36,168 nucleotides of DNA from Promethearchaeota archaeon (GTDB lineage: Archaea; Asgardarchaeota; Lokiarchaeia; Sigyniarchaeales; SOKP01), in NCBI GenBank assembly GCA_019058425.1, contig JAHPYZ010000049.1, forward strand, positions 1-36,168, written 5' to 3'. Position 1 is the stretch's first letter; every line of letters begins with the position of its first letter. Below the pieces are notes generated by a model, which made no database searches, was not told where the DNA came from, and was given only the letters and a program-made list of their open reading frames with translations. Positions 1-36,168 of this stretch are shown here, piece by piece. Both the position numbers and the translations under genes were made by a program.

Positions 1-549
1 GCTCAGTATGATACAAGTTCAAAGAATGTTGTATCAATTTCACTTGCTAGGAAGTTCGGATTCAGACAGAAAAAGTGTATGGACCTTGTAGAAGCTAAGT
101 CTGATGATATTAATTTTAATAGTATACTGTCTTCAAAAATACAAAAATTAACTGCTGAAGAAGCGAAGGAGTTTTATAAAGACTTTGATATCGGTCCTGG
201 AAATGAAATATGTGTTGGCTGGTCTTTTATTCCATTAAAAAATATAACTGAAGAACATGGGGTATGGATATATAATAAAGATGCTATTTTGCAAAAAATA
301 GAATTTGGCAGCTCTGTTGACTATGAACTTCCTTCAGAACAAGAAATTTGGATGATTGTTTATGGAGAACCTAAAGCAGCTTTTGAATTAATTCAATATT
401 CAATTCAAAATGAGTTAGAAAATAATAAATCTAAAATCTTTGAGATTTTTTGTAAAATTGATAAAGTAGATCTGTTAAAAGAAATTGGATTTAATTATTA
501 TGAAGATGAACGATTTGGTGTAATATTATTTGAAAAATCTTTAAAATAA
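1..549 (+). CDS. GNAT-family N-acetyltransferase, C-terminal part (5' end outside the window)
   Basis: The reading frame is open from base 1, so the first ATG at 79 is an internal methionine and the gene starts before the window. The first 25 or so visible residues (SLARKFGFRQKK) match the end of a GNAT fold, where an N/S-x-x-S-x-x-L-A-R-K-x-GF segment packs against acetyl-CoA. About 150 more residues follow, with a WSFIPL strand and a late KEIGFNYYEDERFG segment that looks like the end of a second, more divergent GNAT half. The protein is therefore probably a tandem or extended GNAT enzyme that acetylates an amine; the substrate cannot be inferred. The gene ends 19 bases before a convergent membrane-protein gene. 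The GNAT call rests on a short segment, so confidence is moderate. Confidence 0.6.
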   Translation, partial: AQYDTSSKNVVSISLARKFGFRQKKCMDLVEAKSDDINFNSILSSKIQKLTAEEAKEFYKDFDIGPGNEICVGWSFIPLKNITEEHGVWIYNKDAILQKIEFGSSVDYELPSEQEIWMIVYGEPKAAFELIQYSIQNELENNKSKIFEIFCKIDKVDLLKEIGFNYYEDERFGVILFEKSLK

Positions 550-568
550 AAAATAAGAAAAAAAAGAA

Positions 569-1096
569 TTATTGACTTTCAATACTCATTTGGTATTCTT
601 GAGTTTTCTTGTTTCCACAATGAATACAGTAAGCAATACCTCGTTCTTGTAAAGTATGAAGCATTGAATCTGAAAACTTATTTCCACACTCACTACAAAA
701 ACCAACTTCAGGTCGAACTATTTGTTCGCTCTGTTGAATAGGAACAATTGGTTCTTGTTCTTGTTTAACTTGATATATTATTTGTGGTTGAGGTGGTGCT
801 TGTTGTTCTGGTGCTGCATTCTTTATAGGTTTAGGCTTTCCTGAAATCGCATAATATAAACCTTCAAAGATCTTATAAAAGAGTAAGCCAAGTCCTTTTA
901 AAAGATAATATACTCCTTTTAAAAGGTAGTAAACTAAGTAGCCAACACCTTTCAAAATGTAATAAACTAAAATTACAGCAAGCGTTAATACAGCAAAAAC
1001 TCCTATCAATACGAGAACTTGCGCATAGATTGGTTGGACTAAAAACCAATCAATAATTTCTTGCCAGGCAATATCAAAAATATATACTTCACTCAT
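569..1096 (-). CDS. Membrane protein with C-terminal zinc ribbon
   Basis: This 175-residue protein of unknown function has one strong membrane helix at about residues 23-48 (VLVLIGVFAVLTLAVILVYY). It is followed by a hydrophobic and aromatic stretch to about residue 88 built from repeated YYLLKG-like units, which probably lies in or on the membrane. A Pro/Gln-rich linker follows. The C-terminus has two CxxC pairs (CSEC and CIHC, about 134-159) that form a zinc ribbon. A ribosome site reading GGAGTGAT (1103-1110) lies just before the ATG and supports this start. Membrane-plus-zinc-ribbon proteins of this kind are common in Asgard genomes and have no assigned role. It is convergent with the GNAT gene. 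Confidence 0.75.
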   Translation of the reverse strand: MSEVYIFDIAWQEIIDWFLVQPIYAQVLVLIGVFAVLTLAVILVYYILKGVGYLVYYLLKGVYYLLKGLGLLFYKIFEGLYYAISGKPKPIKNAAPEQQAPPQPQIIYQVKQEQEPIVPIQQSEQIVRPEVGFCSECGNKFSDSMLHTLQERGIAYCIHCGNKKTQEYQMSIESQ

Positions 1097-1250
1097 TTTT
1101 CTATCACTCCAAATTATAATATTTTTACTTAATTAATTGGAGATTTCAATCGAATTAAAAAAATTTGGAGTCCAATTTTTATCAGGTCTTTAGAAAATAC
1201 AATATGATGATCCTAAAATTTTGTATAAAAATTGATAGATATAAAATTGA

Positions 1251-2090
1251 TTATATTTCATTTATATCAGCTATAGTTTTTACACCAATTTTTTTTAACC
1301 GTGAAATAAATTTCTCACGTAAATTTTTTAATTGCCAGTCGTAGAACAAAAGAGGCAGAAATACAATTGCCGTAGATACAAAAGGAGCAATAAACATAAA
1401 CGGAATAAACCCAATGTCACTCCCAATTTCAGTTATATCTGCTGTAATAAGTAAAAAAAGTGCTACAAGTGTAGCAATTCCTACATAGCCATTAACAAAA
1501 CCCTGATATGTACGATATACACCTTCGATATCTGGTAATTTTTGCCGACCTATCTTATTTCTTTTTCGAGAACAAATTGATCCGCTATCTAGTAAAATCC
1601 AAACAGGTATTGTTATTAAACTTAAAATTGGTAGAACAAATAATGTACAAATTGAAACATATAAAAATTCACTTGTATCTTCAACACCATAGGGGATTAT
1701 TGTCTTTGAACTTATCACCTCAACAAGTATTTCTCCTATAGCAAATGCGAAAAAGCCAAGTAAAAAAGCTCTAATTAAATATTCACTTTTATTCAGGTTT
1801 TTCTCCACATTATTTAAAATTGCATAATCAAAACGCTTGAATTTAATAATATTATGCATCTTAAAGAGTATATAAGCTAATATTACTGAAAGAAATTGAA
1901 CAAAAAAAATCATTAATACAGGTGACAAGATAAAAAGAGAAAAAATATCAAAAAATGAATTAGGTACAGGTACCAATTTAGTCAGATCAGGAGCATTTTC
2001 TGCTATGACAAGTGAAAAGAATAAAGCTATTATTGGCAATAAAATTAGTAATGCTACAGTAAAAAAGATAATTTTTGATTTTCTATCCAT
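1251..2090 (-). CDS. Polytopic membrane protein of unknown function
   Basis: About 279 residues with six or seven predicted membrane helices. They fall at about residues 8-32, 45-75, 105-127, 140-170, 195-218 and 225-250, and a basic cytoplasmic tail ends in a short helix (RLKKIGVKTIADINEI). I see no catalytic motif and do not recognise the family. An in-frame TTG nine bases upstream would add three residues; the ATG at 2090 is preferred because it gives the basic start MDRKSK directly before the first helix. The gene stands alone on the minus strand between two other minus-strand genes, with gaps of about 150 and 85 bases, so co-transcription is uncertain. Confidence 0.7.
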   Translation of the reverse strand: MDRKSKIIFFTVALLILLPIIALFFSLVIAENAPDLTKLVPVPNSFFDIFSLFILSPVLMIFFVQFLSVILAYILFKMHNIIKFKRFDYAILNNVEKNLNKSEYLIRAFLLGFFAFAIGEILVEVISSKTIIPYGVEDTSEFLYVSICTLFVLPILSLITIPVWILLDSGSICSRKRNKIGRQKLPDIEGVYRTYQGFVNGYVGIATLVALFLLITADITEIGSDIGFIPFMFIAPFVSTAIVFLPLLFYDWQLKNLREKFISRLKKIGVKTIADINEI

Positions 2091-2175
2091 AATAAACAAG
2101 ATAAATATTGGAATTTGAATAATTATTACATCATTCGATTTCTTAATAAAGGTTATGAATTACTAAATACTCAAA

Positions 2176-3579
2176 CTAATCTACCTTCTCTATTTTTCCC
2201 AACTCAGCCATAATTTTAAATGCTTTTACAGCATGTTTTATTCTACTCATTATTGGAATTTTAATTTTTAAATTAGAAGCAGATTCCGCTTTTCTAAGAA
2301 AATCAAATGTCCATCCAGATCCAAAACATACACATATACATGGCTTATTATATTTTTGAGTTAATTCTTTAATGGTATTAAATTGTTGTTTTGCCCAGTT
2401 TGGTGCCATTTTTCCCATCATTTGAAGGGGCCATCGAGGCACTGAAAAAATATATAAAATACAGTCTACATTCTCATCTGTAATAATTGCTTTGATAGTT
2501 GTATTAAATGTTTGGAAAATAGAAGGCCCTAAATCTATTGTTCCTCTAATTGAAACCCAATTAGGAATTACTGATTTAATAATAGAAGCAGTTTTTTCAC
2601 TTACTTTAGCAAGATTTAATTCATTTTCTTCAATCTCATCACATGCTAAAGCCCCTAAACTTCCAGAACCCGTGATAATAGCAACATTTTTCCCCTTTGG
2701 TAAAGGTTGATTGGCTATTACATTGGCAATATTAAACATTTCATAGAAATTATTAACTCTAAAGATCCTGGGATTTTGTTTAATAACCGCCTCATAAATA
2801 ATGTTATTTCCCGCAATTGATCCTGTATGACTTATTACTGCTTTTGATCCAAGTTCACTTTTACCGTTTTTAAGAATTAAAACGGGTTTATCCATACTTT
2901 TGAAGGTTTTATTTAATTCCTTCCCCCTTTTTGTACCTTCTAGATAAAGAGTTATTACTTTTGTTTCAGGATCTTGATTTAAATATTGTAATAAGTCAAC
3001 CTCATCAACATCTACTTTATTACCAATTGTTATAGTTTTAGAAAAACCAATCCCTTTATCTGTCGCCCAATCAATAAAAATATTACCAAGAACTCCTGAT
3101 TGTGCTATAACTGCTACTTTGCCACTAATTGCTTGATCAAAGCTCATGTCTGCGGTTGTGAATTGATTATTAAAGTCAGTTACACCTATACAATTTGGTC
3201 CTATAATTCTTACAGAAGATTCTTTTACAACTCTTTCAATTTCTTTTTGAAATTTTATGTATTTTTCTTCACCAGTCTCTGCAAAACCCGCTGATTCAAT
3301 AATTATCGCTTTTACATTTTTTTCTATGCAATCTTTTACTGCTTGAAGGACAAATTCATTTCCAATAAGTATTATTGCTAAATCTATCTCTTCAGGAATT
3401 TCTTTTATATTTTTATATGTTTTATGACCATGGATTTCTTGCTTCTTGATATTAACAGGGAACGTCTTAAAATTGGATTCTAATAAGTATTTTGTTGTAG
3501 TATAGCCGAATTTAAAATTATCTGATGCTCCAATTATTGCTATCGATTTTGGGTGAAAGAAAATATCCATTTCTGACAT
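2176..3579 (-). CDS. acdA: Acyl-CoA synthetase (ADP-forming) alpha subunit
   Basis: Alpha subunit of the NDP-forming acyl-CoA synthetase family, which interconverts an acyl-CoA, ADP and phosphate with the free acid, CoA and ATP. In archaea it usually makes ATP from acetyl-CoA or amino-acid-derived acyl-CoAs. The N-terminal CoA-binding Rossmann domain shows SIAIIGASDNFKFGY and later RIIGPNCIG. The succinyl-CoA-synthetase-like domains contain VAVIAQSGVLG and the SHTGSIAG motif, whose histidine (His251) is the expected phosphorylated residue. At 467 residues it has the usual length of a separate alpha subunit, and the ATP-grasp beta subunit is not in this window. The start MSEMDIF is preceded by a GAGTTGAT sequence that could act as a ribosome site. 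The substrate chain is unknown. Confidence 0.88.
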   Translation of the reverse strand: MSEMDIFFHPKSIAIIGASDNFKFGYTTTKYLLESNFKTFPVNIKKQEIHGHKTYKNIKEIPEEIDLAIILIGNEFVLQAVKDCIEKNVKAIIIESAGFAETGEEKYIKFQKEIERVVKESSVRIIGPNCIGVTDFNNQFTTADMSFDQAISGKVAVIAQSGVLGNIFIDWATDKGIGFSKTITIGNKVDVDEVDLLQYLNQDPETKVITLYLEGTKRGKELNKTFKSMDKPVLILKNGKSELGSKAVISHTGSIAGNNIIYEAVIKQNPRIFRVNNFYEMFNIANVIANQPLPKGKNVAIITGSGSLGALACDEIEENELNLAKVSEKTASIIKSVIPNWVSIRGTIDLGPSIFQTFNTTIKAIITDENVDCILYIFSVPRWPLQMMGKMAPNWAKQQFNTIKELTQKYNKPCICVCFGSGWTFDFLRKAESASNLKIKIPIMSRIKHAVKAFKIMAELGKIEKVD

Positions 3580-3743
3580 GATATCAACTCATTGTAAAAT
3601 TGAATTAGAATAAGTATTATAATTGGAAAAATTATCTATTGAACTTAAAGATTCGGTGTTAGAGAATAAAAAAGCTTAGTTTAAATAGCTTGTATTAGAG
3701 AAATTTTTAGAACTTAATATGTAATTTTTAGTGTGAAAATCTA

Positions 3744-4283
3744 ATGAATGTCCTTGTTAAGAGAAATAAAATTGAAGTTATATGCCCAATTTGTAAAACA
3801 AGAGATATCGTTGGAATATCCCCCTCAAGATTAAATAAGAAATCTCAATTAACTACTATTTCTGTCCATAAAGGATTAATATGTCCACACCACTTTCAAT
3901 TTTTTATGGATAATAATTTTCAAATTCGAGGATATCAAAAAGTGGATTTGGAATTAAATCAAGCGAATGCTACTAAGTTAAGAAATGGTGTAAAAGCCTT
4001 TAATCTAACTGAGAATAAAGATAATGATCTTTTCGAACAGCTAATCATTGATGACGACAATATCAAATACAATACTATTAATCACAATGATATCAAGAAA
4101 ACAAGTATTTCAAAGCAAGAACCAATTTCAAAAAAGAAAAAGATGACCTCAAAAGAAATTTACGAAGAATTTTGGGAATTTATTGATGAAAATAATGAGA
4201 TTTTTCGCGAATTTATTATTAAAGATAATAGACGTCCAAAAACTTCATTAAATTCTCATATAAGTGAATGCATAACAATATAG
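3744..4283 (+). CDS. Small zinc-knuckle protein with charged C-terminus, unknown function
   Basis: 179 residues. The N-terminal 65 residues form a compact zinc site: Cys14 and Cys17 (CPIC) with Cys47 and His49/His50 (CPHHFQFF), followed by a RGYQKVDLEL strand. The rest is polar and low in complexity, with a lysine-rich segment and a helical end (KEIYEEFWEFIDENNE). I know of no function; similar short N-terminal domains occur in Asgard archaea, sometimes beside signalling domains, but that is from memory. A TATA-like AACTTAATATG about 25 bases before the ATG suggests a leaderless transcript. A broken relative of the C-terminal two thirds lies at 14055-14425, so this family has been duplicated and has decayed around the ABC locus. 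Confidence 0.65.
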   Translation: MNVLVKRNKIEVICPICKTRDIVGISPSRLNKKSQLTTISVHKGLICPHHFQFFMDNNFQIRGYQKVDLELNQANATKLRNGVKAFNLTENKDNDLFEQLIIDDDNIKYNTINHNDIKKTSISKQEPISKKKKMTSKEIYEEFWEFIDENNEIFREFIIKDNRRPKTSLNSHISECITI

Positions 4284-4573
4284 AATAGTTTTTATTAATT
4301 TTACTATGTATAATTGGCAAAATAAATTCCAAGAATCTATATATCAGATGATAAATTAATGAATCCATTTTTTACATCAGAATAAAGATACTAATTAAGA
4401 TGAGAACCTATTTTATAATGCATTTTCAATAGTGATATTGGTTAGTAGAATCAATAAATTCAAAAAAATTTTGTTCAATAACCTAATTAACAAAAAAATT
4501 CTTATTAGCCCATCGTCTATATACATTATTCGATTTTAAGAATAATTATGAAAATCCTTATACGCCTTATAAA

Positions 4574-5728
4574 ATGGATCTAGGTGGATTAATTAGAAAA
4601 GAATTTGGAAGAATTAAATCGGATAAAAGAACATTAGTTTTATTGTTTGTAATACCAGTAATTCTCATTCTGGTCTTCGGTTTAACCTCAAGTGTAGGAG
4701 TTACAAAATTTTTTACTTCTGCTATTATAACTCGTGATGATATGCCGACCTATGATGATTTTTCTGCTAACTCCTCTCGATATGATAGTAATTTTATATC
4801 AATAATGAAATATGAAACCGCATCATGGAGCCTTTATAAATATTATAATGCAACAGATCAAGAAGAATATGATAGAGCATATCAGGATTGCTATATCTAT
4901 CTTCAAAATGGTGATATAGATATTTTCATAGTATTACCTGAAAATTTTTCTGAATCAGTTGAAAATAAGACGAATCCAGTTCTAATTTATCATATTGATG
5001 GGTCTGATGCTGCCGCTATAACTGCAATAGAGGTTGCTCTTCAAGAACCTATTGCTTTATTTCGAGGTCAAACAGATATGATTGCCAATTTTACAATCAT
5101 GGTACCTCATCTTGAATTTGATGTTCCTTTTTGGGAATCTGCAATTCTGAATTATGCAATCCCATTGATTTTACCGATTATAATTCTTGGAACTACTATG
5201 AACTTAACCTCACTCTCAATTGTCTCTGAAGCTCCACTGCCTCGGATGCTTATTACACCTACAGCAAGAAGAGAGATAATTTTGAGTAAGTTAATAGCAA
5301 ATTCCATTGTTATGTTTCTTCAATCAACTGAGATTTTAATCACAATAGCACTATTTGGTTTATATAGTCTAGGTTCATTATTCTATTTCTATCTGGTTCT
5401 AATTATGATTGGATTTAGCGGTATATGTATTGGACTATTTATTTCTGCTTTAAGTCCAACAGAGCAAAGCGCGAATCAAATGTATCTTATTATGTTTATA
5501 ATTATAATTCTTTTTTCAGGAAGTATTCTTCCTTTAAACATAACAAATCCGAGTATACAAATTTTCTTGAATTTATTACCACTATCTAATGCTGTCCCAT
5601 TAATAACTGATATAACACTAAAAGGCTTGTCTCCAAATTTATCTAATCTATTTTGGCTTATCATAAGTTCCTTGATTTTTACTACTTTAGCTTATATCAC
5701 TTATATATTAAAGAAATTAGAGGTATGA
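4574..5728 (+). CDS. ABC-2 type transporter permease (first of pair)
   Basis: 384 residues with classic ABC-2 permease topology. A short amphipathic N-terminus (GLIRKEFGRIKSDKRT) precedes the first helix at about residues 20-40. A soluble loop of about 145 residues follows on the outer side, then five helices between about 190 and 383. The segment EAPLPRMLITPTARREIILSKL is the coupling region typical of this family, next to the helix that contacts the ATPase. This is a membrane half-transporter of an exporter; the cargo is unknown. It is the first gene of a tight plus-strand operon, and its stop lies one base before the ATG of the second permease. No AUG upstream in frame competes with this start, and a clear ribosome site is not visible. 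Confidence 0.85.
   Translation: MDLGGLIRKEFGRIKSDKRTLVLLFVIPVILILVFGLTSSVGVTKFFTSAIITRDDMPTYDDFSANSSRYDSNFISIMKYETASWSLYKYYNATDQEEYDRAYQDCYIYLQNGDIDIFIVLPENFSESVENKTNPVLIYHIDGSDAAAITAIEVALQEPIALFRGQTDMIANFTIMVPHLEFDVPFWESAILNYAIPLILPIIILGTTMNLTSLSIVSEAPLPRMLITPTARREIILSKLIANSIVMFLQSTEILITIALFGLYSLGSLFYFYLVLIMIGFSGICIGLFISALSPTEQSANQMYLIMFIIIILFSGSILPLNITNPSIQIFLNLLPLSNAVPLITDITLKGLSPNLSNLFWLIISSLIFTTLAYITYILKKLEV
5720..5724 (+). promoter_or_regulatory. Ribosome binding site of second permease
   Basis: GAGGT sits inside the last codons of the first permease, six bases before the ATG at 5730. It supports coupled translation of the two permeases. Confidence 0.6.
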
Positions 5729-5729
5729 T

Positions 5730-6995
5730 ATGAAGAAATCTTTTAACTTCAATCCAAGGAAATTCAAAAGAAAGGGGTTTAGAGTGAAATCTGAACCTAA
5801 AAATGATATTAAGAAAAAATCAAGTGTAAAAAATAAAATATATAGAATTATAATGCAAGTTAAGAAAGAATTTCGACTGTTATGGTCTGATAAATTCAAT
5901 ATATTACTTGCTATTGTAATGCCTCCTTTAATTATTACATTTTTAGGTTTAATAATGACCGATACATCTCAAGAAACTCAATCGATTCCCTGTGTTGTAG
6001 TGTCATATGATTCTAATACATTTATTAATCCAAATGACTTTTTTGAATCAAAATTAGATAATTTTACAATGCCGTATGTAAATGCTGTAAATAAATCAGC
6101 ATTATTAGAATTAGTTAAATTTTATAATGCTACTGAAGAAATTTATGCTATGGAGCAAGCGAGGACTGCCTTATTAGAAGGAACTATCAAAGTCATTATA
6201 TCATTACCAATTGATTTTACTGAGTTGATAGAATTGGGTTTACCTGGATTAGTAGATTGTATTCCTGATGCTTCAAATATGCAATTCATTCAAGCAAATA
6301 TTAATGCTGTATATGATTCAATTAAAATATTTATTAACGATACTAATTTAAAACCTCAATTTGTGGTCCAAGGGTTTGAAGATTTTACAATCCCTGAAGG
6401 TTATAGCGTTAGTTTCAATTCTAATATAGTTATGACTTTCTCATTTATGATTTTCGGAGTAGCATTTGTTTTATCCATATTAATAGTAGTTCAAGAAAAA
6501 CCAATAGCACGACTTCTACTTACTCCAGTAACACGATCAGAAATTATTATTTCTAAATATATCACATATACAATTGTATTACTAATTCAAAGCTCTTTAT
6601 TAATAGCTAGCGCGCTATCTATGGGCTTATTCATAGCAGGGTCCGTAGTAGATTTATTCTTAGCCCTGTTTATTATAGGTTTTTCTGGAATATCTTTTGG
6701 AGTTTTTATAAGCTCGCAAAGCAAAACAAAAACCCAGGCTAATCAATTATTTCTCGCATTTTATTTGGTGATAATTCTATTAAGTGGTATTTTCATTCCT
6801 ATTGAAAATATGCCATCTTACCTACAGTTTATTGCATATATTCTACCTTTATCTCACGGAGATCCTTTAATACGTGGCATTATTACAAAAGGTCAGTCAA
6901 TCTGGGGATTTCATTTTTTTTGGTTACTTGGCATAAGTTTGATTTTAATTGCGTTTTCCTTTCTTATCTTTAAAAGAAGAAAGTATGAGGTGTAG
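5730..6995 (+). CDS. ABC-2 type transporter permease (second of pair)
   Basis: 421 residues and homologous in layout to the preceding permease, so the pair would form a heterodimer. It has an extra, very basic N-terminal extension of about 45 residues (many Lys/Arg) before the first helix at about 57-77. An external domain of about 150 residues follows, then five helices between about 230 and 415, with the coupling segment KPIARLLLTPVTRSEIIISKY. The extension may contact nucleic acid, lipid head groups or the ATPases; this is inference. The ribosome site AGAGGT (5719-5724) overlaps the end of the upstream gene and lies 6 bases before the ATG, indicating translational coupling. Confidence 0.85.
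   Translation: MKKSFNFNPRKFKRKGFRVKSEPKNDIKKKSSVKNKIYRIIMQVKKEFRLLWSDKFNILLAIVMPPLIITFLGLIMTDTSQETQSIPCVVVSYDSNTFINPNDFFESKLDNFTMPYVNAVNKSALLELVKFYNATEEIYAMEQARTALLEGTIKVIISLPIDFTELIELGLPGLVDCIPDASNMQFIQANINAVYDSIKIFINDTNLKPQFVVQGFEDFTIPEGYSVSFNSNIVMTFSFMIFGVAFVLSILIVVQEKPIARLLLTPVTRSEIIISKYITYTIVLLIQSSLLIASALSMGLFIAGSVVDLFLALFIIGFSGISFGVFISSQSKTKTQANQLFLAFYLVIILLSGIFIPIENMPSYLQFIAYILPLSHGDPLIRGIITKGQSIWGFHFFWLLGISLILIAFSFLIFKRRKYEV
6987..6992 (+). promoter_or_regulatory. Ribosome binding site upstream of ABC ATPase gene
   Basis: GAGGTG overlaps the stop of the second permease. It lies 18 bases before the ATG at 7009 (counted from the last G of GAGG), which is long, but 9 bases before an in-frame ATA at 7000. 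See the finding on possible AUA initiation. Confidence 0.45.
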
Positions 6996-7008
6996 ATAAA
7001 TAAGCTCA

Positions 7009-8004
7009 ATGAAATCAAAGAAAAGAATGGTAGAAGTCAATAATTTAAATGTTAAATTTGGGGAGAAACATGTTGTGCATGATGTCCATTTCAATGTAAA
7101 TCAGGGAGAAATTATTGGATTATTTGGAATTTCAGGAGCAGGAAAAACAACAATAGTTAGAGTATTAACTTGCCAAATCGATAAGAAAAACTGGACAGGA
7201 AATGTAAAAGTAACTAATTTATCTCCAGCAAAAAAATCTAATCATTCAAGAATTTTAAGCAAAATTGGATATGTTCCTCAGTTAGAATTACTAAATTTAT
7301 ATTTTGATCTAAGTCCGATGGTCAATGTTGGAATTTTTACGTCAACCTATGGAATGAAAAAAAAAATGGCGAAAGAAGTGGCAAAGAAGCTATTTAAAAT
7401 TTTAGATATACCTAAGGATACATGGAATAAACCAGTAAAACATATGAGTGGAGGTGAGAAAAAGCGCTTGTCGATGGCTATCGGATTAATTCATAATCCC
7501 AATGTATTATTCCTTGATGAACCAACCACTGGTGTTGATGCAAGTAAACGATATGATATTTTAACCTATTTAAAGAAGTTAAATCAAAGACTTAATATTA
7601 CAATGTTCATAATAACTCATGATCTTGAAGCTGCGTTAATATGTGATAAAGCTGCGATTTTGAAAGATGGAAGATTACTCGAGTTTGATACACCTCAAAA
7701 TTTAATATCATCATTACCAAGTTATGGTTTAGTGGCAAGATTTACTATTGAGAATTTAAATGAAAAAATTATCGATAATATAAGAGAATTTAAACCTGTT
7801 CAAACGATATTAAGGAGTGGAAATGAAATAATTGAAATTTTGATGGATGGTTTTGACGAAAATATCTCAAATTTGATACAATATATGATTAATAATAAAA
7901 TAGAAATCATTTCTATGAGTAAAGACATTGCTTCTTTTCGAAGATTTTTTCAAATAAGAATTCAAAAGGAGGAAGAAAAAGAGGCTAACCTGAAACTAGT
8001 TTAG
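7009..8004 (+). CDS. ABC transporter ATP-binding protein (intact nucleotide-binding domain)
   Basis: 331-residue ATPase that powers the adjacent permeases on the cytoplasmic side. Walker A is GISGAGKTT (about residues 40-48), a Q-loop lies in GYVPQLELL, the signature is MSGGEKKR (about 146-153), Walker B is LFLDEPTTGVD (about 170) and the H-loop is ITHDLEAA. All catalytic elements are present. About 100 C-terminal residues after the ATPase core form a small alpha/beta domain like those of ABC-2 (DrrA/CcmA-type) exporters. The ATG at 7009 gives MKSKKRMVEVNNL, a normal beginning, but spacing from the upstream GAGGTG is long. This gene is the conventional partner for the two permeases; the next gene supplies a second intact ATPase domain, so the complex may have an asymmetric ATPase pair. 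Confidence 0.92.
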   Translation: MKSKKRMVEVNNLNVKFGEKHVVHDVHFNVNQGEIIGLFGISGAGKTTIVRVLTCQIDKKNWTGNVKVTNLSPAKKSNHSRILSKIGYVPQLELLNLYFDLSPMVNVGIFTSTYGMKKKMAKEVAKKLFKILDIPKDTWNKPVKHMSGGEKKRLSMAIGLIHNPNVLFLDEPTTGVDASKRYDILTYLKKLNQRLNITMFIITHDLEAALICDKAAILKDGRLLEFDTPQNLISSLPSYGLVARFTIENLNEKIIDNIREFKPVQTILRSGNEIIEILMDGFDENISNLIQYMINNKIEIISMSKDIASFRRFFQIRIQKEEEKEANLKLV

Positions 8005-8009
8005 GTGAT
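8004..8009 (+). promoter_or_regulatory. Ribosome-site-like element before the toroid-ATPase gene
   Basis: GGTGAT, complementary to the AUCACC part of the archaeal 16S 3' end, overlaps the stop of the ATPase gene. The nearest accepted start codon in frame is the TTG at 8058. In-frame ATA codons lie at 8010 and 8016, and there is no in-frame stop between. Confidence 0.35.
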
Positions 8010-8057
8010 ATAAAAATAAGTTTACAGATAAATTTAAGTCATCAAAGCAAACGACGG

Positions 8058-11000
8058 TTGAAGCACATAATTTTAATTATTATGCTTGTTAGTATACCTA
8101 GCATTGCTTTGGTTTTAGTGAATATACGATATATTGAATATATTAAGGGAGAAGAAATTAAAAAAATTAAAGAGGAAGCTGCTCTCTTCACATGGAGTCA
8201 TCAGAATGAACTAGGGCTTTTTATTGAACCTTCAATTGAGACCAATTTTAGAGCAATTGATTCGATAAATTTTTCATTAGCTAATAAAATTTCTTCAAAA
8301 TTAGTAAATCCGAACAATATTTCAAATGATATTATAAGAGATTTCAATCCTAACTTTTTCTTAGATTTTATTTTCGAAAAAAAAAACCCTGATGGTTCAT
8401 ATTCAGATATAGGTGGTTTTGGTAATATGGTTTCTTCATATGAAGCTATCAGAACATTAGAAATCCTTAATAAATCCTATTTGACAAATAAAATCGCACA
8501 AAATGAGACAAAAAATATCATTAATTTTTTGAATAATTCATTAAAAGATGATGGAAAGGGATTTAAAATAATTCCTTTCTTAAATGAAACTGATATAATT
8601 TCTACATCTTGTGCAATTTATTTAGCAAACACTCTAAACGGTGCAAATATCCTTAAAAATAATAACATTATAAATTATATTAATTCCACCTGGTTAGCAG
8701 GAAGTTATGGTTTAACCGACAATAATCTGAGTATAGTAACAGCAGAAACGACAAATTTTGGCATTAAAGCGTATCTAGGAATGAATTTGACTTATAATGG
8801 GGGAGATCTTTTTGCTATATGGTCATATTTTAACTCTCTCTATAATAACATAGATAATGGATTCGCGTCCGTTCCAACGGGTTTTTCAGATATTGAATCA
8901 ACTTATTATGCGTTATCATCATTACATATATTAGGACTACCTAAACCACTGTTATTTGATGCAAATAAGACTTTATCATATGTATTAAGTTGTGTAAAAC
9001 CAGATGGAGGTTTTAGCTTACATCCATGGCAAAATTCTAGTTCAAATTTTAAAGCAGGATGGGCTGCAATGAATACTCTTAATATTCTTAAAGAAGAAAA
9101 ATTGATATTTTTATCAGATTTTATTAATGTTACTGAGAGATATTACGGTTGGCTTCATTTTTTTCAAGCTAAAAATGCTTTATTTGGTCAAACTACAATC
9201 GAAGCAAACTTTTATGGAATTTCAGCTTTGTATACTTATAATCCTAAGATTTTCACTGATTTTATAAATAAAGAGATAATGTCTAAACAGATCTTAGAAA
9301 ATATTATATACTTTGTTGATCGATGTTATAATCAATATGAAGGAGGTTTTGGTTCCTCACCAGGAGAAAATGCAACTCTTTATTCGACATATTGTGGATT
9401 AAATATTTACAAAATGCTTTTCCCTTTTACTAATATATGGTTAAATACTTCTAATATTAATAAGATTCAAAATTATTTAGGGGAACTCCAAAATTCCGAT
9501 GGTGGTTTCAGTGTACATAGTGATGTGGAAACCATTTTATCTTTATTTGGACCATTTTATCAGGTATTCTTGTATTTTGTTAATTCAAATATCTCAACTA
9601 TTGAGAGTACATATTGGGCTTTAAATTCACTCGATATAGTTAATGGGTCTAGTATTATTAATAAAACCAATTTAACTCATTGGATGAGATCTTGCCAAAA
9701 TCCAGATGGGGGATTTTCAATGTTTATTGGATTTCATAGTGATGTTATTTCAACATATTACGGGCTTGAGATATTTATTAAGTTTCTAAATTCTGAACCA
9801 TTTTCTAAAATAGCAGCTGTTGATTTTCTAAAAATTGCCCAAACTTCAGATGGCTCATTTTCAGTATTACCGGCTTTCGGAGCTTATTTAGATCTCCCTT
9901 CAACATTTTTTATTACCTATTTTGGAGCAAAAGGTCTTTATGATTATAGATTTCAGCCAGAAAATATTCGATATACTTTTGAATGGTTTACCCAATGTAT
10001 TAGTGAGAAAACTGGAGGAATTGGCGATATTCCCCATTTTGGAGGCGATTTAAGAAATGTAGCATATGGTATATCTATTATAGATGAATTGAGATATGAT
10101 CAAAGATTTGATCCGAAACCTTGGTCAGATTTATTAATATATGTATTAATGATTGAGGTGGTGGGATTTAGTTTATATATCATTTTTAAGTTGTACCAAA
10201 AACTTTCAATCACAAAGAAGATAAGGGAAAGGTTGGGAATTGGAGGAAAATTTAAAAAGGAGTATTTAGAAAAGTTTTCTGCAATAAATTGTGAGAATCT
10301 CAGTGTATATGCCGGAAGAAAATTAATTGTTGATTCTGTCTCAATGAATATAAAACATGGTAAAATACTAGGAATTTTAGGAGAGAGTGGGGCAGGTAAA
10401 TCTACTTTTATTAAAGGTTTACTTGGTATGAGAAAAATTACAGGATTTTGTCAAATTTATGGAATGAATATAAATAAGCGTACTTCAAAAAGAATTCGTC
10501 CTATATATGGATATGTACCACAAGATTTAGGGAAGATTTACAATGATTTTACTACCTTGGAGAATTTATTATATTTTGGGACTCAATATGGGCTCACTGA
10601 AAAAGAAATCATAGGGAGATCTCGAAGAATTTTACGGAGCTTAGAAATAGATGATAAGGAGAATGAGTATGTCAAAAACCTTTCTGGAGGACAAAAAAGG
10701 CGAGTTAGTATTGCAATAGGATTAATACACTCACCAATGTTTTTAATATTAGATGAACCTACTAGTGGATTAGACCCCGTTGTTAGAGAGAACCTTTGGC
10801 TAGTATTAACTAAAATAAATGAACAATTTAAAACTACTTTAATTGTTATTACTCACTATCCTGAAGAATCGCGATTTTGCAATATGGTTGCAATTTTTGG
10901 CAGGAAACGAGGAATGTTAGATTTTGGAGAACCAATAAAACTCTTAGCTACTCTACCAGGTAAAGGTCGATCTATTGAGATTACATTTAAAAAAATTAGG

Positions 11001-11231
11001 AAGAATGTGATTTCTCGACTTGAATCGATTGAGGGTATTGATAAAGTTTTAGAAAATAAAGCTGGTACCGAATATTCAATTTTCACTGATTTAAATATAG
11101 ATAATTTAATCAATGAAATTGAAGAGGTGATAGGGAAGGATTCAATTCTAGATATAAAACAAATTGATTCAAAAATGGAGCAATATTTCCGGTATAAAGC
11201 AATGGAGGTACCTAAAGTTGAAGAAGTCTAA
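8058..11231 (+). CDS. Fusion of extracytoplasmic prenyltransferase-like toroid with ABC ATPase
   Basis: 1057 residues in three parts. An N-terminal signal anchor (IILIIMLVSIPSIALVLV) is followed by about 650 residues of helical repeats with recurring DGGFS-type turns at about residues 111, 165, 264, 315, 427, 480, 549, 596 and 651. This is the alpha/alpha-toroid pattern of protein prenyltransferase beta subunits and squalene cyclases. A second membrane helix at about 690-713 leads to an intact ABC ATPase: Walker A GESGAGKST (about 775-783), signature LSGGQKRR (about 875), Walker B FLILDEPTSGLD and H-loop VITHYPEES. About 18 N-x-S/T sequons crowd the toroid region, consistent with an outside location. 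The acidic DxDD of squalene cyclases is not visible, so a binding role is more likely than catalysis. The start is TTG; frame is open back to 7989. Confidence 0.88.
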   Translation: MKHIILIIMLVSIPSIALVLVNIRYIEYIKGEEIKKIKEEAALFTWSHQNELGLFIEPSIETNFRAIDSINFSLANKISSKLVNPNNISNDIIRDFNPNFFLDFIFEKKNPDGSYSDIGGFGNMVSSYEAIRTLEILNKSYLTNKIAQNETKNIINFLNNSLKDDGKGFKIIPFLNETDIISTSCAIYLANTLNGANILKNNNIINYINSTWLAGSYGLTDNNLSIVTAETTNFGIKAYLGMNLTYNGGDLFAIWSYFNSLYNNIDNGFASVPTGFSDIESTYYALSSLHILGLPKPLLFDANKTLSYVLSCVKPDGGFSLHPWQNSSSNFKAGWAAMNTLNILKEEKLIFLSDFINVTERYYGWLHFFQAKNALFGQTTIEANFYGISALYTYNPKIFTDFINKEIMSKQILENIIYFVDRCYNQYEGGFGSSPGENATLYSTYCGLNIYKMLFPFTNIWLNTSNINKIQNYLGELQNSDGGFSVHSDVETILSLFGPFYQVFLYFVNSNISTIESTYWALNSLDIVNGSSIINKTNLTHWMRSCQNPDGGFSMFIGFHSDVISTYYGLEIFIKFLNSEPFSKIAAVDFLKIAQTSDGSFSVLPAFGAYLDLPSTFFITYFGAKGLYDYRFQPENIRYTFEWFTQCISEKTGGIGDIPHFGGDLRNVAYGISIIDELRYDQRFDPKPWSDLLIYVLMIEVVGFSLYIIFKLYQKLSITKKIRERLGIGGKFKKEYLEKFSAINCENLSVYAGRKLIVDSVSMNIKHGKILGILGESGAGKSTFIKGLLGMRKITGFCQIYGMNINKRTSKRIRPIYGYVPQDLGKIYNDFTTLENLLYFGTQYGLTEKEIIGRSRRILRSLEIDDKENEYVKNLSGGQKRRVSIAIGLIHSPMFLILDEPTSGLDPVVRENLWLVLTKINEQFKTTLIVITHYPEESRFCNMVAIFGRKRGMLDFGEPIKLLATLPGKGRSIEITFKKIRKNVISRLESIEGIDKVLENKAGTEYSIFTDLNIDNLINEIEEVIGKDSILDIKQIDSKMEQYFRYKAMEVPKVEEV
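11204..11208 (+). promoter_or_regulatory. Ribosome binding site deciding the start of the pseudo-ATPase gene
   Basis: GGAGG inside the end of the toroid-ATPase gene lies 9 bases before the TTG at 11218. It favours that start over the TTG at 11164, which would overlap the upstream gene by 68 bases. Confidence 0.65.
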
Positions 11232-13083
11232 AAAATTTAAACAACCTCTACTAAAACGTCTTAAAATAAGAAAATCAGGAGTATTGAAACCAGAACATAT
11301 CTCTAATAAATTTAAGAACTTTAAAATGAAGCGTACTAAAGAAGTACAGATACCACAGGTAGAGAAAACTAGTAAACTTAAAAAATCTCGAGATGTTGAA
11401 TTAGAACGCCTTAGATTAAAAATTTTAGATGCTGTTAGATTTTCTAAACGTTTTTGGATGACATATAGAGAAAATACTTTTGGGATTGCATCAATCTTAA
11501 ATTTAGTCTATAAAAGATCCTTTTTTGAGGTATTATTCTTCACAAATAGGGATGTTATAGAAAAAGGTGTTCCATTATTAAAAATATATACTCCATCTGA
11601 AGATGAAATAGATTTTGGTGAAATTATTATCGATCCAGATTTTGATGATGATGGTCTTGTGAGCCCTAGTAAAATAATTGCTCGTATGAGGAAACTTATA
11701 AGAAGTGAATTTCAAAAACATTTGAAAAGACTAGATAAAGAAATTGAATTGATTGACTTGAAATTCGAAAATTATCCAATTGATGATAATCCTTACTTCA
11801 GGGAAGTTCGAATTTCTTTCCTTTTTTTTACAATTGAGTTGAAAATTAACTTCGAAAAATATCCTCTTTTACCATCATATTCTTTTTCAAAAACACTTTT
11901 AAAGATTATAAGTGAGCGAGAATTTAATGAAGAAGATATTATTAGAAATTGGAAAGAGCAAAATCCGCCCCATATACACCAATTGAGTGAGAGAATTCAT
12001 GAAATCGTTATAAATAAATTAAAAATTGATAAATTTAGAGTAAACTCGCAGCATTTAATCCTTAGCAACGTATCAATAGAGAATAATATATCAAATGTCT
12101 CATTTAGTATTCATAGAGGAAAATCGATAGGAATATTATATGATGATAGTTTATTATTTGATGATCAGCATAGATTTGATTTATTTTATTTATTATGGGC
12201 TATTTCTGGCAATTATACTGAATATTCTGGGAAAATAGAGATTTTTGGGAGAAATATTCTATTATTAAGTAAATATGAGTTGGAGAAGATATTTATTTTA
12301 CCCGCAGCATATGACTCAAAAATAAATAATATGAAAATTAAGAAAGCAATAAAGTATAATACTAATCTGAAAGAAATTCTTAAAGATAGGAAAACTAAAT
12401 TAGATAAAGTATTAAAAAGTGCTGGTTTTGCTCCAAAAATTGATGAGATAATGGGAGATCTATTTCTAGCTGCCCCCATGAGAGTTAGTCGTACAAAATC
12501 ATATATAAAAAAAGCTTTAGAAGTGACTGGTTTATTAAATAAAAAAAATAAAGTGTACTCAAAATTAACTCAATTAGAAATTGTTTTATTTTCCATTGCT
12601 AAAACATTAATACAATTTCCTTCGATAATTATGTTTCTAATTCCCGATGAAATATTAAACAGATTAGAATATGATAAGTTTAATAGCTATATAGAAAAAA
12701 TTAAAAAAGAATTTCATGTCATTTTAATCTTTTGTGGTCCAGAAGGCGTAATTTCTGGTTGTGATCAAATATTAACCTTTAAAAAGCAAGAATCTAAAAC
12801 AGAGAGCTATGAAAACCTAATTAAAGAATTACCTCGATCTGGTGAAATAATAACAGTTGATTTACACAATCCTGATGATGTTATGATTAAAAATTTATAT
12901 GATTTTGATGAAATTGCGAAAATCCAGGAAGAAAGAAAAAATGAAAGATATAAAATCTTTTTAAAAGATGACCCTAGAAAAATTATACTTAAATTGACTG
13001 AACTATTTGGCCCTAGTCTTTTTAATTTTAAAAGATCTAAGGCTAGTTTAGGTGATTATGTAGAATTTTTTGAAAAAAACTAA
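11218..13083 (+). CDS. Degenerate ABC ATPase-like protein with N-terminal RWD/UBC-like domain
   Basis: About 621 residues from the TTG at 11218, chosen for its GGAGG site; it overlaps the upstream gene by 14 bases. After a Lys/Arg-rich start (about 1-70) comes a soluble domain (about 80-280). Its order of elements recalls a UBC/RWD fold: LKRLDKEIELI, an IELKINFEKYPLLPSY strand-and-YP segment, then NWKEQNPPHIHQLSERI. It lacks a cysteine that could be catalytic. From about 290 the protein follows the ABC ATPase pattern, but Walker A has become GILYDDSLLFDD with no GKS/T, the signature has become SKLTQLEIVLF, and the H-loop histidine is lost (IFCGPEGV). Only an IPDE remnant of Walker B stays. 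It is probably a non-hydrolysing partner of the two intact ATPases. The RWD/UBC reading is tentative. Confidence 0.72.
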   Translation: MKKSKKFKQPLLKRLKIRKSGVLKPEHISNKFKNFKMKRTKEVQIPQVEKTSKLKKSRDVELERLRLKILDAVRFSKRFWMTYRENTFGIASILNLVYKRSFFEVLFFTNRDVIEKGVPLLKIYTPSEDEIDFGEIIIDPDFDDDGLVSPSKIIARMRKLIRSEFQKHLKRLDKEIELIDLKFENYPIDDNPYFREVRISFLFFTIELKINFEKYPLLPSYSFSKTLLKIISEREFNEEDIIRNWKEQNPPHIHQLSERIHEIVINKLKIDKFRVNSQHLILSNVSIENNISNVSFSIHRGKSIGILYDDSLLFDDQHRFDLFYLLWAISGNYTEYSGKIEIFGRNILLLSKYELEKIFILPAAYDSKINNMKIKKAIKYNTNLKEILKDRKTKLDKVLKSAGFAPKIDEIMGDLFLAAPMRVSRTKSYIKKALEVTGLLNKKNKVYSKLTQLEIVLFSIAKTLIQFPSIIMFLIPDEILNRLEYDKFNSYIEKIKKEFHVILIFCGPEGVISGCDQILTFKKQESKTESYENLIKELPRSGEIITVDLHNPDDVMIKNLYDFDEIAKIQEERKNERYKIFLKDDPRKIILKLTELFGPSLFNFKRSKASLGDYVEFFEKN

Positions 13084-13087
13084 AAAT

Positions 13088-13101
13088 TTTATTTAAAAGT
13101 A
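13088..13101 (+). promoter_or_regulatory. Putative TATA element for longin-like membrane protein
   Basis: TTTATTTAAAAG lies about 22-30 bases before the ATG at 13120, which is the spacing expected for a leaderless archaeal transcript. It suggests this gene can be transcribed separately from the ABC genes just upstream. Confidence 0.35.
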
Positions 13102-13119
13102 TTCAAAAAGTGTATAATA

Positions 13120-13923
13120 ATGATAAAAAGCATATATATCTTGGACGAGAATGGGATTTTATTATATTCTAAAAATTTTATGAAAAGGAAATATGATGAG
13201 AATATTCTAATCGGTTTTTTTTCTTCAGTTTCTAATTTTAGTAGGGAAGCATTAGGAAGTGTTGTAAAAAATGTCGATCTTGGGGATAATAATAAATTAA
13301 TTTTGGTAACTCATTCAGAAGAAAGATTAATCGGAGCTACCATTGTAAATGCTAGCGATAACAATGATCTTGTCACCATAATTCTTAGTAACATTATGCA
13401 GGATTTTATTGATACATTTTCACCAGATTATAACCCAGAGAAAATTTTCCCAAATGAAATGGAGAAAATAATTGATCAAAACTTAAGAGGAAAAATTATG
13501 CACTCTCCATTTATAAGGATCTCGCTTTCATGGTTGATTGTAGGACCATTATCATACTTTTTGATTTTTTTGAGTATAAATGCTACATTATTCATTTATA
13601 ACTTCTTCAATCTAAATAGATTTTACACACCCGATCAATTATTCACGAGGTTTATGCCCAGTTTAATTGCGTTATCTACTTCTAATATTGTAATTTTATT
13701 CTTACTACCAAATTTAATATTGGGATTTTTAGCTCCAAATTGGAAGGTAGCTTTATTGAATTCATTCATATACTTCGTTGTAACTATAGGAGTATATTTT
13801 TTTTCAGCAGAACCAAATTTTGCGTATATTATAATAGGGGATTTACCATTAAGCTTAATTTTCTCTTTATTTTTTCTTTTTATTGGTATCAGATATTCTT
13901 CAAGAAGGTTCCTAAGAATTTAG
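13120..13923 (+). CDS. Longin-like domain fused to a membrane-helix bundle
   Basis: 267 residues. The first 105 or so read as a longin/profilin-like fold. The first strand is IKSIYILDENGILLYSKNF, then a helix (ENILIGFFSSVSNFSREAL), three strands (VVKNVDLGDNNKLILVTH, ERLIGATIVN) and a terminal helix (IILSNIMQDFIDTF). Proteins of this pattern are common in Asgard archaea and resemble eukaryotic longin/Mon1-Ccz1/AP-sigma folds that bind small GTPases or SNAREs. The rest holds four to five membrane helices (about 135-160, 185-207, 210-235, 238-258). The gene follows the pseudo-ATPase by 36 bases on the same strand, so a role with the ABC complex is likely but not proven. Confidence 0.68.
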   Translation: MIKSIYILDENGILLYSKNFMKRKYDENILIGFFSSVSNFSREALGSVVKNVDLGDNNKLILVTHSEERLIGATIVNASDNNDLVTIILSNIMQDFIDTFSPDYNPEKIFPNEMEKIIDQNLRGKIMHSPFIRISLSWLIVGPLSYFLIFLSINATLFIYNFFNLNRFYTPDQLFTRFMPSLIALSTSNIVILFLLPNLILGFLAPNWKVALLNSFIYFVVTIGVYFFSAEPNFAYIIIGDLPLSLIFSLFFLFIGIRYSSRRFLRI

Positions 13924-14054
13924 CATATAAATAGAGGATATAATTACTATTTTTTCATACTTATAAAAGAGAATTCTTTTACTTCAGAAATATTTTCTCT
14001 TAATTCTATTATATAATATTTCATCAATTATCAGATATACCTAATTCTTATTAA

Positions 14055-14425
14055 GTAAAAATCTTAGATTGGATACAAAAGATATAGGAAAGTGTAAAAT
14101 TCAATAATGCAAATTCAGCTGAGTTAGGAAATAAGGTAAAAGCTTTTAGTCTAAATGAGACTAAAAATAAGGATCTTTTTAAACGGCTAATCATAAACGG
14201 AGAAGAGGTTAAATACAAATCCACTAATCAGATGGAAATAAAGGAAAAGAGTAATTCAAAACAATTAAATATTTCAGAAAAGAAAAGGATGACCCCAAAA
14301 GAAATTTATGAAGAATTTCGGGAATTGTCTATGATAATATTAGCATTTTTCATGAATTTATAATTGACAATATTAGGCTTAAAAATCATTTATTATATTC
14401 TAATAATAACTTAGAATATGACTAA
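14055..14425 (+). pseudogene. Decayed relative of the zinc-knuckle gene at 3744-4283
   Basis: One frame translates to AELGNKVKAFSLNETKNKDL, then KRLIINGEEVKYKS and EKKRMTPKEIYEEFRE. This aligns along its length with the intact gene (TKLRNGVKAFNLTENKDNDL, EQLIIDDDNIKYN, KKKMTSKEIYEEFWE). The copy has a stop at 14085 within the part matching GYQKVDLEL and lacks the upstream zinc site. Near 14328 the frame shifts: the continuation SIFHEFIIDNIRLKN, matching EIFREFIIKDNRRPK, is read from 14330 in another frame and ends at 14425. The segment between EEF and IIxDN is 4 bases shorter than in the intact gene. It is therefore a real pseudogene, old enough to have diverged to about half identity. Confidence 0.78.
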
Positions 14426-14831
14426 ATAGAACTAAATCAGGAAATTTAAAATTATAATTTTATTAATTTGTATTTTATTTGTTTTTTATTGTTAGTATTC
14501 TAATCATAACAGGTATATTTATTTAACTATAATAGATCCAAGATGATAATTATATTGTTAGTGATTTTAATGGTTTTGGTAATTTATCACTAAATTCAAT
14601 TGATTACAGAAAATTAAAAAATAATCTTAAAAAAAAATTTAGTTCCATATCATTTTTCAGAAAATTGTTTGAAATTTTAAAATTAAAAGATTAGTAAGAA
14701 GAAAGAATAAAATTATTATCTTATTTCTATTAAATATTAAAGAGAGAATAGATCTTAGAACCATAGCTATTTATAAATAAAAAAGAAAGTTATATTTATA
14801 GTATTAAAAAAGAAATTACTATTAAATTGTC
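14426..14831. other. Non-coding AT-rich stretch with a possible ORF fragment
   Basis: About 400 bases without a recognisable gene. An open frame from 14536 to 14694 could encode about 52 residues (DDNYIVSDFNGFGNLSLN, then lysine-rich), but it has no start codon at its beginning and I do not recognise it. It may be more gene debris like the pseudogene just upstream. The last 40 bases hold a TATATTTATAG element (about 14790-14801) that could be the promoter of the next gene. Confidence 0.4.
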
Positions 14832-15560
14832 ATGGCTTTAGAATTTATTGATCTTATAGTGGCCATTTTTTCTTTCATTTATGTATTGGTAAATATTACT
14901 ATAAGCATCAAAATAATTTGGACATACTACAAGTTTAAAAGTATAAACATATTATTAATGGGAATTGCATGGATTGGGTTAGCTTGTCCTTGGATCCCAG
15001 ATGTACTGAACCCTCTATATGAAATAATCGATCCGGGTCATCATAATAATGGAATAATTATCCTTAATTATACTGTAAATGTTGTAATAATTTCAATTCC
15101 TATTATCTGTTGGATCATTGCATTACTGAATTTACTTAGTGCAAGAAAAAGTTTCAAATATACAATTTTAATATCAGTTATTTCAATTGTTTTGGTATTT
15201 GAAACAATTCTTCTTTTATTATTTTCAACAGATTTAATTTCAGGTGCAATTCATGTGTACAATTATACCTCTGATATCCTCGATGTTTTTTTATTAGTAG
15301 TACTTGTTATTATACTCGTATCTGGGATGATTTTTGTTGGAGTTTCAATAAAATCTTCTGATAAAGTAGTGAAAATAAAGGGAATATTTCTAATGATGGC
15401 TTTTATATTATTTCCTATTGGAGCTCTTATAGATATGGTAATTTCAGGAATTACATCAAATATTATAGCTAGATTAATATTATGTATAAGTTCAATAATG
15501 TTTTATTTTGGTTTAATTATGCCAACTTGGATTAAAAAGAAATTAATAAAAGAAGAATAA
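14832..15560 (+). CDS. Seven-helix membrane protein of unknown function
   Basis: 242 residues, almost all membrane. Seven hydrophobic helices can be counted at about residues 5-28, 37-55, 75-98, 108-132, 143-168, 180-200 and 208-230. The only notable polar feature is CPWIPDVLNPLYEIIDPGHH between helices two and three. The topology resembles many seven-helix proteins of Asgard archaea, but there is no retinal lysine or enzyme motif that I can identify. It is flanked by gene debris upstream and a T-rich stretch downstream, so it is probably transcribed alone. Confidence 0.65.
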   Translation: MALEFIDLIVAIFSFIYVLVNITISIKIIWTYYKFKSINILLMGIAWIGLACPWIPDVLNPLYEIIDPGHHNNGIIILNYTVNVVIISIPIICWIIALLNLLSARKSFKYTILISVISIVLVFETILLLLFSTDLISGAIHVYNYTSDILDVFLLVVLVIILVSGMIFVGVSIKSSDKVVKIKGIFLMMAFILFPIGALIDMVISGITSNIIARLILCISSIMFYFGLIMPTWIKKKLIKEE

Positions 15561-15616
15561 TTTGCTTGAAATCTTCAATAAAAAAAAATAAAAAGAATAA
15601 GTAAAATTTAAACAAC

Positions 15617-15635
15617 TTTTTTTTATATTTTAATC
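15617..15635 (+). terminator. Putative oligo-T terminator after the seven-helix protein
   Basis: An eight-T run followed by a further T-rich stretch lies about 57 bases after the stop codon. This fits an archaeal intrinsic terminator, though such runs are frequent in this AT-rich DNA. Confidence 0.35.
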
Positions 15636-15801
15636 TGGATCAATTGATTTTTATAAAAGATACAATACTCCTAAAAGAAAAAATCTTAGTTTTCATGTAA
15701 TAGATATAAGAAAATTTAAAATTTGGTTCTTAATTTTCCAAAATAATATTTTTAACTAAATAAAATTAAAAATTTGAACATTAATTAATAGGTTGGAAAT
15801 T

Positions 15802-17283
15802 ATGAGCTATAAATTACCGGATGAAAAAGATTTAGAAGCTATGATTGGTATTGTCGGCAAAGAATATGCTACAAATAATAAAGCGATTACTGCTTCTTAC
15901 TTATCAAAATCGGTTATGGGTTTAGAATCACAGATTCCAGATATTGTAATCAGACCAAAATACGTTGAAGAAATTCGTAAAATCTTAATATATTGCTCTG
16001 CGGAAAAAATTGCAGTGAGTCCTGTGTCAGCTGGATTATCAGGTGGTTTTGCGTGTCCAACAATCAAGCCTGGTGGAGTACTTCTTGATTTGGGTAGAAT
16101 GAATCGTATTATAGAGATTGATGAAGAGAATCGTTTTTGCATCATAGAACCTGGAGTCACTAATGGACAGCTTTGGAGTTATATGCACAAATACCATCCA
16201 GACTGGGCACCTCCAATTCCTGATGGAGCCCCTCCTGCAGCAACGGTTATGGGTGATGCTATAGATAGAGGTTTTTCACTTTATACTTCTAGTGTAGGTC
16301 CACAAGGAGATAACTTTATGTGTGGAGAGATTGTATTCCCTAATGGCGATGTTGTACGTACTGGTTCTTGGGCTCTGCCTTTTGCGAAACCTTTCTATAA
16401 ATATGGATTAGGTCCAGATATGTGGAGCTTCCTAATGGGAAGTCAAGGTTCTTTCGGAGTTATTACAAAAGCGGCTGTAAAGATATACCCACACCCTAAA
16501 TTTAAAACGGTTGTTGTCTGGGGTATGGATAATCCTTATGATATGCAAGATCTTACACTTGAAGTTGCAAAGCAAGAATTTGGTATCTCTCACAATACAG
16601 TAATGGTGCAAGGAGGAAATTATCCTCTTGTAATGGCTAGGTGGCCAAAGGATAAAGTCCCTCATGAATATGAGTTTTATAAAGAAATTGGGATCTCTCA
16701 ATGGTGGATGAATTGGGAGACATGGGCTCAAACTCAAGAAGAATTAGATTATGCTACCAATAGAATTGATAAAATGGCTGAAGATTTTAAGAAAAGGGCA
16801 AAAAATCCCGATGCTATTATAAAACAGGAACTTCACCCAAAACAAATTGCCAGTAGAATGAAAAAGCCAAATAAAATTGCTATTCCCTATAGTTTCTGGG
16901 AAGCAGGTTTCTTGTTTATCACTTGGTACACCCCGTGGCCTGAGTGTGCACATTTCGCTGATATGTACACTAAAAAGATGGAAGAATATGGATTTCCACC
17001 AGTAATGTGGATTGCGAGTATTGAGCGTTGTAGACAAGCAATATGTATGCCAATTGTATGTTTTGATAGCACAAAACAGTCTGATTTTGAAAAAGTTCAA
17101 GAATTGAATCGAGATACGACGGAATATGCACTAAAACAAGGTTGGTTAAATTATCGGCCTGATCCATATATACATGTACAAGCTTATTATCAAGCAGGAA
17201 TGTACTGGAAATATTTGAGGGCTTTCAAGAAGCTCGTAGATCCTAATTTTATAATGCATCCAGGAAGACTAGCTCTTCCATAA
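15802..17283 (+). CDS. FAD-linked oxidoreductase, vanillyl-alcohol-oxidase/PCMH family
   Basis: About 493 residues. The N-terminal FAD-binding half has the PCMH pattern: PDIVIRPKYVEEIRKIL, a loop SAGLSGGFACP in place of the usual GxGxS/GG pocket, GGVLLDLGRMNRI and IIEPGVTNGQL. The middle shows GDNFMCGEIVFPNGDVVRTG and MGSQGSFGVITKAAVKIYP, as in the 4-cresol dehydrogenase/vanillyl-alcohol oxidase and glycolate/lactate dehydrogenase families. The end, DPNFIMHPGRLALP, is also typical. It oxidises an unknown alcohol or 2-hydroxy acid and would pass electrons to the Fe-S protein encoded 19 bases downstream. The ATG at 15802 is preferred to the in-frame TTG at 15793. The enzyme is presumably cytoplasmic, as no signal peptide is visible. 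Confidence 0.87.
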   Translation: MSYKLPDEKDLEAMIGIVGKEYATNNKAITASYLSKSVMGLESQIPDIVIRPKYVEEIRKILIYCSAEKIAVSPVSAGLSGGFACPTIKPGGVLLDLGRMNRIIEIDEENRFCIIEPGVTNGQLWSYMHKYHPDWAPPIPDGAPPAATVMGDAIDRGFSLYTSSVGPQGDNFMCGEIVFPNGDVVRTGSWALPFAKPFYKYGLGPDMWSFLMGSQGSFGVITKAAVKIYPHPKFKTVVVWGMDNPYDMQDLTLEVAKQEFGISHNTVMVQGGNYPLVMARWPKDKVPHEYEFYKEIGISQWWMNWETWAQTQEELDYATNRIDKMAEDFKKRAKNPDAIIKQELHPKQIASRMKKPNKIAIPYSFWEAGFLFITWYTPWPECAHFADMYTKKMEEYGFPPVMWIASIERCRQAICMPIVCFDSTKQSDFEKVQELNRDTTEYALKQGWLNYRPDPYIHVQAYYQAGMYWKYLRAFKKLVDPNFIMHPGRLALP

Positions 17284-17285
17284 AT

Positions 17286-17293
17286 AAAGGAGG
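17286..17293 (+). promoter_or_regulatory. Strong ribosome binding site of the CCG-domain Fe-S protein
   Basis: AAAGGAGG lies 9 bases before the ATG at 17303. It rules against the in-frame TTG at 17294, which touches the site. Confidence 0.75.
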
Positions 17294-17302
17294 TTGTCAA
17301 AA

Positions 17303-18721
17303 ATGGCTAAAACAGGAATGGAAAGATTAGAAGAATTAAGGAAGGATATTTTTAAATGTATTCATTGTAAGGCATGTAGATTTGCCTATTCTGGTGAACC
17401 TGATAAAGAAGGAATAGGTGAACATGAAGGAAAACAAGGTACTGTACTTTACGAAGGAATGGTAGATGCTTGTCCAGCAGGTATAGAATATGGATGGGAA
17501 GCTTTCTGGAATGCAGGCAAAATTTGGATTGCCCGTTCAATATTAAGTGGAGATTTAGAATTTACTGATGAAGTTCGAGATGTAATATTACCATGTATTA
17601 CGTGTGGTCAGTGTTCAGCGCAATGTGAAAATAAAGTTAGAACAGTTGATATTATTGAAGCTTTAAGGGCAGCATGCATAGAATCTGGAGTACCTATGAT
17701 AGACAAGCATGAATTAGTAGATAAATTAGTAAAAGAGCGAAATAATCCATATGGTGGAGCGGCTGGTGAAAGATTAAAATGGGCTAAAGATGCGGGTTTA
17801 GAGAAATTCATTGATAATAAAGATGCTAAAATTGCTTATTATGTAGGGTGTACAGCAAGTTATCGCCAAGTAGAGGTTGCAATAGCAACAGCAAAATTAT
17901 TTGAACAATTAGGAATGGATTTTACATTAGTTGCTGAAGAAGTTTGTTGTGGAAGCCCATTCTTTAGGGTGGGAGCTGTTGATACTGCACAAGGATTAAT
18001 GAAGAAAAATCTTGAAGCATTTAAAAATGTTGAAATGGTTTATTTCAGTTGCGCTGGGTGTTATAGAACATTTACTATTGATTACCCAAAATGGATGGCT
18101 GATGATGAAAAGCTTCCTTTTAAAACACAGCATGCATTTGAACTTGTTGCAAGACTAGTCCAACAAGAGAAAATCAAATTCAAACCAAATAAAGATTTGA
18201 AGGGAAAAGTTGTTACCTATCACGATCCTTGCCACACTGGAAGGCATTTTGCTGTTGATATGGAACAAGATATGATAGAAAAATCTGAGAATCTATTAAT
18301 GGATAGTCGAAAAATTGATAAAGCAATTGATGCATGGTATGAAGTTCCACGAGTCATTCTTAGAAAACTTGAAGAAGACGTAGGATTAGTTTTCAAAGAG
18401 ATGTATCGAATAAAACTTAATAGTATGTGTTGTGGTGCTGGTGGTGGAGTAAGGGCAGGATATCCTGAATTCTCAATAAGAACAGCAAGTCTTCGATGTG
18501 ATGAAGCAAATGCAGTTGGAGCGGATATCTTAACAACCGAATGTCCTTTTTGTTGGAGGAATCTCTCTGATGCGAATGAGACATACGATCACGGCATGAA
18601 AGTTATGGGAGTTCTCCAATTGATTACAGAATATAATCTTTTAGAGATTTTGGTAAAACCAAATGAAAAAGATTTCTCAATCCCTTCGATTAGGGAGTCA
18701 ATGGAAGAAATACTGAAATAA
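17303..18721 (+). CDS. Fe-S oxidoreductase with two CCG domains (HdrD/GlcF-like)
   Basis: About 472 residues. The N-terminus binds Fe-S clusters: CIHCKAC (Cys19, 22, 25) with a later CPAG, and CITCGQCSAQC (from about Cys98). Two complete cysteine-rich CCG domains follow. The first is VGCTASYRQ, EVCCGSPFF and SCAGC; the second is HDPCHTGRH, SMCCGAGGG and ECPFC. This is the layout of HdrD, GlpC and GlcF/LldE proteins, where CCG domains bind non-cubane [4Fe-4S] clusters in heterodisulfide reductases or carry electrons. Paired with the FAD protein just upstream it should form a dehydrogenase complex that sends electrons to a quinone, thiol or other acceptor. The acceptor cannot be read from the sequence. 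Confidence 0.9.
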   Translation: MAKTGMERLEELRKDIFKCIHCKACRFAYSGEPDKEGIGEHEGKQGTVLYEGMVDACPAGIEYGWEAFWNAGKIWIARSILSGDLEFTDEVRDVILPCITCGQCSAQCENKVRTVDIIEALRAACIESGVPMIDKHELVDKLVKERNNPYGGAAGERLKWAKDAGLEKFIDNKDAKIAYYVGCTASYRQVEVAIATAKLFEQLGMDFTLVAEEVCCGSPFFRVGAVDTAQGLMKKNLEAFKNVEMVYFSCAGCYRTFTIDYPKWMADDEKLPFKTQHAFELVARLVQQEKIKFKPNKDLKGKVVTYHDPCHTGRHFAVDMEQDMIEKSENLLMDSRKIDKAIDAWYEVPRVILRKLEEDVGLVFKEMYRIKLNSMCCGAGGGVRAGYPEFSIRTASLRCDEANAVGADILTTECPFCWRNLSDANETYDHGMKVMGVLQLITEYNLLEILVKPNEKDFSIPSIRESMEEILK

Positions 18722-18740
18722 TGAGAAAATAACTCATATA

Positions 18741-18760
18741 TTTTTTTTTCTTTTATTTTT
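18741..18760 (+). terminator. Oligo-T terminator after the FAD/Fe-S operon
   Basis: A run of nine T, a C, then TTTTATTTTT, starting about 20 bases past the stop codon at 18721. This is a good candidate for an archaeal intrinsic terminator closing the two-gene operon. Confidence 0.5.
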
Positions 18761-18906
18761 TAGAAATGATTTATCAATAAAATGTAGTTTTAATTTAGCA
18801 GACAAGTAAGATTTATATTGAAGACATGTGTTATTCTACTTTATAATTATACTAAATATAATTTTTTTTTTATAAATGAAATCAAATTATGCTTAAGTGA
18901 AGCTAT

Positions 18907-20400
18907 ATGAATTTAAAGAAAAATCTAAAGAAATACATTCCTTTAATTGCATTCATTGTAGGAATAGGATTGGATCTTTCTTTATGGGTATTATATCTTC
19001 CTATCATGAGAAGAGAGCCAATTCCCGGAGACAGAAAAGCAATAATCCTTTGTAGTGCAAATGATTTTTATAGAAAGGATGGTGAGCCTGATTTTGAGGA
19101 AGGAAAATTTGATAATGAAACTACTAACTGGGAAGGAAATTTTAATCCTAATGGGTATGGCATTGTAGATAGTACAATTCATGGTCATGATACTCCTGGA
19201 GTTGTACAAATGATAGCAAAAGCAAACTTCACAAACGGGTATGTTGATATGGAGTATGTATACAATTGGACAATTTTTTATCCATTATTAAAATATGCTG
19301 CATACAATCTTTCTGCGTGGGTAAATATCACTCAAAATAATTGGGATCCCGCTACTATTATACCTACGGGAGTCGGAGCACGAATAGGCTTACGATGGTT
19401 AAATTCCAGCAATGATGTTGTACGAACTGATTGGTCAAAGGGTATATATGATACCTTCACCGGGTGGACTTTTCTAAATGCAACTGGTATCGCTGATGAC
19501 CCTAGTTTAAACGAAATAACCCAATTACATTTGGTATTAGCAGTGGAGGGGAATATGACTGGTACTGATATGGTGCTTTTTGATGATGTTAAGGTAGAAC
19601 ACTGGTTTCCACCTCCAATTCCAAGCCCTGTTCCAAGTAATATAGATTCAGATGGCTTTCCTGCTCAAGCACTCCAAGTTTATTGGACTTTAAAGAACCA
19701 TGGATATACAGATGATAATATCTTTTTAATGCTTTATCATACAAATGATAACACAATAGATATCAATGCGAATGATGGAATATTAAATGATTTGACTGGT
19801 GCTATTATCGATGTAGAGAATAATAATGTTAACTCAAGTAGGCTCAAGCAAGAATTGAATATCTCAATTCCAGGCTCATTTGCCTCTAGTATAAATTCAA
19901 AAGATAGCTTAATAATTTATATGGTAGACCATGGTTCCAATACAGTACTAGGTGATGGTAATGCGACTTTCCATTTCGAATCGGATAATAGTTATCTCTC
20001 AGAATTTGAATTTGTTAATCTCATCAAGGAGATAAATTGCAAACGGATGCTAATTAATATCGATATTTGTTATAGTGGCAACTTTTTAAATCAAAATTCA
20101 AGCATAGGATTAAGTTGGTATGATATTCCCAATTCCTTATTAGTCACATCAACAACAGATATTTTTTCTTGGTATTGGCGAGATAATCTGAATGCTGATG
20201 GTTTTGCCGGATCATGGTTTTTTCATCAATTTTGGGATCAATTAAATAAAAACCAAACAATAGGAGCTGCTTTCAATTTTTCAAAAGATTTCATACCTCA
20301 GGGGCAAACAAATACTATTTATGATATTCAAACGCCTTTAATTCGAGATAATTTAGGGATTAAAAATATCTGGAGTTTTAATAATACTCCTCAATTATAG
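18907..20400 (+). CDS. Membrane-anchored C13 (legumain/caspase-fold) peptidase with internal beta-rich insertion
   Basis: 497 residues. A basic start and hydrophobic helix (about 11-33) form a signal anchor. The clan CD peptidase fold begins with DRKAIILCSANDFY (about 42-55). It is interrupted by about 180 residues (62-245) of beta-rich, sequon-rich sequence resembling a carbohydrate-binding jelly roll, and resumes with FPAQALQVYWTLKNHGYTDD. The catalytic pair is His342 (MVDHGSN) and Cys388 (NIDICYSGNF), each after a hydrophobic strand as in legumain and GPI transamidase Gpi8. The protease half then runs to the end with no C-terminal anchor. It probably cleaves or ligates proteins outside the membrane. 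The small Ig-like protein downstream may be a partner or substrate; that is inference from position only. Confidence 0.83.
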   Translation: MNLKKNLKKYIPLIAFIVGIGLDLSLWVLYLPIMRREPIPGDRKAIILCSANDFYRKDGEPDFEEGKFDNETTNWEGNFNPNGYGIVDSTIHGHDTPGVVQMIAKANFTNGYVDMEYVYNWTIFYPLLKYAAYNLSAWVNITQNNWDPATIIPTGVGARIGLRWLNSSNDVVRTDWSKGIYDTFTGWTFLNATGIADDPSLNEITQLHLVLAVEGNMTGTDMVLFDDVKVEHWFPPPIPSPVPSNIDSDGFPAQALQVYWTLKNHGYTDDNIFLMLYHTNDNTIDINANDGILNDLTGAIIDVENNNVNSSRLKQELNISIPGSFASSINSKDSLIIYMVDHGSNTVLGDGNATFHFESDNSYLSEFEFVNLIKEINCKRMLINIDICYSGNFLNQNSSIGLSWYDIPNSLLVTSTTDIFSWYWRDNLNADGFAGSWFFHQFWDQLNKNQTIGAAFNFSKDFIPQGQTNTIYDIQTPLIRDNLGIKNIWSFNNTPQL

Positions 20401-20520
20401 TTTTACGTTTTTTCATAAATTCTTAATTTTCAAATTAATGATATTAAGATTGTTTTTATTGGAATTTCAAAACAGATATTAGATTGTTCCCTTAAGTTTA
20501 AATTCAGTAGAAATTATTAA

Positions 20521-20533
20521 AATTTAATATAAG
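20521..20533 (+). promoter_or_regulatory. Putative TATA element for the Ig-like surface protein
   Basis: TTTAATATAAG lies about 20-27 bases before the ATG at 20550, consistent with a leaderless transcript. Confidence 0.3.
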
Positions 20534-20549
20534 AACTATAAAGATCAGT

Positions 20550-21200
20550 ATGAAAATAGTCTATAGGGGATTTAAGAAAACTTTAGTTTCTAGCATAGTT
20601 ATTCTTATAAGTTTATTTTTAATCTTTCCATGTGTTCATTATAACTATAATTTAAATATTCTGGCAGAAATTGAAAACGATCTAGGGAATAATGAAGTTT
20701 TGTCATATGCCCAGGGTCCTATTAATGATACTACCGCGCCTATTATTATTTTTATTCAACCCACTGAGAATAATACAATAATAAAGCAAAAAAGTTATAA
20801 TATAATTGTAAATATTACTGATGATAATCCTCCTTCATATGGAAATGTGACTATTCAAATTTCAAATCAAACCAGCTTTCTATATAACGATACAATGAAT
20901 TATGATGGAGGAAGACAGTGGAGCTATAATTGGGATAATATTAGTTTATATCCAAATTATAATTTCTATAATATCAAAATCTGGGCAAAAGATTCTTCAC
21001 CAAATGAAAACCACATTTGGTCTGATGAATTTCAAATCGTCATAAGAATATCAACTGGTCCGTCATTCCTACACTTTTTGCTCTATATTGTGGTAGTTTC
21101 AGTCATTTTTTCTCTAATAATTGTATATATGAACAAAAAGGCGATATTCAGGACATCAAAAAAACAGAAGAAAAATTCCCAAGAGATTTATGAATATTGA
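20550..21200 (+). CDS. Surface protein with Ig-like domain and C-terminal membrane anchor
   Basis: 216 residues. A signal sequence or anchor is visible at about 10-29 (LVSSIVILISLFLIFPCVHY). The core (about 68-165) begins DTTAPIIIFIQPTENNT and has alternating strands, with a typical Ig/fibronectin-like ending YNIKIWAKDSSPNENHIWS. At least seven N-x-S/T sequons point to exposure outside the cell. A membrane helix (about 172-192) and a basic cytoplasmic tail (NKKAIFRTSKKQKKNSQ) finish the protein. Its function is unknown. It lies 150 bases after the C13 peptidase gene on the same strand and may be an adhesion or accessory surface protein. Confidence 0.72.
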   Translation: MKIVYRGFKKTLVSSIVILISLFLIFPCVHYNYNLNILAEIENDLGNNEVLSYAQGPINDTTAPIIIFIQPTENNTIIKQKSYNIIVNITDDNPPSYGNVTIQISNQTSFLYNDTMNYDGGRQWSYNWDNISLYPNYNFYNIKIWAKDSSPNENHIWSDEFQIVIRISTGPSFLHFLLYIVVVSVIFSLIIVYMNKKAIFRTSKKQKKNSQEIYEY

Positions 21201-21309
21201 TTTCAATATCATCTCTCTATTCTGACATTTTTGTTTCCATAAAAATAAATGTATATATTTTCTACTTATCATTAATAACAAAAAACAGAATAACGGGATT
21301 TGTTTTATT

Positions 21310-24300
21310 TTGCTTAATGTGGAAGAGAAATCTGCTTATCCATACATAACAACTTTTAAAAAAGAACCATTTAAATCCTTCATAAGAGTCAAAAAAACGG
21401 AGATCAATAATTTTTATTGCAGTGAATATGATAAATTGGCTAAGTTCTTTCAACATTATAATGAAAATTTATTGACCGACCCTTACTTAAATTTAGAGAC
21501 AATATTTTGGTTTCTATTACTTAGGAAATATCTTAAAGAAGAAAAAGCAATTAAGAAGGACGAAATTTATAATTTTATAAGGAAATGTGAAATCCAACAT
21601 TACGATCAAATAGGATTCAAGCCCTCTCCCCATTCTGAAAAGCCTCCAGATATATTTTCTACTTATTTTGCCTTATCTTGTCTAAAGAATCTAGGATTAC
21701 TAAAGCAATACCTTCTTTCTGAAGGACATGATGAAATTAGAGGTGAGATTAAAAATTTTGTATTTTCACACAAGAAAGGTAACCACTTTCTACACTGTCA
21801 GGATAAAGATTGTAATATTGATAAAGATATCCCATCTGCTCAAACTTTATATCATGTCTTAGAAATTTTTGCACTTCTAGATATTGATGTCCGTATTAAT
21901 AGGGACCAATTTCGTCATTATCTAGGGGATAAAAAAAGAAGTCCCTCATTAATTTTTAGGTTTCTATGTCTAAAATACTTAGATGTAGAATCAGAAGTAA
22001 AAGATAAAGAAATACAATTCCTTCAGCAACTTCAGAAAGAAAATGGTGGTTTTAATTTTAATCAATTTGATAATATTGAAATGACCTTTTGGATAGTGTA
22101 TGTTCTAGAATTATATTCTTGGATGTTAGACTACAATCCCGCAGGAATCTTTTCTTTTATAAATAAGAATTTAAAATTAATTTTAAATAATCAAGCTAAT
22201 TGGAATTCTGATAAGTTAAAGGAAACTTCAAAACTAACTATTCTTCTGTCTTTAGTTTGGAAGAAGTTTATTGATGAAATCGAAAGGTTACTTTTCAAAC
22301 AATTAGAAAAAGACCAGTTTTTTGATATAAGTCAACTAAAAACCACTTTTGGCTTAGAAGAATACACAGATGAACTTATTTCTTATATAAATCTTAACTA
22401 TAATTTTAATTTACAAATTGTAAACAATGAGATTGAATTCAAGAATTTTATTAATGCATATAGTCCTGGTAAGAAAGTCTTTTTTCAAAATTTCTATAAT
22501 AAGCTATTAAGTAATAGTATAGTTTCTCTATCTGATCTCTTTAAACAACATCGAACTCTTCGCAATGAACAGTTGAAACTAAAGGAAGAAATCTTTCCTA
22601 TAATTAGAGAAATGGTTGAAAAAAGATTTTTTAATGGTAATATAAGAACTAAAAAAGTTTTCTTGGGAATTAAAACAAAATACTTTTTCTATTTAAATTA
22701 TCTTTTCAAAAAAATAATAATCTCTGATATGATTTTAAATGTGGAAAGAATATTTGAGGAAAAAGAGAAATTGGCAGATATCAGAAATGATATTTATAAT
22801 ATGACTTTAAAACTGGAAGGTGTTACCTCACAGATTCGAGAAGAAATAGAAAGTTATCTACTAATTAATGAGATCGATTATGCAAAGGAAAGATTAAAAT
22901 TTGTTATTAGAAATGCTTTAATGGAGGCGGATTTTTTAAATGAAAACATTGAAAACTCATTCTATGAAGAATTCATTTATATAAATATAAAGGCTAGCCT
23001 AGGTCTAGAAATTAGTAATTGGAATGAAATATATTCGGTTTTACAGAAAAAATTAACTGAAGTAGAATCATATTTAAAGAGTAAAATTCAGGAAAAAGAA
23101 GAAATTCGAAATTTAGATAATTTATTGGATAATCTCAAGGAAAAAATAAGTATTATAGATGAAGATTTAAATAAAAAAATAGATTCGTTTAGAAAGAACT
23201 TTTGTGAAATTCTAGAAATGAAGTATGATAAGGAAAAAATCAATTTAATAATGTATGATTTAGATTTAATTTCTCAAAATGTAAGGAAATATGATAAAAT
23301 TATATATAACTTTTCTCAACAGGTAACAACTAAAGAAAGAAAAGTAGTCAAGAAGCACAAGAAAGTAATAGATAATTGGATTAGAATTAAAGAAAAATTC
23401 GATGAAGTTTTTAATTATTATACCGATGGATTTCAATTCTTTAATATTAACTTCCAAAAAATCGAAGCAATCAAGAATAGAATACAAACTGATATTATAG
23501 AAATTGAAGAAAAAGCTAAAAGTAAAATTTTAGAAAATAAATTTCAGGATGCTTTTAATATTACTAAGAAAGAATCAGATTTTCGGATGAATGAGAGGCT
23601 AAACGATATTAAAGAACTTCAATCAATAATTAAACAAGAAATCAAAAGAAAACAAAAGCTTTACTTGCTTTATCGTCATCTTCAAGAAAATTTAGAAAAT
23701 TTAGAAAACAATATAATTGAATTAATCGCAAATAAAGTAAAAGTCTTAAAAAATAAGATCATTGAAGAGAGAAATCGAGCAAGAAGTGAAGATTTTGACA
23801 ATTTTATCTCTCAGGAGAGTACTAACCTTAAATCTGAACTAAATATTGTCAAAAATAAGTTAGATCATTCTGATAATTTAAAAATCGAGGATGTAGTAAA
23901 AGAATTTGACACCCTTGAATCCAGTTTTAATAGAGTAGATAAGAGATATCAAAAAAAGTTAAATGAGTGTGTTAAATATATTGAAAATTTTCAAGAAGAA
24001 TCAGAATTGAGTACAATCCAATGGGAAAAATTTAAAAATTATTTTGTAAATGAAATATCGCTTTTAAAAGAAGAATACATTAATAATGTCATTTCTAACA
24101 AAATTAGTTCAATAACTATTGAGAAAAGAACTAATAGTATTAAACTAGATGATTTGAAAAAAGAAGTTAAGTTATCATGTAAAGTCCTTATTAATAAATT
24201 AAAAAATATGATAGATATATCCAAAATAAATGCTGAACTTGACGAAAAGGAAAAAATAATCTTGGTATATACCGATTATTATTATTTAAACAAAGATCTC

Positions 24301-25719
24301 AAGAATTATATTGATAATAATTTATTAAAACTAAATAGAGAAAGAATCGGTAAAATTTTAGCTTTATATGATTCAAGTATTAGGAATAGAACACTGAATA
24401 TAAACATGTTAGAACTTAAAAATAGAATCAAAGATTTAAGAATTTTTAAAGATGTTCTACCAAAACAATTCTACGAGAAAGTAAAAGAACTTCAAATAAA
24501 TCAAGAACGAAAAGAATTCCTTGAAACTAAAAGATATTTTGAATCCATTTTAGAAAATGAAAGAACTGCTATTATAAATATAAAAAGTAATTTAAAACTA
24601 TTTAATAAGGTACATTCTTTTATCGAACAACAATTTAATTCTATCACTCTTGAATTAAAGGAATATACTGCTAAAGTTATCAAAAAAACCGAAGATTATG
24701 AGGATCATAGCAAAATTCAAGAAACTTTTGAACATAAAAAGCGAACTTTTAAGGAGAATCTTAAACAGTCTCAGGAAAAAATTGAAAATAAGATAAATGT
24801 CTTACTCCATAAATCAAGTGATTCAGCTAAACTTGTACCCGAAATTAGAGAGACATATGTTAAAGCGAAAAATGAGTTTTCTCAAGTATATAACATTAAG
24901 ATACAAAAAATCAGTGATCAACTCATAGCAATGAAAAATGAATCATACCGAGAACAACTATTAACATTTATTAATAAAAATAAAATTCATTTAAGCCAAT
25001 TACTTGGAAATTTAGAGAGAAAAGTAGAAGACAATTTAGAAATTAAAGAATTTAAGAAGAGTAATATTCTAATTCAAAGAAGAGCTAAAACCATCGATTC
25101 GGAAATAAAAGAGATTAAGAAAAACGTTGAGACGAAGATCAAAGATTTCTCTAAACAATCAAAGAATTTTAACCATATATCAAAATTTATTCTTGAAGAT
25201 TTTAATAATTTTATAGATGAATATTTTGGGATATTAAACGAAAAAGTTAAGGCTTTAGAGCGTTTGATTTTAAAATCGTACATAGATATGACTATAAAGG
25301 CAGTAGCAAACGAATATTTGACAGTGGGATTTTTAAACAATGAATTAAAGATAAAAAAACAAAATATACAAGACCATCTACTATTTCTAATCAGTGCAGG
25401 AGAATTGAAAGGTAAATATAATCCCGTATTATCGATTTATTATGAAAATCCGGAAGTTTTGGATGAGATTGATGAAACTGAATTAGAAGTAATTAAAAGC
25501 ACAAATTATAAAGTAAATATGATGTTACGACATTTAAAAAATTTTGCAAGCCAATATGGCAGTATTATTGCATTTTTTGCTTCAATAGTTACAATTTCAT
25601 ATTATTTATTCCTTTTTAGTGGAGGTAATCCCACAATATTTGCAATTCCAGCAATTCTAATCACCGTAATATTAGTTATGTACTTTTTAAGAAAAGAAAA
25701 AGAAGGAAAAATTAAATAA
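21310..25719 (+). CDS. Giant tail-anchored coiled-coil protein with N-terminal toroid-like repeats
   Basis: 1469 residues with no signal peptide. The first 290 or so contain helical pairs like those of prenyltransferase/squalene-cyclase toroids: STYFALSCLKNLGLLKQY, SAQTLYHVLEIFALL and KENGGFNFNQFDNIEMTFW. From about 400 to 1330 the sequence is almost continuous charged helix (EKIEN, KKEVK and similar), read as coiled coil. A winged-helix-like segment (YLTVGFLNNELKIKKQNIQDHLLFLISAGELKG) follows, and two hydrophobic helices at about 1415-1460 with a basic end form a tail anchor. The bulk should therefore be cytoplasmic. The architecture recalls membrane tethers or scaffolds, but no function is known. 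The start is TTG 21310 or GTG 21319; neither has a clear ribosome site. Confidence 0.8.
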   Translation: MLNVEEKSAYPYITTFKKEPFKSFIRVKKTEINNFYCSEYDKLAKFFQHYNENLLTDPYLNLETIFWFLLLRKYLKEEKAIKKDEIYNFIRKCEIQHYDQIGFKPSPHSEKPPDIFSTYFALSCLKNLGLLKQYLLSEGHDEIRGEIKNFVFSHKKGNHFLHCQDKDCNIDKDIPSAQTLYHVLEIFALLDIDVRINRDQFRHYLGDKKRSPSLIFRFLCLKYLDVESEVKDKEIQFLQQLQKENGGFNFNQFDNIEMTFWIVYVLELYSWMLDYNPAGIFSFINKNLKLILNNQANWNSDKLKETSKLTILLSLVWKKFIDEIERLLFKQLEKDQFFDISQLKTTFGLEEYTDELISYINLNYNFNLQIVNNEIEFKNFINAYSPGKKVFFQNFYNKLLSNSIVSLSDLFKQHRTLRNEQLKLKEEIFPIIREMVEKRFFNGNIRTKKVFLGIKTKYFFYLNYLFKKIIISDMILNVERIFEEKEKLADIRNDIYNMTLKLEGVTSQIREEIESYLLINEIDYAKERLKFVIRNALMEADFLNENIENSFYEEFIYINIKASLGLEISNWNEIYSVLQKKLTEVESYLKSKIQEKEEIRNLDNLLDNLKEKISIIDEDLNKKIDSFRKNFCEILEMKYDKEKINLIMYDLDLISQNVRKYDKIIYNFSQQVTTKERKVVKKHKKVIDNWIRIKEKFDEVFNYYTDGFQFFNINFQKIEAIKNRIQTDIIEIEEKAKSKILENKFQDAFNITKKESDFRMNERLNDIKELQSIIKQEIKRKQKLYLLYRHLQENLENLENNIIELIANKVKVLKNKIIEERNRARSEDFDNFISQESTNLKSELNIVKNKLDHSDNLKIEDVVKEFDTLESSFNRVDKRYQKKLNECVKYIENFQEESELSTIQWEKFKNYFVNEISLLKEEYINNVISNKISSITIEKRTNSIKLDDLKKEVKLSCKVLINKLKNMIDISKINAELDEKEKIILVYTDYYYLNKDLKNYIDNNLLKLNRERIGKILALYDSSIRNRTLNINMLELKNRIKDLRIFKDVLPKQFYEKVKELQINQERKEFLETKRYFESILENERTAIINIKSNLKLFNKVHSFIEQQFNSITLELKEYTAKVIKKTEDYEDHSKIQETFEHKKRTFKENLKQSQEKIENKINVLLHKSSDSAKLVPEIRETYVKAKNEFSQVYNIKIQKISDQLIAMKNESYREQLLTFINKNKIHLSQLLGNLERKVEDNLEIKEFKKSNILIQRRAKTIDSEIKEIKKNVETKIKDFSKQSKNFNHISKFILEDFNNFIDEYFGILNEKVKALERLILKSYIDMTIKAVANEYLTVGFLNNELKIKKQNIQDHLLFLISAGELKGKYNPVLSIYYENPEVLDEIDETELEVIKSTNYKVNMMLRHLKNFASQYGSIIAFFASIVTISYYLFLFSGGNPTIFAIPAILITVILVMYFLRKEKEGKIK

Positions 25720-25769
25720 TGATTAGCTTTTTCTCGGTTTAGATTTATAATTAACTAGTAGAAGGGAAA

Positions 25770-27923
25770 TTATTGATAATCCATAACAAAATGGACACTA
25801 TTATCAAGTTTTCTAAGATATCCCAAAAAGCATGCTTGATTGAAATGGATATTAAACTTTCGATCAACAATGTCTTCGTCACGAGCTAGTTCTAGAAATT
25901 TTTCATAATCTAATATTCCATTCATTCCATAAGTTTTTACAATCTTTATCAGGGATTTTACATGTTTATTCAAATAAACCTTCTGTTTTGTAGGTTTCCT
26001 GATTCCTTTTTTTTTCAGTTTTACAATTTTTTCTTTTAAGAATGGTTTATTAAATTTTATCAAATCTGAGTAGAATGTTATACCACAATCTCTAAGATTT
26101 TGATATTGATCACTATTACAAAAATTATCTATTTGAGTAATAATTTCTTCAATTGATCGATTTGCTAAATATTCTTTTTCCAATTCCCTTCTTTCTCTAA
26201 AATTTTTTACAAGTTTTGAGTCCACAGGTTGATTTTTTTGAGTAGAGAAATCGATATTTTCACGTTCTAACGAACTATTTAATATTAAATTCTTAGGATC
26301 AGATAAAACAGAGTTCATTGAATGTTCCTTCCGTCTAGCGACAATATGAAATGGAATATCAACTGTTTCTTCGGTAACAAGAATATAACATCTTCCTGGA
26401 GCATATCTTCCAGTTCTCCCTCGCCTTTGAATTAATCTGATTTCAGATGGGACAGGTTCGAAAAAAATAATGGCATCTACATTTGGAATATCTAATCCTT
26501 CTTCAGCGACACTTGTGGCTATTAATAAGTTTATTTCTCCCTCTCTAAATTTTTCCAGTATTTCTATTTGTAATCTCTGGGGAAATCCATAATCATCTTT
26601 TTTAGTTGTTTGACCAATGAATTTCTCAATATTCAGTTGTCCATTAAATTCATTTTGAAGCATGTTCTTAAGAAATTCTGCCATTTCCCTATATTGTGTG
26701 AAGATCAAGATTTTTCTATTATTAAATTCTTCAATTTCCTCTTTTACTATTGAAGATATCTTTTTTAATTTTGGATGAGAGAGTTGAATTTGCTCTTCAT
26801 TATCTATTACAGAATTAATGTGAAGAAAATGCTTGGAATTAGCAATTCTTTTAGCAGATAAGACATCTTTACTAGCTTTATATTTAATTTTATCTAAAAA
26901 CGATTTAAAAAGAGAAATATCTTGTGTTTCTAATAAATCTTTTGCATGAAGTATGGATATACAACTCGAACAATAAGAGTAAACCGAAGGGATATCAATT
27001 TGATTTTCTTTAATAATGTCTATTATCTTTGGGGATTTATAATATAAACATTCAAGATATTCATCTTCAGATATGCCAAACTCATTTCCATTTTCGTAAC
27101 GTAAGGTAAACGTTAAATCACGCGAGATCCCCAAAAAATCTAATTTTGAATAAAAAGGTTTATTTGGGGGAATTAAGTTATTTTTTATAAAAAATCTTAA
27201 ATAAATCTCAAATAAATTATACCAAACCGCACTCAATTCCCTCACGTTAATAGGTAAATCAATTAAATTAATAAAAGTATCAATATCATAAATGTAATCC
27301 TTTACATCTTTATCTAGATAAGTCTTAAATACAATATTCTCTATGTATAAATTGTTACATATCTGTTGGATGCGTTCATAATCCTTCCCTGGTGAAGCTG
27401 TTAATCCTAGAATTAGAGGATCTGTGCAAGTTTTAATGTATTCTTCTGAAATAAAGTTGTAAGCGTAATTTCCTTTAGTTTTGTGTGCCTCATCAAATAT
27501 TATTAATGGTACTTGACTTAAATTGTATCTACCTCTCATTAGATCATTCTTGATTACTTGAGGTGTGGAGATTATAATTTTTGAGTTTTTAAATGATAAA
27601 ATTCTTTTTTCTGGAGAAATTTTTCCAGTGAAGGAAGTAATTTCTTCCAAATCAATATCCAGAAATCTCTCACATGAAGCTCTGTGTTGGGAAACTAATG
27701 GTCGTGTAGGAGCAAGAATAATAATTTTTGCTTCTTGATATTTATATAAACAATTAGATACTAATAAGATACCAATTATAGTTTTACCTAAACCTGTTGG
27801 TAAAACTACTAAAGAATTTTTATTTTTACAGCTATTAACAATATTTTTTTGATAATCTCTCCAAATTATCTGGTTTTTCTTTAAGAATGGTCCATTAAAA
27901 TATTGTTTAAGCTCTTGTTGCAT
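25770..27923 (-). CDS. hef: Hef/FANCM-family superfamily 2 helicase lacking a nuclease domain
   Basis: 717 residues. Helicase motifs are in order: WRDYQKNIV, Walker A LPTGLGKT (about 41-48), APTRPLVSQH, ISTPQVI, DEAH box IIFDEAHKTKG (144-147) and LTASPG. The second RecA-like domain has ILIFTQYREMAEFL, ATSVAEEGLDIP and IQRRGRTGRYAPG. The order and wording match archaeal Hef and eukaryotic FANCM/Mph1, which remodel stalled forks and D-loops. A helical insertion (about 190-400) separates the two domains, as in Hef. Classical Hef carries an XPF-type nuclease after the helicase with an ERKxxxD motif. Here the last 150 residues are lysine-rich helices without that motif, so this protein is a helicase only, as in some archaea where the nuclease is separate. 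Confidence 0.85.
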   Translation of the reverse strand: MQQELKQYFNGPFLKKNQIIWRDYQKNIVNSCKNKNSLVVLPTGLGKTIIGILLVSNCLYKYQEAKIIILAPTRPLVSQHRASCERFLDIDLEEITSFTGKISPEKRILSFKNSKIIISTPQVIKNDLMRGRYNLSQVPLIIFDEAHKTKGNYAYNFISEEYIKTCTDPLILGLTASPGKDYERIQQICNNLYIENIVFKTYLDKDVKDYIYDIDTFINLIDLPINVRELSAVWYNLFEIYLRFFIKNNLIPPNKPFYSKLDFLGISRDLTFTLRYENGNEFGISEDEYLECLYYKSPKIIDIIKENQIDIPSVYSYCSSCISILHAKDLLETQDISLFKSFLDKIKYKASKDVLSAKRIANSKHFLHINSVIDNEEQIQLSHPKLKKISSIVKEEIEEFNNRKILIFTQYREMAEFLKNMLQNEFNGQLNIEKFIGQTTKKDDYGFPQRLQIEILEKFREGEINLLIATSVAEEGLDIPNVDAIIFFEPVPSEIRLIQRRGRTGRYAPGRCYILVTEETVDIPFHIVARRKEHSMNSVLSDPKNLILNSSLERENIDFSTQKNQPVDSKLVKNFRERRELEKEYLANRSIEEIITQIDNFCNSDQYQNLRDCGITFYSDLIKFNKPFLKEKIVKLKKKGIRKPTKQKVYLNKHVKSLIKIVKTYGMNGILDYEKFLELARDEDIVDRKFNIHFNQACFLGYLRKLDNSVHFVMDYQ

Positions 27924-28067
27924 ATTAAGAATAACTGCAGATTAATTACATATAAAAATAATATCGCTGTAAGATTTTTATAATATCAAATAGATTTCTG
28001 ACTAATAGAACCTATTATTAATTAAAAAATAAGTATAAAATAATATCAATTAAGTTATAATAAAATT

Positions 28068-29081
28068 CTATTTCATTTTTACTGGGAAAAATAAAATTTT
28101 TTTTTTTGTGTCTTGTCTTCTTAATAAGTGTTTTTCTTCTAGCATCTTTAAAGTTAATACAATCCAGCCACGAGCAACTTGATGGAGAAATCTACTATTT
28201 TGAGGATAAATAGCTTTAATTATATCTTTTGGAGCAATTCCATTATCTGAATTATCATTAATAATTTCTAGTACTTGCTTTTCTCTTTCTTCTCTATGCA
28301 ATAATATATCTGTTATTCGTTCTTTTGGATTTTCTATTGGGCTTCCATGGGCTGCAAATATTAGCTTAAGATTTGGTAATTCACGAATAGATTCTATAGA
28401 GTTTATATAGTCTTTTACATCACAATTCGGAGGACCTAGCCATGTAGTAATAGACCTCAGAATATTATCTCCCGAAAATAAAATTCCCTTTTCCTTATTA
28501 TAAAGAGAAATATGGTCTATAGCATGCCCTGGTGATGGAAAAATTTGCCATATTTCACCGTTTATTATGATCTCCGAATTAGAATCAATGATTTCTTCGG
28601 GATCATCTATATAAGAAACCCCATAAATACGATAATAAAATAATCTTGAACCAACATTTCTTAAACCATTTATTATTCTTCGTGATATTGTTTTTCTAAT
28701 TCTCAGGTAATCCTTATATGCATCAGTTTCAAAACTTTTAATAAAACTCTTTTTATTCTTTATAATATCAGCACTTTTTTGTGTAAGGAATACTTTTATT
28801 CCCAAAGCCTTTCGTATTCGCTTTAAACCACTAAAATGATCTGGGTGACAATGAGACACGAGGATTCTGGTTAATTTAAATTCCTTATTCTTTTCATTAT
28901 AGAGTTGTTCTATTCTCTTTATTTCTTTAGTTAGGTGCCTTACTGCTTTTTTTGTACCGTATCCCGCATCAAATATTATCCCATCTGAACCTGCTAGTAT
29001 ATATATATTTTCTGGTGGTTTTATTGCTCCAAAAATCCCTTTTTCCTTTATTAGAAAAATATCAGGATAAACTTCTTTCAT
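28068..29081 (-). CDS. Metallo-beta-lactamase-fold hydrolase with C-terminal winged helix
   Basis: 337 residues. The metal site is visible: SHCHPDH (His77, His79, Asp81, His82), a later SPGHAIDH histidine, the aspartate in LFSGDNI and a final AAHGSP. After the hydrolase core about 75 residues (HREEREKQVLEIIND, RGWIVLTLKMLEEKHLL) form a winged helix. This arrangement is typical of LACTB2-like enzymes, which in eukaryotes act on RNA, but many members hydrolyse thioesters or other substrates. Substrate assignment is therefore open. The gene is divergent from the 2H phosphoesterase gene, with only 56 bases between the start codons. That shared control region and the RNA-linked families on both sides suggest a common RNA-processing theme, as inference. 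Confidence 0.82.
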   Translation of the reverse strand: MKEVYPDIFLIKEKGIFGAIKPPENIYILAGSDGIIFDAGYGTKKAVRHLTKEIKRIEQLYNEKNKEFKLTRILVSHCHPDHFSGLKRIRKALGIKVFLTQKSADIIKNKKSFIKSFETDAYKDYLRIRKTISRRIINGLRNVGSRLFYYRIYGVSYIDDPEEIIDSNSEIIINGEIWQIFPSPGHAIDHISLYNKEKGILFSGDNILRSITTWLGPPNCDVKDYINSIESIRELPNLKLIFAAHGSPIENPKERITDILLHREEREKQVLEIINDNSDNGIAPKDIIKAIYPQNSRFLHQVARGWIVLTLKMLEEKHLLRRQDTKKKILFFPVKMK

Positions 29082-29137
29082 TCAATTTTTATAAATATCC
29101 AAAATATTTATTTATTGGTCTTATAAAGATTATAATT

Positions 29138-29686
29138 ATGCCATATGCAATAGTTCTAACCTTTGATGAGATAAGTAATCATAAAATAACTCAAGTGTTT
29201 AAACGATTCAAAGAAAAACAGATTAGTACAATGTTTTTTGTGGAAAAAATGAAACCTCATATAACTTTGACAGTTTATGATAAAATAGACGTCACTATTG
29301 TTAAAGAAAGGCTCACACTTTTTATTATTGAAACTGAACAAATTAGAATTCAAATTAGTAGTATTGGATATTTCCCCTCTGAAGAAAGTGTGCTTTTTTT
29401 GAATCCAAAAGAATCAATAGAATTAAAAACTCTTCAACAAAAAGTATTAGGATATTTTAAAGAGTTTGAAACGAAACAAAATTCAACAAACTGGGTTCCT
29501 CATTGTACGTTAGGAAATTATATTCAAAAGAAAAATTTCGCTGAAGCAATTGATATAATTAAAGAAGAGATTGTTATGACGGAAGATAATCCTTTTTATA
29601 TCACTGGCGAAGCAATTTCATTTGTAAGATTCGAACAAGATCCACTAAAGATCGATTGGTGGCTAGATTATAAGTTTAAAGAATAA
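29138..29686 (+). CDS. 2H phosphoesterase (2'-5' RNA ligase-like/cyclic phosphodiesterase superfamily)
   Basis: 182 residues from the ATG at 29138. The frame is open further upstream, but that part is antisense to the neighbouring hydrolase and is hydrophobic, unlike the family. The two catalytic H-x-T motifs are clear: KPHITLTVY (His41, Thr43) and WVPHCTLGNY (His122, Thr124). Each sits on a strand in a duplicated fold. Enzymes of this family open 2',3'-cyclic phosphates or act on 2'-5' linked RNA and nucleotides in the cytoplasm. The length is typical. It is divergent from the beta-lactamase-fold gene, with a short AT-rich shared promoter. Confidence 0.83.
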   Translation: MPYAIVLTFDEISNHKITQVFKRFKEKQISTMFFVEKMKPHITLTVYDKIDVTIVKERLTLFIIETEQIRIQISSIGYFPSEESVLFLNPKESIELKTLQQKVLGYFKEFETKQNSTNWVPHCTLGNYIQKKNFAEAIDIIKEEIVMTEDNPFYITGEAISFVRFEQDPLKIDWWLDYKFKE

Positions 29687-29802
29687 TTTGATCCCCTTCT
29701 CAAATAATTTTTAATTAAATAATTCTAATTCATGTATATTTAAATGATAGCATTTCTTCTTTTACTTTATATCCAATTATATTAAATAAATGAGAAATCA
29801 AA

Positions 29803-30249
29803 ATGTATTGTACTAATTGTGGTGCAGAAATATCTGATGATGTAATGTTTTGCCCTTTTTGTGCTGTACAAGTTGGCACTACCCCTAGATCTCCCCCATC
29901 GCAGCCTGAACAGCCCACACAATCACCATATCAAGGAACCCCTTATACTCCTTCAACACCATCAAAAACTTCAGGGGGCAAAGCAGTAGCTATTCTTATT
30001 GTTATAATAGTCGGATTGTTTTTATTCTATTTTGGAACACAGTTCATGATGGGAAGCCCTACTACAGGAATTACTATTATGATTATAGGCGCTGTTATGC
30101 TCTGTTGCATAGCTAGCACAGCATGTGGAGGAGGAAAACGTAGAAGAGGATCATATGGTGGAGGTGGGTGCGACGGAGGCGGATGTGATTGTGGAGATTG
30201 TAGCGGATGTGATTGTGGAGATTGTAGCGGTTGTGATTGTAGTTGTTAA
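29803..30249 (+). CDS. Zinc-ribbon membrane protein with cysteine/glycine repeat tail
   Basis: 148 residues. The N-terminal zinc ribbon uses Cys3, Cys6, Cys17 and Cys20. A Pro/Ser/Thr/Gln-rich linker is followed by two membrane helices (about 64-83 and 90-108). The tail is basic (GGGKRRRGSYGGGG), then almost entirely Gly, Cys and Asp, with the unit CDCGDCSG repeated. The tail contains about 12 cysteines, dense enough to bind several metal ions or to carry lipid or disulphide links. I do not know the function. The same general plan, zinc ribbon plus helices plus Gly/Cys tail, is seen in unrelated bacterial and archaeal membrane proteins. The ATG is about 25 bases after a TATATTAAATAAA sequence, consistent with a leaderless transcript. 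Confidence 0.72.
   Translation: MYCTNCGAEISDDVMFCPFCAVQVGTTPRSPPSQPEQPTQSPYQGTPYTPSTPSKTSGGKAVAILIVIIVGLFLFYFGTQFMMGSPTTGITIMIIGAVMLCCIASTACGGGKRRRGSYGGGGCDGGGCDCGDCSGCDCGDCSGCDCSC
30181..30228 (+). repeat. Two exact 24-base tandem repeats in the cysteine-rich tail
   Basis: Two identical 24-base units (30181-30204 and 30205-30228) encode GCDCGDCS each, and a shortened, slightly altered third unit follows to the stop codon. Identity at silent positions indicates a recent tandem duplication. Confidence 0.85.
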
Positions 30250-30264
30250 TAATTTTATCTCCCC

Positions 30265-30294
30265 TTTTTTTATAAAAATTATATCTCTTTTTTA
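30265..30294 (+). terminator. Putative T-rich terminator after the cysteine-rich protein
   Basis: Two runs of seven or so T lie within 50 bases after the stop codon at 30249. They would end transcription before the next gene. Confidence 0.35.
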
Positions 30295-30339
30295 TTGAAA
30301 AATATCCTATAATGATCTAAAGTTCAAATTAGTTGAAAA

Positions 30340-30834
30340 ATGGTGAAAAGGAACGAAAAATTTCAAAAAGATGACAAGATAATAATTAGCTGGTTAGCAC
30401 ATCATAATCCAAATCGAAAAGATTTTGATGATCATGTAATTTATATTTTTAACCGTGCTATTTGTATAGGTTGTTCTTCTTTTGCGTTGGGAGCTATTAT
30501 AGCGTTAATCATTTGCAATATATTTTATTTTTACATCGCAAATTTCATTAGTTTGCCGACTATTATATCCATTTTCTTGATCTGCTGGCTTCCATCAATT
30601 TTACAGTATTCGATACAAATTGTAAGGAACAAGCCATTTAAAAATCGAAAACTCAAATTTCTGAGTCGCTTTCTTTATCCAATTGGAAGTATTATACTAA
30701 TATTTAAAACTCCATTTTGGGGATTGGGTATTTCAATTGTAGCAGGTTATTTGATTATAGTTATTAGGAAAATATTTTACAAAAATATAAGAAAAAAAAA
30801 AGAAAACATAGATTTAGTAAATCAATCTATTTGA
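30340..30834 (+). CDS. Small membrane protein, DUF2085-like
   Basis: 164 residues. The polar start has HHNPNRKDF and DDHVIYIFNRAICIGCSSF before the first helix, recalling the DUF2085 family, where a conserved histidine/arginine region and a CxxC-like segment precede the membrane. Four helices follow (about 48-70, 72-92, 115-130, 128-150) and a basic tail. No enzyme motif is known for that family. The gene ends directly against the stop of the histone gene on the other strand, with no bases between. The family match is weak, so the function is left open. Confidence 0.6.
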   Translation: MVKRNEKFQKDDKIIISWLAHHNPNRKDFDDHVIYIFNRAICIGCSSFALGAIIALIICNIFYFYIANFISLPTIISIFLICWLPSILQYSIQIVRNKPFKNRKLKFLSRFLYPIGSIILIFKTPFWGLGISIVAGYLIIVIRKIFYKNIRKKKENIDLVNQSI

Positions 30835-31044
30835 CTAGAAATATTTAATAGCTAAAAGAATGTCGTCCCGAGTTACTTTCTTTCTTTTCGCGTGCTTGGT
30901 TAATGTTAAAGCAGTTTTGGTGAGTTTTTCTGCGGATGTACCCATCCAATCAACTAATTCGTCGACTGCATCACGAGCAACAATAATAGCACCATTGTGT
31001 TTCATTAATCTTCGAATAGGACTCCAACTAATATATTCAGACAT
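30835..31044 (-). CDS. Archaeal histone
   Basis: 69 residues that form one complete histone fold and little else. The order is WSPIRRLMKHNGA (helix 1 and loop), the long central helix VARDAVDELVDWMGTSAEKL, and KRKKVTRDDILLAIKYF (loop 2 and helix 3). The RxTxxD-like segment VTRDDI and the arginines of PIRRLM match DNA-contacting positions of archaeal histones. There is no N- or C-terminal tail, so it is of the minimal type that forms dimers and stacked hypernucleosome-like fibres. The protein packages DNA. A strong ribosome site (see 31052-31057) fits high expression. Confidence 0.93.
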   Translation of the reverse strand: MSEYISWSPIRRLMKHNGAIIVARDAVDELVDWMGTSAEKLTKTALTLTKHAKRKKVTRDDILLAIKYF

Positions 31045-31051
31045 TTTTTAT

Positions 31052-31057
31052 TCCTCC
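31052..31057 (-). promoter_or_regulatory. Ribosome binding site of histone gene
   Basis: GGAGGA on the minus strand lies 7-8 bases before the histone ATG. It is among the strongest sites in the window. Confidence 0.65.
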
Positions 31058-31569
31058 ACTATATTATAATTTTTGATAATTTTTATTGAAATTTGTTATA
31101 TTTTAAGAGTTTGTTATATAGATATATATCTTTTAGATATTTAAAGATTTATATTCATACATAGTTTTATGGAGAATAAAATAGAAAAAATTGAACGACA
31201 AAATTCGGAATCTAGAAGATGATCAATCTCGTGAAAGTTAGAATTATCATTTTTTTTTTATGGAATAAACATTTCTGCTTGAATTTATGTCTTTAAGATA
31301 TGTTAGCTTTATTTTTTTCTGTCAGTTATGCAAAAAAAATACAATTAAGAGAAATAAAGAAAAAACAATCAAAATGTGAAACGCTGTGTTATCACTTTTT
31401 TGGGATCTGTGATATAGAAATTAAGATTTTGATATTTAAAACTAAAGCGATTGAGTCTTTTGTATTAAAGAGTTATATCAAAACGTCATATTTATAGAAA
31501 AAAAAGAAATTGACTTTTATAGCATTAATTATTTACTACGTACGAGAAAATACTATTAATTTACTATAA
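31058..31569. other. Intergenic region between histone and DUF3795 genes
   Basis: About 510 bases with no gene that I can support. It holds the histone promoter at one end. At 31170 a start (MENKIEKIERQ) runs into a stop at once, but a shift of one base gives KIRNLEDDQSRES, so a tiny charged helix may be broken here. An open frame at 31300-31497 (65 codons) has a composition unlike its neighbours and no recognisable domain. No tRNA or repeat array was seen. Confidence 0.5.
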
Positions 31570-32013
31570 TTAGTATCTTAGTAAATCCTTTGTTTCTTTG
31601 TAATATGCTTCAATCCCAACTTCTTTCATTCGATTATTTATTTGTTTCCACCTTCGCTCAAGATGAGAGTCAAAATTTGTTTTTTGACAAGGAAATTCAT
31701 CACATTGGAAACAAAAATCAACTTTTTTAGCTTTGTAACAGTCTCTTACACCACAGTTGGGGTATAAACAAGATCCTTTCCTACATCCAGGACAATTCTC
31801 CTCTGATAAATAAGTAAGTAATGCTTTGAATGGAGGATAATTCTTAAATATTGGAAGAAAAGATGAAAATCTTTCTGCATATATATCAAACGATCCTAGT
31901 AAATTTTTTAGTTTCATGCTTGCATTCCTTATTTCACCCTCTGAATTGGCAAAACATTTATAACAATTAAGCCCGCATGGAGCAAGTTGATTTAGTATGT
32001 CTTTATACTCCAT
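31570..32013 (-). CDS. DUF3795 cysteine-rich protein
   Basis: 147 residues. The cysteine pattern matches the DUF3795 family: APCGLNCYKC at the start (Cys13, 17, 20), then ENCPGCRKGSC, CGVRDCYKAKKVDFCFQC and DEFPCQK. More than ten cysteines are conserved in spacing, so metal or Fe-S binding is likely. The biochemical role of the family is not known. The last 35 residues form a charged helix. The gene is 53 bases downstream of the beta-sandwich/zinc-ribbon gene on the same strand and may share its transcript. Confidence 0.8.
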   Translation of the reverse strand: MEYKDILNQLAPCGLNCYKCFANSEGEIRNASMKLKNLLGSFDIYAERFSSFLPIFKNYPPFKALLTYLSEENCPGCRKGSCLYPNCGVRDCYKAKKVDFCFQCDEFPCQKTNFDSHLERRWKQINNRMKEVGIEAYYKETKDLLRY

Positions 32014-32066
32014 TGTTATTTTGAATTATCTAAATTTCATAAATTTATATTTCAACTTTATTAATC

Positions 32067-33056
32067 TTACCAGACGATTTGTTCTCCATTACACATAATA
32101 CATTTAATTGAATCGCCTTGATTTGGAAAATATGGAAGGATAGCTCCACAATACTTACAATTTAAATCATAAACTTGCTCTTTAGATTGCACTATACCAT
32201 TCAATAGAAGTGCTTCTTTAAAATCATTTGAGAACAAGGTCAAAAAAGAAACTAGAAAGTGGTGATTTAAGGATGAAGCGATTATTTCAATTTTATTTGA
32301 TACAATTTGTCCAATCGCAAGGATATCATCTTTAGTTATTGCTTCAGTTCCGAAATACCATAAAATCTTTTTTTCTATATCCTTTGCAACTAACTGAAAA
32401 TTATTAAATAAAAATATTTGTTCTAATAGATCAAAATAAACATCTACATCATTCTGTTGATTAAAAGCTATACCTATACTTTTAATTGCTTTTTTAATTC
32501 CAGGAGTTTGAGAAAATTGTCTTATATAACTAGAAGGAACCACTTTAGGTTCTATGGTTATGTTGTCAATAATTATTTCTGAGGGTCTACTATCAAGAAC
32601 TCGTATGGTATCCTTATTATTAACATATGTAACTATTGTTCTAATTTCTCCTCTCCTATCTAACGCATTTGGCATAAAATGTATATGGATTTGTTTATTA
32701 CTTTTCTCATTCAATTCATCGAACTCTAGCGTTAGCTGATTTGAATCTTCATTGGGGATAAGAGGTGGTATACTAATTGTAGGAGGATAACATCTTGAAA
32801 GTGTTAAAAATTGAGGAATCTTTACTTTAATTTTTAATTCGGTAATGGGAGCAAGGCTTTGGTTATCTATAAGTATAGAGTATTGAAAATTACCTCCAAA
32901 TGGTTGAAAATTGTTAGCAAGTTTGATTTTATCTTCTTGGTCAACCTTTTCAAACGTATAGCTCTCGATCACCTTGCTTTCATTGTCCTCTTCAGTTTTG
33001 AAGTAAACTAAATCATGAGGTTGATAAGAACTTTTGTCATTCTCTTTTTTAGCCAT
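32067..33056 (-). CDS. Beta-sandwich and zinc-ribbon protein of unknown function
   Basis: 329 residues, no signal or membrane helix, so cytoplasmic. Residues about 50-165 form a beta-sandwich with the pattern NFQYSILIDNQS, ITELKIKVKIPQFL, LTLEFDELNEKSNKQIHIHF and IRTIVTYVNNKDTI. This is reminiscent of adaptin-ear/COP-appendage or CARDB-like domains. The central part (about 180-300) is helical with mixed strands (KKILWYFGTEAITKDDIL). The end is a zinc ribbon (CKYCG and CIMCNGEQIVW). Ear-like folds in Asgard archaea have been compared with vesicle-coat proteins, but this similarity is by eye and weak. The gene is divergent from the DUF4443-like gene. A TCTATAAATTG element upstream suggests a short or absent leader. 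Confidence 0.6.
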   Translation of the reverse strand: MAKKENDKSSYQPHDLVYFKTEEDNESKVIESYTFEKVDQEDKIKLANNFQPFGGNFQYSILIDNQSLAPITELKIKVKIPQFLTLSRCYPPTISIPPLIPNEDSNQLTLEFDELNEKSNKQIHIHFMPNALDRRGEIRTIVTYVNNKDTIRVLDSRPSEIIIDNITIEPKVVPSSYIRQFSQTPGIKKAIKSIGIAFNQQNDVDVYFDLLEQIFLFNNFQLVAKDIEKKILWYFGTEAITKDDILAIGQIVSNKIEIIASSLNHHFLVSFLTLFSNDFKEALLLNGIVQSKEQVYDLNCKYCGAILPYFPNQGDSIKCIMCNGEQIVW

Positions 33057-33184
33057 GTTATTTTACAAATATTTCAATTTATAGAGATCTAATTTGAATT
33101 TTCGGGACTTAGATATTTAATAAAATTACATTCTGATTTATATTTTTTTTTTTCTTATATTAATTAATTATACTTGAATGTAAT

Positions 33185-33850
33185 ATGTTTGAAGAAATAG
33201 AGCCAGTTTTTTACAGCACTACAATTAAACCCTCATTTGAAAGAGTTCATGTTATTCTAGCAATATTCATATTTGGAGATAATAAGGAAGGTATTGGAAG
33301 GTATCGCTTACAAAAAGAATTATCAATTGGTTCAGGAACGGCTCGATCCCTTATTAAGAAATTAAAAGAAGCAGTAAATTTTATTACAATATTAAGTGAT
33401 GAGAAAGGTCATATTCTAAAAAAGAAAGGTTTTGAGTACTTGGAGAAAATTAAAGAGAAAATCCGTTTAATATCAGTAGGAGATTCAAAGATATTAAAAG
33501 ACATATTAGTTAGACCCGAAGAAAATCATTCCTATTTTTGTTTAGTAAAGAACGCAGTTAGTAAAATCTCGAATGGAATTGAACAAAGAGATGCCGCTAT
33601 TAAAATTGGTGGTGTTGGAGCAACTTGTTTACTCTTTAATGGTAAAGATTTAATTTTCCCTTCTCTAAATCTTGATTTTGATGAAAAAAACCAAATGAAA
33701 GTTGAAGATAATATTTTTGAGTATATTCGTAATTTGATTGATATAAAAACAGCTTATTTAGAAGAAAATGACGTAATTATAATTGGGTTAGGAGAAAATC
33801 CTGAACTTGCCCGGTTAGCCGCTTTAAATGCAGCCTTAACAATATTATAA
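33185..33850 (+). CDS. Winged-helix regulator, DUF4443-like
   Basis: 221 residues. The N-terminal 80 or so form a winged helix: VHVILAIFIFGDNKEGIGRY, LQKELSIGSGTARSLIKKL as the recognition region, then a wing ending in KGFEYLEKI. The C-terminal half is an alpha/beta domain with GGVGATCLLFNGKDLIFPSL and a closing VIIIGLGENPELARLAALNA. This resembles archaeal DUF4443 proteins, which combine such a DNA-binding domain with a small-molecule-type domain. It is probably a transcription regulator; target and ligand are unknown. The JAMM protease gene follows after 25 bases and may be in the same operon. Confidence 0.72.
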   Translation: MFEEIEPVFYSTTIKPSFERVHVILAIFIFGDNKEGIGRYRLQKELSIGSGTARSLIKKLKEAVNFITILSDEKGHILKKKGFEYLEKIKEKIRLISVGDSKILKDILVRPEENHSYFCLVKNAVSKISNGIEQRDAAIKIGGVGATCLLFNGKDLIFPSLNLDFDEKNQMKVEDNIFEYIRNLIDIKTAYLEENDVIIIGLGENPELARLAALNAALTIL

Positions 33851-33854
33851 TATA

Positions 33855-33861
33855 GGGAGGT
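33855..33861 (+). promoter_or_regulatory. Ribosome binding site before JAMM protease gene
   Basis: GGGAGGT lies 15 bases (from the last G of GGAGG) before the TTG at 33876 but only 6 bases before an in-frame ATA at 33867. The real start of the gene is therefore uncertain by three codons. Confidence 0.5.
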
Positions 33862-33875
33862 TAGATATACATCGA

Positions 33876-34361
33876 TTGAAATATGAGAAAGATATTATCC
33901 TAACTATTAATAAAAAACTTTTTGAAGATATGAAAAACTGTGTTGAGAATTCTTCTCCTAATGAAGCTTGTGGGTTAATTTTTGGTAAAATAGTTGAACA
34001 TAAAAAACTAAATAGTGAAAATGAATATTCTTATTACTTCAATGGTTATAAGTTTGAGTGCATTGAATCCTCACATAAAAGCCCAGTAGCATTCCTGATG
34101 GATGATTATGAAAAATTAATAGATCTTTCAAAAAAATATACTAAGCAATTTCAACTTCTAAGTATTTTTCATTCTCATCCAGGAACTGCTTACCCTAGTG
34201 GTGTAGACATTCCATATATGAGAAAATACTATGAAAGTGGTATTACTAAGTTTAAGCATTTAATATGGACAATAATTAATGCTAAAAGTAAAGAGCTAAA
34301 TGGGTTTATATTTATCTTAGAAGAACTTAAACAAATTTCAGTTCAAATAAATGAAAAGTGA
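33876..34361 (+). CDS. JAMM/MPN+ metalloprotease
   Basis: 161 residues, a single MPN+ domain. The catalytic glutamate is Glu30 in NEACGLIFGK. The metal site is IFHSHPGTAYPSGVD, with His99, His101, Ser108 and Asp111. Such zinc enzymes remove ubiquitin-like proteins (Rpn11, CSN5, archaeal JAMMs) or process sulphur-carrier proteins. One oddity is that six residues, not the usual seven, separate the second histidine from the serine. The gene follows the DUF4443-like gene by 25 bases and is convergent with the proteasome beta gene, 16 bases away. The neighbourhood suggests, but does not prove, a role before proteasomal degradation. The start is TTG, or an ATA three codons earlier. Confidence 0.87.
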   Translation: MKYEKDIILTINKKLFEDMKNCVENSSPNEACGLIFGKIVEHKKLNSENEYSYYFNGYKFECIESSHKSPVAFLMDDYEKLIDLSKKYTKQFQLLSIFHSHPGTAYPSGVDIPYMRKYYESGITKFKHLIWTIINAKSKELNGFIFILEELKQISVQINEK

Positions 34362-34377
34362 TTGAATAAATAATCTA

Positions 34378-35016
34378 TTAGACTTGTTTGAAACCATTTT
34401 TATCAATGGTGCAAATTTGGAGATCATAACCAGAACCAGCATCTCTCTCTCTTGAACTGGTTATTGCTGTTTTTAGAAGTTCAATACCTTTTGTTTTAGT
34501 CATGTTTAGTTTCCAATCAGCTTCTAACACACCAAGACTAAAAGGACTACCACTTCCAAATGATAAATAGCTATCCTCTTCATAAAAAGTGCCAAGTAAA
34601 TCAATTCCATAGAGCCTTCCAGTTTTTTCTGTTTGAGAATAACCCCCCACTATCATCATCGAGACAAAATATGAGCGTCCACTAAATAATATGTTACGAC
34701 AAATACTAGCGATATATTTTGGTTCAGGAACCTTCCCTTCTTCTACTTCTTTTAACCTAGATAACGCCTTTAATTGATTGACTACATATTGACAGTCCGC
34801 TACTCCCCCCGCTATTGTTGATGCTGTAAATTTATTAATTTCAAATAGTTTCTGGGCTTGTTTGGACATAACTATAGTACCTCCTGTAGCTTGACTATCT
34901 GTTGCAATTGCTACTCCATCTTTTATTATTATTCCGACAGTTGTTGTTCCTGTTTGTAACATTTTTTGAATTTTTTCTTGATTTAATTGGTTTAGGTTAT
35001 TGTTATTTTCCATCAT
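34378..35016 (-). CDS. psmB: Proteasome beta subunit
   Basis: About 212 residues. A 23-residue propeptide ends in LQTG before TTTVGIIIKDG, so cleavage exposes Thr1. Numbered from there, Asp17 (AIATDSQAT) and Lys33 (SKQAQKLFEI) are in place, as is the SFGSGSP segment of the catalytic serine loop and the SSRERDAGSG region. This is an active Ntn-hydrolase peptidase that assembles into the 20S core with an alpha subunit not found here. The ATG at 35016 (MMENNNN) is preferred to the in-frame TTG at 35025. The gene is divergent from S8e and convergent with the JAMM protease. Confidence 0.94.
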   Translation of the reverse strand: MMENNNNLNQLNQEKIQKMLQTGTTTVGIIIKDGVAIATDSQATGGTIVMSKQAQKLFEINKFTASTIAGGVADCQYVVNQLKALSRLKEVEEGKVPEPKYIASICRNILFSGRSYFVSMMIVGGYSQTEKTGRLYGIDLLGTFYEEDSYLSFGSGSPFSLGVLEADWKLNMTKTKGIELLKTAITSSRERDAGSGYDLQICTIDKNGFKQV

Positions 35017-35025
35017 TTTACTCAA

Positions 35026-35191
35026 AAGTAGAATCTATAATAATGTATAGCTAAGTTAATATTATATGTTAAATAAAAATTTTGTCTATATTTATTTTGC
35101 CTTAATAAATAATAATTGAGCGTGATTTTAAAAAAATTTTAAAGATATCGTTCCTTTAATTAATTATTAATTAAGAGTAGAATAAACGAAA
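35026..35191. promoter_or_regulatory. Divergent promoter region of psmB and S8e genes
   Basis: 166 bases between two divergent housekeeping genes, very AT-rich. A candidate element for S8e is TTTTAAAAAAATTTTAAAG (about 35125-35143), which would leave a leader of roughly 25 bases. The exact boxes cannot be fixed by eye. Confidence 0.35.
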
Positions 35192-35572
35192 ATGGCTCGT
35201 TCTCAAGCAAGATCAAAACGTAAGTTTACTGGGAAAAAATACAAGCATTTTAGAAAGAAGCGACAAAGAGAACTTGAAGGTCCTACTTTAGATACTCAAA
35301 TAGGTCCAGAAAAAAAGAAAAAGCAGCGAACTTTAGGAGGAAATTTTAAACTTAAATTGTTTGCTTCACAATTCATAAATGTTACTGACCCTAACACCAA
35401 TAAAACTCAAAGAGTTAGGATCTTAGGCTTTGAAGAGAATCTTGCTTCGAAAGATTTGAATCGAAGACACGTATTAACTAAGGGTGCAGTTGTCGAGACT
35501 GAATTAGGCAATGTAAAAATTAGTTCAAGGCCAGGACAGCACGGAGTTCTGAACGGCGTTCTTATTGCTTAA
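35192..35572 (+). CDS. rps8e: 30S ribosomal protein S8e
   Basis: 126 residues. The basic start ARSQARSKRKFTGKKYKHFR, the central FKLKLFASQFINVTDP, and the end DLNRRHVLTKGAVVETELG plus SRPGQHGVLNGVLIA match archaeal S8e throughout. Length and charge are typical. It binds rRNA in the small subunit. It is shared by archaea and eukaryotes and absent from bacteria, so it fixes the archaeal origin of the window. It stands alone, divergent from psmB and convergent with the Nudix gene. Confidence 0.95.
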   Translation: MARSQARSKRKFTGKKYKHFRKKRQRELEGPTLDTQIGPEKKKKQRTLGGNFKLKLFASQFINVTDPNTNKTQRVRILGFEENLASKDLNRRHVLTKGAVVETELGNVKISSRPGQHGVLNGVLIA

Positions 35573-35635
35573 TAGGATTAGTAAATACTCTTGAATTTTG
35601 GCATAAAACGACTAATAGTTCAGTTTTATTAGGAA

Positions 35636-36070
35636 TTATGATTTTAGTAATTCAGATCTATAATAGTTCAATCCATCAAATAATTGATCAGGAAGTAAAT
35701 TTTTTATATCATTAACAGAAATCCAATATAGATTACTTTCAAACTCATTTTTATCAGCTGGAATTACCTCCTTTTTATAATCAAAATTATGTGAAGCAAT
35801 TATCGTTGTCGATATAAGAAAGGTTACAGAAATTTTATTCCATCCAACTAGTATTGCCTTAAGTGAAGCATCAAATTTAAGGGGGATTTGGATTTCTTCG
35901 TAAACTTCACGCATAAGGGCATCTTTTGGTTGTTTTTCTAAATCATTTAATTCTAACATCCCTCCCACATTTACAATTGCTCCTGGATAATAGATTTCAG
36001 ATAATGAACGTTTGCCTACTAAAATGTATTTTTTGTCAGGTGAAAAAACAAGACATTGAGTCCCAAGCAT
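35636..36070 (-). CDS. Nudix hydrolase
   Basis: 144 residues. The Nudix region is GGMLELNDLEKQPKDALMRE followed by VYEEIQI. Gly36/Gly37 and the REVYEE core (residues 54-59) are in place. The last glycine of the REUxEExGU core is replaced by Gln, and the loop before it is longer than the classical box. The surrounding fold fits (YILVGKRSLSEIYYPGAIVNVGG before, LYWISVNDI after). Enzymes of this family cleave a nucleoside diphosphate linked to another group; the substrate is unknown. An in-frame stop lies three codons upstream of the ATG, so the start is firm. It is convergent with S8e, 63 bases apart. Confidence 0.8.
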   Translation of the reverse strand: MLGTQCLVFSPDKKYILVGKRSLSEIYYPGAIVNVGGMLELNDLEKQPKDALMREVYEEIQIPLKFDASLKAILVGWNKISVTFLISTTIIASHNFDYKKEVIPADKNEFESNLYWISVNDIKNLLPDQLFDGLNYYRSELLKS

Positions 36071-36168
36071 TCCTATTCACTTTTAAACAGAGATTCTATT
36101 TCTTACAATGTAAATTATTTTAGAAAACATAATAAAAATGACATCTAAGAAAATGAAGATACTGTCTA

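What the first reader, a model, noticed from the sequence alone, without database searches (positions are those of the whole stretch)
4574..13923. Six-gene ABC-2 exporter locus with an external toroid, three ATPase-type proteins and a longin-like protein
Seen: two ABC-2 permeases, an intact ATPase, a toroid-anchor-ATPase fusion, a third ATPase-like protein with its catalytic motifs lost, and a longin-like membrane protein. All are on one strand, the first five overlapping or nearly so. Known: ABC-2 exporters normally need only permeases and one or two ATPases. Inference: the toroid outside the cell is physically coupled to ATP hydrolysis inside through one transmembrane segment, and the pseudo-ATPase and longin protein regulate or place the complex. 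This could be a lipid, glycolipid or protein exporter specific to Asgard archaea.
Basis: partly seen in the sequence, partly recalled or inferred. Interest (0 to 1): 0.85.

Follow-up and report, generated by a model that had tools for sequence, protein, structure and literature searches.

The report
Lokiarchaeal exporter with outside toroid
Six neighbouring genes in Lokiarchaea encode what looks like a membrane exporter whose engine is fused to a ring-shaped protein outside the cell and which carries extra inner parts resembling eukaryotic trafficking proteins; the set tends to come and go as one unit, but its cargo is unknown.

Summary
At 4574-13923 one strand carries two ABC-2 permeases (P1, P2), a complete ABC ATPase (A1), a fusion of an outside toroid, a membrane segment and a complete ATPase (TA), a dead third ATPase (PS), and a longin-fold membrane protein (LG). 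New here: the PS N-terminus is RWD (E2-like), probably in tandem.

The fusion was found in 47 of 227 genomes of the phylum (E up to 1e-100), all in the window's class. Among 83 class genomes, PS and strong LG matches did not occur without it. Where contigs are long enough to tell, P2 is beside TA in 38 of 40 genomes, PS in 46 of 46, LG in 41 of 42. In five of six same-genus genomes without TA that I examined, the flanking genes close up without the block.

A sister ABC-2 system in the phylum has an ATPase of A1's lineage, another resembling TA's, and a giant subtilase.

Most likely: an ABC-2 export or lipid-extraction machine with an A1/TA motor pair, a toroid that accepts hydrophobic cargo, and PS/LG as regulators. 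Architecture and gene unity are shown; assembly, cargo and regulation are inferred. New variant of a known kind.

The parts
4574..5728 (+). P1: ABC-2 permease, one TM, about 150 aa outside domain, five TMs
   Evidence: Pfam ABC2_membrane_3 7.9e-28; hydropathy; closest PDB sequence 'ABC transporter G family member 23-like', 6.6e-9
5730..6995 (+). P2: second ABC-2 permease
   Evidence: Pfam ABC2_membrane_3 9e-28; same PDB molecule 1.9e-12
7009..8004 (+). A1: catalytically complete ABC ATPase, DrrA-like
   Evidence: ABC_tran 9.8e-24; TIGR01188 drrA 3.7e-54, below its cut-off; motifs invariant in 19 of 19 aligned rows
8058..11231 (+). TA: N-terminal TM (res 3-21), outside toroid (22-690), TM2 (692-710), complete ABC ATPase (738-1057)
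   Evidence: one reading frame in relatives
8121..10127 (+). toroid part of TA: repeats like protein prenyltransferase beta subunits
   Evidence: Prenyltrans 3.4e-40; closest PDB sequence Rab GGTase beta 1.3e-10; no DxDD in the window; no His column at 18 or more of 20
11326..13083 (+). PS: RWD-type N-terminus plus pseudo-ABC ATPase (open frame from 11164)
11380..12045 (+). N-terminal RWD (E2-like) module of PS; second unit well supported, first unit less so
   Evidence: PS-N profile hits multi-RWD proteins of the relatives at 1.9e-16 to 2.1e-29 in 17 frames; BLASTP of a relative's PS-N with one of them 7e-13 (second unit) and 4e-8 (first unit)
12043..13080 (+). pseudo ABC ATPase domain of PS with C-terminal extension
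13120..13923 (+). LG: longin domain (res 1-127) plus helical membrane part
4284..15792 (.). extent of the block absent in 5 of 6 examined same-genus genomes that lack TA (includes the ORF at 14832-15560)

Best explanation
The six genes encode one ABC-2 export or lipid-extraction machine of Lokiarchaeia. P1 and P2 form the membrane pair. A1 and the ATPase end of TA form the ATP-hydrolysing pair. The toroid of TA sits outside the cell, held by two membrane segments, and accepts or holds a hydrophobic (probably isoprenoid-lipid or lipid-linked) cargo at the exit. PS is a cytosolic subunit without a working ATP site that docks through its dead ATPase domain and offers RWD modules to partners. LG is a membrane-bound longin platform that links the machine to the cell's small-GTPase/longin network. 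Shown: domain make-up, kept and lost catalytic motifs, gene-set unity, restriction to one class within the phylum. Inferred: A1/TA pairing, physical assembly, cargo, roles of PS and LG.
For: Gene unity; cassette behaviour. Two complete ATPases from two lineages: in the tree A1 groups with the sister system's small ATPase (100/99) while TA's ATPase is a separate clade (99/98), and 16 of 19 sister loci examined hold both a small and a long ATPase. Fusion topology. Dead but conserved PS, one clade (100/99). RWD. Longin. Hydrophobic cargo (weak): toroid repeats closest to protein prenyltransferase beta subunits, which bind isoprenoids (recalled); the permeases' closest PDB sequences are entries named ABC transporter G family member 23-like, which I take from recall to be the insect ABCH transporter said to move ceramide (PMC12578276 passages).
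Against: No complex prediction or co-purification. The toroid cavity was not modelled, and a toroid fold alone does not fix a ligand. The PDB match of the permeases is weak and covers only the C-terminal half. The block is dispensable: only 8 of 19 genomes of the genus have TA. G019 has no P1 match at 1e-20, and in G147 P1 lies on another contig. LG is not beside TA in G052. Full-length but weaker LG-like matches occur in genomes without TA (G054, G043, G045). PS joins in the tree involve long branches, which the tool flags as unsure.
Confidence: 0.55

Rival explanations
1. A mechanotransmission machine rather than a pump: ATP cycles of P1/P2/A1/TA move the outside toroid, which acts on lipids or surface proteins, as in MacB- or YbbAP-TesA-type systems.
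For: ATPase and outside domain are one chain; the sister system sits beside a giant subtilase (11 of 11 giants scanned), 10 of which also show ABC_transp_aux, GIFT or DUF4350 stretches, mostly weak; precedent YbbAP-TesA (PMC12646458 abstract).
Against: P1/P2 are ABC-2 permeases by Pfam, not FtsX/MacB type; no enzyme motif was found in the toroid.
Confidence: 0.25
2. A conventional drug- or peptide-efflux ABC-2 pump (DrrAB-like) whose accessory domains tune it.
For: NCBIfam matches drrA and drrB, both below cut-off; drug and peptide exporters are a usual label for Asgard ABC-2 systems (PMC7997004 passages).
Against: Usual drug pumps lack an outside toroid, a pseudo-ATPase and a longin protein (recalled); the fusion is found in six families of the class.
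Confidence: 0.12
3. Two machines sharing a locus: P1-P2-A1 (A1 homodimer) and a separate TA-PS pair.
For: Three ATPase-like domains for two permeases; PS is nearer to TA's ATPase than to A1 (hhalign 7.4e-25 against 7.8e-16).
Against: PS, TA and the permeases stay together in nearly all assessable genomes; sister loci hold two ATPases without a recognised PS (PS at 1e-30 found only with TA).
Confidence: 0.08

Closest known systems
DrrAB-like ABC-2 exporters and the ABCA/ABCG/ABCH group
   Same: permease family (Pfam ABC2_membrane_3), DrrA-like ATPases; closest PDB sequence of P1/P2 is an ABC transporter G family member 23-like protein
   Different: ATPase fused to an outside toroid; extra pseudo-ATPase; longin membrane protein
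Sister subtilase-linked ABC-2 system of the same phylum
   Same: ATPase of A1's lineage plus a long ATPase resembling TA's, ABC-2 permease-like genes, a large outside protein
   Different: outside protein is a separate subtilase; no PS or LG equivalent recognised beside it by tblastn
YbbAP-TesA and other type VII mechanotransmission ABCs (PMC12646458, abstract)
   Same: ABC coupled to an extracytoplasmic partner that handles hydrophobic molecules
   Different: different permease family; TesA is a separate enzyme
NosDFY (PDB 7o0y is among the fold hits; the system itself is recalled)
   Same: ABC-2 pair with a dedicated outside protein
   Different: NosD is a separate protein of another fold (recalled); no pseudo-ATPase
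Rab geranylgeranyltransferase / protein farnesyltransferase beta subunits
   Same: toroid repeats (1.3e-10)
   Different: no conserved His for a zinc site; predicted outside the cell; fused to an ABC ATPase
Longin proteins (AP sigma, Sec22b, VAMP7, TRAPP subunits)
   Same: fold of LG residues 1-127
   Different: LG adds membrane helices and is encoded with an ABC exporter
Multi-RWD proteins of the same lineage (loci L209-L228)
   Same: RWD units
   Different: PS carries a pseudo-ABC domain; L209 has a weak RING-like end instead

Membership tests
ABC-2 exporter | two ABC-2 permease domains | tested here: met
ABC-2 exporter | two complete ATPase domains | tested here: met
   A1 and TA
ABC-2 exporter | ATP-driven transport of a substrate | not testable with these tools
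   needs biochemistry
DrrA/DrrB drug exporters | NCBIfam scores above the family cut-off | tested here: not met
   A1 against drrA 184.1 of 312.45 bits; P2 against drrB 47.4 of 223.05
Protein prenyltransferase beta / squalene cyclase enzymes | toroid repeats | tested here: met
Protein prenyltransferase beta / squalene cyclase enzymes | catalytic site: Asp/Cys/His zinc site or DxDD (both recalled) | tested here: not met
   no DxDD in the window toroid; best His column 15 of 20 rows, near the N-terminus
ABC ATPase (for PS) | fold | tested here: met
ABC ATPase (for PS) | Walker A, signature, Walker B | tested here: not met
   0 of 24 rows have Walker A or signature; none has both Walker B acids
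RWD domain (for PS N-terminus) | homology to recognised RWD/E2-like proteins | tested here: met
   indirect: PS-N profile hits 17 RWD-bearing frames at 1.9e-16 or better; the L209 protein matches Pfam UQ_con 1.1e-10 and RWD 2.2e-8. Direct Pfam scan of PS-N members showed no RWD, and the ordinary E2 loci L229-L248 gave no hit
RWD domain (for PS N-terminus) | fold match to solved RWD/E2 structures | tested here: inconclusive
   fold list filled by the ABC domain
Longin | longin fold | tested here: met
Longin | binding to small GTPases, coats or SNAREs | not testable with these tools
   needs biochemistry

The most novel reading that the evidence does not exclude
A Lokiarchaeal exporter of isoprenoid lipids or lipid-linked cargo in which the ATPase directly drives a surface toroid, and which is run by the same kinds of modules (longin, RWD/E2-like) that serve membrane traffic and ubiquitin signalling in eukaryotes: a transporter wired into a proto-trafficking network. 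With its subtilase-linked sister it defines a class of Asgard ABC-2 machines that work through outside domains.
Probability: 0.25. Interest if true: 0.82.

Novelty: new variant of a known kind. Interest (0 to 1): 0.62.

Why it matters
It is a conserved, separable gene set that attaches eukaryote-like modules (longin, RWD, prenyltransferase-type toroid) to a transport ATPase in Lokiarchaea. If the assembly is real, it gives a concrete, testable case of what such modules did before eukaryotes, and an unusual way of coupling ATP hydrolysis to a domain outside the cell.

Tried and rejected
The direct Pfam scan of PS-N and its profile search against PDB sequences gave no convincing hit (best Rpb8 at 0.008). 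RWD/E2 folds are not listed, where the ABC domain fills the list. The idea that the PS N-terminus is the same as that of the sister system's long ATPase was not supported: hhalign aligned only the ATPase parts. The idea that the second toroid protein (21310-25719) is a copy of TA's toroid was not supported (BLASTP best 0.007). The idea that the 179-aa protein at 3744-4283 is a seventh member was dropped: it is within 9 kb of TA in 23 of 47 genomes but stays when the block is missing. Distance correlations between the six genes (0.63-0.94) have no control gene and are not used as evidence of contact. The subtilase-type protein of the own genome (G000:C92) has no P1, P2, A1 or TA match at 1e-5 in the first 12 kb of its 24.7 kb contig. 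In my notebook I called the small A1 insert a perfect hairpin of 31-35 nt; the computed stems are 4-10 bp and the lengths 31-34 nt.

Rows left out, mostly near-copies and fragments. Of the loci listed, alignments took 23 of 27 for PS (the L047 row there was really TA; L049, L060, L062 left out), 20 of 23 for LG, 19 of 28 for TA and 18 of 29 for A1, plus the window. The RWD alignments took 18 of the 24 PS rows, the pseudo-ATPase alignment 20 of 24. The tree got 6 outgroups although 14 were sought. A1 genes with the small insert are absent from the A1 alignment and tree.
Full report
WHAT IS THERE. The window is contig C55 of an unnamed 4.64 Mb genome. Its family f1 holds a genome (G142) that carries, at identical contig coordinates and 100% identity, the protein of a record titled Candidatus Lokiarchaeota archaeon AMARA_5S, so the window is Lokiarchaeal at family level. 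The six ORFs are on the + strand: P1 4574-5728, P2 5730-6995, A1 7009-8004, TA 8058-11231, PS to 13083, LG 13120-13923. Pfam assigns P1 and P2 to ABC-2 permeases, A1 to ABC_tran, and TA to a Prenyltrans toroid plus ABC_tran; PS and LG have no family at 0.01.

TA. Hydropathy gives two membrane segments, 3-21 and 692-710, with the toroid between them and the ATPase after the second. Basic residues before the first segment in the longer relatives and after the second fit an inside N-terminus, an outside toroid and an inside ATPase. The fusion is one reading frame in relatives down to 36% identity. The toroid repeats are closest among PDB sequences to Rab geranylgeranyltransferase beta (1.3e-10), but the window toroid has no DxDD motif, and no toroid column keeps His in 18 or more of 20 rows (maximum 15, near the N-terminus), so a prenyltransferase zinc site (ligands recalled) is not conserved. 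Asp550, Asp657, Asp664, Cys423, Cys647, Trp365 and Trp689 are the same in all 20.

PS N-TERMINUS. A profile of PS residues 19-240, searched in 2302 frames of the fetched loci, finds frames in 19 of the 20 loci that an RWD family search had brought in (L209-L228): 17 at 1.9e-16 to 2.1e-29 and two weakly (6.4e-5, 3.3e-4); L216 gave none, and none of the ordinary E2 loci (L229-L248) did. The hits fall almost wholly on the second half of the profile. BLASTP of one relative's PS N-terminus with the L209 protein gives 7e-13 for the second unit and 4e-8 for the first (E for this single comparison). L209 itself matches Pfam UQ_con (1.1e-10) and RWD (2.2e-8), with a RING-like end below cut-off. The model's secondary structure is helix-strands-helix twice. 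So the second unit is RWD by sequence; the first is likely. The fold match is untested, because the ABC domain filled the structure list.

ONE UNIT. In 227 genomes of the phylum the toroid-ATPase fusion is in 47 at E up to 1e-100, all in the window's class (class n = 83), and in 8 of the 19 genomes of the genus. PS (E up to 1e-30) is in 45 of 83 class genomes, none without TA; PS and LG were not searched in the rest of the phylum. Within 9 kb of TA in the 47 genomes: P1 37, P2 38, A1 44, PS 44, LG 40. By my reading of the contig ends the misses are cut contigs, except: P1 and P2 in G019 (no P1 match at 1e-20) and G147 (P1 on another contig); LG in G052; G155, where PS and LG follow on the next contig; and G051, where a PS N-terminus starts right after TA and is cut by the contig (1.7e-32 in a small set). 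Assessable counts are then P1 37/39, P2 38/40, A1 44/44, PS 46/46, LG 41/42. Gene order is the same in nearly all; in G052 (L045) PS lies divergently in front and P1-P2 follow TA. In L069 and L072 1.6-2.1 kb separate TA and PS. Median gaps are 1, 4, 30, -8 and 23 nt (22-25 loci each, a few miscalled starts included).

CASSETTE. Flanking genes recur: the CoA-ligase type in 13 loci, the 179-aa gene in 22, the GlcD-like in 18 and the Fe-S gene in 13 of the 43 loci compared, many of which are too short to hold them. Of 11 same-genus genomes without TA, 8 have the GlcD-like gene at 1e-150 and I fetched 6: five have CoA-ligase, 179-aa gene, GlcD-like and Fe-S genes side by side with no match to any of the six genes; the sixth (L253) also lacks them but has other sequence between. 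In six other loci of the genus the block lies on the other side of the 179-aa gene.

SISTER SYSTEM. Genomes of the class and phylum also encode one or two ABC-2 permease-like genes (tblastn hits), an A1-like ATPase and a 550-650 aa ATPase whose ATPase end gives the best non-TA matches to TA. Of 19 such loci examined (18 fetched plus L078, a Jordarchaeum record), 16 hold both ATPases. In the tree A1 and the sister's small ATPase form one clade (100/99); TA is one clade (99/98), while the sister's long ATPases are not one clade and their exact relation to TA is open. All 11 giant neighbouring proteins that I scanned, in 11 of the 18 fetched loci, match Peptidase_S8; ten have ABC_transp_aux, GIFT or DUF4350 stretches, some over cut-off and one (L036) only at 0.002-0.008; two have an MBTPS1-like stretch, one over cut-off. 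The other seven loci were not scanned for giants; several are short contigs.

MECHANISM. Shown: make-up, intact and lost motifs, unity, lineage. From established ABC knowledge (recalled): two permeases plus two complete ATPases make a full exporter, and a domain tied to one ATPase across the membrane should feel its movement. Inferred: A1 pairs with TA; the toroid caps the exit; the cargo is hydrophobic (prenyltransferase toroids bind isoprenoids, recalled; the nearest PDB sequence of the permeases is named ABC transporter G family member 23-like, which I take from recall to be the insect ABCH transporter described as moving ceramide in passages of PMC12578276; that text does not name the PDB entry I looked for); PS docks and regulates; LG links to GTPase regulation (longin domains in Asgard, PMC10933270 passages). 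A mechanotransmission reading, as in YbbAP-TesA (PMC12646458 abstract), is the main rival.

LITERATURE. Asgard + longin + ABC transporter + archaea gave one paper, whose passages do not describe such a system. ABC transporter + squalene + toroid + archaea + fusion (12 of 40 listed), Asgard + RWD (2 papers), Asgard + longin + roadblock (5 papers) and Asgard + site-1 protease (none) showed nothing on it in the listings. Preprints and most subscription papers are not held, so this is not proof of absence.

VERDICT. The RWD module, the cassette behaviour and the sister system are additions.

Noticed in passing
A1 gene in L063, L065, L074, L191, L194, L200 (site equivalent to window 7531): In 6 of 41 loci with this part of A1 covered, the A1 gene is cut at the same codon junction (DEPTT|GVDA) by a 31-34 nt insert that shifts the frame and runs into a stop; exact stems of 4-10 bp inside, fold z-scores -0.85 to -2.55. 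Looks like a tiny intron, but a broken gene or recoding is not excluded. Searches (1 paper; 10 of 189 listed) showed no report.
   Followed up: partly
L031, L033-L037, L050, L052, L054, L055, L057: ABC-2 systems beside giant membrane-anchored subtilases with GIFT/ABC_transp_aux-like stretches and, in two, an MBTPS1-like stretch; may bear on the origin of site-1 protease.
   Followed up: partly
L209-L228: Proteins with several RWD/E2-like units; L209 also has a weak RING-like end.
   Followed up: partly
window 18907-21200 and 21310-25719: A C13-type peptidase (3.4e-9), a protein with two hydrophobic segments and a 1469-aa protein with an N-terminal toroid stretch and two C-terminal hydrophobic segments lie downstream; the peptidase is near the block only in this genus in the loci compared.
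   Followed up: no
L200 10560-12830; also gaps in L191, L194, L067: Insertions between P2 and A1 in some relatives; in L200 a 756-aa Cys/His-rich ORF without a convincing Pfam family; part of A1 is repeated beside the gap in L191 and L194, L067 gap.
   Followed up: no
L041 and L198 (inside the second RWD unit of PS): About 250 nt insertion within the PS frame in two genomes of genus g5.
   Followed up: no
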